This document shows, piece after piece, positions 1 through 64,000 of a stretch of 64,000 bases of DNA. The number at the start of each line of letters is the position of its first letter. Positions within the stretch are counted from its first letter, which is position 1. The position numbers and the translations under genes were made by a program. The DNA is from Tilletiopsis washingtonensis (lineage: Eukaryota > Basidiomycota > Exobasidiomycetes > Entylomatales): positions 186,001 to 250,000 of the forward strand of contig NW_020312022.1 of assembly GCF_003144115.1 (NCBI RefSeq). The letters run 5' to 3'. The notes below the pieces were generated by a model. That model was not told the DNA's origin. It worked only from the letters and a program-made list of their open reading frames with translations, and ran no database searches.

Positions 1-148
1 CCAACGACTGCTCTTTCCGAGCTCGCCTGAACGCAGCGACGGAGTAAGTCGCTCAGACGTGCGCCAATCGCACGCACACACTTCAGGCCCTTCACGAGAG
101 CGTCATCGACAGTCGGCAGCCCTCACGGGCGCAGGCGGAGCTTTCGCG

Positions 149-3100
149 ATGCAGCGTCCTTTTCCCAGCGCCTCTCGCGGCGGCATGCCCAATCCACACG
201 CCGAGCGTCCGAGCAACTCGTCCGGGCAGCTCCAGTGGGAGCTTGCCTCTCCGCGGCCCGGGCCGATGGCGTCGAGTGCCCAGCAGGCCGAGGCGCACGC
301 TCGCAATCTGCTGGAACAGGCACAGCGACGAGCTGCAGCATCCCGCCCAGTCGAGACTACACAGCAGCAGCCGATCAGCAACTTCGGCAGCGGCATCATT
401 CGTAAGCCAGTCCCGCCGATGGCAGCGCCGATGAATATCACTCGACCTTCGCCCACACGTCTGGCGCCAGTGCGTCTCCAAGCCGAGGTCGCCGCTCGTT
501 CCTGGCAGCAGGACCGCTTGGCGCTGGCGCGCAGAGGCATGCGTCCCAGCGAGGCCAGTGAAGCTTCAAGCTGGGACTCTGGCGAGAGCACGCCGACGCC
601 AACGGCTAGCAGCGTGGCGGCGGCACAGTCGGCGTACCGCCGTGATGCGGAGGAGATTCGCCTCGTGCCTGTCAACCTCTTTCATCCGAGTCAAGTGCCG
701 AGTCCAAAGCCCAGTCCGGCATCAGCACCGTCGAGAATTTCCTCGACGCCACAGGCCATGAGTCAACGAAGCGACGCTGAGACCCAGCACATCACGAGAA
801 AGCCTGTGCTGCAGGCAGAGGGCATTGCTGCTGCACACATCGCTCGCACGCAGCAGGGGTCGCCTCCGCAGGTGGCACCAGGTGTGGCAGAACGGCTCCA
901 GCAGCCTGCTGCGGCCAATGCGAGTGTGCCTCAGTTCCGCACAGACTTCCACAACATGCGCCGCTTCTCCGTCTCGCAGGGCGCCGCCACGAGCGGCACG
1001 CTGCCAGTGAGGATCGGTGGCAAAGGGGCAGCACCGGGACCAAGTGTGCTGTCGGACGGGCGCCCACAGCAGCTCCGTGGCGCGCCTGCAGCGTCGAGCA
1101 GCCGGACGCCAGCAGCGAGTCCGCCGCTTCCTCTTCCTGTCTCATCGCCCGTGCCCGACACGCCACGTCCGGAGGCCATTCTTCGCAATCGGTGGAGCGA
1201 GCCAATCATCTCGAGCCCTGCCGCCAGCCGGCCGGCGACAGGCACACGTACGCCTCCGCTGCGTCAAGACGATGGGGACGGACCACGTTCGCGCAACACC
1301 TTTGGGCCTGATGCTTCAATGTTCGAGCATGCCCGGCAGCTGCTGTTGCAGCACAAGGAGCAAGTCGAAGCAGCCGATGCGCGAGCGTCGCTGACGGCTC
1401 CGGATCGCGGTCTACCAACGCGTCGGCTGTCCAGCGCCACATCGCTGCGTCGCTCTTCCTTTGCGTCAGACACGACTGCTTTCGACACGCCTGGTCTGGC
1501 GAATGAAGCTTCGCACATGGAGCTGCAGCGCAGCTCGAGCAGCCGGGTGGCCGAGAAGAGGCGCTCAGTCGACCTGACTCAAGACGCTGCGCCAGCAGCA
1601 GGCACACGGAGAGGCGTGGCCACTGGCAACGTCGCTCCGCCGAGCGCAGTGCCCGAGACGCGCGAGCCATCGGTTGCAGGCGCTCGAGGCGAGATCGCAC
1701 GTTGGCCTACGCCGCCTCAGGTCCACGTCGTGGACAGCAAAGACCTCACACGGCGCCCGTCATTCCTGCGCCTCATTCCCATCATCGGCACAACGTCGCG
1801 CCGGCCGGGCACGGCCCAGACTCGTTTCTCCGTGCGCTCTGGACATAGCCACGGCCACGAAGCGCGGCGAGGTCACCTGCCGACGCCCGCATGTCGCCAG
1901 TGCTTCCGGGCGGGCTTCGACTGCGCCCTCAACCTGCAGCTAGGTGAGGGGACCAACGGCCGACGCGCATTCCAGGACTTTGTCGCTTCGGGTGGTCTCG
2001 ACGCGCTCAAAGTGGACGAGGACCAGGGCGCAGCAAGCGTGGCGCTCTCCAACGTCCTCGGACACAACTACGTCGACAAGCTCGGCGAGGTCGCGTTTGG
2101 CGAGAGCGCGCTGAGCCGACCCGTCACGCGTGCTCGCATCGACGACATGCTTGATGAGCGCGCAAACCAGCTGGCAGAGCAGCAGAAGCGCATGACTGTC
2201 GAGGACTTTCGCGCTCAGCTCAACGATGCTGCGCATCAGAGGAACTTTGGGCGTCGTTCGGCAGACCATGCTGAGCTGCGCAGTCCGGAGAAGCGCGAGG
2301 ATCAGGACAGTCCCACCTCGTCTGAAGACTCCAGCTCCACGGGCTCGGACGATCTCCTCTTCCTCGCTGAGCGCTGGTCGGCAGCACGCAAGTGCTGGCT
2401 GGTCGCATGCCTCAGCACATGGCTCGTCATCGTGCAGGCTGTCGATGCAAGCTTCGTGAGTCACTTTCCAGGAAGCGGCTTGAGCCAGCTGACATCGTGC
2501 ACAGGCCACGTCACTGCCTGTCATCGCCGCAGGCACCGATGTGCCGCTGCCCGCATTCTTCGCTGGACGTCTCGCCTTTCTCTGGGGCGAGAGCGGCGGT
2601 GTGGCTTTGGGAGCTGGCCTTGCCGTACTAGGACGTCGACGCATCATTGCGTCGACCCCGGGCCTCGTTGCCATCGCAGCTGTCCTCGCTGGCTTCATGC
2701 GCAACCCATGGGCCTTCACGGCCATGCGCGGCGTCATCGGCTTCGGAGCAGGCGTTTTTGTCATGTCGTCAATTGCCTGCCTCGTCGACACCTTCACGAC
2801 GCGCTCGAGTCGCACGGCAGCTGTGGCAAGCCTGCTGATCAGCGCTTGCGCTGCTGAGCTAGCGGGTCCGTGGATCGCTGTGCTAGTGCTGCGCTACATC
2901 CCATGGTGCGTCTTCGCGTGCTGTCAAGGAGATGCAACTCTGACTCACTGACGCTTCGCGCTTGGCAGGATGTGGCTCTACTGGGTTCCTGCGCTCGCTG
3001 CATGCCTCTTCGTGCCCGCCTTCGCACTCGCCTTTCAGGAGACAGCGCCGCTGCTGCGCTTCCGCAAGCACGTGGCGGAGATGGAGCGCATCGGCGGCGG

Positions 3101-4649
3101 CTGGATGCCCGAGCCTGCGCCGCCGCCATGCCCTTGGAAGGTGGTGCGCCATCACGTCCTGCAGCCGTACCGCGTGCTTTGCACGCACTGGCTCGTGCCT
3201 CTCTCGGCAGTCACGGCATGCATCTTCCTCGGAGCTCTAATGCTGGCCATGAACAGCCTCGTCGCCGTGTGGGTCGAGGTGCACGGCATGCGTCTCGCCG
3301 TTGCGCAGGCAGCCTTGACGGCAAGCGGTGGCATTGGTCTCGTTGCAGCTGGCCTCCTGGCGGCTCTCTTCTACTCGCGTCCCAGCACGCTAGCGCCGAG
3401 TCGGCGCCCTCTGCACATCGACGAGAAGGGCTTCATCGACTCTGCGCCGGCCGAGCCGCTGCCTGAGCAGCTGCTGTTCCCGGTGCTGTGCTCGGCTCCG
3501 GCGGCAGCCTTCGGTGAGTCGCTGAGAAGAGCGAGCGCGGCATACTCGATCCAGTCGCTGACGGTCTTCCAGCGCTATTCATGCTGGCGGTCGTGGCACC
3601 CCTGAGCAGCTGGGTGCCAAGCGCTCTGGCGCTCTGCCTCCTCAGCGCCGCTGTTCTACTGATGGTGCTTGGGCTGCTGAGCTACTTGTCGGAGTGCTAC
3701 TATCCGGCGCGGCCGACGATCCTGATCGAGTTGGTCGCGCCCTCGTCGCTCGACACGACCGAGGACCCATATACGCACTTCGGACATGCCACGGCCCAGC
3801 GGCGACAGTCCCACACGAGCGCCTCCTCGGTCAGCACGCAGTCGCTGCGCCTCAGCTCGGCTGAGACGCGCAGACACGGCATGCAATGGGCCGTGTGTGC
3901 CGTTGCAGGTGTACTGATCGTAGGCCTCCTCGGCGCCGGCGCCATCGAATCTGCTGTCCAGTCTGGGTGCGTACAGCGCGTCAGCCAAGCAGCGGATGCT
4001 GACCTTCTCCCTCTTCTCAGCCGTCGCAAAGCTGTCCTACGCCACTCTGATGGCCATCGCCGCAGCAGTGACCTTACTGGCATGTGCGCTTCCACTCGTC
4101 CTACTGCGCTTCGGCGTCCGACTGCGCAAGCAAGCCGACGGCAAGATTGCGCGCACGGAAGCGTCAGCCGCGCGCATCTCCACGTCGCACGGCGCTTGCA
4201 CGCCTTCGGCATACACCGAGCAAGGACCCACGAGCGACCTGCTCTACCAGGCGCCGCCGTCGGCGTCGCGACTTCGGCAGCTCTTGCTGCCGCGCACACT
4301 GCGCCGCTCTTTGCGGCGCAGCGAGGTAGTGCGCAGCGCAGGCGGGCATAGCAACCACGCTGCTCGCGCAGCGTCCGCCTTGGTCGAGCAGGCAAGCGAG
4401 GCAAGGCGCCTCTCTCCCGAGCGTCCCTTGACGCCCGAGACGCGTCGCTCCGCATCGATGATGCGCACGCTTGGCCCTCAGGCTCAGCGACACCTCGTGC
4501 GCACGCCGGACGTGGCTCTGGCTCCTTGGGGGCGGCGTGCGAGACAGCACTCGCATGATCCGCACGAGGCGGAACGCCGACAGCTGCGCGATGCGGAGAA
4601 CGAGCAGCACCGACGCAAACTCGAGGAGCTGCATCGACAGTACTACTAG
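149..4649 (+). CDS. DHA1-like MFS transporter with long disordered N-terminus
   Basis: Exons are read as 149-2455, 2505-2905, 2969-3513, 3573-3966 and a last exon ending at 4649. The first about 770 residues are Ser/Pro/Ala-rich and look disordered; a small Cys cluster (CRQCFRAGFDC) sits near residue 590. After them come hydrophobic segments with MFS features: a first helix at the end of exon 1, a Gly-rich helix around GFGAGVFV, and RYIPWMWLYWVP followed by QETAPLLRFRK, which matches the PET-type loop of drug:H+ antiporters. The protein should export small molecules or polyamines at a membrane; the substrate cannot be told. Residue 1 is set at the first ATG, but the frame is open to the left window edge, so the gene may start upstream. 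The last junction (donor near 3967, acceptor near 4020) does not keep frame with the splice sites I can see, so that exon is uncertain. Confidence 0.72.
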
Positions 4650-4854
4650 GAGTGCAAGTTGCAATGCCACGGCCCGAAGCAGAAGCAATGAGAGGCAGAG
4701 CGTGCCCCGAGCGAGATCCGGATATCATAGATTGAGCACATGCTAAGGTCGGCAGGCAGCGCCGCCCGCTTTTCTTGCTCGTTGCTGGTGGGCTCTCGCA
4801 CCCTACTGCGGGCCCGACACAAGCCTCGTGTTGTGCGCAGCGCGAGCGAGAAGC

Positions 4855-6512
4855 TCAGGCGTTGTCCTTCTCGCTCTGCTCGATGAACCAGTTCGTGATG
4901 TCGTCGAGCACGGCCATGCGCTTCTTGTGGTCCGCCTCAGACATGCCCTGCACGTTTTTCATCATGACTGTGGGCCGCGCGGGAAAGAGCGGGTCAGCAG
5001 TTGCAGCAAAGAAGGCGTGAAGTTGCGAGAGAGGGCGAGGGAGAGGGCACGCACTGTGCTCATAGCCGTCCCAGATCTTTATCCGCTTGTCCTGGCTCGG
5101 CAGTCGATCAAAGCTGCGGGCCGGAAGACAGAGCGTCAGTCGATCTCATCTCAGGCGCCAGAGCGCATCTGTGCTTCTCGACTCACAAGGCTTGCGTGCC
5201 GCGCCAGTCCGTCGCGCGGTCCGCGGCGCCGTGGTGGACAGTGAGGGGGCACGTGATGCGCGGTGCCAGCTCCTGCAGCTCCGCCAGGCCGGCGAGGATG
5301 GCCATGCCCGTCGAGATGCGCAGGTGGCCCTTGTACGTGTGCCTGTCGGCCTGGAACTCCTCCTCGACGCGAATGTCGTCCGAGACATTGCCCTTGACGC
5401 CCGCTGCAAAAGGCAGGCGGCCGGCAAAGAAGATGATGAAGCGTGCAATCTGCTCGACGAGCTTCGAAGGCCGTGCTGTTCACGCAATGCTCAGAGTCAG
5501 CGCTCGCGCCGGAGACAGAGCCTAGGCGGATGGAGCACGCGCGATGACACTCACAGTGCGGGCTGATAGCAATCATAGGCGCCGCAACAGCAACGCCGGC
5601 AAGACGAGGACGTTCGTCGGAGCCAGCATCCACTGCGCCAGCATGCAGCAGCTTGTCTCCCGTCTCTTGTTTCGGCTCGTCGCGTGCGGGCCCGCCCTTG
5701 GAAGGCGGCGAGATGGGCGGGTAGATGGCGGCGTAGTACAGTGCCGTGAATCCTCCCCTGATGGGTTCGCAGCGCCATCAGCTCTGCATCCCCCGCTGCG
5801 CAAGGCGGGCCATAAACAGACGACGACACTCACATGCTCTCGCCCTGCAGGAACACTTTGCGGCTGCCGCGGCCCTGCTCTCGGTCTCTGCGCGCCACAT
5901 CGCACAGCACGGCGTGTGCGGCCTCGACGTTGAGACGCATGCTGGGCACGTAGGCGTGCAGGCCCGTCGAGCGGCCAAACGAGGGCAAGTCGATGGCAAT
6001 GACGCGGAAGCCGCTCTGTGCCAGATGCAGCCCCGTGCCGCAGGCGCGCCCGCCGTAGTTGTTGATGCCGTGCAGCAGCATGATGTCGGCATCGTCTAGA
6101 GCCAGCACGAGCGATTGAGTGTCTGCGCAAGGCGAGGGCCACGGCGGCGCCACTCACGCCGCTGGATCTCCTTGCCCGCCCACTCCCACACCTGGTACTC
6201 GACCCAGTGGCTGCCCTCGCGGTCCCAGCTGCCGCCTCTGCGCATCGCGTCGGCCTTGAGGATGAGGCGATGCCGCTCGACGTGGACGTCGGGATTGTCG
6301 TGGATGAGCTGGCGCTCGCGCGGCGCAATGGGCAGGCTGGCGCGCCCGTACGTCGGGTCGCCGAAGCCGGGCGTGGTGAGGCGCAGATGGCACAGCAGCG
6401 GCTCGAGGAAGACCTGGTAGAACGTCACGACGCCGGCGTAGAGGTGCCAGAAGACGTGCGGTGCATCGCGCAGCGCGGGCGGCGGGCCGATGCCCGTGGG
6501 ATGGTCGGCCAT
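4855..6512 (-). CDS. Monoacylglycerol-lipase-like alpha/beta hydrolase
   Basis: Six exons on the minus strand: 6512-6158, 6122-5834, 5757-5555, 5475-5187, 5113-5055 and 4967-4855, giving 435 aa in one consistent frame. The protein has the serine-hydrolase fold of the Hydrolase_4 / monoacylglycerol lipase family: an oxyanion-hole LLHG motif, the nucleophile elbow GESMGG (split by an intron), an acidic residue in HHGAADRATD and the catalytic His in DGYEH. Yeast Yju3 is about 313 aa; here an N-terminal extension of about 120 aa precedes the fold and includes a hydrophobic stretch (FWHLYAGVVTFYQVF) that could attach it to membranes or lipid droplets. The likely reaction is hydrolysis of monoacylglycerols or similar esters. 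The family is certain; the exact substrate is inferred. Confidence 0.9.
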
Positions 6513-6655
6513 GGCGGAGGATGCAGCAGAGGAGCGGAGAGGTGAGAGGGAGAGAGGAGGAGAGGCGCGGCCCGGGGAAGCGGCTCCGGCGCGCACCTGT
6601 CGCACGCTCACACGAGCGGTGCCGTCATCGGGCAGGCAGCGGGAGTCGGGCGAGC

Positions 6656-7637
6656 ATGCGTGGGAGCACGCTGCAGCAAGCCAATATTGGACCCGGCCAG
6701 CAGCAGGCCTCCTGGCGCGCCGCCTGGATCGTCTCGCAGTTCGGCACCCTCGCCGTCATCCCTCTGTTTGGCGTCTGTGCAATGAAGTTGTGAGTCAAAA
6801 GGAACGCCGCTCTTGTCTGCCGGCGCTGACGGCCACCCCAGCCTGCGCAGCGAGGGCATGCAGCTCGCGCATCTCAGCGCCTTTATCAAGGGCGAATACG
6901 TCAGCTCCGACGAACCCCTGCTGCGGGCGGCGAATCAGATGATGCACGAGTTCATCTGTCTGTCCTCCCCTTGTGCGCTGATCTGCGTCGCGCTGACCCC
7001 CACTCTCCCGTGCACTTCTCCATCACATCCAGTGCCTGTGCTCAAACTCGCCCACGAGAGGATCCCTAAGGTCTGGCTCTGCCTCGATCGCACCGTTTGC
7101 GTTTCCGTGCACGACTGCATCCGCTCCGTTGCTAATAGGCCGTACAGCTACGAGACGAGCGAAAAGACCACGGCCAACGAGCTGAAGTGCTCCGGCAACC
7201 GCGCGCAGAGTCTCTCCGCACCTCTCGGCATCTATACGGTAGCTGCAGTCACTGGCGCATTCCGCGCCATCCAGAGGCCCGATAACACTGTCAGCCTCGA
7301 CATCCCGCCGAACGCACCGTGGGCCGCAGTGCCGGCAAAGGAGGCCGATGGAAAGAGACATGTGAGCACCGCAAGGAGCTCAGTACGCCGATCGCAGGCC
7401 CACGCACTGAACCCCCCCCCCCCCCTCTTCGGCGTCTAGTACCCCAGAATCTTCAGCTACCGCCTCATGCGGCCGCTGCCCGCAGGGGCGTTCGCTCTGC
7501 TGGCATTCGTGCAGGCCTCAACTCCGCACTGCATAGGGCCGCGCGACCTGCCTGTCATTCGCCAAAACATGCCCGACAGGCCGCTGTTCGGCACAGGTGC
7601 CGAAGTCATTGGCAACCCCACCCCTCCCAACACTTAA
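6656..7637 (+). CDS. Unrecognised protein with N-terminal hydrophobic segment
   Basis: Exons 6656-6789, 6842-7361 and 7440-7637 join in frame to 283 aa. An in-frame 60-nt segment (6973-7032) also has donor, branch and acceptor signals and may be spliced out, giving 263 aa. The last intron ends in a run of C before TAG, which serves as an unusual pyrimidine tract. The N-terminus holds one hydrophobic segment (TLAVIPLFGVCAM) that could be a membrane anchor or signal-like helix. The rest has a well-ordered look, with a block resembling a folded domain around NRPYSYETSEKTTANE and a conserved-looking RIFSYRLMRPLP near the end. I do not recognise the family. The start is the ATG that opens the reading frame; it lies only 144 bp from the divergent hydrolase start. 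Confidence 0.55.
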
Positions 7638-7925
7638 CCCGTCTCGCTCCCGCCTTCCCTCGACACCCCGTGGCTCTGCTCGATTCGCGCCTCGCTCTTC
7701 CGTCCCGGCTCCTTCTCCGTCCCGCCCCGCGCCTCGCTCTTCCGTTCCGTGCTCCTTCTCCGTCCCGCGCTCCTTCTTTCTCCCCTGCCGAAAGCTGCTG
7801 GCAGCTGCGACCATCTTTACACTCTCCACCCGCACTTCGCTCTCACTCACTGAGCGTCATATCTTCCCGCCCTCCCTCTTCTCCTTGAATCTATTGCTTG
7901 ATGCCTCCTTGTCACGTCGCGAGCC

Positions 7926-8009
7926 GCGATGCATGCGCTGCGATGCATGCACTTCAATGCATGCGCTGCGATGGATGCGCCGCGATGCATGCGCCGCAAT
8001 GCATGCCGT
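7926..8009. repeat. 14-bp minisatellite array, six units
   Basis: Six head-to-tail units of 14 bp (type gcgatgcatgcgct) fill exactly 84 bp; the fourth unit carries a G in place of C in the core. The core is a GCATGC/TGCATGCA palindrome. The same unit, in reverse orientation and again six copies long, occurs at 24171-24254. Confidence 0.9.
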
Positions 8010-8185
8010 CGGACAACCGCACAGCGGCCAACTCGCAGACCGGGCACTTTTTTTCATTAGCTCGCGCAAACAGACGGCAGCAGACACCGCACGGGCGGCG
8101 GAGAGCAAGATGCTGAGGAAGCAAGATGCTGTGAACAATTTGCGGCGGCGTTGTTTCCGCAGCTCACTCACAAGCTCGCACGAAC

Positions 8186-9068
8186 TCAAGCGGCGCCAGC
8201 GCTGGCGCACGCCCTGCAGGTGCACTGTGCGCGAGTGCCCGTCATTTCGAAATAGAGCTCGCCCGAAAAGTGAAGCGCAAAGTCCGGCACGTCGCGCCAC
8301 TTGCGAGAGCCGATCGTGACCCAAAAGTGACGCAGAGTTGGCGTCGAGTCGCTGCGCACGTACAGCGTGACGAAGTCGGGAAGTGCAAAGCGCGGGTCAT
8401 CGCGCTCGTCTGCATTGCCGTGTCAGCAGCACGGCCGTGGCTGTGNNNNNNNNNNNNNNNNNNNNNNNNNNNNNNNNNNNNNNNNNNNNNNNNNNNNNNN
8501 NNNNNNNNNNNNNNNNNNNNNNNNNNNNNNNNNNNNNNNNNNNNNNNNNNNNNNNNNNNNNNNNNNNNNNNNNNNNNNNNNNNNNNNNNNNNNNNNNNNN
8601 NNNNNNNNNNNNNNNNNNNNNNNNNNNNNNNNNNNNNNNNNNNNNNNNNNNNNNNNNNNNNNNNNNNNNNNNNNNNNNNNNNNNNNNNNNNNNNNNNNNN
8701 NNNNNNNNNNNNNNNNNNNNNNNNNNNNNNNNNNNNNNNNNNNNNNNNNNNNNNNGCCTGCCCCGCGCCCAGCTCGCCCCGCGCCCAGCTCGTCTCGCGC
8801 CCAGCTCGTCTCGCGCCCAGCTCGCCTACTCACACATGACGCCCGCAGCCCCAGCAATGTGCGTCCAGACCTTCTCGTTGAGCTGCTCGAAATAGTCCTC
8901 GTCAAAAGCAGCCGAGTGGAGCCAGAAGACGGGACGCTTCTTGTTGCGCGGGCGCCGGATGGGCCCAGCAGCGGGGCGGGCGCGAGGGCCCGCAAGGTCG
9001 CGCGGCGTCCAGATGCCGACGTAGTTCCGGGCGTACTCGTCCCACTGGGTGTTGGTGAGGAGGGACAT
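8186..9068 (-). CDS. Small Cys-containing protein, member of a local paralogue family
   Basis: Two visible exons, 9068-8834 and 8409-8186, join in frame to 152 aa. The intron between them holds a tandem repeat and the assembly gap, so further exons could be hidden. The first exon ends ATG-T before the donor, the same place and phase as the intron of the gene at 14593. The second exon ends with W-x6-W-x4-F and a short CTCRAC motif, which resembles the HACHRC and GQECPEC motifs of the genes at 14593 and 13399. I do not know what the family does; it has no signal peptide or membrane segment that I can see. Confidence 0.6.
8446..8755. other. Assembly gap (310 N)
   Basis: A run of 310 undetermined bases. 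It lies in the intron of the small gene at 8186-9068, directly beside a 15-bp tandem repeat, so the gap was probably caused by an array that could not be assembled. Confidence 0.99.
8761..8825. repeat. 15-bp tandem repeat at gap edge
   Basis: About four copies of a 15-bp unit of the type cgcgcccagctcgtc run right out of the assembly gap. Confidence 0.85.
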
Positions 9069-10716
9069 GGGGGAAGAAGCGACGGACGAGCGCGTGTGAC
9101 GTGGCGGCGATGGCGATGAAGAAGGAGGAGGGAGCGGGCGCCGGGCACGCTGGCAAAGCAAGCCGCGCGCGCGCTTGCGAGGCGGTTGTGCGCGCCGCTG
9201 CAGGCCGCCTGCCCCGCGCCTGCCCCGCGCCTGCCCCGCGCGCGCGCCGTGCCTTGCCGTGCCTGGCGTCGGAAGTCGGGTAACGCGCCGCATCGCTGCC
9301 GCGCCGCGCCGCCGCGCGCGTGGCCGGGCGAGGCGGCGTCAGGCACGCCGCAGACGCGCGTCTCAAGCACGCCTGCGGCGCCGCGGCGCAGCCAGGCGGC
9401 AGGCGGCTGCGCACTGGGACGCAGCTGCGTTGGCGCGCCTCGGCCGTGAGGAGCAGCGCAGCGGCGAGGGGCGCGCCTCTGCACCGACGGTGGTGCGCGG
9501 CTGAGCGCGCCCCCGACCGTCTGCCGCGCTGCTGCGTGCTTGCGCCGGCATGAAGGGCCCCAGGCGCGCTCGAGAGACTGACGCAAATTGAGCACAACGC
9601 TCGGGTGGGCATCAAAAACGGAGCTTTGTAAAAGAGCAAACCAGAGTCAGCGTGTGGCATGTGGAAAGCGCGGCGATGCGGGCACACAAGACGGTTGCGT
9701 CTGAGACAGGTGTGCACGATGCGCCCGCGCTCGTGTACTCAACATCGGCTCCAACAGAACAGCCATCTTCAAAGATGATGCTGCAAGTATCACTCACCTG
9801 ACGCACAGCAGCAGCCTTGAGCAGCAGCCTTGTACATCTATGCACCGCTGGCCGGTGGTAAAGGACAGCAGAGGTGACGCGCGGAGTCAGGCTGGCCACC
9901 GGCACCGGTGGCGCCGATGGCCACAGCGCAGAGTGCTAGCTCATGCCTAAAGATGATGGGCTGATGTGGAACGGGTCTGGCTCGGCAGACGGTTCCGAGG
10001 TGGGCAGAAGTGGAGATGGGTGCAGGGGGCAAGCTCCAAGACGCAGCACAAGCGCTGCTAGCATCAGGCAGTGCGACGTGCTGTGCTTGAAGTCACGTGA
10101 GCAATTTTTCAGCTCAGAGGGCCATAGATCGAGAACATTTCGCGTGAAGCTCAGTCCAAGCTCGAGGCGGGCCGCATCACCCCCTGGATGACCACATCAA
10201 TCTGCCCTGGACGACCACATCAATCTGCCCTGTTCAATAAAGTGTGCAGCGTAGTGGACGGGCCGTTGCTGAGATGCTGATTGTTCGGCTGTGGGAGCAT
10301 GCGTGAAAGGCGCAGCCATAGATGAGCAGAGGAGTTGCACCAACGTCCCTCGCGATCTCGGCAGATGAAGCGGCGCTTTTCCAGCGCTCAAATGTTTATT
10401 GCCAATATGCAGTTGAACCTGAATGGCGAGCTTGAGTGCTCCCGCGCCAAAGACACGGCACAGCGACCTCTGTGGCTGTTGACATGCCGCCGCCCTCATC
10501 AGCTTGCGGCGACCACAGCAGCCGGCAGGTTTGCCTCCTGAGCCAGATTGCTGCGCATCGCACGCCACTGAATCGAAGCTGAAGCACTTAACAGCCGGGT
10601 GTGCGCTTCCGTCGCGATCGTCGATGCTCGATCCCTCACGATCAACGGTGCTTGCACCGGTCGGTAAATGAGCAGGCGCAGCTGAAGAAGACGCAACAGC
10701 GGGGTCAACGCTTGTC
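9069..10716. other. No supported gene; GC-rich then AT-richer intergenic
   Basis: Open frames here are short or driven by composition. At 9200-9250 there is an 11-bp repeat (cctgccccgcg type). At 10182-10227 a 23-bp segment is present twice in tandem. I see no convincing splice-linked frame. Confidence 0.6.
10182..10227. repeat. 23-bp tandem duplication
   Basis: The unit beginning ccctggatgaccac is repeated once immediately, with a single base change. Confidence 0.85.
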
Positions 10717-10723
10717 TATAAAA
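10717..10723 (+). promoter_or_regulatory. TATA box of the 10769 gene
   Basis: A TATAAAA element lies 46 bp upstream of the start codon at 10769, a good TATA position for a gene with a short leader. Most other genes in the window lack such a clear box. Confidence 0.55.
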
Positions 10724-10768
10724 GCCAGACTCTTGCGCAGCAGCTCTGTTCCCATCACGACCTCCAAG

Positions 10769-11412
10769 ATGTCTTCCCCTTCGACGCCCGTCATCCGCAC
10801 CGTGAGTAGTAACCAGACGACCCTTTGCGTGCCACCGCTCACCAGCCTCAGTTTGACGCGGAGCCTCTGGGAGTTCTTTTCGCGCCGGGCATCCTCGGTC
10901 AAGTCCAGATCGCTGCCGAGGCTCACGTCCCGGCCACGCTTGCCCACATCGACGTGCTGCGCGTCGTACGCAACGCGCTTTCGGGCGCTATGGTGCAAAT
11001 TGGCGACCGTGTCTTCGAGCTTGCGCTTGACGCGGACAAGGAGTACTTCAATGCCAAAGATCCCAAGAGCCGCTACTGGCGCAGTTGTCAGGCCGCAGCC
11101 GATGAGCGCGCAGCAGGCAGAGTGCCCCTTGTTCCCGCAGTCGACATTCTGGAGGTGAGCGCGTTGCAAAGCCTGTAGAAGACGCTTGCTCACCCGCCCG
11201 CACTGCTCAAGCGCACGTTTAGGTTCACCGAGCGCTATGACTGCTCGGCTCCTGTTCTTGCCGTGCACCTTTCCGTCACCACGTTTGCGCCGGCCGGCAG
11301 CAACCAGGTGCTTGCGGCCGAAGCCGCGTGCAACGCCGTCATCGACTACCGACGTGCTGTGCGCAGCGAGATCGCCCGTCTTCGCGATGCCGAAAACGGC
11401 CAGACCCAGTAG
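10769..11412 (+). CDS. Orphan 180-aa protein
   Basis: Three exons, 10769-10801, 10846-11154 and 11212-11412, join in frame to 180 aa. Donors are GTGAGT and GTGAGC. The first exon codes for only 11 residues. The protein has alternating hydrophobic and polar stretches, for example the segment around GVLFAPGILGQVQI, and ends in a charged helix (SEIARLRDAENGQTQ). There is no signal peptide or membrane span. I do not recognise a family. It stands in the accessory block, transcribed away from the gap region and towards the frame-broken gene at 11611. Confidence 0.65.
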
Positions 11413-11445
11413 GGCTCAACGCACGCCTGGCCAGCGTTGCACCAT

Positions 11446-11512
11446 CGTCTCTCGTCGGTGTCTTGCCGTCGTCTCATGTCGTCTCTCGCCGGTGTCTTGC
11501 CGTCGTCTCATG
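11446..11512. repeat. 34-bp tandem duplication
   Basis: Two nearly identical copies of a 33-34 bp unit starting cgtctctcg lie just downstream of the stop at 11412. Confidence 0.85.
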
Positions 11513-11610
11513 CCGCTTTCGCGGGCCGCCGATGCCTTGCTCTTGATCTGTGACTGCTCTTAACGACCTCTCCTACCACGTTTCCACTGCCGCGAATCAA
11601 CTTTTTGACT

Positions 11611-12373
11611 CTATTCACATCCGTTTGCCCGTGTGAAGAGGAGCCACTCGTCGACACAGACGCATGGCGAGCCTGTGGCTGTGTCGAAAATGGAGAAGTG
11701 GCGTGCGAGGATGTCGCGCACGCTCGCGTCGCGCACCGTGGTATCCGGTAGAGACCCTTGACGCACCCATGAGAGGACAGCATCAATCGGCAGCGTGTTC
11801 CAGAACTCGAGCTGCAGACCACCGGCCCACAGCACGGCAAGCAGCAGAGCTGTGCCGAGACGCCCGCTGCTGTGCACGAAGGCGGCGAGCTTCGTGGCGA
11901 CGCGGAATTGGCGCACGGTAAACCCGAGCCGCGTGAGAAGGGGCTTCGAGTCCCATCGCTGGTCGATGGACGCCGCGGGCTCGCCTGACGGCGTGTCGCT
12001 CGGCCGTCCAGCGCGTGCGATCCTTGTTGCCGAGCACCACCAGACCGAGCAAGACCATGACGGCGTGGAGGCTGCTGGCAAGCGCCCCGCGAGTGCCAAC
12101 AGACGCGGCGCTGTGCTGGAATGCGCGGTCTTGCGGGACATCAAGCTCGGCACGATGAGCCATGTCGGCTAGCGCCTCGTGGGTCCGAATCATGCGGTGC
12201 AGCATGACGTCGGCCTGAACTTCGGTGACGTCGTGCGGGCTTGCTGCGGCGGTCTCGGTCGGCGGCTTGCGCACGCCGCCTGCGATGCCCATCATGCGGA
12301 CGATGGCATGCACAGCCCTGCGCGTGCCGCTGTCCTCGATGCACGCCAGTCGCGGGTCGTCTGAGAGGATCAT
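11611..12373 (-). pseudogene. Orphan gene with an apparent frame break
   Basis: A coding-looking frame starts at 12373 and runs through MILSDDPRLACIEDSG to a segment LVVLGNKDRTRW near 12010. The coding signal then moves to another frame, which continues through RWDSKPLLTRLGF and a hydrophobic stretch LLLAVLWAGG to a stop at 11611. No splice pair near 12000-12015 can join the two frames, so this is either a one-base assembly error or a decayed gene. A hydrophobic segment is present in each half. The family is unknown. Confidence 0.5.
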
Positions 12374-12643
12374 TCATGCGCGCCGCGCACGAGGTCGCAC
12401 GCGAGGTGGAGCAGCGCGCCAGGGCGCGTCGCGTGTGCTTCCAACTATGACGACCCCTTCTTGCTGCCGCTTCTCGTCGATGTCGTGCGCGCCCGTTTGA
12501 TACGTGTGCCTCACAGCGGGGAAGGTGTTCCGTCACCTATCTTTGTTGCCTATGCGCATGCTCGAGTGAAGAATTTGCCGAGTCATGGGTGCGTGAAGGC
12601 TTCGGGGTCCGCCGCCGCGCGGGATCACGTGTGGGAGGGCGAA

Positions 12644-12749
12644 GAATCGAGCGATTCTTGATCCATGAATCGCCCGATTCTTCGGTCATGAATCGCTTGA
12701 TTCTTCGGTCATGAACCGGTCAATTCTTCGATCAAAAATCGCTCGATTC
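12644..12749. repeat. Five-unit tandem array of palindromes, 23-bp period
   Basis: Five imperfect 14-bp palindromes of the type gaatcgNNcgattc start at 12644, 12667, 12690, 12713 and 12736, exactly 23 bp apart. Each could form a small hairpin. The array is in intergenic sequence between the genes at 11611-12373 and 13399-14131. Confidence 0.85.
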
Positions 12750-13398
12750 ATGGATGCTCGTTCTGCCAGCAGCGCGGCCTCGGGCGTGTGCGCGCTCGGG
12801 CGGCTCGAGCGCGCACACGCCGCTTCTCGGGCCCCGCTTGCTCGGCTGCTGTTCCATGCCGCTGCGACGCCAGGGGGTTGCACCGTGTTGCGTTCACAGC
12901 CCATGCCATTGCTGCTGTGCACGAGGCATGCAAAGGATGTGGCTGCAAGCCGCAAGCGTCTGGAAGCTTGGCAGGTTGTTTCCCACGCGAGCAGTAGATT
13001 GCGGCGCGCCGCGCGCACGCAGCAGACCGCGGCGCGCCGCGCCCATGCGCAGTCGTCAGGATACCCCCTTACGTACACGCGCCACGAGCCTTGACTCTTC
13101 GTTGCTGGGCGCAGAGGCTTGCAAACCTCATTGAGAACATTAAATAAACGCAACTCTTGCGGTTTGTGTGCTCTCTCTGTGCAAGAATGCGCACGCGGCC
13201 ACGAATGCACGTTCGGCAGGTTTGCAGGGCCGGTGCGTACGCAGCTTCTGTGACGTGTGACCACCACAGATTACCTGCTTCCCACGCTGACATGCTGTCA
13301 ATATTATAGTATTCATTGTCACAGCGGCGGATCGTTGTAAATATTGCCCGTGGACGGCGCCGAAAGTAAGGAGACGCTTCATCTTGAGGTTACCGCTG
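12750..13398. other. No supported gene
   Basis: GC-rich intergenic DNA containing a near-repeat of cggcgcgcc / gcgcgccgcg blocks around 12995-13045. No frame with splice support was found. Confidence 0.55.
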
Positions 13399-14131
13399 CT
13401 ACTCCGTGCGGCGACGACGAGCAGGCGGCACGTTCTCGGCGCCCTCGGCCGGCGGCAAGGGCGCTATGCGCTGACGCTCTCCGAGCGCAGACACGGTGTT
13501 GACGTCGAGCTCTCCGAGCGGTGGACGATGGAAGAACTGCACGAGCCTGAGGGCTCAGCAGACGCGCATGGCACCCACGCCGGCGAACTCACGGCGCTGT
13601 AGTCCAGTAGCACAAGGAAGTCGTGGGTGAAAGCCGCGAGTGTGAGGCGGTCGACCTGCCCGTCGTCACAATCCCACAGTACCCAAATGCCGCACTCAGG
13701 GCACTCCTGGCCGGCTGTGTTGCACACGTGCTCGAGCGTGCTCGGCACGATGTGCGACGGCCAGCCGCGCCAGGCGACGGCGGCTCTGGCATGCCAGTAC
13801 TGCTCGGCCGCTAATGTCCGCTGCTCAGCGCCGCCGCACGGGCTCAGACCCGGCCGCACTCACGGATGCACGCGCGCATCTGCGGATCATACGCCCAGAC
13901 ATGGGCAAAGATGTCCTCGATGAGTTTGCTCGCGTCGTCTAGCGGAAGCGCGACGAAGCGAGGCGGAAGCTCAGGGCAAGGAAGCATGTCGTGCCAGTCT
14001 TCGTACGACAGCAGCCACGGGCCGAGCCGAGAGGACATGTTGCCGGTGATGTGGTGTGGAAGCATGCAGCAGCGTTCCCCAGCAGGGAACAGAAGACGAG
14101 CGGCGCTTGTACGGCGCTCCCAGGCCAGCAT
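13399..14131 (-). CDS. Small Cys-containing protein, paralogue of the 14593 gene
   Basis: Three exons on the minus strand, 14131-13864, 13810-13593 and 13536-13399, join in frame to 207 aa. The middle exon codes for a GWPSHIVPS segment followed by CNTAGQECPECG and WDCDDGQ. The order and spacing match GWPPGVFIE, CHRC and ICDG in the gene at 14593, which is transcribed divergently from this one. The family function is unknown. A role for the paired Cys residues in metal binding or disulphides is possible but not shown. Confidence 0.65.
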
Positions 14132-14277
14132 CAATATGTCCCTGCCCCACACGAGCGGTCAAGGCAATCAACGGAGCGGCCGTGGCGATTAATGAACCGG
14201 CCTGTGCCCCATCTATCCTCAGGGGAACGCCGGCGGCAAAACATAGCGCAGTTCTGCACTTGATTGACGGCCCGTGA

Positions 14278-14507
14278 GACGGAAGTGCCCGCCGGCGCGA
14301 GACGGAAGTGCCCGCTGGCGCGACCGCGCCGGACCGCTCCTGCGCATCGCCTCCTGCTCTCTCCACATGCAATCGCGCCTCAGACAATCTCGCGCCTCAG
14401 GCAATCTTGTCCATTCACGCACGCACTTCATCGACCACGTTGGTCCAACTGCCCTGCAGATCGAGGAGACTGCGGCCAAGTGCCCTGCAGATCGAGGAGA
14501 CTGCGGC
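14278..14507. repeat. Two tandem duplications (23-bp and 31-bp periods)
   Basis: A 23-bp unit starting gacggaagtgcccgc is doubled at 14278-14323. A unit starting gccctgcagatcgagg is doubled with a 31-bp period at 14451-14507. Both lie in the promoter space between the divergent paralogues. Confidence 0.85.
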
Positions 14508-14592
14508 GCCAGAGGCTGCGGCGCCACAGGCAAAACCGCTGCAACACCAGCGAACTGTGCCTCGTCTCTCTCCACCACATCAACTCTGCATC

Positions 14593-15269
14593 ATGCCCGT
14601 CTGGCAAGACCTCGAGCAGGGGCACGTCGTGGACTGGTACCACTTTGGTACGTCCTGGACCGGCCGCGTCGACATCGACCGCCTCTACGTCGTCAACGGC
14701 GGCCGCGGCGAGGAGAGTCTTCTTCGTCGCCTGCACACGATGCTGCTGTCGCAGCACAACATGTGTGAGTTTGCGCATGCGTCGCCAGCTCTGTGTCCGC
14801 AGCTGACTCGATGCGTCAGGGCCCGTCCACGTCCTTCTCGAGAACGTCGAGCAGCTGGGCTGGCCGCCTGGCGTCTTCATCGAGACGGTCAACGGCACGG
14901 ACCACGCGTGCCACAGGTGCGCCCAAGTGTCGTGCTGGACCGTCACCATCTGCGATGGCGCGCTCTTCTACCCGTCGCTCTGCGCATTTTTTGCCTCGAT
15001 TCGAGACGCTTGTGGTAAGCGGGCCGCTGCCTGCAGCCGTGCGTGCGCTCACGCCGTCGCAGATGCTCGCCGTGCAGCGCCATCAAGAGGCACGTCTCGC
15101 CGCGCACTACGCACGCTTCCTGGCCGACGGCGCGCCTGTGCTGGAGTTTGAAGTCACGGCTGCGGACGTGCCTGCCCTGCAGCAGTTCCTCACCCTGTTC
15201 GGCCTTGCTCGTCGCCTGCAGGCCCCACGCACCGCCGACGAGAGTGCCGCGACGGAGCTCGACGCCTAG
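14593..15269 (+). pseudogene. Cys-containing paralogue with a frame break in a T6 run
   Basis: Exon 1 (14593-14764) starts MPVWQDLEQG and ends ATG-T. Exon 2 begins at 14820 and reads through GWPPGVFIET, CHRC and ICDGALFYPS. At the six-T run 14987-14992 the coding signal shifts by one base and continues as RFETLVVSG and MLAVQRHQEARL to the stop at 15269. The product is clearly related to the gene at 13399. A one-base error in the homopolymer would restore a single frame, so the gene may be intact in life; a true disabling change is the alternative. I found no splice pair that explains the shift. Confidence 0.5.
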
Positions 15270-15352
15270 CTCTCACACTTCAATCATACTAGTGATCATT
15301 GATTGCTGCCGCTTCTTGCGCCTGTTGTCACCTCTCGCTGCGTGTCTCGCCT

Positions 15353-18300
15353 TCAAGTTCTGTCGTCACTCGCTGCCTGAGAGCTACGCTTGCTGCGACG
15401 CAGCTCAGGCGAGCTCTGGCCGATCGTGCGGCCGCGCCCGCGGCCCTGCGTGCGCACCATTTGCCGTGGCGGCTGCTCATCCTCCTGCGGCAGCGAGTCG
15501 TGCGGTCGCTTGGGCGAGCCGCCAGAGGGCAGCGAGTCCGCGCTGCGGCTAGCAAGAGAGCTGTGCGCGTCGCCGAGGCGAAGAGCTGTCATGTGCTTGA
15601 CCGGCTGAGAGGCAACAGTCAGCGGCGCGCTCAATGCAGCCGATGCAACTCACACTGCCCAGTTCGCTGCCTGATGCGGCGTCTACGGCTGACGCCTCGC
15701 TTTCGTGCAAAGTGTCGCCAACCGCGCCGCCGCTGTGATCGTCGCTGTCCGAGGTGTCCGGCGCCTGGTGACGATGGATCGGCATTCTCTGAGGCAGGCA
15801 CGCCGTGAGCTTGAATTCACGGGCGTCGCAAGCGTGCTCACATCCTGCGGGCTCTGGCTCAACAGGCTTGTCACGCTCATGACGCTGCTTGCGGCTGGCC
15901 GGGGATTGCCCTGGGCGCCGCTGCCTGCGAAACGCGCGTCAGGCAGCGGCGAAGGGACCTGAGGAGGCGCGTGGCGGTGGCCCTGAGGCAGGCTGCTTGA
16001 GCGGGCCGGTGGCTGCGGCACACGCGACACGAGGCCGGGCGGCGGCTTGGGTCGGGACTTGGCGGTGGCTCTCGCCGGTGTTGACGTCTTGCACCGCAAC
16101 ACGTCAGCTCGTTCGTGCTGGTGCCTTGGCGGCGCACTCACCTGAACGAGATCAAACTGGCTCGGGCCCGAGCCAGACATGGCGGCTCCCATGGCGGCTC
16201 CCTCCTCCTCTTCCGAGCTGTCCCCCACCTCAAAGCCAGACGTGTTCGGTGGCGCGCTCGCATCGAGGATCTGCTTGCGATTGACCTTGTCGCCCAGCTT
16301 GCGCCACGCATCCAGATTAGCGGCACTGGCAAGCTTGACCCACCAGTCCAATGCGGCCGGAAGGTCCTTGAGCGTGATCTCGTCTCGTAGAACGCCAAAC
16401 TGGAAGTGATCACCCGCCGCAGTGTGGACGATGACTCGAGGCTTGATGCTGTCGCATGTTGTGTAAGGCAAGTGGAGATTGCCCGTCACTTCTGCGCTGC
16501 CGGGGTCCTCTTGCAGAACGAGAAGCGGAGTGTGGACATACTCGCTGTAAAAGGGACCGAGCGCATTGCCGTCAAAGTGTAGCTCTGTCTCGAGCCAAAA
16601 GCAGAATGGCCCGCACTTCGGGCACGTCGACTTGACCGCCTCAGTCAGCATGAATGGGGCCACGTCGCTCTTGCCCGCCGGAAAGAGCACGCCGAATCGT
16701 CCGGGCTCTTCCAGGAGCGCCTTGTGAAGTGCGACTCGGCGCTCCCGACCGGCGATGGCCACGTCGATGTCGTCGAGGGTGGCATCGGGCTCGCACGCCG
16801 AGTAGCCACACCAGCCATCACCCGGCACCGTGATGAAGTCTTTGAGAAGAGTCCGCAGGTCACTGGTCCAGCGAGCGGTGTTGTCGACGACCGTGTCGAG
16901 GACTTGGCCGGAGAGATGGACCTTGTTGGCGTCCTGCGCGAGTCGCATTGCATGCACGTCGTTCTTGAGCGCCGGTTCGAGATTGAATAAACAGTTGCAC
17001 TCCGTTGCACACCGAATGGAGCGATCGAAGTAGCGCTTGTTGAGCTCGTCGCGCCGGGCCTGGGGGCCTTTTGATCGCTCGCGTGCCCGCAGCGGCTCCT
17101 GCTTGTCCTCGCTTGGCGACTCGCGGGACTGAGGCTCTTGCGGTGCTGAGGCGCGCTTCGACACCTTTGACAGGCGCTTGCGCGGGCTCGAGCGTCCGCG
17201 GCCGCTCTGCATCATCTGCACGGCCGACACGAACATGCGAGATTTGGATGCCGGCTGCTCAGCGTCGCCACGCTGCGAAGTGTCGGGGCGCTGCGCTGCG
17301 CCGCTGGACGCCGGCTCCGAGTCGCCGCTGAACATGTCCACACCGTCCGCACTGGCCTCGCGGCTCTGCTCGCTGGCACTGCGCATGTGCGTGTCGGCCG
17401 AGGACGCGGCGCGGCGACTGCCGCTGTCGCTGGGCGAGCGCGACGGCAAACGAGCCTGGCCGTCGGCGCCTGTCTTGCGCCCGGCCCTAGTGTCCTGCGA
17501 CGTGCCCGCATCTTTCTTGCCCTCCGCGGCGCCCTTGCTTTCTCCCGCCTGCGCGCCCTTGTTCCTCGCCACCTTGCCGTCTGCCTGCAACGCAAAGCCT
17601 TCGATCTCGAGCGCCCGCACCTGGTTGTCGAGCCTGCGCTTGATCTCGGCGGCGACTTCCTGGTACGCCTTGACCTCGGCCAGGTACTGCAGGGCCACGT
17701 TAGCCATGGCTCAGCCGCAAGAGAGAACTGAACGCACCGTCTGCGTCCGTGTGCGAGCCTCCTCGGCGTCGTCGTTAGCGATGCGCTGCATGACGCGCGC
17801 CCGCCCAAAGTCGACCAAATGCTGGCGCAGGGCCTTGTCGCGGTCATGCTGCTTGATGCCGTTGATGAACTTGCGCAGCTCCGTGCGGTGCGACGGCTTG
17901 GCGGGCCAGTTGCTGGGCGCCGGCCTAGCTTCGAGCGCCGCCTTGCCGCGGGCATACGTTCTCTCGCTGCTCGCAGTTTCGCGGCGCCACGCAACCTCGG
18001 CGGCACGTCCGATTGCTTCGAGATGCACCTGAGACACATCGTCTGTGCAGCCGTCGAGCATCGCCTGCATCGCCCTCGCCTCCTCGTCCTGGACCTGGTC
18101 GGTTCTGAGCTCGCGCGTGGCTGCCTCCTGACTCGGCTCTGCTAGCTCATCGCCCTCCTCATCATCACCACTGCTCTCGGAGACGTCGTCGTGCGCACAT
18201 GCGCGGCGGTAGCGACGATGAATCTTGCGCGCAGTCTGCCTTGCCTCGGCTCGGTCGGAGTTCTTCACCGTCGCCAGCTTTCTGTACGCCATGATTGCGT

Positions 18301-19492
18301 GGTGGACGGCGTCGGCAGTCAGGTGCTTCTCCAAAGCCTCGGCGATCGATCGGAATGGCGGCAGCTGGTCGAGGCCCGGGACGAGGATCTTCTCGATCGC
18401 CTGCTGCAGAAAGTTCTGAAACGACAGATCGTCGTAGCTCTTCGAGGCGGCGCCTGCGCACAGCGTCCAGAACGAGTGGTCGTCCTGGTATGTGCCGACC
18501 GGCTTGGACAGCGTCGCCTTTGTCTTGACAAACAGCGACATGCAGTCGGCCAGCGACGAGTCCGCCTTGATGGTGATCTTCTTGCTACGCGTGGTAGCAG
18601 TTGCGAGGCCCTCGGCAATCTCCTGCTCCATCTCAGCACTGCACTCCATCTGCGCGTCGTCGAGCAGCGACCGCGGCTCCTCGCCCTCCTCTGTCTCGTC
18701 GCCCTCCTCTTCCTCAACGCCCATGTCGTCGTCGGTGACCAAATCGATGCGCGCACGCCCGTATCTGGCGGGCAGCTTGGAGGGAGCGATCGTGGGCAGC
18801 GACTGCACATTCTTCATCGGCTCGAACGCGGCCACCGCCTCGCCGTCCGTCATGCCGAGCCGCTCTGGTTGCGGTTCGGGTGCGCCCGCGACGAGCAGGG
18901 CGGGAGGACCGAAGCTGTTGATGATCATCAGCGCGTCTGCGCTGTGCCGACAGCGATCGCTGGGCGAGCGCGTCTGCCCGTCGGTGAGCTGGTCGCTGTA
19001 GGCGCGCAGTGCGAGTTGAAGTGACGCATACGTGACGGGTGCGTGCGCCGGAGGCGCTGCAGTAGAGCTTGCGGCCACAACGAGCGCCTCGATGGTCTCG
19101 GGCGGCAGCAGTTCGAGCCAATCGACCACCTGCTTTGCCAGCTTGTCCGCCTCCTCGCGCGATGCCCAGCGCGTTGGGGCTTGGGCCACGACGCCCTGAC
19201 GCTGAATGAGCTCGCCGAGGACGCGCAGCAGCGCCTCGGGCGTGGGCGGCTCACGGCGTGCGGCTGAAGAGACTGCCTTGAGGCACTTCATGATGCGACA
19301 AAGCGTGCCGCTGTTGAAGAAGGCGTCGCGGTCGGGCTCGACGAGCAGGCACAGGGCGTAGGCGTCGTGCTCGCCCTCGGCCTCTTGTCCCTGCCCGGAC
19401 GCAGCGCGAGCCTGCAGTGCTACAAGGCTGCTGCGCAGGCGCTTGGCCGGCGAGAACATGTCCGTCGTGATGACGTGCAGTGGGCGTGACAT
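15353..19492 (-). CDS. Large protein with OTU-like cysteine protease motifs
   Basis: Four exons on the minus strand: 19492-17738, 17686-15842, 15788-15654 and 15604-15353, giving 1,328 aa. The first join is important. Two long frames appear to be separate genes 3 bp apart, but a GTGCGT donor, a CTAAC branch site and a CAG acceptor join them in frame. The second frame also holds a possible in-frame 54-nt intron (16088-16141). The N-terminal half is unrecognised and has acidic stretches. The second half has a disordered Ser/Arg-rich region, then GDGWCGY (Asp about 875, Cys about 878) and, 134 residues later, GDHFQFG, fitting the Asp-Gly-x-Cys and His motifs of OTU-type deubiquitinating proteases. 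A CPKC pair lies between them. The tail is disordered and basic. The gene is divergent from the XPG-Fanzor gene across 306 bp. Confidence 0.6.
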
Positions 19493-19798
19493 TGTCGTCC
19501 GAGGTGTGGTGTGCGGGCGGGACGGTTGGGGCTGCGCCGGCGCGGGAGTGCACTCTACATCGCGCCACGATGCGCGTCGCGCGGCGTTTGACCTTCCTCT
19601 CACGGCCTGCCTGCCTCTTCCAGCGAAACTGCCGCAGCAGGCACCCAAACTCAAGCCTCTTCCTCTGATGCCGGCCTGCCGTGCTTGCGTTGCGCGGCTT
19701 GCGCAGCTGCGCAGCGGCGCTGCTGAGCATGCAAGCGCGGCGCCACGCCTAGACCCCCCTCCAGCCCGCGGCGCGCATCCTCCTGCCCCACCACCATC
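19493..19798. promoter_or_regulatory. Divergent intergenic region of the OTU-like / XPG-Fanzor pair
   Basis: These 306 bp separate two start codons facing away from each other, so they must hold both promoters. I see no TATA box. Co-expression of the two genes is an inference from this arrangement. Confidence 0.45.
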
Positions 19799-22700
19799 AT
19801 GGGCTACACGGCCGGCCAGTTCACGGGCCACAAGGGCCTGGCAGCCGCCTGCGTGGGCGGCGCCGAGGTGCCTCGCCACGACCCTCCTCTCCACAACGCG
19901 CACCGCGGCGAGCAGCCTGCACTCGAGCACGCGCGTGCCATTGCCGGCAACCTCTCGCTCCTCCTCGTTGATGCGACACCAATTGCCTTCTCCATGGCTG
20001 CCCGTGCGGCCGACATTGCACCTGCAGCCACCACCGAGCACAGCCTGGCGCTCCGGGTGCGCACGCTCGTGCGCCAGGAGCTCGAGCGCCTCGACGGCGT
20101 CGCACAGCACATGGGCGCCCGCGTCGTCTTCTGCTGGGACGGGCCGAGCGTCGCGGACCTCAAGCGGGACCGGACAAGCGAGCGCATGCGCCAGCGCAAG
20201 CTCAACTCGCGGCAATGGCACGCAGAGGCCAGCCGCTCGCGCCCGCGCGAGCACGTCCTGGCCCGCCACGCCGGCGAGGCTGCGATGCACGCCCTCGGCG
20301 AGCTCTACGCGCCCCAGGGCATCGACGCGCTCCTCAACAGCCTCGGCCAGCAACGCGTGAGGAGCGCCGCAGCACTCACCAGCGGCCGCTGCGTGCACGT
20401 CGTCGCCGACGACGAGGCGGACTGCCTCATTGCGCAGCTCGCTGTGCGCCACGGGCACGGCGAGTCGACGGCGGTGCTCTCCAACGACTCGGACATGCTC
20501 GTGCACGCCTGCGACGAGGACTCGTACCGCTGGGTGGTGCGCCCGGCACCCGTCACCGTCAAGCCGGCGGAGAACTACGGGCTGGCGGCGCCGCTCTTCC
20601 ACCACCAGCACCTGTTCGACCGCACCCTGCTCGGCACTGTGCTCAAGCGCCGCTTCAGCGCCATGTTCCCGCCGGCATTCGACCCGGTCGCCTACCTCGT
20701 CTTTGTCGCCACGGGCAAGACCGACTACGGCAACGGCTTCCACGGCGTTGGCGCCATGGGCCTCGCCAAGGACGGCCGCATCCGCCGCGCGTGCAGCCAG
20801 GCCGTCGGCGCCACGGTGGCCTTGCGTGCGACCGATGCCGTGCGCCGCTTGGGCGCAGCCGTCGGCGCATCGGCCGAGAACGTCGTCAAGGTGCAGTGCA
20901 TCGTGGCCGTGTACGCCACCGGGCGGCACACGGCCTGCACCGCGCGCAGCACCGTCATGGCCGAGGCAGAGAGTCGTGCGCGCAGCTTTGGCTACCGCAA
21001 GGGCGCCGCCTTCGTCGACTACCGCGTGGGCGTCAGCAAGGTGCACCAGCCGGTTGTGCCTGTGCTCCGCACCGTGCGCCAAGGGCACGTCGTCGGCGAG
21101 GAGCTCGACTTCAAGCGCCAGGTCTCTCGCTCCGTACTCTCGCACGCCGTCGAGGTGCTCGTGCCGCGCTCGCAGATTGATGCGCCGCACACGCATCTGA
21201 CGCCCGACAAGCCTGCGCCGCTTCCGGTCTGGGACGAGGACAAGAACATTGGCAAGAGGATCAGAAAGGCGAGCAAGGCGGCCAAGCACAGCTCCTCCAA
21301 GACGCAGCGGCGCGCATCAAAGCGCAACGCCTCGCCTACGTCGGAGCTTACGTTCGACGAGCACGTCTTTGACAAGTGGGACTCGAGCGACGAGTCGTAC
21401 GTGGGTGAGGGGTCAGAGGGAGGATATGGCAGCGAGGCGGAGAAGGAGGGCAGCTCGGATGCGTCCAGCGACGAGTGGGACGAGGGCTTGAGGACCGAGT
21501 CGGATGGGGAGTCGGATGAGGAGGCGGACCAGGCGCCAGGCGCCAAGGGCCGGTCGAGGGCGGCCAGCAAGCCGCAGGCGCAAGGCAGAGCAAAGACGAG
21601 CACCACGGACAAGCGCTACATGGTCAAGGTGAGCGCTTGCGCCCGCACATGACGTCCTCCAGGGCTGACGCCTTTGCAGCGTTTCGGCACCAGCGTGGCG
21701 TGCACAACGATCGGCGAGCTTGCCAGCGCAGGCAAAGGCACCGGGCGCTGCGAGCGCATCGCCAGCGTGGCGGCGCTCATTTCGGCCATCGCAATGGTGC
21801 AGCAGAGCGGCGTCATGGCTCTGCGCGCGGCCATCGTCGAGATGCTGCGCCTGGAGCCTGGCTGGCTGACCTGCGATGAGGCTCAGGCTCAGAGGCGCCT
21901 GGTGGCGCTGTTCAAGTCGTGTCGCACGGACATGCGGCAGGGAACAAGCAAGCCTCGCCGATGGAACTGCACCGACGAGGAGCACCGCGCCATCGGCAAC
22001 ACGGGCGACGCCACCCACAACATGCTCCTAGCACGCCGCGCCGTGGTCGCCGCCGGCAGGTGGCCGCTGCCGGCGCAGGACACCCTCATGCTCGGCAGCC
22101 ACAACCTGCTCGCCGAGGCGGCGTTCAAGCACCTCGCAGGCCTTGCTGAACGCGTGCGTGGCATGGTGGCGCGCGGCGTGCGCAAGCTGTGCGCCGGCGA
22201 CAAGACGTACGAGAAGCGCGTGCTGCGCGTGCTGATGCACACGAGCCTGCCGGACGAGTACGGCGTGTCGCAATACACCGTGCGCGACGGCGACGTGCGC
22301 CTGCAGCGCCTGGTGGCGCGGCGCGACCGGCTGTTCACCGAGGCACGCCAGCAGCTCGACAACCGCAGCGAGGCCGGCTGGCACAGCACTCCCGACGAGA
22401 TCATCCGGAGCCAGCGCGGCATGGTGTCGGTGCACCTGTTCTCCGCGTGGGCGACGGAGATCAGCGGCGAGGCGGTGCTGCGCATGGAGGCGCCATCCTT
22501 CGTCGAGATCTTCGTGCCGCACAACATGGGCTACGTGACGGTCGGCGCGAGAGGACGGCAGACGGCGATCGCGCGCTGGGTGACGAAGAACGCCGACGCG
22601 CTTGCCACGTCGTTCAACACGGAGCGGCTCGAGCGCAGCGGGCTGCAGCAGCAAGACGGCAAGTGGGTCGCCAACGAGGAGCTGCTGCTGGCAATCGAGC

Positions 22701-24394
22701 GCTTCAACGCACACTTCAAGAAGCGCTACGGCGTCAAGAAAACCAAGCACTTTGTTGCTGCCGCGCAGGAGCACACGCTTGACTTCCTCGAGCGCGCACT
22801 CATGCTGCAGCCCAACGGCTGGGCCAAGATGGGCCTGGGCGCGGCGTGCATGCCGACGGCGCGCCTCTGCAGCGACGGTTTCCGCCTGCGGTGGGACTAC
22901 TGCGACCTGCGCCGCCCAAAGTACTGGTGCATGTCGAAGGAGGCGGCAAAGGCGGACGGCCGGTACCGCCCCGGCGAGCCCGTGTGGGACGAGTGCAGCG
23001 AAGTCGTCGACGCGCAGAAGGGCACGCTGTGGTGGCGGCGGCTGCAGCTGCTCACCGCAAGCACCGGGCGGCAGGGGCCGGCGCTCCTCGTGTCCAGCCT
23101 GCCGCACGGGCAAGACTTTGCAGGCGACTCAAAGTCGCGCACGAGTGCCGATCAGGGCGGGCTGGGCGGTGAGTGCTCACCTGCCTGCTCTTCCGGCCAG
23201 TGCGCTGACCCTGCGCAGGCACGACCGGCCTTGAGCGCACACAGGAGGCGATTGCCAAGGCGCATGCGGCCGGGCGCACGGTGCACCACGTCGGCATCGA
23301 CCCCGGCATTAACAACGTGCTTACGGCGTCGCGCATTATCGGCCTCGAGGAGGGCACGCTGTACACGCTGCCGGGCCAGCACACGCACCCCGACGGGCGT
23401 CGGCCGCTCAGCAGCAAGGAGCGCGCCGAGGAGGGCCTGCCGGCCTACAGCAGGACACAGAACGGCCGGACGATGGGCGACCGCCTCTACCGCGCGACGC
23501 CGGACGACGTCGAGCAGTACGCGCGCCGGCAGTCGGTCGCACTCACCAAGGGCACGCTCGACGACCACGCCACGGCTCTCGCTGTGGAGCTGCAGCTCCT
23601 CGAGGCCGAGCACCATCCTCCCGAGCACGCCAGCGAGGGCGAGCGTCAGCGACACCGGGCGGCCTTCAACCAGCACTCCGACACCATTGCGCTGCGCGAG
23701 GAGCTCATGCGGGTCGAGGAGCGGCAGCGTGATCTGGCGAGCGAGGCGATGCTGGAGTGGCTGCTGATGCGAGAGGGCGGGGTCATGGAGAAGAGGCACC
23801 AGGTGTGGGATCGGCAGGACGCGCTGGTGGTGGTCAGCGTCGGCAATTGGAGGTGAGTGCCGCTGTGCGGACATTCTCGGAAGCTGCAGGCTCACGCACT
23901 GCTGCAGATCGAAGCGGCGCGGCGGACTGCCCGCGCAGTGCAGCGGCGACGTTCTGCGCCACTGCATGAAGCTTACGGCCATCCGGAACCTGCCGATCGT
24001 TTGGCGGCTGCAGGACGAGTACCTCACGTCGTCGGTGTGTCCCGCCGGGTGCAAGTCTCGGACCGGCGCACGCGTCGACGGCAAGGCAAACCCCAAGGGG
24101 ACGTCTCAGCGAGTGGCGAGCCTGCGCAAGTCTTTTGCGGCAAAACCGTGAGTCAGAATGCCGACGCTGCGCATGCATCGCCGCGCATGCATTGCGGCGC
24201 ATGCATTGCCGTGCATGCATTGCCACGGATGCATTGCCACGCATGCATCGCCGCTGACGCATGGCCACAGTCTCCGCGACATCAAGTACTGCCCGTGCTG
24301 CGGCCGCGTGTATGGGCGCGATGTGCTCGGTGCCCTGAACATCCGGGCAGGCGGCATGCATGAGCTGGCCCACAACACGGGGGCCTGGAGATGA
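19799..24394 (+). CDS. Predicted fusion of FEN1/XPG-type nuclease and Fanzor (TnpB-like RuvC) nuclease
   Basis: Five exons, 19799-21628, 21680-23168, 23219-23852, 23908-24147 and 24271-24394, join in one frame to 1,438 aa. Residues about 50-330 carry the whole FEN1/XPG core: LLVDATP (Asp58), VVFCWDG (Asp114) with the following basic helix, ADDEADCLIA (Glu206, Asp208), SNDSDML (Asp230, Asp232) and a helix-two-turn-helix-like GKTDYGNGFHGVG (Asp309). Residues about 465-610 are an acidic and basic low-complexity linker. The C-terminal part ends as Fanzor/TnpB proteins do: RuvC-I HVGIDPGIN (Asp1134), a VGNW segment at the RuvC-II place, QDEYLTS (Glu1355), a split zinc finger C1362/C1366 and C1405/C1408, and RuvC-III GRDVLGALNI (Asp1415). 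Fanzors are RNA-guided DNA nucleases of mobile elements. The pairing with a flap-endonuclease-like domain is what is unusual. The gene looks intact. Confidence 0.82.
24171..24254. repeat. 14-bp minisatellite array, six units, inverse of the 7926 array
   Basis: Six units of the type gcatgcattgccgc fill exactly 84 bp inside the last intron of the XPG-Fanzor gene, which at 123 nt is about twice the usual intron length. The unit is the reverse complement of the one at 7926-8009. Confidence 0.9.
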
Positions 24395-26010
24395 GCCCAG
24401 CCAGAGTTTGTGCATAAACTCACGAACCTGGCGGGTCCGACGTTGCGTCATGTACCGTTAGACGAAACCCCCCATGAACGATGCCTCGCCCCTGCCGAGC
24501 GGCCGCCGCGCCGCGCGGACCCTGGCTCTGCCGGCACAGCCCAACCTCCGCCGCCGCCGCCGAGCCGCGTGGCGCCGGCCCCTGCATGGCGCATAAGGCT
24601 GAGAAGACGTCCGCGTGCTCCATCGTGCCGCTCGTTGCTCTGTCTGCGCAGCAGAGAGACCACGACGATGGACAGCGACAGCAGCGCAACAGCGGAGCGG
24701 GTCGGGTGTGCATCTGTCCGACGAGCGCGCGAGATCGTCATCATCGGGCTCCGAGCGCGTCTGGGAGCAAGTCGTGGACAGCCAGCGCGCGCCGGCAGGT
24801 GCCTGCCGCAACATCTCCTGGACCTCCTCTCGCTGCGCAGGTGGCCGCATCTGGCAGAGCAGCAGCTATGTCCTGCGTCCTATCGTGAACAGCTAGGATC
24901 GCTCGTCGTGTCGCAAAGCGCGAAGAAGCGAAGGCGCCAGACGGCAGGGCATCGTGCCTCTGTGGGGGGCGGCCTCGGGAGAGGGGGGCGCGGCTGAAGT
25001 CACGTGCGCGTGCAAGCGTCATGGAGCAGGGTCAGCGAGGCCTCGACGCGGCGCTCGTCTTCCCGCCATCACAGCCTCTGCAAGCGCCGCCATGCAATTC
25101 GAGACTCATACTGGCCCAGCGTTCAGAGCGCTTGCGCATGTTCTGAACTCCGACGTGCACTGACACAAAGGCGCAACAGCGCGGCCTGTGCGAAGTGGGA
25201 TAGGCAGCCGGTGGGGATGCACCCCGCACCCGCCATCGGTCGGCTCCCACAGATCCATCAAAGCAGAGCAGCAGCGGCAATCTGCGGCTCTGAGTTCGCT
25301 GTGAGTCATGCAAGGACCCAGTCTCGCTGTGGGAGCTGCCGCTGCACAGACCCAAGCCCTTCGGCCGAGCTTACCCATGCCACCCCTTCGACGCAGACAG
25401 ATGGCCACCCGAGGAGGCGCAGTGTCAGCATCTGAGCGGCCGACGCAGACCTTGCCATCGCGCAGCTGCATCAGTAGGATGCAGCGCCGCCGCTGGTGCG
25501 TCTCACAGGGCAGCTCGCAGCTCCCAGGGCCTCGCACGCACCAGCGGCCATCGGCCGCCAGACGCCCGGCACACGCGGCTCCGGCACCGCGGCCTGCCGT
25601 GCGGTGTGCCATAGCTCAGGATCCAGTCACAGCTGCGCTAGGCCCTCGATACAACGGCTCGCTGGCGTTGAACGACCTTCATCCAACAACGGCGCCACGA
25701 GCGGCGGCCTCGCAGGCGCGCAAGCGTCCAACGGCCGGCCGCGCGCCAACGCCCCACGCGCGTCTTCGCCGAGGCTCGCTCCGATCCTCATAAGGCGTGG
25801 CACACGGGCAAGCCAGACGCCTGCTCCTTGTCTCGTCCACACTCTTCTCGCTCTCCCAGCTTGGCTACTCTTACTCTCGTCGCAGTCTTACCTTCTTATC
25901 CTTCACAGCTCGTAGCCGGTCTACTTGCTCTTTTAGCACTCAGCAACCTCACAGTCTTTCACTCTTTCATTCTTTTACTTCCCACCTTCTCTTCACCTCT
26001 CGCCTCAAAG
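24395..26010. other. Intergenic; possible guide-RNA zone near the Fanzor stop
   Basis: No protein frame is convincing. In known Fanzor and TnpB loci the guide RNA is made from the end of the nuclease frame and the adjacent downstream DNA, so roughly the first 200-300 bp are the place to look; this is inference only. From about 25800 the sequence becomes the pyrimidine-rich leader of the next gene. Confidence 0.4.
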
Positions 26011-29000
26011 ATGAAGCTCTCCAACACCTCCACGCTCGTTGCCGCGCTGGCTCTGGCTGGCAACGCTGCTCGCGCGCAGCCGGCGCCGTCGAGCTCGTCC
26101 GTCGAGGCTCTGCCGGCAGTCAAGGCATCGTCGAGCAGTGCGGCGCCTGCGCCCACGTCCACGGTTGTCACCACACAGACCACCACGCAGACAGTCACCG
26201 CTGTTCTGCTCACCTCAGAGGCGCCCGTCGCCTCGTCCAGCTCGAGCGGCGCCAGCGTGATGATCACGTCGGCGAGCGACGCGAAGCCCTCTGCCAAGCC
26301 GACCAGCTCGGTCGCGGGCGCTCGCCGTGCCGCACCCTACCACCTCCGTCGCTCTGCCCAGGCGAAGGAGGCGGCTGCGGCCCAGCCGCGCAGCGCTTCG
26401 ATGCAGCGCGTGCGTCGCTCGCCGCTCTTTGCGCCGCTGCTCGAGCCGCTGCTCGCTGGCAGCGCCTCGGCGCAGCCCACCGCCGCCGCTGCCACGGCGG
26501 CTGCCGGTGCCGCAGCAACGCCCGATGCCAGTGCCATCTCCCAGGCGATGGCTGAGGCCGCCAGTGCCATCTCGTCTGCCGTCGCTGCAGCGGGCGCCAC
26601 TGCCTCCTCGGACGCTTCCGCTGCTGTTGCGACGGCAGTGCAGTCCGCCGCGGTGGCGCCCTCGCGCCGCACCTGGTACGGTCTGCGCCGTCGCGCGGAC
26701 GACGAAGACACGCCAGCGCCGGCTCCCAAGGCCAAGGCCACGCCGACGAAGGCCAAGGCGAAGCCGAAGCCCAAGGCGACTGCCAAGCCTAAGCCCAAGG
26801 CTAAGGCTGCAGAGGAATCCGAGGAGCCCCAGGACGACGAGCACGACGGCGAGATTGCCATCACCGTCACGCGCACGTACTACGTCGACGACCAGGAGGA
26901 AGGGCGCCGCCACGCGCACACGCGCGAGGCTGCAGCGAAGCCCTCTGCCACTGCGGCCAAGGTCGCGGCGGCCGCCGCCGTGCCGACGGCCGCCGGACAG
27001 GCCCCGTCCGCTGCTGCGGCTGTGGCGCTGAAGCCGCGCATGCAGAAGGTGCAGCGCCGCCTGCTCAACCTCGGCGCATCGGGCCAGGATGACGGCTACT
27101 ACAGCGCCGACGCCGACGTGCAAGCCGACGCGCAAGTCGAGGTGGGCAACCTCAATGCGCAGGCCTCGTACAAGGCGGATGCACCCGACAGTGACGACGA
27201 GGACTGCGAGGACGATGATGCCGCTGTCAACGTCAACTGGGAGCGCCGCGATACATTTGAGGAGTCCGACGAGCAGCCGGGCATCTCGCTGCAGGACCTG
27301 CTCGACGAGGAGACGTCGCTGCGAGAGGACCTCGAGGAGTTCAAGAACTCGAACCCCACGCTGAGCGCTCAGCTCGGCGCGCAAAAGCGCCAGGTCGCCG
27401 GCACGGACGGTGAGTTGGTTTGCGGCCTCGCGCGGTGTCACCATGTGCTGACTGCTCTGCCCAGCTGAGCTCACCGGAGCGCAGCAGGCAGCGCTGCAGA
27501 GCCTTGTGCAGGGCCTGCAGGGCTCTGTCGCTGGTGTGCCTCTCTCTGCTGACGGCGCGACTGCGGCGGTGTCCGGCGCGGCCGGCGCAGCTTCAGGCGC
27601 TGCGTCGACTCTTTCAGCTGCGCTCTCGCAGTACTTCCCAGGCGCCTCGGCTGCACAGCTGCAGGGCCTGGCTAGTCTCGTGGGATCGCTCTCCAGCACT
27701 GGCACTGCGCAGGCTGGCCAGCTCGTCGGCTCGCTCTCCGGCCAGCTTCCCGCCGGCCTGTCCAACCTTCAGGGCTTGACGGGCGCCGGCTCGGGTCTCT
27801 CTGGCGCTCTCGGAAGCGCCGGCTCCCAGCTGCCCAATCTCGGAGGCATTCAGTCGCAGCTCGGCACGGCAGCTCAGTCTGTCAGCGGCCTGCTCCCGAA
27901 CGGCCTCAACATCGCCGCGCTGCAGCAGCAAATCGCCCAGGCCCAGGGCCTCACCCAGGGTCTTCAGGGTGCGCTTCCGCAGGGCCTGTCTCTCGATGCA
28001 CTGCAGAGTCTGCAGGGCGCACTGCCGCAGGGCCTCTCCGCGGGCGCACTCTCGGGCTTGACCCAGAACCTGCCGACCGGCGCTCTGACCAGCGCAGCAG
28101 GCGGCATGCTGCCGCAGCAAGCCTCGCAGCTGCTCAGCTCGCTGTCTGCCAGCCAGCTCACGCAGCTCCTCAACGGCACGCCGCTTGCCTCTGTGCTCGG
28201 CGGCTCCGGCCTCGGAGGCCTGACATCTGGTCTTCCGCTGGTCGGCGATCTTGGCGTCAACCGTCTCGACGTCAAGAGCATCCCCGGCGCTCAAGATGTC
28301 GCTCCGGCTGCGACCGCCGCCACGGCAACGGGCTCGCTCGTCGCTGACATGACTCCGGAGCAGCTTACTGATCTGGCTGCAGCCATCAGCCAGCAGCAGG
28401 CCGCGCAGTCGTCCGATCCTCTCACGGCCGTCAAGCCGATCATGCCGTCGACCGCGTCCGGCTACCTCCCCGCCGCCGCGTCGTACGGCGCTCCCGTTGC
28501 TGCTGCCTACGGTCAGGCTGCCGCGGGTGCGCAGCCTTACCTTGCCCCTGCGCTGGCGGGCTACGGCATCTACGGTGGCTCGGCCGTCACTCCCGCGCCT
28601 CAGTCGCCTGCTGCCGCACTGTCGGCTGAGGACCTCGAGCGCGTCAAGAGCGTGCTCAGTGGCGCTGGCAGTGCGCTGCCCTCGCCACCTGCGGGTACGC
28701 CGGCCAGCAGCGATGCCTGGACGCCGCTCACTGCCGCTGCGGACGCTGCCGCTACCGTCGCTGAGCAGCAGTCGGAGGCCGCCGACGGCGAGCCGCCGCT
28801 CCTGGGCGACGCCGCGGGCAACGCAGTGACGCCCGCGCAATACGTCAAGAGCCTCACCTCGGCGCAGGTCAGCGAGCTCACCAGCCTCCTGCTCTGGGGC
28901 AACTCGACGCACAAAAACGAGACGGTGCTCAACCCCAGCAACAAGACGGCCGAGTCGAAGTCCTTCGTCGCCCAGGCGCCGCTTCCCGGGGTCACTGGCG

Positions 29001-30091
29001 CGCTGCCGCAGCTGCCTGCGGGCATTCAGCAGGCTCTCAACGGCGGCGGTCTGCGCCTCGACAGCGGCACCCTTAGCCAGCTCGCGGCACAGGGCCTCAA
29101 CGTCGGCCAGCTGCAGTCGCTGTCGCAGCTGGGCCTGCCGCTCGACACTTCCACGCTCACGAGCCTGGCCAGCCAGGGCATCGACATCGGCTCGCTCGCG
29201 GCGGCCGCGCCGAGCCTGCAGGCCCTCACCTCGAGCCTGCCCGCTCTCCAGGGCCTGTCGGGCGCGCAGCTCAGCCAGCTCCAGGGCGTGCTCGCCGGTC
29301 TGCCGCTCGCCGGCCAGCTGCAGGGCACGGCCGGCGGCCTGGCCGCGCAGGGCCAGGGCCTGCTCTCCGGTGTTGCCGGCGGTGCAGGCGGCGGTCTTGT
29401 CTCCGGCCTGTTGAACAAGCTGCCGCTGAACCTCAAGCAGCAGGAGGGCGAGCAGAGCAAGGCTGCTGCGAGCGCCGCGTCGAGCCCCGCCACCTCGACC
29501 GGCAGCGCTGCCGCCTCGCCGACGACGATGTGGGCGTCCGCCACGCCTATCCCGTCGTCGCCTTCGAGCTCGTCTGACGCTGCAGCCGCAACCACTGCAC
29601 CCGTGGCGGCCTCGACCGAAGACAACTTCCCTGCCGTCGAGCCTGTGCCGGCGCCTGCGAGCGACAGCAAGGCCGAGGAGACGTCCTCGGCCGCGCCAGA
29701 GCCCGCAGCGTCCGCCGCACCTGCCTCGCCCGGCAGCCGTGTCGCCGCAGCCGCCTGGAACAAGGACGATGCACCTGCAGCACCTGCGCCGATCGCGGCC
29801 GCCGCCGCGTCGTCGGCGCTTGGCGCTGCACCGCTTCCCAGCTCCGCCTGGTCCAGCGCAGCGGCCGCTGCATCCTCCGCCGCCAGCGCCACGAGCGACG
29901 CGCCGCTGCCGATGTGGACGTGGCACCCGGACGCCGAGGACCGCATGGTCGAGGCCATCGCCGCACGCGGAGCTCGCCCGCTCTTTGCTGTCGAGGCCCG
30001 CGCCATGGACGAGTACTCCGAGGTGCAGCGCCACCGCGGCGCCTTCTGGACCCCGCGCGGCATCGCTCATGCCCTTGGCCTTGTCGCCTGA
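26011..30091 (+). CDS. Large secreted low-complexity protein with KEX2-type sites
   Basis: Exons 26011-27409 and 27465-30091 join to 1,341 aa. The start codon opens a clear signal peptide (LVAALALAGNAARA). The mature part is very rich in Ala, Ser, Gly and Gln. The first third has several dibasic sites (GARRAA, HLRRSA, QRVRRSP, LRRRAD, VQRRLL, AQKRQVAG) that fit processing by the Golgi protease Kexin, plus a Lys/Pro/Ala block and acidic stretches. The second exon codes for many loose repeats around LPQGLS, LQGL and LSGAQLSQLQG, followed by a Ser/Ala/Pro region and a more ordered C-terminus. I see no GPI signal or membrane span. It is probably a cell-wall or extracellular structural protein; secreted processed repeat proteins are known in smuts (Rep1), but I cannot claim homology. 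A long pyrimidine-rich leader precedes it. Confidence 0.75.
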
Positions 30092-30112
30092 TCGCTTCCA
30101 GCTTCTGAGGTC

Positions 30113-30147
30113 ACCCTCCCTTCCTCCCTCCCTCCCTCCCTCCCTCC
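30113..30147. repeat. CCCT microsatellite
   Basis: About seven ccct/ctcc units lie just after the stop codon at 30091, probably in the 3' UTR. Confidence 0.85.
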
Positions 30148-30256
30148 TGATTCCCTCTACACCTTCTTTGCTGCGCAGAGCAGTGTTCGTGACCACACAA
30201 TGCAAGAGTAGCCCTATCTGCCTGACAGCTTGACCGGTGACAATGATGGCAATGAC

Positions 30257-31533
30257 TCACTCCGCCCCGCCTGCTATCCGAAGCGCCTCTGTGAAAGCGC
30301 TGTCCAGGCTCGGCCCGTCGTCCAGAGTCTTGCCTAGAAAGAGCTCCTCGAGATCTGTCCGTCGCCGCGTCTCCTCGCGTCCCCGCTGACCGTCTCCTTG
30401 CAGCAGCTGCACGTAGACGCTGCCGCCCTCTGCATGTGTTGCGGACTCGAGCACCTCTGCGCCTGCAGGTGCGGCGCTCACGCGAGCACCCAACCGGTCG
30501 CATGTCGGCACGAAGCGAAGCTCGACGCGAAGGCGCGACGTCTCGCGAGACCGCTTCTGTCCAGCTGCATCAGCAGCAGAGGCACGGCTCAGCGGGGCCT
30601 CCAGCCGCACGGCCAGATGTCCAGCTGAGGCGTAGCCCTCGACTGCAGAGTCTGATGACCCAGTCGCCAGCGCCTTGAAGGCCTCACGCCGGTGAAGGCC
30701 CGCCTGCAGGTGCTCGTACACCGCACTCAGGAACGGCTGTTGCCAGACTGTCAGCCCGCACGATGCGATTGAAGCGCGACAGATGCTCACCTCGCAGCTT
30801 CCGCCCATGCGCCCCAGCTCATGCACCAGGTCCCAACCTCCAGTCGCGTCGTCGGTGTGCTCTGCCGGCGGCAAGAGCTCTGCCACGAGCTGCGGCAGCG
30901 GCACCCACGACGGGATGGTGTGCCGCACAAGCTGCAGCGGCGCGCGCATGCCGGCTGCCACGATGGCCGCGGGCAATGTCGAGCTGCCGCCAGAGTCGAG
31001 CGTCGAGAAGGTGACCTCTGCGTCAGCGGGTGGCGCGCCGCGGGCGAAGAGCAGGTAGTGCGGCTCGTGGAAGCGGCCTGCAGCACCAGTCAGCGCAGCT
31101 CTCTTGCACGGCGGGCTGTCACGCACCTCCACAGAAGCCCTCCATGCGCACGCCGATGCCGACCTGGCCGCCCTGGCTCTTGGCGCGCCGGCCGGGCGCC
31201 AGGTCCGCCTGGAACACCGTCCAGCCGGCAGTGCGCGCCAGCACGACGCGCTCCTCGAGCTCGGCCAGCTCGGCGGCGAGGGCGTGGGCCGGCGCTGCGC
31301 TGTCCTTGCTCGGCGACGGCAGCGCCTTGAGCTGTGCCAGCTCGGTGCGCAGCGAGGCACGCGTGGCCTTGAGCGCGGCGACTGTGGGTCGTGTGAGCGT
31401 AGAGCACAGCGAGGAGCAAGCACAGGCACGCACGGCGATGCCGCAGCACCTCGAGACTCGGGCCTGCAGCGGGCGCAGAGCCCGAGCCCGAGCCTGACGG
31501 CACGGGCGACGAGGCAGGAGCAGTTGCGGCCAT
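30257..31533 (-). CDS. CENP-O/Mcm21-like kinetochore protein (tentative)
   Basis: Exons on the minus strand: 31533-31434, 31381-31127, 31077-30791 and 30736-30257, giving 373 aa. The 54-nt intron 30737-30790 is in frame and free of stops, but has a GTGAGC donor, a CTGAC branch and a CAG acceptor, so I splice it. The protein starts with a low-complexity leader and a coiled-coil-like helix (LRTELAQLKALP, LAAELAELEERVV). It then reads RFHEPHYLLFARG and VRHTIPSWVPLPQLVAELL, which resembles the region of CENP-O/Mcm21 proteins where a HTIPxFIPL-type motif occurs. If right, it belongs to the inner-kinetochore COMA complex. The match is by motif only; another coiled-coil protein of the same layout is possible. 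Confidence 0.6.
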
Positions 31534-33376
31534 GGAGGAGCTGGTGCGCCGGGCGTGGGAGCGGGAGCGAGGATGGCGAGAGGTGGAGCGGACGGGTGGA
31601 ACGCGTCGCGTCGCGAGCCGCGTGTGTTGATCTCTGCTTAGTCAGCATGCTCCCACCCCCCCCGGAGCGCTGGCCCGTCGGATGCGCCTCCTCACCTGGC
31701 GCGCCTCGCTGCGCGCTGACGGTGCCGGCCTGCCGCCCGCATAGCTGGGCAAAAGCCACGCCGGCCCCGCGCGGCGCACCAACGCAGCGGTGCTGCCCTT
31801 GCCGCCCGCCTCACGCTCCTCGGCCGCCCGCACCCGTCGACCCGCTCGCATCGCGCGCTGAGATGTCCCATCTCGCCGTCGTCGGCGAGCGGCAGCGCTG
31901 CGAGGCTCGGGCTCGGGCTCTGCGCTGGCGCCCGCAGCGCTGCCGCAGCATCAGCCCATGTGTCGCGCGGCGGCTCTGCGGCGAGCTGCACTGCCGCCGC
32001 AGCCGCGCATCAGCATGCGCCGCACCTTAACCTCGTCCCGGCCCCTTGCCGCGCCAGAAGGCGGCCTGCTGCGGCGCTGGACGAGGCCGATCAGCATCCA
32101 AGGCCGATGTCGAGTGCCGCAGCTGGCTGCATTCGGCGGCGGCGCTGCTTCTGGCGCCTTTTCTCCGAACAGCCAAGCGTGCTCGCCGCCGTCTCGGGCG
32201 CTGGCGCGTGTCGTGGGCATCGCCGATGACTGCCGGCGCGCACGAGCGTTGCCGCCTGATGCTGCCGAGCACTGCATCCTGGCTGCCGGGTCGAATCAGC
32301 GAATGCCATGCTGTGGCGAAGCGAGCAGCATCAGCGGCTGCCCAGGCAGAAGCTTCTGCTTCTCTGCAGCGCTGGCCGGCACCGTTCGCTCTGCGGCTGC
32401 TGCCGGTGCCGAGTGCGGCGTGCGCCGCGTGCGGCGTGCGCCGCGTGCGCGCGTGCTGCGGCTGCGATGCATGCCTCGCGGCGTGCAGCGTGCGGCATCG
32501 GGGCGCCGCTGGATGTGCTCCGCCATGCACCGCTGACGCTGAGGCACGCAGGGTGCGCCCGTCCGTCTGCCCGGCGCCGGCCCGCCAGCAGCACGCCCGC
32601 CGCCGCACCCGCACCGGGCCACGCCTTGCGCTGCGCCGGCAGCAGCGGGCGTGGCACAGGCAGCCGCTGACGCTGCCGTGTGAGAGGCAGAGCAGACGCC
32701 GAGGCGCGGTGGGTGGTGCGGCGGTGCAGCCTCGCCACGCGCGCGTGCTGCTGTTGCTCTCGGTGTTGCTCTCGCGCCGCGGCCGCTGCTGGTGCGCTCC
32801 GCCGGCCGCGACGCTCGCCTCGCCTCGCCGCTCGCTGCTCGCTGCTCGCCGGGCCCGCCTAGCCCGTCGTCACCGCCTCGCAGCCTGCTCTGCACCACCA
32901 TACCCCTCCGCCGTGTGCCCGTCCCTCACCCCGCCGCCGCCGCCGCCATCTCTCCTTAGGCCCACCCCACCCCGACCGCTGCACGCGCCTCCGCCAGCGT
33001 CTCCGCCCGTCCGCCGACCCGCCAGGCGTCCGCGCTGTGCAACCGACACTCTCTTTTGATTCTCACTCTCTCGCCACTCCGCCCCTCCCCTTCCCACTCC
33101 ATCTCTCTACCGCCGTCGCAGTCCGTCGTCGCTCCACCTTCTCTTCGTCTCGCGTCTCGAGCCTCGCGGCTTGCATCTTCTCCGTTTCTTCGCCTCCGTG
33201 TCCTCGAGTCTCTAATACAGCGCTGCGATCGCGACGCTCCGCAGACCTTTCTGCACGAGCACGATCCTCGCTCCCTGTCTTCTCCTTCTCTCCGTGAGTG
33301 TGCAGCATCCGCGCGACGGTGGCGGTGGTGGCGGCACTGGGTGCTGATGCGGATGGCAGGCAGCTAGCATCTCGCC
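31534..33376. other. Divergent promoter region, GC-rich then pyrimidine-rich
   Basis: This 1.8 kb lies between the start codons of the CENP-O-like gene and the kinase gene. The right end (about 32880-33300) is strongly C/T-rich, typical of fungal leaders, and may contain an untranslated exon. No coding frame is supported. Confidence 0.55.
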
Positions 33377-36300
33377 ATGTCTACCTCGTCGCCTCGACGG
33401 GCCCCGGCGATTCCTGCCAACGTGGCGCCGATGCCGTTGCAGCCTCGTTCCACGCCCAACCACATCGTGCCACCGCGCACCGCCGCATCCTCCGGCAAGG
33501 GCGCCATGGCGCCTCCGTCGGGCTCGCACCGCGTGCCCGCGCCGTCTGCCGGCAGCAGCAGCAGCCGTCCGGCCAAGAGCGCCGCTGAGCAGGCTACTTC
33601 CGGCCGCTCGCGGCATGCGCAGCCGCGCGAGCGCACGGGTGAGGCTCGTGCCACTGGCCGCCTGGCGACGGAGAAGAAGCGCGAGCACAAGGACCCGCCG
33701 AGCATCGGCCCCTGGAAGCTGGAGCAGCTCATCGGCCAGGGCGCAAGTGGTGAGTGGCGGCGAAGGCGCGACGTCAAGCGCATGACTGATTGCGGCACTC
33801 GCAGGTCGCGTTCGTCTCGCCACGCACACGCAGACGGGCAAGCAGGCAGCCGTCAAGATTGTGCCGAAGCAGGCCATCCTCTCGTCGCGTCTGTCGCTGC
33901 GCGACGCCGGCGCCAAGCAGGACAAGATGACGCTGGGCATTGAGCGCGAGATTGTCATCATGAAGCTCATCGAGCACCCGAACCTGCTCGGTCTGTGGGA
34001 TGTGTACGAGACGAGCAAGGAGCTGTGAGTGTGGCAGGTGTGTCGTGTGATGCTGCTGGTGCTGACGGCGCACGCACAGGTACCTCATCATGGAGTACGT
34101 GGCGGGCGGCGAGCTGTTCGACCACCTCGTGTCCAAGGGCCGGCTGGAGCCGCACGAGGCGCGCTCGTACTTCCGCCAGATCATCTGGGGCATGGACTAC
34201 TGCCACTCGTACAACATCTGCCACCGCGACCTCAAGCCCGAGAACCTGCTGCTCGACGCGACGAAGAAGATTGTCAAGGTGGCCGACTTCGGCATGGCGG
34301 CGCTGCAGCCGGCCGAGAAGATGCTCGAGACGAGCTGCGGCAGCCCGCACTACGCCTCGCCCGAGATCGTCAGCGGCAAGAAGTACGAGGGCAGCATGAG
34401 CGACATCTGGTCGTGCGGCATCATCCTCTTCGCGCTGCTCTGCGGTCGTCTGCCCTTCGACGACCCCAACATCCAGAACCTGCTGGCCAAGGTCAAGAAG
34501 GGCCACTTCGAGATGCCCAACTGGCTGCAGCCGCAGGCGCAGGATCTCATCTGGAGCATGCTCGAGATCGAGCCGACGAAGCGCCTGCGCATGGACCAGA
34601 TCATGAAGCACCCCTGGTTCACCGACAACGGCCGTCTGAGCAGCGCCAACCCCGTCAAGCCCAACATCCACAAGCTTGGCAGCGACCAGTTCCCCGTCGA
34701 GGACCTCGACACGGACCTGCTCGGCAACCTCAAGACGCTGTGGCCCGAGCTGAGCGAGGCGCAGCTCACCGAGCAGCTCAAGAGCACGGGCGGTAACTGG
34801 CACAAGACGTTCTACTCGCTCCTCGCCAATCATCGCGACAACCATCTCGGCGACGACGAGGACGACGACGACGTCGAGGCGCTCACGCAGGCGCAGGCGT
34901 CGACTGCACCCGCAGGTGGCAACAGCCTGGGCCTCGCACTCGGCATCCCGGCACAGAGCGACCGGGAGCGCGAGAAGGAGCGCGAGCGAGAGAAGGAGCG
35001 CGAGCGCGTCCAGCGCCAGCTGCGCGAGCAGGAGAAGCGCGTGCAGGCGCGTCGCTCGTCGGACAATGCCTCGAACGCCTCGAGCTCGCGCTCGTCTTCG
35101 GTGAAGAAGGAGGCGGCGGCGGCTCCCCAGCTGGTTGCACACCGTCCGGCACCTCATTCGCCTGGCAAGAACGTGGCAGCGGCTGTCGCCGCCCGCACCC
35201 AGGCCGAGGCACTCGCGCGGCAGGAGGCTGCGGCAGCGTACCGCAACTCGCCGGCTCGCAGCCGAGGTGCCTCGATCGACGCACCTCGTTCCCCAGCTGG
35301 TGGCGCGTACCACGCAGCGCCCGTCGGTGGTCGCTCTCCCGGCCGGCAGTCGCTCGACCAGCCGCGGCCAAGCTACCTCGCCGCTGCACCGCCGTCGCCG
35401 TCTACGGTGCGCAAGCCGCTGCCGTCGCCTCAGCTCGCCGGCGACGACCTGTTCGCAACGCCCGAAACGCAGCGTACACCGGTCGGCCCATCGCTCCAGC
35501 GACGCACCACTTCGCCGACGCAGCGCCCTGCCGCATCGCCGCGCGCTGTGATCGCCGATGCCTTCGACAGCACGCCGTCTCGCAACACGCGAAGCGGACG
35601 TGCGTCCGACACCACGCCTCGCGCACAGAACGTCCGCGCCTCATCTCGCTCAGGCTCGCCAGAGCGCGGCAGCGGGCGCCCTGCCAGCGCACATGGCAGC
35701 AGTGGAGCACCGTCCATTGCTGTGCCTCAGGTCGGCGATGCGACGGTGCAGCGGTTCTTCCAGGAGATCGCCGACGAGCTCGCAAACATCCGCGCCACGG
35801 GCGAGAACCCCGAGGCGCTGCAGCTCAAGTTCGATCGCCTCAAGGAGGTCGCAGTTGCCAGCTCAGTGCCGGTCCCGAATACGCCAGTGCTGGCCAGCCG
35901 CCCGCCGTCGCGCGGCAGCTCGCGGCCAGGCTCGCGTGCAGGCTCTCGACCGGCCTCCGTGCTCAGCGGCACGTACGGCGCGCGCCCGGACAACCGCCAG
36001 GACATGCAGTTCGAGGATGCCGACGAGGACAGCGACGATGACCTGCAGAGTGTGCGCAGCGGCACCGCCTCGGAGTCGTCTCGCGGCTACCCATACACGC
36101 CGACCTCGCCCATCCCGCCTCCGCTGGCGAGCCCCAGCGGTACTACCGCCCCGCTGGCCGTGGCCGACAAGGACTACCGGTCCGGCCGCCCGACGCTGCT
36201 GCGCGGCGTCACGAGCCCTCGTCCGGCCAGTGTCTTCAGCACGGCAACGACGAGCAGCACTACTTCTGCGCCCACTTCGAGCGGCACTGGCACGCTCGGT

Positions 36301-37146
36301 CGCCGACGCAGTCTCCTCGGCCGCCGCAAGGCCGCCGTGTCGGAGCAGGCACCTGCCGAGTCGGGTCGCACCTCGCTGGCCTACGAGCGCCTGCAGGATG
36401 CTGGAGCTGCTCGCTCGGCAGCTGGCACCTCTGCTCCGCTCGCAGCCTTCGCAGCCTCTCGCGGGCCCAACGCGACCAACTCGCCGACACGCCTGCAGCA
36501 GAAGAACCCGGGCCTCGGCCTGGACATCTCGCACGGCGCGCCGCAGCACGGCAGCAGCATCGCCGCACCCTCGATCCGCAGCCCGGTGCCGAGCAACACG
36601 TCGGCACCGTCGACGCCGCGCGAGGGCGCCAGCCCCAAGCAGAGCTGGTTCTCCGGTCTCTTCAACTGGAAGGTCGAGAAGCACGTCCTGCTCTCCGTCG
36701 AGAACTTCTCTGCCACGCACGCCGAGGTGAAGCGCCTGCTGCTCAGCTCCGGCGCGCGCGTCTTCGTCGAGGACGCCGAGCACATGGGCGTGCTCAAGTG
36801 CTCCCTCGCCGAGGTCCGCGACGGCAGCGGCGCCAAGCCGGTGCGCTTCAGAGTCGAGTTCGCGATCCTGCCGATGAGCAGCAGCAGTGCAGCAGCGTCG
36901 CCGGCGCTCGACACGACGCGCCTCAGTGCGCCGTCGCCGGCACTGAGCAGCTACTCGGGCCGCAGCACGCCGAGCGACGGCGGCGTCTACGCCACGAGCT
37001 GCACCATCATACACGAGAAGGGTGCGCCCGCCGCCTTCCGCCGCACATACGAGGAGCTGCGCCGCAACTGGACCCTCGGCGGCGGCGCCGGCGGCATGTC
37101 GGTGCCGTCGAGCCCGGCCGCTGTCGGCCTCGGCATCGCTCGCTAG
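33377..37146 (+). CDS. NIM1/GIN4-family serine/threonine kinase
   Basis: Exons 33377-33749, 33805-34024 and 34080-37146 join to 1,219 aa. A kinase domain starts near residue 115 and shows IGQGASGRVRL, the lysine in [26 protein letters not shown] and the activation segment [15 protein letters not shown]-like stretch ([16 protein letters not shown]) follows, then a long disordered Ser/Arg-rich middle with an Arg/Glu coiled coil. At the C-terminus, [17 protein letters not shown] onwards resembles a KA1-like membrane-binding fold. This layout is that of the Nim1/Gin4/Hsl1/BRSK group, which regulates septins, bud morphology and the Wee1-dependent G2/M switch. The group assignment is firm; which orthologue it is remains open. 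Confidence 0.9.
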
Positions 37147-37322
37147 ATTTTCCCTCCCCTTCCCAGCGCGCTGCCGCTCCCTTCCCACGCTCCTTTCTCT
37201 CGTCTCATTGTCACACTGCACGCATTGCCCCAGCACCACCGTCTCGCCACGCACCTCTGCCTGGCAGTCTCGCTCGCTTACTGCCTCATTGTCTAATTTA
37301 TCCCTGATAGCAACTTGCCCAC

Positions 37323-39325
37323 TCAGCCCTTGATGGCAGCCTTCAGCACGCTCTCCATCTGTTACGGAGCGGATCAGCTGGAGCGAGGGGAGCCGCCGCG
37401 GCGCGCTGCTCACCTCGTCGATGTCGTCCGTCTGGACGCGCGTGATCGAGCACTTGAGCGCCTGTTCGATGCCCGTCATGTGCCGCCACGACTGCTGGTC
37501 GTGCACGAAGTTGATCGAGATGCCCTTGCGCCCGAAGCGGCCCGTGCGGCCGATGCGGTGCAGGTACGTCTCGGCATCCGGCTCGCCGGACTGCGTGAGC
37601 GGCATGTCGTAGTTGATCACCATCGTGACCTGCATGATGTCGATGCCGCGGGCGATGACATTGGTGCTGATCAGGACTGCGGCGGCATGGCGTCAGCAAG
37701 AAGTCACCGGCAAGTGGTCGCACACGCCTCACCCTTGCTCTTGCCGTCGCGGAACGCATCGATGGTCCGGTCGCGGTCCGCCGTCTCAAGCTTGCCGTGC
37801 AGCGAGTCGACCTTGTGGCCCTCGGACGTCATGCGCTGTGCTATCCGGTCGGCCGTCTCGCGTTTCTGTGCGCAAGCGCTGCGTCAGTAGCTGGTCTGCA
37901 GGGCTGTGCACCCTTACGCACTGCGCAGAAGATGATGCTCTGCCCGATCGTCAGCAGGTTGTAGAGCTCGACGAGGATGTCGTACTTGTGGTCCTCGTTC
38001 TTGCAGTCCATGTAGAACTGCTTGATGAGGTCGACGCTGAGCTCCTCCTGCTTGAGCCGGATCTCGTTGGCCGAGGGCGCCAGACGGCCGGCAAACTCGC
38101 GCACAACGTCGGGGAACGTCGCGCTGAAGAGGACGAGCTGGCAGGACTTGGGCATCGTGCTGGTGGGCTGGCGTCAGAGGCGCGGTCGTGCGAGCACAGC
38201 AGGCTGCTTACTTCTTCACGCGGATGCTCTGCTCGCCGAGGCTCTGCTGGTCGAGCATGTTGTCGGCCTCGTCCAGCACAAAGACCTTGACCGCGCTCGT
38301 GTCGATGCTGCGGTTCTTGATCAGGTCGAACGTCTTGCCCGGCGTGCCGACGACGACGTGCGCCGTCACTTTCTCGCCGCGCTTGATGCCATCGGGGATG
38401 GCGTACGCCGTCTTGACGGGCGTGTACTTGCCCATTTCGTGGACGACATCCATGATCTGCCGTGCCAGCTCGCGCGATGCTAGAGGGCAGGACAGGGCGC
38501 TCAGCTTCGTGGTCGCAAGGCGAGCGCAGCGTGCTGCTCACGTGCGAGCGCAACAGCCTGCGTCTTCGGCACGCTGAAGTCCACGCGCGACAGCATCGTC
38601 AGCACGAAGGCTGCCGTCTTGCCGGTGCCAGACTGCGACTGTCCGATCATGTTGCGTGGCCTGTACAGTAGCTTGTCAGAGCTAGAAGGTGGAGCGCACG
38701 TGCGGCGCAGCCCCTTGGCCAGCGCCCACCACTCACGGGTTCTGCAGCAGCAACGGCAAGGCACGCTCTTGGATCTTCGAAGGCTTCTGGTACTTCATGG
38801 CGTAGATGCCCTTGAGCAGCTCGGGCGCCAGGCCGAGGTCCTCAAAGGACTTGATGCTGTACAGCGGCGACGTCGGATCCGCCTGCTGGTCTGCCAGCGT
38901 GACCTGAAAGAGGCAGGGCATTAGTTGTATTCACGCGCAAGCACGCGGCCGGCACGCACCGTCACATCGTACGACGACTCCCGCAGCGAAGACGCTGCCG
39001 AGCGAGCAAGTCAGCTTGCCATGAATGTATGAGCAAGGCTTTTCCAGAGCTCACAGTTCTCCTCCTCTGCTGGTGCTGCTGGCGCAGCTGCCGCCGGCGC
39101 TGCCTCCTTCTTCGCCTCAGGCGCGTCTGTTCCGGCAGGCTTGGCCTCGTCTGGCTTCTTGGCATCGGCCGCGGCGGCAGGCGCAGCGCTCGAGGCAGCT
39201 GGCGCGTCTGCCGCCGGCTTGTCTGCCGCTGTGTCTGCCGGCTTGGCGCCCTCTGCGGCCTTGCCCATCAGGGTGTTGATGCGCGACGTGATGGCATCGA
39301 GGCCGGCATCCGGCTTGTCGCTCAT
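37323..39325 (-). CDS. DBP5: DEAD-box RNA helicase DBP5
   Basis: Nine exons on the minus strand: 39325-39055, 38994-38960, 38903-38737, 38660-38542, 38479-38212, 38159-37922, 37865-37733, 37676-37414 and 37358-37323, giving 509 aa. After an Ala/Lys-rich N-terminus come the Q-motif region ([12 protein letters not shown]), Walker A SQSGTGKT (168-173), PSRELA, GTPGKT, DEAD (267-270), SATFP, ARGID and [11 protein letters not shown], in the order of Dbp5/DDX19. Dbp5 remodels mRNPs at the cytoplasmic face of the nuclear pore, activated by Gle1 and inositol hexakisphosphate. Two exons are very short (35 and 36 nt). The start codon is 483 bp from that of the divergent DGAT2 gene. Confidence 0.96.
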
Positions 39326-39808
39326 GCTGGGCGGCGGAGCGGCGCTGCTGGCCTTGCGGTGAGAGGCTGTCGGGGGTGAATTCGGGAGATCACTGCTGTG
39401 CTAGTGATGAGAGAAGGCGGAGCAGTGGGAGCACAAGCGTCTGAGAAGGTGGTGGAGGAGAGGCAAGAAGCGCAGCCGCCGGCACGGTGCAGCAGCGGGG
39501 CGCGCTGCATCACGTGCTGCCGCTGCTCCCACGCCCACCTTCCCAGGTACGCCCGTGGACCGTGCGCCGCTAAGCGTGACTACAAGAGGGTGAAAGGGCC
39601 CGGCATCGGGCAAGCACCTCGCCTGTCAAAGCAAGGCGCAGGCGGCAGCTGGACACGTTGGGCTGCCCTTCCTCCTCCACTCCCATCCGCATCCCCGTCC
39701 ACCAGCTCCTCGCTGTCGAGCGCTCCCCGCTCCGTCGCATCCTCACGTCCGCCGTGCCGATCGCTGAGCCGCAGAGCCACCCGGCTGGCCGTGCCTGCCC
39801 TGCCCGCC
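39326..39808. other. Divergent promoter of DBP5 and DGAT2
   Basis: About 480 bp between two divergent starts. The plus-strand frame is open across it, so a longer DGAT2 N-terminus cannot be fully excluded, but the ATG at 39809 has a good context (cccgccATGc). Confidence 0.5.
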
Positions 39809-41633
39809 ATGCCGGCGCCCGCGTCCGAGACGGCCGGCACCCGCCTCGCCGCCTCGTCCGACGCGGCGCCGCCCACCACGCCCGGCGGCAGCATCGGCAC
39901 GCCGGCGTCGGCCTTCCTGCCGCGGCCCACCGACATCCGGTGCGTGGCACGCGGTGGCTGCCAGTGCGGCTGAGCTGACTTTGAGCGGGACCGCAGCTTC
40001 GCGCCCATCAATGTGCCGCGCCATCGCCGCCTGCAGACGATGGCCGTGCTCTTCTGGGGCCTGCTGCTGCCGCTCATGCTGGCGCTCTTCTTCCTGCTCC
40101 TGTGAGGCCATCGCGCGAGGCGATTGCTGCGAGGGTGCTCGTGCTCACGTCCCTCTCTTGCCCAGCTCCATTCCGCCGCTCTGGCCGTTCATCATCGCGT
40201 ACCTGATCTGGATTGCGCGGGATCGCGCACCGGAGAACGGCGGCCGCAGGATCGAGGCTGTGCGCCGCCTGGCCGTCTGGCGCCGCTTCGCAGAGTACTA
40301 TCCGGTTAGCCTGATCAAGGTGAGTTGCGCGAGATACACGAGATGATGAGAGGACGACACGCGCCATGGTGCTCGCTGGGACCTCATGCTGGCCGACCGC
40401 CTCTGTCGCTTCGTGCGTGGAGCTCACGCCGCACAACGCTTGCAGTCCGCCGATCTGCCGCCAGACAAGAGCTATGTCTTTGGGTGAGCATTGCTTGCCA
40501 GCTGCGAAGAAGCCATGCTGATGTTGCTTCCCTCACAGCTGTGGGTCGTCCTTGTGTTGAGCGTGTGCAGAGCGGAGCTGATTGTCCTGCCTGTTCGCTG
40601 CGCTGCTCCCCCAGACGTGAGTCTTATTGTGCCTTGACTTATGATCAAGTGCTGATGCCTTTCGCAGCACCCGCACGGCGTGATCGGCATGGGCGCCGTG
40701 GCCAACTTCGCGACATGCGCGACCGAGTTCCCGAGCTCCTTCCCCGGTCTCACGCCGCACCTGCTCACTCTGTCAAGCAACTTCAACATTCCGCTCTACC
40801 GCGACGTGATCCTCGCGCTCGGCATCTGCAGCGTCAGCAGGCGCAGCTGCGAGGCCATCTTGAAGAAGGGTCCGGGCAGCGCGCTGACGATCGTCGTTGG
40901 CGGCGCGGCCGAGTCTCTCAATGCGCACCCGGGCACGGCTGATTGTGAGTTCACTCGCCCTTTGCGCCGCGAACGAGGCTGACGCCGGGCACAGTGACGC
41001 TGCGAAGAAGGCTGGGCTTCATCAAGATCGCCATCCGCAACGGGTCAGTACAGTGCGCCTGATGCACGTCGACCCCACTCACGCTCGGCCTCGACGTACG
41101 CAGCGCCGACCTTGTGCCCGTCTTCTCCTTCGGTGAGAACGACATCTACATGCAGCTCGCGAATGCACCGGGCACACGGCTGCACTCGTTCCAGAAGCAC
41201 TTCCAGAAGCTGTTTGGCTTCACGCTGCCCGTCTTCCACGGCCGAGGTGCGTCGGACCAAGGATCATGCCTCTGGCAAATGCTCACGTCTGCCACGCACA
41301 GGCGTCTTCAACTACTCGTTCGGCCTCTTGCCGTATCGTCACCCCATTGTGTCCGTCGGTGCGTCTGCTCCTCCAGCCTTCTGCAGCCGCCGCCGCTGAC
41401 CGCTCCTGATCCATCTGCAGTGGGCCGCCCGATCAGCGTCACACGCAACGCGAACCCGAGCAAGCAGGAGCTCGAGCACTACCAGCGTCTCTACATCGAG
41501 GAGCTGCACCGGATCTGGGACACCTGGAAGGTGCGTGGAGCCCGCGACCGGGGACGTTGCGGTACTGACGCGACGTTCCGCACAGGACGCATATGCGGCG
41601 AATCGCAGCAAGGAGCTGACGATTGTCGACTGA
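39809..41633 (+). CDS. DGA1: Diacylglycerol acyltransferase type 2 (DGAT2)
   Basis: Best model: 39809-39939, 39997-40101, 40166-40319, 40446-40483, 40539-40540, 40615-40616, 40668-40944, 40995-41043, 41104-41246, 41302-41358, 41421-41530 and 41586-41633, giving 371 aa. DGAT2 makes triacylglycerol from diacylglycerol and acyl-CoA at the ER and lipid droplets. The sequence shows a hydrophobic hairpin (VLFWGLLLPLMLALFFLLL region), DLPPDKSYVFGY, the HPHG active-site motif, and later GPGSALTIVVGGAAES, SFGEND and LPYRHPIVSV. To code for the Gly-Tyr that precedes HPHG, the model needs two consecutive 2-nt exons, ct and ac, each flanked by good splice signals. No other combination gives the family sequence in frame. 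Confidence 0.93.
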
Positions 41634-42274
41634 GCCGCGAGCGCTGGGATCTGGCTTGCCAGCACTGAGCTTTGTGCGACGGCCTGCCCCGCTCGAGATG
41701 TGTCACGCAAGGTGTGCCTGAATGTGGATGAGAATGGCCTTCGCAGCGGTGAGGCGTGGCTTCGGCCCAGCGCAGCAGGTCGACACGAAGCTGCAAGCGG
41801 CCTCGTTGCCTGCTCAGCAGCACCACCTCCCTCTGCGTCGCACAGCGCAGAGCTGGCGCAGCATCTATTGGCCGTCGCCGCGGTGCCGCCTGGTGGGCCG
41901 CCGGCGTCTCGGGATGCGCCGCTCGCGGCCTTCGGTCCGCCGCGCGGCCGCGGTCCGCCTCGCAGGGGAGCGGAGGAGTCGCGCGCTGCTGCTGCCCCGC
42001 ACCGAGTTGCCCTATGCAGCAAGCCACGGCAAAGTCTGAGTGCCCTTGGCGTGCGTGCGCGTGCCGGACAGCTGCCCTGCTTGATTGCCGCTCTCCGCTT
42101 CCCTCAGCTCCTCCATCTCCCAGCTGCACGCCCGCACATCCACCTAGCAGTCCGGTGCCGGCGAGCGGCTGTTCAGCCTACGCACCTCGACGCGCCGCCT
42201 CGTCCGCGCCCACGCTCTGACTCCACGCCTCTGCGCTCTGCCTTTGCCGCGCATTGAACGCCGCGCTGCCCGCC
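41634..42274. other. Intergenic, promoter side of the ERT1-type gene
   Basis: No supported coding frame. It holds the end of the DGAT2 transcript and the leader of the next gene. Confidence 0.5.
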
Positions 42275-44743
42275 ATGTCTGGCGCGTCTGCCTCGACGTC
42301 GGCGTCGGGCGCGACCTCCTCGCCCGCCACGTCTGCCTCCACGCACACGCCCAGCGCTGCCGCATCATCCTCGGCAGCGCAGGCGCGTCCAGTCAAGCGG
42401 CCAGCCTCGCCCTCCGCCTCGCCGGCGTCGAGCAGCGCCGCGGCGTCGTCGTCGCGCGGCGCAGACGAGAAGAGCAAGGCGCGCCGCCGCCGCAAGGTCA
42501 CCACTGCATGCATCTACTGCCGCCGCAGCCACATGACATGCGAGGAGGCAAGACCCTGCTCCCGCTGGTGAGTTGGCCTGCGCGCGTCCTGGGCGACGTG
42601 TCCTGACGCGTCTCTTGCTTGCCGCGGTGCAGCATCAAGCGTGACATTGGCCATCTCTGCCACGACGAGTCGACGCTGCCGTCTAGCTCGCATTCAGACA
42701 CGCCCAAGGGCTTGGCTGCCGCACCTGCCGCGCCTGCAGCATCACCGCCGCGCCCACAGCCTGCCTCTACGTCCGCGGCACCTGCTGCTGCGCCATTGAG
42801 CAGCAACGCAGGCGGCACATTTGGCTCGCCTCCGCGGCAATGGGCGCAGCCGAGCTCAGCACCGCCGCCGGCCTCTGCTGCGCCGGGTCAGACCTGGAAC
42901 TGGGCGCCGGCGCTCGGCGGTGCCAGCTTTCTTGGCTTGGGCGGCGGCGCCAACGGCCGGTTCGATAGCTTTGGCGGCGGCGGCGGTGATGCGGCAGGCG
43001 GCTTGGAGTTCAGCATCCTCAGGTGAGCTTGCCTGCGCGTCTTGAGCTGCCGCAGGGATGCTGACGCACTGTGTCGCATGCCCCGCCAGCGAGTTCCTCG
43101 AGTCGCTCGACGGGCCTCTGCTGCCCTCTTCGGCTGAGCCGACGAGCGGAGCACCTGCACTCACGCCGCACTCGATGTGGAGCACCGATGCGCAGACGAA
43201 CGGCGAGAGCGGGCGCAGCGGCGAGAGTTCGGCGCTGGCTGCGACGGGTCAACAGGCAGCGCGGCTCTTCGACGCTGCCCTGGGCAACTCGGCTGCTGGT
43301 GCAGGGAGCAGCACGCAGGCAGCGCCGGCCGACTCTGAGGCTGGTCGTACCGGCGTCGTCTCGGCCACGCCTGCCGCCGCGCCCGGCGCCTACGGCCCAG
43401 CGCTGCGCCACTTCTCGACATCGACCAAGGCCGAGAAATTCTTTCTCACTGCAGCGGACCAGAATGACGGCACGCGTGACGAGCGTCTCGCAAAGGTCAT
43501 TCAGGCCAAGTATGACGCGGGCCTCTTGCGGCCCTACAACCCTGTCAATGGGTGCGTGCTGCGCTGAGGAGCGGCGATGGACGAGGCTGACTTGAGCTTG
43601 CGCCAGATATGCAAGACTCAATCGCTGGATGGAGCAAAAGTGAGTGCTCATGTAGACACCTTGTGCTGCAGCTCGAGAGCCAGAGCTGACGCGCCATTGC
43701 TAGTGTGTCTCAAGCTTCGCGTCGGCGCATTCTGAAGTCGCTGTCTGTCTTCCGGCCTGCCTTCCGAGTGCGTATGGCCCATCCACAGCGCTGTGCTCGC
43801 CTGACACACTCTCCGCTGCTCAGGCAGTGGCACAGTCCCTCACGAACATCGACTTGATCTTCATCGAGGAGGCGTTCGAGCGCTTGCTGCTCGACTACGA
43901 CCGCGTCTTCAGCACGCAAGGCATCCCGGCATGTCTGTGGCGCCGCACGGGAGAGATCTACAAGGGCAATCGCGAGTTCGCCGAGCTTGTTGGCGTCGGC
44001 ATCGAACAGCTGCGCGAGGGCAGACTGTGCATCTACGAGCTCATGGAGGAGGAGAGTGCCGTGAACTACTGGGAGGTGAGTTGGCCCCTATTCGACTGGC
44101 ACAGGCGCGCACGCTCGCTAGACAGCCAGTCTGACCCTGCTCACTCGGCACCACGCGCCAGAAATACGGCGCCGTCTCCTTCGACGCAGGACAGAAGGCC
44201 GTCTTGACATCCTGCGTGCTCAAGGTCCGGAGCAGCAGCAGTGCTGCCACCAATGCGGCTTTGCGCGCCGCTGCGCGCGGCGCTGTCGTTGGCGATAGCG
44301 TTGCGTCCGGCGGCGGTGGTGCCACGGCGGCGGCAGTCGCTGCACAGCTGCCGTGGAGTCGCAACGGCAGCATCAGCACGTCCGGGTACAACACACCCGC
44401 TGTCGCTGCTGCTGCCACCGCTGCTGGAGCTGCTGCACCCAGCAATGGCGCCAGCAAGCGCGGCGTGCCGCTTTCCAGCGAGATGCGCGACGCCGCCGCC
44501 GCCGCCATGGCCGGCGCCGCGGGCTCGGCGAGCCCGCCGCTGGCGGCCGCTCGCACCGCGACTGCGCCTCTCAGCGGTGCCGAGACACCAGCCGCTCGTG
44601 CTGGAGCTGGCGCGGTTGACGACGACGAGGAAGGCGTGCGCCGCATCACCTGCTGCTTCTCGTTCACGATCCGCCGCGACGCATGGAACATACCCACCCT
44701 CGTCGCCGGCAACTTCATCCCGATCACGCGCGCCGGCGCCTGA
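42275..44743 (+). CDS. ERT1: Zn2Cys6-PAS transcription factor of the ERT1/AcuK/RDS2 family
   Basis: Exons 42275-42567, 42633-43022, 43090-43551, 43607-43639, 43704-43767, 43824-44075 and 44162-44743 give 691 aa. The zinc cluster is at Cys79, 82, 89, 95, 98 and 107, within TACIYCRRSHMTC and CIKRDIGHLCHDE, the signature of the ERT1/AcuK/RDS2 subfamily. A Ser/Ala/Gly-rich stretch follows, then the conserved YNPVNGYARLNRWM and LTNIDLIFIEEAFER segments and a PAS-like region (IPACLWRRTGEIYKGNREF). The end has a low-complexity insert and ITCCFSFTIRRDAWNIP. These regulators activate gluconeogenic and respiratory genes when non-fermentable carbon is used. One exon is only 33 nt. Confidence 0.93.
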
Positions 44744-45011
44744 CGGCCGCGACGACGGCCAACGTTCGCCTTCACTGCCAGCATCACTCGCTTCTCACTG
44801 CGATCGCGACTTACTTCCTTCCACTGCGGAGCGCTTCCGTCACTACTCCAGGACCTCGACAGCCTTCAGCCTATGTGCCTGTACTCTACTCCACGTCACG
44901 CAACGCATCGCATCAACTGCAGCTGCGGCATGGCGCAGGCGCCTGCCGCATGACTGGCCCAGTTGACAGAGAGGTGAGGTAAGGGGTATCACCATGAGGA
45001 GATGAGGGTAT

Positions 45012-47887
45012 TCAGCGGCCTGCCGGCTTGCGGCGCGGCACGAAGAGCGTGGGTGCCGCCGGCACGCTGGATGTAAATGCTCGCGGCGCAGGCACGGGCG
45101 GCCTGGCAGGAGGCGCCGACGCCGCCGACGCCGACGGTGCCGCCGCAGATGCCGAGGCCGCAGCGGAGCCTTCAGAGCCCACAGCAGGGGATGCAGCAGG
45201 GCCTGTGCCGAGGACAGGCGACTTGAGCGGCCCGGAAGCGACGGAGCTGCGGAAGGGCGACGACGCCGCGTCGTTGACGAACTTCCAGCGAACGACGCTG
45301 ATGAGGAGCCGTCAGCTGCGCACGCGCGCTCAGCGCTCACGTGCACACTCACTCCAGCGCTATGCGCGCATCCTCGAGCGACGAGTGGCCGTCGGCGCCG
45401 GCTGTCTGAATGGTGAGGCCGAGATGACGCTTGGCCAGTTCGCGCAGGCTCATCCGGAAGGGCAAGCCACGGCCATGTGGGAACAGCAGGGCCGAGTCGA
45501 CGATGCGAGTATGCACGAGGCGTAGAGCACGCAAGTCGTTCTCAAGTCCGTGGCCGACCTGTGCAGAGCTTTGAGCTACGTGCGGCAGAGTGAAGTGAGA
45601 GACCGACGACGCACCAGGATCGTCTCGGGCCCGACAAAGCGTACGATCTCGGCCCCCGCCTCCGCCAACGGCACGGCAAGCAGATTGTCAGGATCGAGCT
45701 GGCCCGGCTGGATGCCCGAGAAGCTGTGAGGGCATGGTGAGCGTCCATTCGGGCAGAGCGGCCACGGCACACGCACCGGGTGTTGAGGTCGAGCACCGCA
45801 AAGCCAGGTGCGATCAGCTTGTCGTAGAGCTCGGCACCCGCTTCGTCGACCAGCGTGATGCGAGCGATGGACATGCCAGCCGTCGTGTAGACTGCGACAG
45901 CTTCGTGAGTCTCTGCTGCGTCCGCCTGCCTGGTAGCTTTGCTGACCAAGCTCTGCATCGAGTGCCACGATCTCTTGCGTCTCCTTCCACTCGCTCTGCT
46001 GCTTCTCGTCACGCAGGCTCTGCGGCGAGCGGAAGGGCACCAGGCCGTGGAGGACTCTGGCATCGTCACTCTTCCACACGTGCGGTCCACTGTCGCACCC
46101 CTGCTCAGCGCGCGCCGAGGAGCCGGAGAAGCCGGCGGCTGCAGCTGTGGACGCGAGAGACGTGCCGCCCGACTCGATGGCGCCGCAGCACGTGTAGCGC
46201 TGCAGACGAGCACTGCGCCCGTTGATAGTGTCGCGCTCGAACGCTGCACGAAAGCGCCAGTCAGTCATGCAGGTACGCCGGCATGCTGTCCTGCTGACTC
46301 ACACTTGCGGCCCCAGTGGAAGCTGCATGCTGTAGCCCTGCGCTTCATCTCCTTGAGCTCAAGCTCAGCATCTGCCAGGACCTGACCCTCGACGCCCTCC
46401 GTCCGACAGAGGACAATGGCCTCCTCCGCGCGCAGCAGATCCTCGTGCACGTCGGAGACATCAAAGCTCTGCGCGCAGCGGTTGCAGAGGTGTGTCGATC
46501 CTAGCGGGTCCGTGTCTCCGCCCTTGCCCCACTCTCTCAGCACGGCAGCCTGCAGGTTCGCCCCCAGCACCTGTGGCAGAGAGTAGCCGTACGTGCCGAG
46601 CTTCTCTGCTGGCGCCAGGAAGCTCACTGCTTCGAGGCGTGCAGCCGTGAGGGTGCCGCGCTCGCGCTCTTCGATGCGCTTAGTCTTCGTCTCCAGCTCC
46701 TTGGCCGTGCCGAACTGTGGTGCCTCGCGCAGCTGCCGCGCCAGGGACTGCACAGTGGACGCGACAGCGCTCTGCAGCTGCTGCGCTGTAGCTCCATGCT
46801 CCACGCGCTGCACTGCCGCAGCTATGGCAGCCTGCGTGGCGGAGTCCTTTGCGCGCTTGCCGAGCGAGACGAGCGGCAGACGCACGCTCGTCTTGTACGA
46901 GTGTCGCGTGGCCAGGATGAAGACCTCTGCTTCTTGTGCGCGCGCATCGATGTCGGCCAGCAGCTTGAGGGCCGCCCGTGCCGCAGGCGAGGCGCCTGGG
47001 CATGAGTAGATGGCAGCAAAGGCCTTTTGCAGTGCCTCGAGAGAGCCAAGCCGCCAGTTGGGCGGAATCTGGCTGGTGCGAGGGTGCTGGGCACTGTTGA
47101 GCATGAGCATGCCGGAATGGCCATAAGGTCCGGCATCGAGGTGTGGAAGCTCATTGTCGCCACCCTTGCTCGGGCCTGCTGGTTCCTGCTTGGCGCTAGG
47201 ACCAGGGACGCTGCCGAGAGTAGGCGCAGATTTGGCTGTGCTGAGAGCCGCTGCGCCGCCATCGATGCCGAGCCCAACCGGCGGCTTGCTGCCTTGCGCA
47301 TCCGCCGCGCTGCTTCTGCCCTTGAGCACCGCAGCCATTCCAGAGTCCGAGCTTGACATCGTCGGTGCCACAGCTGACGATGACTGCTGCGGCAGTGGCG
47401 TAGCCTTTGTCTCAGGCGAGGTAGGCTTGGCACGCTTCAGCGACGGCGCATCAGCCGCGCGATTGGCGCTCGACACGTTGTCAGCGGGACGCTTCAGAGA
47501 TGCAGAGGCCGTTGCAGATGCCGACCCTTGCTTAGGAGCCGCAGATGAGGGTGCTCCAGCCGAGTGGGACACCGCGCTGTTGCGACGGGCCTGCGGAGCC
47601 GCAGCCGGGCGGCCGAACAGCGCCTGTGCGTCGTTGGGCGGCTGCGGCGCCGGCTTTGGCAGCTTGCGTGGTGCCTCACTCGGCGGCGGCGTGGGTGCGC
47701 GCGGAGCTGCGTACGTCGAGCTTCCGCTCGCCTCGCCGATGCCGGGCAGCGCAGCGGGGTCGCCGAACGATACGCGCTTCTTCGCAGGGCCTGCGAAGGT
47801 GCTGCTGCTGATGTCCTCGGGAGAGAGAGACGCGCTGGGCCGGCGCAGCACAGAGCGAGGCTTGTCACGGGGAGCAGGCTCGGACAT
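45012..47887 (-). CDS. REX1/REX3-family DEDDh RNA exonuclease
   Basis: Exons on the minus strand: 47887-46303, 46243-45947, 45891-45777, 45723-45615, 45558-45353 and 45297-45012, giving 865 aa. A Ser/Pro/Ala-rich N-terminus precedes an alpha-helical region and a Cys/His zone (LCNRCAQSFDV, CSFHWGRK, YTCCGAIESGG, GPHVW) found in fungal Rex proteins. The nuclease domain has ALDAEL (Exo I; usually DCE, here DAE, with the acidic residues kept), VYTTAGMSIARITLVD, TRFSGIQPGQL, GHGLENDLRAL (Exo II) and HSSLEDARIAL (Exo III). The C-terminus is a low-complexity tail. Such enzymes trim the 3' ends of structured RNAs such as 5S rRNA, tRNA and RNase P/MRP RNAs. Which of REX1 or REX3 it is cannot be settled from motifs alone. 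Confidence 0.88.
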
Positions 47888-48504
47888 GAAGGGCGTGAAG
47901 AGGAGCGGAAGAGGGAAGGGGTGCGCCGTGGCCCGCTAGAGTGAGCCGGCGCTGATGCTGACCACCCAAGGCGCGCGCGTGCAGCAGCGGTCGTGTGAGC
48001 GCGTCAGGCACGGCCGGAGAGCGAGAGAGGTAGCGCCGGCGCCAGAGTGGGATGCTCGCCTGCCAGAGGTGAGGCGGCGGCGGCGGCGGATGGCGGGAGC
48101 GATGGTTGGACTGGTGAAGAGAGAAGCGGCACAGCGGCGTGCACCAGCTAAGTAGGCCGGGCGGCGTGTGGAGCGCCACTCATTTTGATGAGGCGCGCTA
48201 AGGCTTCCGTGCGGGAGCCGCGCCCTAGCTGCCCTCAAGCATCATCTGCGCTGCCTATCGTCTCGTCCGCTGCAGCCGACGACGACTCAGATGCAGGATC
48301 GAATGCGCTGCCAGATGTGCAAGTATCTGCGGGTATGATTAATGTGTGATCTCGAGTGGTATGCTACATCGCCCGCAACAGGAAGGCGCGGCAGAGAGGT
48401 GGGAGAGAGCATGGCTTTTGTGTGACGCGTCCACGTAGCGCGCAATAAGAATGCGCCCAGCAGCCCCTCGCTGTGCGTGGCGGCATGCTTCGGCGGCCGG
48501 CGCC
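47888..48504. other. Intergenic; no gene seen
   Basis: This 617-bp stretch contains the promoter of the REX-type gene and the 3' end of the downstream regulator gene on the same strand. No supported frame. Confidence 0.5.
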
Positions 48505-50748
48505 TCAGTACCACGACTCGTTGCTGAAGTCGGCCGCGTACGGCGGCTGCGACGGACTGGCGCCCTGATCGCCCCCCTCGCTGGCCGAGGCCCAGCTGAA
48601 CTGGGCGTCCTGTATCTGCGGCTGCGGCGTCGCCTGCTGCTGCTCCAAAGGCAGCGCGGTCGCGATGGTGGCATGCAGCGCTGGCGTGCTCAGGTGCGGA
48701 GCATGGATGCCCGAGTGGCTGCTGGCCGCGGACGAGGCGTAGCTCGGCGACGCGCTCGCATAGCTCATCGCAAACAGCCCCGTCGATAGCTCCGTGTCGG
48801 GCGAGAGGAGCGGCGAGCCGTGCGCGTGGCGCAGCGTAGCCCAGTCGCCAGGCGCCGGCATGCCCTGCGCAGGCGCCGGCATGCCCTGCGCAGGCGCCGA
48901 CAGCGGTGACGAGGCCGTCGGCAGCGAGTAGCCTGCGTCTGCTCGCTCGAGCGGCGAGTTGGACGACTGCGCGCTGCGGCGCCGCGGGCCGACGCTGCCG
49001 ATGCTGCCGCCGTGCTGCGAGCTGCCCGAGCGCGCCGGCACATGCATGCTGCTCGCCGGCGACACATACGCCGAAGGGTGGCCGGAGCTCGTGCCGTCGC
49101 TGTCGGAGATCTCGCGAAGCGGCGAGGGCACGCCGACGGAGGACGTGTTGGAGCCGCGGTGCGACAGATAGGAGGTGCTGCCGGTGCTGGGCTCGAGATG
49201 CTGCTGGCCCTGGCTGAAGGCCGGTGAGCTGGCGCTTCCCGCCAGACTTGTGGGCGAGGCCGACGCCGCAGAAGCATTCCATGGGTCGTGGAAAGACATG
49301 GCCGACGAGGAGGCTTCCCGCATGAGGCCGCTGGCGGCGTAGTCCGGCGCGTTCGCGCCCATGCCGGACGGAAGAGGGCGCGAGAGCGCCAATGCCGCGT
49401 TGACGTTCACCTGTCCGGGCGAGACGTGCTCACCAGCTGCAGGGATGGGCTGAATGTCACTGGCCACCGCCGCGCCGACGACGCGGTGAAAGAAGGCCGC
49501 AGTCGAGGCCCCGACATGCGACGGGCGACGCAGATGGTCGAGAGAGCTGCGGCGACGTGCCATTGCCGAGCGTGCCTCCTCGGCGCCGGCGGCATGCAAG
49601 GCCTCCAGCGTCCAGCCGGGCGGCGTGGGCTGCGAATACGGGTCGGCTGCCCACTGGGCCGTCGTCGTGATTGTCGTGGATGGGGCCGCAGCGCCCATGG
49701 CCGGGACGTCTTGCCAGGCGACGCGCGTCGCGTGCGGCCCGGGCTCGGTGACGCTGCGCTGCTGCGCCAGCACGCTCGGCTCAGCGGTCCAGACTGGAGG
49801 CGTGATGCCTTGTTCCCGAGCCAGGCCGGCCTGCAGCATGTTGGCGTGCACCATGTACGCCTCTTCCGGTGTGCTGGGCTGCGAGAGAGAGTTGGGCGAG
49901 AAGTGCGGCTGCTGTCCAGGGTGCGAGGCGTAGGGCGAGGTGCCAGAGTCGAGGACCATGCCTGGCTGTGAGGTATATCCACTCAGGGCAGCGTATGAAG
50001 GCTCGTAGCCAGAGAGTGTGACGCCGCGTCGGCGACCCTGCACGTCGTGGACAAGATGCTCGGATGTGTAGCCGGGCGGGATGCCCAGCACGCTGGCGAC
50101 GTCGCTGGCAAAGTACGGTGAGTCGGAGCTGAGGCTGGGCGGCGGGCGAGCATACGGAGCGTCACGCGCCGACCGGGCCACGAGGGCGCTGTGCCGATGC
50201 CGTGCCCTGATCGCCGCTTGCGTTCCAAGGACGGAGGGTGAGGCGGGCGGCGGCATGGCGATGCCGAGCTGGGCGAGCTGGATGAGCCGGCTCTCACGCG
50301 CCTCCTTGCCGACACGCTTCCGCTCGCGAGTCTGCTGGTTCTCCTCTCTGTCGCGCAGACGTATCAGCACACACTCTCAGGGGTCCTGGGCCGCACAGCA
50401 CTGACTCCGTGACAGACTCGTAGACGCACTCGCGCTTGAGGCGGTCGCATGTTGCGCAAGTCGGCTGAGTGCCGTCACAGCGGATCTTCCTGCGAGACAG
50501 AGACGGGTCAGCGTCGGCGTGTCGCGGCAGCAGGCAGGCAGCACGAACCGGGTGCGGCAGTGCACGCAGGCCATGCCGACACGGCCGCGCCGTGGCTTCT
50601 CCGAGGAGGGGCCCGGCTGGTCGCCATTGCCGAGCGACGAGGAGGAGCCGCCGCGCGACAGGTTGGCAGAGCCGCGAGCCGAGGTGATGGAGCTGCTGGA
50701 CTGCGTGCGTGAGAGGCCGGGATGGCCGGGTGCAAAGTGGTGAGGCAT
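48505..50748 (-). CDS. Zn2Cys6 transcription factor
   Basis: Exons on the minus strand 50748-50549, 50489-50406 and 50347-48505 join to 708 aa. The zinc cluster has Cys61, 64, 71, 78, 81 and 88 (MACVHCRTRKIRC, CATCDRLKREC), followed by a basic, coiled-coil-like helix (EENQQTRERKRVGKEARES) that may serve dimerisation. The rest is Ser/Pro/Ala-rich with a doubled APAQGMPAP element and ends in a conserved-looking FSNESWY. No fungal-specific middle homology domain is visible. Its targets cannot be told. The second donor is GTCAGT, as in DGAT2. A gene-free stretch of about 5.3 kb lies upstream. Confidence 0.88.
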
Positions 50749-53700
50749 CGAGCAGGTGGCGGCGCTGCACGCGAGAGGGGCGCGAGACGCGGCCGGGACA
50801 GAGGAGGGCAAGGGCGAGGGCGAGGACAGCGCGAGGGCGCGCGGGAGCCGCGCGAGAGATGGGGGATGGGAGCAGGTCGGTCAGGAGGATGGGGTGCGAG
50901 GCAGATGTGCGGATCCCTTTTGTTGCCTGGGCATGCGCTGATGCCGAGCAATGATGGCACACGGGACAGCTCGGGCAGGACGGGCAGGCCGGCGCCGACG
51001 GCGTGCGCACGAGGCCGAGGGGCCAGCGCAGCGAGGGAGCGGCCCGGCGTGGCGGACGTGCATGGCATGGCCCTCCGCCTCGGGGCATGCCGCATCGCAT
51101 CGCCTCGCAGCGCACTTGCAGCGCAGCGCTGCGATGCTGGCGGCTGCCACCACGCCCTGAGCGCTGGTGCAGCATCAGCTGCAGGCAGCACAGGCCGCCG
51201 GGCGGGACGCACTCGCGCAGCAGCCGCCTGAACCTGCATCTGCATCCCGGCTGATGTTCTGGCGGCGCCGATGCTGCCTCACGCCCGCAGAACGCAGCTG
51301 CGGGCTTCGCTGTGTGGTCCTCGTGTCATGCGCCGGTCAGCGTGCAGCAGGCAGCAGGACAGCGCCCGCTCGCCCGGCTCCGTGCTTCTGCGGCGGGCGC
51401 TGCGCTTGCTGCAATCTTGCGAATCTGCCGCTGCCGCCTGCTGCTGCGTCTGATGCTGATGCGATGCTGCGTTGCGCTTGCGTCGCAGTCTGCGTTCTGC
51501 TGCTGCGCTCGCAGCACCCGGGTGCAGACGCAGGGGCAAAAGCGCTGCGTCACCTGCCTTTGGCCCTCGACGGCGCTGCGGCATGTGTGGCCAGCTGCTG
51601 CGCCTTGCTGCTGGGAGCGGCGCGCTGCGCACCTTCCGCTGTTTCTCCCGTCGGCGCGGCCCACCGCAGCGGTACTGCAGGCCGCGCGAGCAGTCTTGGC
51701 CGCGGTGCGGCCCCCTGCGGCGCGGCAGCACAGCCCAGCAGGCAGGGCGCGGAGCCGGCGAGCTCGGATACCTGGCACGGCTGCCGTGCTTTGCTGCGCT
51801 GCTGGGCACGCGTGAGGCATGCCGGCTGCGCAGCGGCGTCGGCTTATGCAGGGGCAGTCGAGGGCAGCGTCAGGGCAGGGACCACGCGTCGGTGCAGGCA
51901 GCGCTCCGCCGCGTTCGTCCTCCGCCAGGGCGAGCTATTCTCATGCGTCGTCTCAGAGGCGACGAGAGGCTCGTGCGGCGTCGGCGCCGGGCGCCGCCTC
52001 CGCTCAGCAGCAGTGCGGTGCGAGAGACAGCGCCACACGTTGCGGCATGCTGCAGGCTGACGAGGGCGCTGGGTGCAGGCGGGCGGAGGCCCAAAGCAGC
52101 GGCGGTCCGGCTCGGCGACCTCGACGCCGACCCGCCCGCTGCTCAACGCCGGCGTCGGGCGCCGCCGCCGCCGCCGCCGCCGCTCGCTGTGCGGCAGCCG
52201 CAGCTGCACCTGCCGCAGGCCAAGACCAGATGCAGCATCGGCTCCGGCGCACGTCAGGGGGAGCCTCGGGCCGCCGCAGCTTCTCCTGGAGCGTGCCTCC
52301 GACGCGCCGCGCGCGCGCGCGGCGCGCCGGCCGCTCGCCTCGCCGTATGCTTTCACCTCCCTCGGCGGCACCGGGCACGGCGTGTGAGAATTGCCGCCAC
52401 ACAGACTCGGGCAGGCGCAGTGGTACTCTGCATCCTCCCACGTTCGCCGGCCGCAGCTGTGGCCTCTTCGGCGGCCGTGTGGCAGCGGTGTCGGACGAGG
52501 TGCCCGCCCGCCGCGCGCCCCGCCCGCCGACGCTGCCGAGGCGTGGAAAAACAGCGAGCGGGATCGGGGCTTGTGCCTCGCCCGCGGCCCAACTCGATGT
52601 TGTGCAGTCGCCTCGACGACGGAGCGCTGTGTCGCAATTGCGCCTGTGCTTCGCTGCAGCGTTCAGACCCAGCGGATGCAGGCCGCAGATTCGCGCCGCG
52701 ATGAGCGCCACCAATCGGAGTCACATGCGGGCGCGGATGGCGGAGGCTATGCGCGCGTCGGCGTCGCGCGGCGCCGCGCGGCTGCTGGGCTGGTGCTGCA
52801 CGCGCCGTGCCGCCGACTCTCAGACTCAGACTCGACGGCCGCGGCATCGCAGCGGCAGCCACGCTCCGTCATGGATCTCACCGCCAGGCACACGCCATGG
52901 AGCGGCACCAGAGCAGTCTAGTCTGCAGGCACAGCGGGCGGGCGTGTGCTTCCGCCGCAGCACGCAGGTGCAGCGTCGGCCAGAGCCTCGGAAATACATT
53001 TCGCAGCTCCCACCGTCCGCACCAGCCTGCAGGGGCGAGCCGCAGCAGCGACGTGCTTCGTCGGCACCGCACGCGTGGCGCACAGGTGTGTCCGCACCCG
53101 CGGATGTCACTGCTTGCTGTGGAGGTGGACAGCCTTCAGGGGTGCAGCGGGCAGATGCAGGCGATGGGGCGTCGCGTGTGTGTAGTGTCAGACGCTGTGC
53201 AGAGTGCCGGGCGCTGCTGCCCGGTGGAGATTAGCGAGGACAGCCGCTCAGGGCGGTACCGAGGCGGCTCGGCCAGCGGCGGTGCGGATGTGGCTTGAGA
53301 ACGAGTCAGAGTGGCCTCGGCACCAGGCGGTCTTGCAGTCGACTCGACTCGCTTGTGCTCGCTTTGCCGGCTTCGCCACCAAGCCTCCTGCTCAGAGACC
53401 ACACCTCGTGCTGCAGCATGCCGGGTGCTTCCGCATCAGCGTTCTCGCCTGTCAGCCCGCAGCCTGGCGGAAACACAGCGGCGCCTGCCTCTGTGCTGCT
53501 GCATCGCACGGCGATTGTCGGCCGGCTGCTGCTGCTTTCAGGCGCAGGACGCAGCCCAGGCACGAGCCAGGTGCGCTGCGAGGCTGCCGCATCAATGCAG
53601 CGTGCAACTCAGCTGGAGGCCGCTGCTGCATAATCACAAGTGCAGGCGGCATCAGCGTGCAGCATCAGACGCGCGGCTGCGGCCAACAAACGCCTGCACG

Positions 53701-56094
53701 GCACTCGCATCAGCCTCAGAGTCAGCTTCGCCGGCGAGTGCGGCCATGACGCGGCTGGTGCTCGCTGGCGCTGCGCCTGCACTGGCGCTGTGGTCTGCAG
53801 TGCGGGATCCTGACAGGACATGTGCATGCTGCGTGCTTCAGCCATCGGCCCAGCTGCGGTCGCAGCAGCAGCAGCAGGCGCTGCGGCGCGGCCCTCGCGA
53901 GTCGCGTCGGCGCATGGACGCTGTGGCTTGCCATGCTTCGCCGTGCCAAGTCGAGGGCGCAGGTGAGCTGCGCAAGCCCATCAGTTGCTCGCGCCTGCCC
54001 TGGCGCAGGTGACCTGCGCCGGCTTCCGACGAGCCCAATCTGCCCTGACCGTGTGTGAAATGAGCAAGGCAAGACATTGCCGTCGCCGCAAGCATCACAG
54101 GGCAGCATCAGAGCCCTCCGGCCTCCTGCGCTGCGTCTATTGCGCTCGGCGGAGTGCTGAGTGCAGGCGGGCACCCTTCATGCTGCGCACAACGCATGTG
54201 CACCGCTCATGCCGTCAGCGATTCGCACGCGGTGAGCCGGCGCGAGGAGCGCTGCTCGCGACGAGCTGGCCATCTGAGTTTGCTGCTGTGGTCGTGCTGT
54301 GAAGCTGAAGACGTGCCCTGCATGCTGAATGTCCCACTCGTGAGGGTGCGCCTGTGGGTCCCCGCCGCGCGGTCCTCCGTTCGGCGTGTCTTGCCAGTCG
54401 GCTGAAGCCCGAGGCGGAGCTTCCAGCAGAGCAAGGCTGATAAGCGGCGAAATTCGAAGAGGGACCACGAGATGCTGCTGTCAGGCTGCGTGACAAAGAT
54501 GCGTGTTGCGACGGATGCCTCGGCCACGGTCGTCTGAGGCGGAGGAGACGGGTCTTGCTCGCGCAGCCCGCCGTGGCAGCAGAGATCTGACGCTTTCGTT
54601 CGTCCGTCTCGCGGTCACGCAGCACGCCGTGCGGGATTCGCTGGCGTGCTGCCGGTGCTGCGTTCGTTTGGCGCATGCTCCCGCGCCAGGCCCAGAGTCG
54701 AGCAACGGACGCGAGACTCAGATCGACGCCGCCTCCGACCCGAGCGACCGGATCGGCCACGGCGCGCTGGCTGCACGCCTGCACCCAGGCGCACGTGCTT
54801 CGACGGCCAAGCGAGCGGCGCACCGCCGCTCCTGCAGCCACACGACGGCAGCCAAGGCTCAAGCACCGCCCAGCAGCACTGCGGCTAGGATCTGGCCTGC
54901 AAAGAGGCCTTCCTTCCACAAATGCAGACAGCAGGCAGCGATGCGGCCGAGACCTCATCGTGGCCGGCCGGCATGCAGGTGACGCACGATCGCTTCCCCT
55001 TTGTCCTCGCTGGCCCTGTCTGGCCGAGCTTGTGACGAGACGTTGACGCATTCGTCATCGCGATCGGCCAGATCTCCAGGCGACTGCTCTGAGGGGCCTT
55101 GTCATGCCGGCCGTCTCACCGGCCAGCGCGACTCGCCGCGGCGCGGAGCGAGCTGGGCATGCGCATCGACGGGTCCCTCAGTCGTGAGAGAAGGCCACCC
55201 TGCGCCGTGCGCACCGCCCTGCAAAGCAGAGTAAATCCATGACGTCCGCCAGAGGCGGCCCAGCGCTGCGCCGGATGGTGTCGAGAGTGTGGAGAGATGG
55301 GCCGCGGCTGCACAGTGCGGCGCTGGCGCCGACGCCAACGCCGACGTCTCCCTCGAGCGCCGACACATGTGCCCGACACCTGTGCGGCAGGCGGCGGCGT
55401 GGCTTCGCGCTCGCTCCAACGTCGTAGAATTATCGGAGCACCGCTCTTCGATGCAGGGCCCTCGGCATCAGGCGCAGCTCTTGGTAGGGCGGTGCCGCGG
55501 CTGATTGCGAGAATCCCGGAGGCGGCCGCGCGGCGCATGCCACGCCGCATCCTGCTGCAGAGGCGACGATCGGAGCGCGGCATGTGCGGCGCTCGCGCCG
55601 ACGCCGCCGAGCTGCGCGCTGATCATCCGGCGCCGCTCGGCCCGACGCTCACGCCGAGCATCGCTGCCGTCGAGCCCAAAGAGGAAACACATGACGACGC
55701 TGCAGAACAGCAGCAGGTGCAGGCAGAAGCAGACACCCGCGGGCTACACGCTCCACGAGGTGCAGTGCAGCGCAAGCACCGGAGCAGCATCAAGTCAGAG
55801 GGTGCTGGCGCGCGCGCGCGCTGTGCTCGTCGAGCACAAGGGTCGAGTGACGGTCCGACGCTGGCCGCACCGCTCGAGCAGCTACTCCGAGATGCTCGGA
55901 CATCGCCGCCTCGGCAAAAGCGCCGAAGCCGGGCACGCTAGGCCGGCTGGCTGTCAACGGGCTTCCATGCAGCGATGCGCGAGCGATAGAGCCGATGGGC
56001 GACACGGAAAGGGGTATGCCATGGCATTACGGCAGCGAGCGCCTGCTGTCCGGATCCCTCCGAGGGAGGTCTGAGCTGGCCCGAGCACGTCGCC
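50749..56094. other. Long gene-free GC-rich region
   Basis: Over about 5.3 kb no frame shows splice-linked, family-like protein sequence. The long open frames here are rich in Arg, Ala, Gly and Cys and open in several frames at once, as expected from GC-rich DNA with few stop codons. Short elements of the type gcagcatcag and ctgcagc recur (for example near 51170, 53660 and 54105). It may be an extended promoter, a non-coding transcript or decayed repeats. Confidence 0.5.
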
Positions 56095-56410
56095 TCACTT
56101 CGACGGGTTGACACCGTCGAGCTCGTGCGCGTACTTGATGCCGTCGCTGCCGTTCTGCGTCTTGACGATCACCGCCGGGTCCTCCTCGGAGCCGTCGCGC
56201 GTCACCTCGGAGCCGCGCTTCGTCGTGATCGTGGCCCTGGGGTTGCGTGGGTCAGCGCGAGTGTCGACAACGCCGGCAGCATGCCGTCATCGGCACAGCC
56301 GATACTCACTTGTCCTCGACGACGTCCTTCACTTCACCCTTCGGATGACCTGCGCCCCACTTCCAGCTGACCTCGTCGCCCTTCTGAAGATCCTGCGGGT
56401 CGGTCGGCAT
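56095..56410 (-). CDS. DUF2945 / hypervirulence-associated TUDOR-like small protein
   Basis: Two exons on the minus strand, 56410-56310 and 56236-56095, give 80 aa. The pattern KGDEVSWKWGAGHPKGEV, then ATITTKRGSEVTRDG, DPAVIV and KYAHELDGV matches the small TUDOR-like DUF2945 family common in fungi and bacteria. Length fits the family. The biochemical role is unknown; the fold suggests a binding rather than a catalytic protein. Confidence 0.88.
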
Positions 56411-56927
56411 CTTGGAGTATGTGCGTGGGTGTGTAGGTGGTGCTGTGTGGGGTGTCAGGCGAGCTGTGCACGTCGGCAGCGCCTTATGAAGCATCAGCAG
56501 CGCACAGCGCGGCTGGCGTGCAAGCAGCATCCGCATCATCATGGCGCGCGCGTGGAGGAGCTGGTGCTGATGCAAGCTGCGCCTGCGCGTGATGACGCGC
56601 GCCGTGCTCGAGGTGTGGAGACCCTGCTCTCGTCAGCTGCACCCGGGCAAGCATCTTCCCCGCACTGGCTGCCCGGGCCCTGCTCCCAGCGTTCAACCCT
56701 TAGACAGCAGGGTGCGTAGATGTTGGTGGAGGAGGCGCTCTGCTTACGGAGCAGCAGCCGCAAGCGGCGCGCTTGCTTCCGGAGCAGGGCTGATGCGCCA
56801 ACGGCCAGCCGCCGCAAGCGAAGGCGAGCCAGTCCATCACTCGACTGCGTCACCACGACAACGTGGGCATGCTCTCTCACAACGGCGCACCGGTATCTGT
56901 TTGGATTAACGCATCGCTGCGCGAGCT
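56411..56927. other. Intergenic; no gene seen
   Basis: Short region between the start of the DUF2945 gene and the stop of PRP3, both on the minus strand. No supported coding frame. Confidence 0.5.
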
Positions 56928-59075
56928 TCACACATCCTCCGACGCCTGTGTGACGCGCTTCGCAAGCGAGAGGTAGCCCTCCATGCGCGGGCCGAGCGCC
57001 TTGCGCGCCTCGGCGTCCGACTCGCAGTTGCGGATGATGAAGCCCTTGCTGATCATGCGCTCGCGCAGCGGGCCCTCGAAGATGAGCTCGCACGTGTTGC
57101 TGCTCCAGTCGATGTCGGCCAGCTCGGCCTGCTGCTGCGCCCGCTCCGCCTCGCGGCCGGCAGCAGCGCCGTTGCTGGGGCCAGCACCGTCGCCGTCGTC
57201 GGCATCGTCGTCGTCCGCCGCAGAGTCGCGCGGCCGGCCAGGGTCCTGCCAGTTGATGCGCACCGTCATGAGGCGACGGTAGTCCTTGATCGCCTTGGCC
57301 GGGCCCTCGACGACGACGAGCGCAAAGGACGGGTGGTAGATGCACAGACCCGTGAGGCCGTGCTGCTGCGCGTTCTTGCGCACCTTGAAGCGATGCGACG
57401 GCGAGGCGAGGTGCTTGATGCTGCAGGGTGCAAAGCTGTCAGAAGCGCACATCGCTGGAGCTGGCACACGACCACGCACCGGTACACGCTGCAGTGCACG
57501 CCCTTGGCTTCGTCCTTCTCCATCTTGGCGGCCTGCTTCGCCTTGATCTGATCCGGCGTGAGCTTGCGCTCCAGATTCGTCCGCTCGTGCTGCTCGCGTC
57601 GTGCTGCGACCTCGCGGCGTACGCGAGCCTCGACCTTCGTCGGGTCGGCGACGGCCTCGGACGTCAAGACACGCATCAAATTCGACAGCTTGACTGCGAG
57701 GGGAGATGCGTCAGCGCATCGACTTGCATCACTGAGGCCGGCTCAGCTCACCCTTTGGCGCCTCGGGCGGCAGCAGACCCATTTTGATGCGGTCGCGCTT
57801 GTCCTGCAGCTCAGCTGCACGACGCTGCCTGCGCATCTTGCGCATCTCCTTCTTCGTGAGCATGACGCCGCGCGGCTCGACGCGGATCTTGTCGCTCGGC
57901 GCGGGGATCGGAATCGGGTGCTGGATGTACGAGTCGATGGGCGAGCCTTCGCCCATGATGAGAGGACCGCCGGGCGGGACAGCCTCCTTGCCCTTGGCAG
58001 TGCTGCTCTCGGCGAAGTCCTCAGGCACGCTGTCGTACGAGGAGCTTGGCAGCAGAGCCTGGTCCCACCACTCAACGTCCGGCGGCGGTTGTCGCTGTGG
58101 TCAGGAGCGAGCGTGAGCTCATGTAAAGCGGCAAGAGATCCTCGAGAGCAAGCAGTCACGATCATGACCACTTCTCGAGGCGACTGCGACGCGAACACGC
58201 CCACTCACCCTCAGCAGCTTCTCCTCCGAGCCCGTCTCCTCCAGGCCTGCCTTTCGTGCCGCATCAGCGATGCGCTTCTTGAGCTCCTCCATCTTCTGCT
58301 CGCGCCGCAGCTGCTCGGCCTCGCGCACGTGCCGGCCTGGCTTGTGGAACGTCAGAGGCTTATGCGTTGTCCTGGCCTTGGGTCCGGGCGCAGACGAGCC
58401 TGCCTCTGCCGCTGCTTCCGAGGCGGCCAGGTACGGGTTGACCTGCTCCACCGGCGGCGCCACAGGCGCGGGCGTAGCAGTGCGAGCGTTCGCAGCGAGA
58501 GACGGAAACTTGGGAGCGTATGCGCCCGAGACTGGCCGCCCGCGCTTGTTGTGCGACGAGGCCGCCGGCGCCGCAATGCCCTTGTTCGCACTCGGCAGCA
58601 AGAGCGGGTGGATGCCGCTGCCTGACCCAGAAGACCCGGCGTCCTGGATGGAAAGGTCAGCAGGACAAAACACGTACGCACGCCTCTGCGAGCAGCTTGC
58701 TGAGGCGTCGGCACTCACTGCATTCCTGGCGCTCAGGCTTTGCCTGGCCGCATTGATGCGCGCCTGGATGGCGGCCATGTCCAGGCCCGCTGGCGCTCCG
58801 GTCGGTCGCGCCGGCAGCCGTGCGGCAGCCGGCGGCGGTGCCTTGGGTGCGCTTGCGGCGGGCGTAGGAGCGGCTGGTGCTGGAGCTGCGCCGCCGCCGG
58901 CGCGAGCGGCCATCTGCGCTGCAATCTTGGCGCGCGCAGCGTCGATCTGCGCCTGGATGGCGGCGGCACTGCGCGGCGCCGCAGCAGGAGCGGCGGGCTC
59001 GGCACCGGGACCCGAGAGGCGCGGACGCTTCTCGCCGTCTGCCGGGCCGGCATCGGCGGGGCGCTTGGGAGCCAT
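56928..59075 (-). CDS. PRP3: U4/U6 snRNP splicing factor PRP3
   Basis: Exons on the minus strand 59075-58719, 58643-58209, 58094-57752, 57693-57480 and 57420-56928 give 613 aa. The N-terminus has two AIQAxIxAAR helices and Ala/Pro linkers. Then come NPYLAASEAA, KPLTFHKPGRHVREAEQLRR, VEWWDQALLP, IDSYIQHPIPIP, VMLTKKEMRKMRRQRR and MGLLPPEAPK, all typical of Prp3, and the C-terminal DUF1115-type domain with RFKVRKNAQQHGLTG, ALVVVEGPAKAIKDYRRLM and SSNTCELIFEG. Prp3 holds the U4/U6 duplex in the tri-snRNP before spliceosome activation. Length is normal for fungi. Confidence 0.96.
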
Positions 59076-59376
59076 GATGGGAGCAGCCGAGTTGGGATGG
59101 TGGAGGGAGAGATGGAGGCACGAGCGGCGCGGCGGCACACGAGACACCAGACGCGCGACGGCGCTCGGCGGCCGAATGCGCCGACGCGCCCTCAGCTGCC
59201 TGTCGCGCCGCCGCCGTCAGCCTCCTTCCCTTCCTCCTCACCGTCCTCACCGTCACACTCGCGCGTCCATATTACCTCCTCGCAGCGCATCAGTGCACTG
59301 CTGAGCGCCACAGACGCCTGCGCCGTCTCACACTCGACGACGACGAGCTCTTCCGCGTCGCTGCATCTCGCCCGCC
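59076..59376. promoter_or_regulatory. Divergent promoter of PRP3 and mitochondrial bL36
   Basis: About 300 bp between two divergent start codons, C/T-rich on the bL36 side. No TATA box is obvious. Confidence 0.45.
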
Positions 59377-59961
59377 ATGCTGCGCGCCATGCTGCCTCGG
59401 CTCTTCGCGCGTGCCGCACCGGCCGCCTCGTCGCTGCGCGCTGCACCCCGCCCACTGCTGCCGGCCGCTCGGCCAGCACTGGCGCTGGGCGCTGCAGAGA
59501 CGGCGCGCGGCATGAAGGTGCGCTCGTCGGTGAAGAAGTTCTGCGACGGCTGCAGCATTGTGCGCCGCAAGGGCCGGCTGTACATCATCTGCTCCAAGGA
59601 CCCGAAGCACAAGCAGGTGAGTCATGCTGGCATAACGCGGAGCGAGCAGAGAGCAAGCAGATATGGAGGTAGAAGATACGGGCAGGGGAGGTGGGAGGCA
59701 TAAACGGCGAGAGACTGGCGTCTGCTCCGGATCCGAATGGAGATCCCAGCCTCTGCGCCTCCTCTCTCTTGCCAGCAACCACAGCAGGTCGCCTTAGCAG
59801 CCATCGAGCTTGCTACGACTGTCTCGACCGCTGGTCGGCGACCCTGTCGGGCCTGTCGCGCAGCACAGCACGCTGCCTGCCCGCTCTACAAGCACAGCAT
59901 GTCCTTGCTTCGCCTTTGCGCAGTAGCTGACACGTCTCTTCTCAAACAGCGGCAAGGGTGA
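59377..59961 (+). CDS. Mitochondrial ribosomal protein bL36m
   Basis: Exon 59377-59616 and a 12-nt final exon 59950-59961 give 83 aa. The first about 45 residues are an Arg/Ala/Leu-rich mitochondrial targeting sequence. The rest is bacterial-type L36: [36 protein letters not shown], then RQG from the last exon, with the Cys/His zinc ligands present. The last exon codes only for Arg-Gln-Gly-stop. The intron is 333 nt, about six times longer than most introns in the window. Confidence 0.95.
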
Positions 59962-60541
59962 TGGAGACGTGATGTCAAAGTGCGAAGGGAGGGACGGACA
60001 GACGGGCGTAGACGGGTGTAGATGGGCGCAGACAGCTGGACGAGACGAGATGGGGTCAGGGACGGAGCGGAATGGATCCAGAGGATGGATTCAGAGCTGT
60101 TCTATGGGCGGGCCGAGACGCAATGCTTGATCCAGCGTTGCCATGCATCGCCTCAGATTTCAGCCTGATCAGGTCGAAAGTCGAAGAGGCGTCACACAGA
60201 AAGAGAGAAAGGCGCTGGCAAGAGCATGCGCTCTCGAGGATTGTGCTCTAGCTTGTGGCGGGAGACGAGCATTGCCAGCGCCGGACACAAGCGAGGATCA
60301 CGACGCAGTCTGTCTGGTTCAGATTTTACATTGGCCTGACGAGCAGACCGTCCGACGACGCAGTGGCTGCGCCGCCGAGTGGGTGCCGACGAGAACTCAG
60401 CGGCTCACGAAGGCGAAGTGTGGGTGTGGACATAGCGTGCGTATGTGTGGGTGTGGGCGAGAAGCGCGAAGGCGATGAGATGCGTGGCGGGGGGTGAGAT
60501 GGGATGCGTGAGAGGAACGGAAGGCAGGTGACGGAAGCGTT
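59962..60541. other. Convergent intergenic region
   Basis: Between the stop codons of bL36m and RPL11. It contains three 10-bp units of the type gacgggcgta at 60001-60030 and a GT-rich stretch around 60415-60460. No supported gene. Confidence 0.55.
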
Positions 60542-61878
60542 TACTTGGCTGCGAGTGGAGGCAGCGTCAGTGCTGGAGCGCGGCGACGCACGTAGCCACA
60601 GCGACTCACCAATGATGCCGTCGAAGCGCTGGCGGAACCAGGCAGCCGTCTCCTCCTTGCGCACGCGGTGCGGGGCACCGACGCGCGAGTGGCGGTCCTT
60701 GCGGCGAGCGACGCGGGCACCCGGGCGGGTCATGCACACGAAGAAGTCGGCGCCGAAGATGCCGATCGACGGGTCGTACTGCGAGACGACAAGCCGTCAG
60801 TACACTGCTGGTGCTGCCCAAAGCACTCCGCCGATGCACCCTGCACTCCGCCAATGCAGCCTGCCCTCTCGCCCTCTCCCGACGGCAACTCACCTTGATG
60901 CCCAGGTCGATGTGCTCAGTGATACCGAAACCGAAGTTGCCGGTGTCGGAGAAGTTCCGTCTGCGGAGCTCGTACTCCTTGACCTTGAGCGCACGCTCAA
61001 TGATCTCCTCGGCCTTGGGGCCGCGGATCGTGACGTGGCAGGCGATCTTCTCGTTACGGCGGATGCCGAAGCCGCGGAGCGTGTAGCGGGCCTTCGACGT
61101 CACGGGCGACTGGCCCGTGAGCTGCTCGAGCACCTTGGTGGCACGCGTGAGTCTGTCACCAGACTCGCCGACGGAGATGTTGATGACGAGCTTGTCAACG
61201 CGCAGCTCCTGCAGGTCGAGGTATCAGCGATAGCTCGAGCGCTCCTGCTGGGGCACATCTGCGGCTGTCTCGACGATCGCACTCCTCCCAGCACGCCGAG
61301 CCTGCCACCCGAGCCCGCTTCGCTTTGAGCCCGCGAAGGTTGCGGCCTGCCAATGTATGACCTTCCGAAAGAAAGGAGCGCAAGCAGGCATGCGCTCTGC
61401 GCTCTGCGACGACCCGGCGCCGCGAGCTCTACCTCGCTCGCCGCATTGGCACCCAAGCCTCTTGCAGGGCTTGCAAGGCGCAGCACGGGGCATCCGAGAT
61501 CGCTCTCGAGCGTGGACGGCCAGCTGTGCTGCCTGCCGATCTGCCGCGCCAGCGTGCCTCCAGCCCAGCTCGCCCACCTGCCCGCCGTCAGCATGCACCT
61601 CGCCCAGCTGCGTGCAGTTGCGGCCGCTGCGAGGGCTGCTGATCGAGCTGCGAGGACTTGCCGAGATGTGTCTTTTCCACCACCTGCTACATCTCCCCTC
61701 TCTCATCGCTGGAATGTCGTGGCGGCGCCCTCGTCCATTGACTCCAGCTCTCCTGTCCCTCCTCCTCCCGGCGCGGAGAGCGAGCTGCCGCCGAGCGCCA
61801 TGCGACGTGCGCCGTCATCTGCCGCGGAAGAACACGAACCTTCATGGGGTTGATGCTCTTGCTGGAAGCCTCGGCCAT
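60542..61878 (-). CDS. RPL11: 60S ribosomal protein L11 (uL5)
   Basis: Exons on the minus strand 61878-61840, 61208-60894, 60778-60610 and 60549-60542 give 176 aa, the normal length. The protein starts [13 protein letters not shown] and continues [87 protein letters not shown] and [12 protein letters not shown]. It contacts 5S rRNA and the central protuberance of the large subunit. The first intron (631 nt) is by far the longest clear intron in the window, and the last exon codes for two residues and the stop. Long first introns are common in fungal ribosomal protein genes. Confidence 0.97.
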
Positions 61879-62726
61879 CTTGATCGACTTGCGGGGGGTG
61901 GAAGAGGAGGATGGGTGAGGGGAGAAGGCAGCGGCGACGGGGACGGGCGACGAGGCGACTTCGTGGCGGCAGCGGCGCGGCAGCGTTTGCGCGCGTGCTG
62001 CTCAGAGTCGCTCCCGCGCGCTCTCCTCTGCGCAGCAGACGTCACCCTGGCGCGTGCACGTGACCGCAGCCCCCCTCCATCATCCCGGCCGCCCCAGAAC
62101 ATTCTCGCGTGCGAGCCGGCCGGCTTCCTTCCTCCCGCCGGCCCGCCGCTGCGCCCCACCCCCACACCCCTCCTCGGCAGGCTGGCGCGTGCGCACTCGT
62201 CCATCGACGGCGCCCCAGCCTGCACAATTGGGCAGCGGGCTCGAGGGGAGCAACTCCGGTCAGGTCAGAGCCGCTGCGTGCGCACGTTCAGAGGTGACAG
62301 GCATGCGAAGCATGGCTGTTGGGTGGGCTGGCCCAGGCGAAGTCCAAGCGAGCGAGCAGCGAGTCGCGGCCGGCCGGCAGCGCTGCCCCACAGCCGGCAT
62401 GCGCGTCTCCGCCTCGCTTCTGCGCTTGAGATCCATGCTGCACGGCCATGTGCGCACGTCGATGTGCAAAGCAGCGTCTGGAGTGTGCCGTCGTTGGGAG
62501 AGGGGAGAGCCAAGCAGCGCCGAGGGTCGTTGCCGTCGCTTCCGCGCCCCTTTGCGTGTCGTGCGGGGTGAGGCTGGGGCGCGGCGCGCGGCGAGGCGAG
62601 AACGCCGGCGAGCCGGAGCGCGCTGTGCGGTGCAGATGCAGCATCGTCGCGCGGCGGAGCGATGCTGCCGGTGCCTCGGCTGCTCGCCTCCCGACCCCAT
62701 CCTCCCCTCGAGCTCCTTCCCCGCCA
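61879..62726. promoter_or_regulatory. Divergent promoter of RPL11 and the PEX11-type gene
   Basis: About 850 bp between two divergent start codons; GC-rich, with no coding frame supported by splicing or by family sequence. Confidence 0.45.
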
Positions 62727-63907
62727 TGTCGCAGTCCGCCAGCAGCAGCAAGGCCGTGCGCCCGGCCAACGCGACGGACGCCGTGCTGGGCGCGTTCAGC
62801 AATGTGCCGCCGAACGAGACGCTGGAGCACCTCATCCGCTACCTCGGCACGTGGAGCGGCTTCGACAAGGTGTGTGTGCCTCGAGGGTGCCGTCAGGCTA
62901 CGCTATTCCCAAGCGTAGCCGCGCTGCGCACTCGCTGACGCTTCCGCTCGGCAGGCCATGATGATCACCCAGTACGGCTCCAAGCTCGTCATTGCCTTCC
63001 TGGCGCTGCAGCACGCCCTGCGCGTGCGCCTCGCCGGCACCAAGAGCTTCCACGCAGCCAACGGCGGCTCGAGCGTGGCGGTGCGTGTGCAGCGCCTCGG
63101 TGCGCTCGTCGGCAATGCGCGTGTGCTGTACCGCATCTGGGGCCTGCTGCCGATGCTGCAATGGGTGAGTGAGGCTGGCACGACGCGAGGTGGAGGGCAG
63201 TAGAGGCGCAGCTTGAGCGAAGTACGCAGCGGTGCGGGGCATCGTGGCCGCCTGTGCTTGCCAACACCAGTCCTGACCGCTCCGCGCAGATGATCAGCAT
63301 GGAGCGGAACCCGCCGCCGACGCGCCTGCTGCACAACATCGAGCGCATCCAGGGCTGGGCGATGATTATCTACTGCCCGCTCGAGGCCGTGTCGTACCTG
63401 GGTGCGCACTCCATCCTGCCCGTCTCTGCGCGCACGCGCGGCAAGATGGACCTGTTCGGCGTGCGATGCTGGGCCGTGTACGTGATCCTGCAGCTGCTGC
63501 ACCTCGTCGAGGACAACCGGCTGCTGCGTCTGCGTGCCCGCGCCCTCGAGCGCGGCCGCGGCCACCCGACGCCGGCGCGCACTCCGAACACGGAGAAGAA
63601 GGTCGACCTTGGCGAGGAGCAGGAGACGACGCGCGGCATGTGGCGCGAGCTCGATGCGCGCAAGGACGCCATCCTCAACCAGCTCTGGGTCAATCTCGGC
63701 TACTTGCCGCTCACGGTGCACTGGTGCGTGTGCCGCGCTGCTGTACATCGCAGAGCCCCTTCTCACGTGGCCTTCCGCTGCAGGTCCACGCCCGGCGGCC
63801 TCCTCAGCGATGCGTGGGTGGGCTTCTTCGGCACCATTGCCGCCTCGGCGGGCCTGCGTGCCGGCTGGCGGGCCACGGCCAAGCGGCCGGAGCTCGCGGC
63901 CAAGTGA
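62727..63907 (+). CDS. PEX11-family peroxisome proliferation protein
   Basis: Exons 62727-62879, 62955-63164, 63290-63723 and 63784-63907 join to 306 aa. The segments LEHLIRYLGTWSGFDK, MITQYGSKLVI, RVQRLGALVGNARVLYRIWG, ERNPPPTRLLHNIERIQGWAM and YYCPLEAVSYLG-like IYCPLEAVSYLG follow the layout of the Pex11 domain. The C-terminal part has hydrophobic stretches (LWVNLGYLPLTVHW, WVGFFGTIAASAGL). Pex11 proteins bend and elongate the peroxisome membrane before fission. It could be a Pex11C/Pex25-like member rather than Pex11 itself. Confidence 0.9.
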
Positions 63908-64000
63908 TGTGTGGGAAGGGGACGGAGGATGGGAGGCGCTCTGCGCTCAACGCATCCGGCTTCAGGCGTGCTCGTATTACGACGGTTTCTCTCACTCGCT

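Follow-up and report, generated by a model that had tools for sequence, protein, structure and literature searches.

Organisation of the locus

The DNA analysed here, referred to as the window, is a 64,000 nt stretch of the Tilletiopsis washingtonensis genome (NW_020312022.1 of assembly GCF_003144115.1, positions 186,001-250,000, forward strand). Within the window, positions 19799-24394 of the plus strand contain a gene that almost certainly encodes one fused protein, in which a charged linker connects a FEN1/XPG-like 5' nuclease at the N-terminus to a Fanzor at the C-terminus. FEN1-type nucleases cut DNA flaps, and Fanzors are eukaryotic RNA-guided nucleases related to those of CRISPR systems. 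A preliminary description had predicted five exons joined in frame. Re-splicing confirmed this, and gave a stop-free translation of 1,438 aa. Exon 1 spans 19799-21628, and the four introns (51, 50, 55 and 123 nt) are all GT-AG. The seven acidic residues expected of a FEN1/XPG-type enzyme (D58, D114, E206, D208, D230, D232 and D309) are all at the predicted positions in the translation. Similarly, RuvC-I (GIDPG, D1134), a zinc finger and RuvC-III (RD, D1415) were found in the C-terminal part. A second, divergent gene is located upstream; for the copy in the window, 306 bp separate the two start codons. All features are listed in Table 1. Note that the label REC/WED-like, for exon 2, was assigned from position alone.

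Table 1. Coordinates of features at the locus, numbered from the first base of the window.
Feature	Coordinates	Strand	Details
Gene 2, ~1,250 aa, provisional 3' end	15686..19492	-	DGxCG and His motif, OTU-like
XPG/FEN1-like 5' nuclease half, residues 1-460	19799..21178	+	Seven acids, Met-Gly start; 87 residues invariant in four copies
Charged linker, residues 461-610, poorly conserved	21179..21628	+	150 aa: 25 K/R, 30 D/E, 21 S; 1 invariant
Intron 1, 51 nt, exactly at linker/Fanzor-half junction	21629..21679	+	Same site in B and D; absent from C
Exon 2, residues 611-1106, N-terminal part of Fanzor half	21680..23168	+	REC/WED-like (by position); SDG at 1008-1010
Exon 3, RuvC-I with DPG	23219..23852	+	Catalytic D1134 codon 23299-23301; DPG in 5/5 sequences
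Exon 4, QDEYLTSSVCP, first zinc-finger cysteines	23908..24147	+	Relocated RuvC-II E1355, codon 24017-24019
Exon 5, zinc-finger C1405 and C1408, RuvC-III D1415, stop	24271..24394	+	D1415 codon 24320-24322
Hairpin just 3' of the fusion stop	24395..24436	+	Candidate end of guide-RNA scaffold

The fusion is repeated in the host genome

A search of the host genome identified three more loci (C15, C1 and C19) at which the halves are arranged as in the window, with 32-43% identity. The genome has at least four full copies, including that in the window. We refer to these as A (window), B (C15), C (C1) and D (C19). Since three other host loci encode the same arrangement, we regard the fusion as settled.

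An alternative is that the gene model has wrongly joined two neighbours, one XPG-like gene and one Fanzor gene in tandem. Consistent with this, an intron splits the coding stretches in copies A and D, only 1 of 150 linker residues is invariant, and XPG-only and Fanzor-only pieces exist elsewhere in the genome. However, in copy C, a single intron-free frame of 807 aa links the XPG core to the Fanzor half. A single 1,189-aa frame also spans both halves of copy B, with a 48-nt in-frame intron candidate. Furthermore, the Fanzor half opens with x-F-G in all four copies, and A, B and D have an intron at exactly the same point of the junction. Of three XPG-only pieces, including one at C15:119 kb, the two that were read (C5 and C6) are interrupted by stops or frameshifts, and the Fanzor-only piece on C5 is 5'-truncated. 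Given the single frames, the shared x-F-G and the shared intron site, we reject separate genes, which we consider extremely improbable. Hence, the earlier proposal of one polypeptide with both nucleases is borne out by four diverged copies. Between full copies, dN/dS was 0.6-0.8 for the halves; these values were set aside because they are near saturation.

Metagenomes contained two relatives, with 99% and 62% identity over 60% of the query. In the relative with 62% identity, one frame includes linker-like sequence followed by the Fanzor half. Among 5.8 billion proteins, no relative was present among the 8,000 candidates scored for each of the full-length query and the four-copy alignment. Similarly, there was no relative among 60 and 54 pattern matches in viral contigs (queries A1 and A3) or among 593 pattern matches in prokaryote contigs (query A1). 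The preliminary description knew of no such fusion in the literature. In agreement, we found no description of an XPG-Fanzor fusion in open-paper text, several matches having been judged from the listing alone. A phrase in a preprint, on proteins of two animal-virus contigs, may be loose wording, since the passage available describes no two-domain protein; residues and a fusion are likewise not described there.

The C-terminal half carries Fanzor signatures

According to the text available from PMC3627910, Fanzors have the Bao-Jurka motif, D-x(125,275)-[TS][TS]-x-x-C4 zinc finger-x(5,50)-RD. In copy A, this corresponds to D1134, 223 residues, TS, C1362, C1405/C1408, 5 residues and RD; the spacing was counted for copy A alone, and the residues align in all five sequences compared. 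Two further marks, in the accessible part of PMC10711439, are DPG in RuvC-I and a Glu six residues ahead of the zinc finger. Both are present in 5/5 sequences. Six residues lie between E1355 and C1362, and the RuvC-II Glu therefore occupies the Fanzor-specific alternative position. The three acids (DPG Asp, relocated Glu and RuvC-III Asp), together with C1362, C1405 and C1408, are invariant in all four copies. The 5'-truncated Fanzor copy on C5 retains exons 3-5 in frame, with 320 indel-free codons and a dN/dS of 0.32.

Profile searches are in agreement. At E values up to 10, all five C-terminal pieces matched TNB (best 1.7e-6) and guided_TnpB (best 1.1e-4, below the cut-off). For TNB, where the Pfam cut-off is 26.3, copy D scored 29.0 bits, copy B 18.7, and copy A 18.6 as a whole protein or 25.6 as a C-terminal piece. 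The best PDB profile match was SpuFz1 (E 0.077; the next was 0.92), with GDW...DEYxTSSVCP aligned to DEYKTSSVCP of SpuFz1. With the whole Fanzor half as query, the PDB profile search gave chance matches only, and the full-length copy A sequence found no PDB chains. Taken with the motif, the TNB, guided_TnpB and SpuFz1 matches uphold the Fanzor identity first proposed.

As described in the part of PMC10711439 available, Fanzor1 and Fanzor2 are told apart by TDG in the WED domain and REC insertions with kinked helices. The candidate for the TDG site reads SDG in copies A, B and D, and SNG in copy C. The C-terminal half is probably Fanzor1-like, resembling SpuFz1, GtFz1 and PpFz1 in the motif, DPG, the Glu six residues before the zinc finger and the matches to the TNB domain. 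It differs in context: full copies encode 1,357-1,438 aa, compared with published lengths of 400-700 aa (PMC10432273) or up to about 800 aa (PMC10711439), and have both an XPG-like half and a partner gene that is conserved and divergently oriented. An N-terminal nuclease is not mentioned in the accessible text of either paper. The fusion also resembles TnpB of IS200/IS605 and IS607, with which it shares RuvC, the zinc finger and the guided_TnpB matches. Conversely, the TnpB Glu is typically in the canonical place (PMC10711439, available text), and the fusion is eukaryotic, intron-bearing and joined to an XPG-like half.

The N-terminal half resembles FEN1/XPG nucleases

All seven XPG acids, which we take to be the metal ligands of the FEN1/XPG family, are invariant in the four copies. 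Across positions 1-460, 10 of 43 acidic residues are invariant, and these include all seven catalytic positions (random draw, 3.7e-6). Each copy begins MGY or MGF; a Met-Gly start is a feature of FEN1/XPG 5' nucleases. XPG_I_2 matched all four copies at E values up to 10 (best 8.4e-4), always below the cut-off. Scores for copy A, as a single sequence, were 17.6 for XPG_I_2 and 13.4 for XPG_I, and the best over all copies were 19.4 and 15.0, against Pfam cut-offs of 24.2 and 24.9. Because these cut-offs were not reached, we describe the half as FEN1/XPG-like only. Hence, the claim of a complete FEN1/XPG core stands for the residues and not for the profile scores.

In a structural ranking, made with a low-confidence predicted model, rows 1-37 of the best 50 belong to the 5'-nuclease family, and T4 RNase H is among the nearest. 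The PDB profile search with the XPG half gave chance matches only. When its profile was compared with that of four XPG proteins of the host, EAD...DSD was aligned to EAEA...DSD; this was not counted because the probability was 22%. We also considered whether the half is a standard host XPG-family gene. This was rejected: six host matches to XPG_I are over the cut-off, and all are away from copies A-D. Together, the invariant acids, the Met-Gly start, the weak but consistent XPG_I_2 matches and the ranking of the predicted model support a FEN1/XPG identity. The likeness to FEN1, EXO1 and XPG (Rad2) lies in the order of the seven acidic ligands, the N-terminus and the structural ranking; the differences are the sub-threshold XPG_I and XPG_I_2 scores and the attachment to a Fanzor.

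Both halves are likely to be true catalytic members of their groups. It is unlikely that, in a real fusion, the XPG-like half has lost its cutting activity and serves the Fanzor half as a platform for binding DNA structures or for dimerisation. The half has very little sequence similarity to XPG families already described, which is often the case for PIN/XPG relatives that are inactive, for example Mkt1. Even so, seven metal-binding acids have been kept by four copies at 32-43% identity, which the random draw makes hard to ascribe to chance.

A partner gene accompanies every full copy

Gene 2, with its OTU-like motif, is head-to-head and upstream of all four fusion copies, and is a finding of the present analysis. 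The preliminary description also lacked the alternative position of E1355 and the further full copies, of which there are at least three, each with the companion gene. The start codons are about 300-400 bp apart across copies. DGxCG, and a late [NDA]H[FY], occur in 4/4 gene 2 copies; DGxC with a downstream His is presumably an OTU-like cysteine protease motif. Against Pfam, gene 2 gave no OTU match and chance matches only.

Because gene 2 adjoins all four copies, we describe a dispersed two-gene module, which is probably a transposable element, or the descendant of one, mobile now or in the past. Six more copies are truncated, dead or fragmentary (two on C5, and others on C6, C8, C15 and C11). 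C15 and the end of C28 also have recent partial copies of the gene 2 side, with 97-98% identity. This debris resembles element turnover, and argues against a pair of domesticated host genes, with a role in, for instance, defence, recombination or drive, that was duplicated within the genome. We consider that second origin rather unlikely, even though the full copies are few and old, have long open frames and keep their start-codon spacing. It would also fit that no terminal inverted or direct repeats were found around A, B, C and D (~4 kb left, 3 kb right), where the best eight matches per strand were all 20 nt or less and several were simple repeats, and that no transposase was recognised in the module. 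A translated comparison of left flanks was discarded as noise from GC-rich sequence. The nuclease of AcademX transposons is an XPG nuclease. AcademX, a eukaryotic lineage of the Academ DNA transposons, is reported to encode a nuclease and is in this respect comparable to the putative element (PMC10045372, text available). The differences are the lack of a recognised transposase in the module and of any mention of Fanzor in that text.

A possible mode of action

The biological role of Fanzors is described as unknown (PMC10432273, accessible text). A fusion and paired gene shared by four diverged copies suggest a natural enzyme that cuts DNA and processes the cut ends. The sequences show the fused frame, its recurrence in four copies, the conserved catalytic residues of both halves and the paired gene; from these we infer that the halves are active and share the work, that a guide RNA exists and that the module can move or once could. 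On balance, a fused nuclease, in a two-gene module, that cuts and then processes ends is the explanation we prefer. Loaded with an RNA that derives from the 3' end of the fusion gene, the Fanzor half would cut a DNA target such as an empty allelic site. The XPG-like half might then trim or resect 5' ends or flaps of the break, a step that we propose tentatively from sequence. Such trimming would steer repair to recombination with the module-bearing copy, and the module would be copied. Slightly more speculative is a selfish two-gene homing module, in which the Fanzor half makes breaks, the FEN1/EXO1-like half resects, homologous repair copies the module, and gene 2 acts as an accessory on host proteins at the site, modifying or removing them.

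Alternatively, the XPG-like half could act on RNA or RNA-DNA hybrids, maturing the guide 5' end or removing the guide after the cut. Fanzor guide RNAs derive from a longer transcript, and T4 RNase H, near the XPG-like half in the structural ranking, is a FEN-family member. We consider this improbable; SpuFz1 and other known Fanzors are active, and such a domain goes unmentioned in the accessible text of PMC10432273.

A Fanzor that has stayed joined to a 5' flap or end nuclease in such diverged copies gives a clue to what is to follow the cut, be it for the cell or for the element. The fusion makes the cut-and-copy idea directly testable. If processing of cut ends is correct, this would be a natural RNA-guided nuclease carrying its own 5'-end-processing nuclease, a built-in homing system, and would offer a natural model for RNA-guided enzymes that favour recombination in repair.

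The hairpin 3' of the fusion gene folds with -22.8 kcal/mol. We rejected the fold as proof of a guide RNA, since it is significant in the window (z -4.7) and not in the C5 copy (z -0.6). The flank that lies 3' of the Fanzor-only piece on C5 shares 96% identity with positions 24405-24431.

Gene model and copies of the predicted fusion gene

The fusion gene would encode a FEN1/XPG-like nuclease half, a charged linker, and a Fanzor half. The preliminary description joined five exons, and this join is exact: four GT-AG introns (51, 50, 55, and 123 nt) leave a stop-free frame of 1,438 aa. The seven acidic residues that the description assigns to the FEN1/XPG part are all at the positions given. Taken alone, the window copy (A) matched Pfam profiles for both XPG and TNB, the zinc-ribbon family at the C-terminal end of Fanzor/TnpB, but every score was under the Pfam cut-off (XPG_I_2, E 0.0029; XPG_I, E 0.1; Cas12f1-like_TNB, E 0.0021). 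Searching PDB chains with the A protein found no match, and none occurred among 8,000 candidates scored from a collection of 5.8 billion proteins. Single-sequence domain calls are weak, and from the window alone the fusion would stay a motif reading. Note that a tandem array (14-bp unit with ATGCAT) largely fills intron 4, and a similar array lies elsewhere in the window.

Against the host genome (18.7 Mb, 32 contigs; probably fungal, judging by introns and gene content), the A protein gave at least 24 matches. Three loci besides A, which is on contig C25, have the XPG-like and Fanzor halves in an unchanged order and on one strand. For copy C, two introns of the model were picked from near-equal alternatives. 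In copy C, one 807-aa open frame connects the XPG core to the Fanzor half by way of the linker, and the junction is intron-free. Copy B has one 1,189-aa frame across the junction, where there is a 48-nt in-frame intron candidate. A, B, and D have a junction intron at the same site, preceded by a lysine and followed by the x-F-G with which the Fanzor half begins. Two adjacent genes do not fit the frame across the junction (B and C) or the common intron site (A, B, and D). Rather, frame continuity and the common intron look like an old fusion.

Coordinates of the fusion gene copies and other features (identity for copies is to A)
Feature	Location	Matching location	Strand	Model (aa)	Identity (%)
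Copy A	window 19799-24394		plus	1,438	
Copy B	C15:475847-480170			1,373	43
Copy C	C1:252069-256266			1,358	32
Copy D	C19:374110-378496		minus	1,357	32
Gene 2 of A	window 19492 to ~15686		minus		
160 nt of A gene 2	window 17055-17214	C15:471318-471475			97
838 nt of A left flank	window 14776-15613	L035 4937-5766 (C28 end)			98
89 nt 3' of fusion gene	window 24512-24600	C28:299655-299741	inverted at match		89
Intron-4 array	window 24166-24263	window 7922-8006	opposite at match		81
Fusion-gene fragments	C8; C15:119 kb; C11:712 kb				
Frames convergent with gene 2	window 14278-15266		plus		
Frames of another gene	L012 836-3670 (C5)				
CENP-O-like; protein kinase; Prp3	window 30260-31810; 34066-37143; 56931-59216				
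Masked, reads as N	window ~8450-8760				

Conservation of both putative active sites

Across the four copies, 10 of the 43 acids in A positions 1-460 are invariant, and these include all seven proposed metal ligands (3.7e-6 for a random draw of those seven among invariant acids). The Fanzor half has 7 invariant acids of 93, including D1134, E1355, and D1415 (random draw, 2.7e-4); C1362, C1405, and C1408 are likewise invariant. In a 5'-truncated copy on contig C5, exons 3-5 are retained across 320 codons free of indels, with a dN/dS of 0.32; third positions account for 131 of the 264 mismatches. Between full copies, pairwise dN/dS is ~0.6-0.8 in both halves, which says little because synonymous sites are already 50-60% different. 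On C5, open frames of another gene, aspartic protease-like by eye, precede the Fanzor-only copy.

Identity of the Fanzor half

The Fanzor half contains the Fanzor/TnpB motif D-x(125,275)-[TS][TS]xx-C4-x(5,50)-RD given in PMC3627910. According to PMC10711439, Fanzors differ from most TnpBs in that RuvC-I carries DPG and a glutamate stands six residues ahead of the zinc finger; both features are present here in all five sequences. C-terminal pieces of all five, at E up to 10, matched TNB (best 1.7e-6) and guided_TnpB (best 1.1e-4, under cut-off), and copy D scored over the Pfam cut-off for TNB. With a C-terminal profile, the top PDB match was the Spizellomyces Fanzor 8gkh (E 0.077, not significant alone; next, 0.92). 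We give this match weight because of its rank and its alignment, which spans GDW...DEYxTSSVCP, not its E-value. We class the C-terminal half as a Fanzor, probably Fanzor1-like.

A Fanzor-profile search of metagenome proteins returned two relatives, 99% and 62% identical, each over 60% of the query. The former would be from the same or a sister species. In the latter, the frame opens in linker-like sequence and continues into the Fanzor half; this linker match is weak by itself, and no XPG part was visible. Viral and prokaryote collections yielded no relative.

Shortly after the stop codon lies a 27-nt block with 96% identity to the C5 copy, compared with 18-27% difference in the coding part. 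The 18-nt core of this block has no other site in the genome with up to 2 mismatches allowed. In the window, a hairpin holding the block has -22.8 kcal/mol (z -4.7); for the C5 copy of the region, z is -0.6. The hairpin fits a candidate guide-RNA scaffold.

A possible function for the fused protein

Fanzors are RNA-guided DNA cutters, and FEN1/EXO1-type enzymes act by removing 5' flaps or by resecting 5' ends. For TnpB, PMC10432273 describes a break at the sister chromosome, with the element copied back by recombination. We infer that one protein may combine cutting and end processing: it would cut DNA, then process the break towards recombination. The main rivals are that the XPG half matures RNA, or that it is purely structural. 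The preliminary description knew of no Fanzor fused to an XPG/FEN1-type nuclease, and likewise our searches of the main texts of open papers turned up none; a mention elsewhere may be overlooked. Among Fanzors, this conserved domain architecture and the partner gene would be new.

A two-gene module and its dispersal

The partner, gene 2, is divergent to the fusion gene. Among the matches listed, its relatives occur only at or near fusion loci (B, C, D, and contig C6). The C6 relative is decayed and ~15 kb from the fusion relic there, on the same strand, hence not head-to-head. Start codons of the two genes are 306 (A), 394 (B), and 345 bp (C) apart. Since gene 2 is beside every full copy, the unit is a head-to-head two-gene module (4 of 4). 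A Pfam search of gene 2 gave chance matches only. DGxCG and a late histidine are present at all four loci, as in OTU proteases. Open frames convergent with gene 2 resemble a small multi-exon gene.

Truncated or dead fusion copies are found on C5 (two places) and C6, alongside the fragments tabulated. Part of A gene 2 recurs beside B, ~400 nt past the 3' end of the B gene 2 frame. The left flank of A matches the end of contig C28, which may reflect either recent duplication or a break in the assembly within a repeated module. Together, relics and recent partial copies speak for element turnover. Conversely, no terminal repeats were found around the module and no transposase was recognised, so a duplicated host gene pair is a possible alternative to a mobile element. 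Near the C28 end, an inverted match to sequence 3' of the fusion gene was also seen. Ordinary host genes lie near the module in the window, with Prp3 in two pieces.
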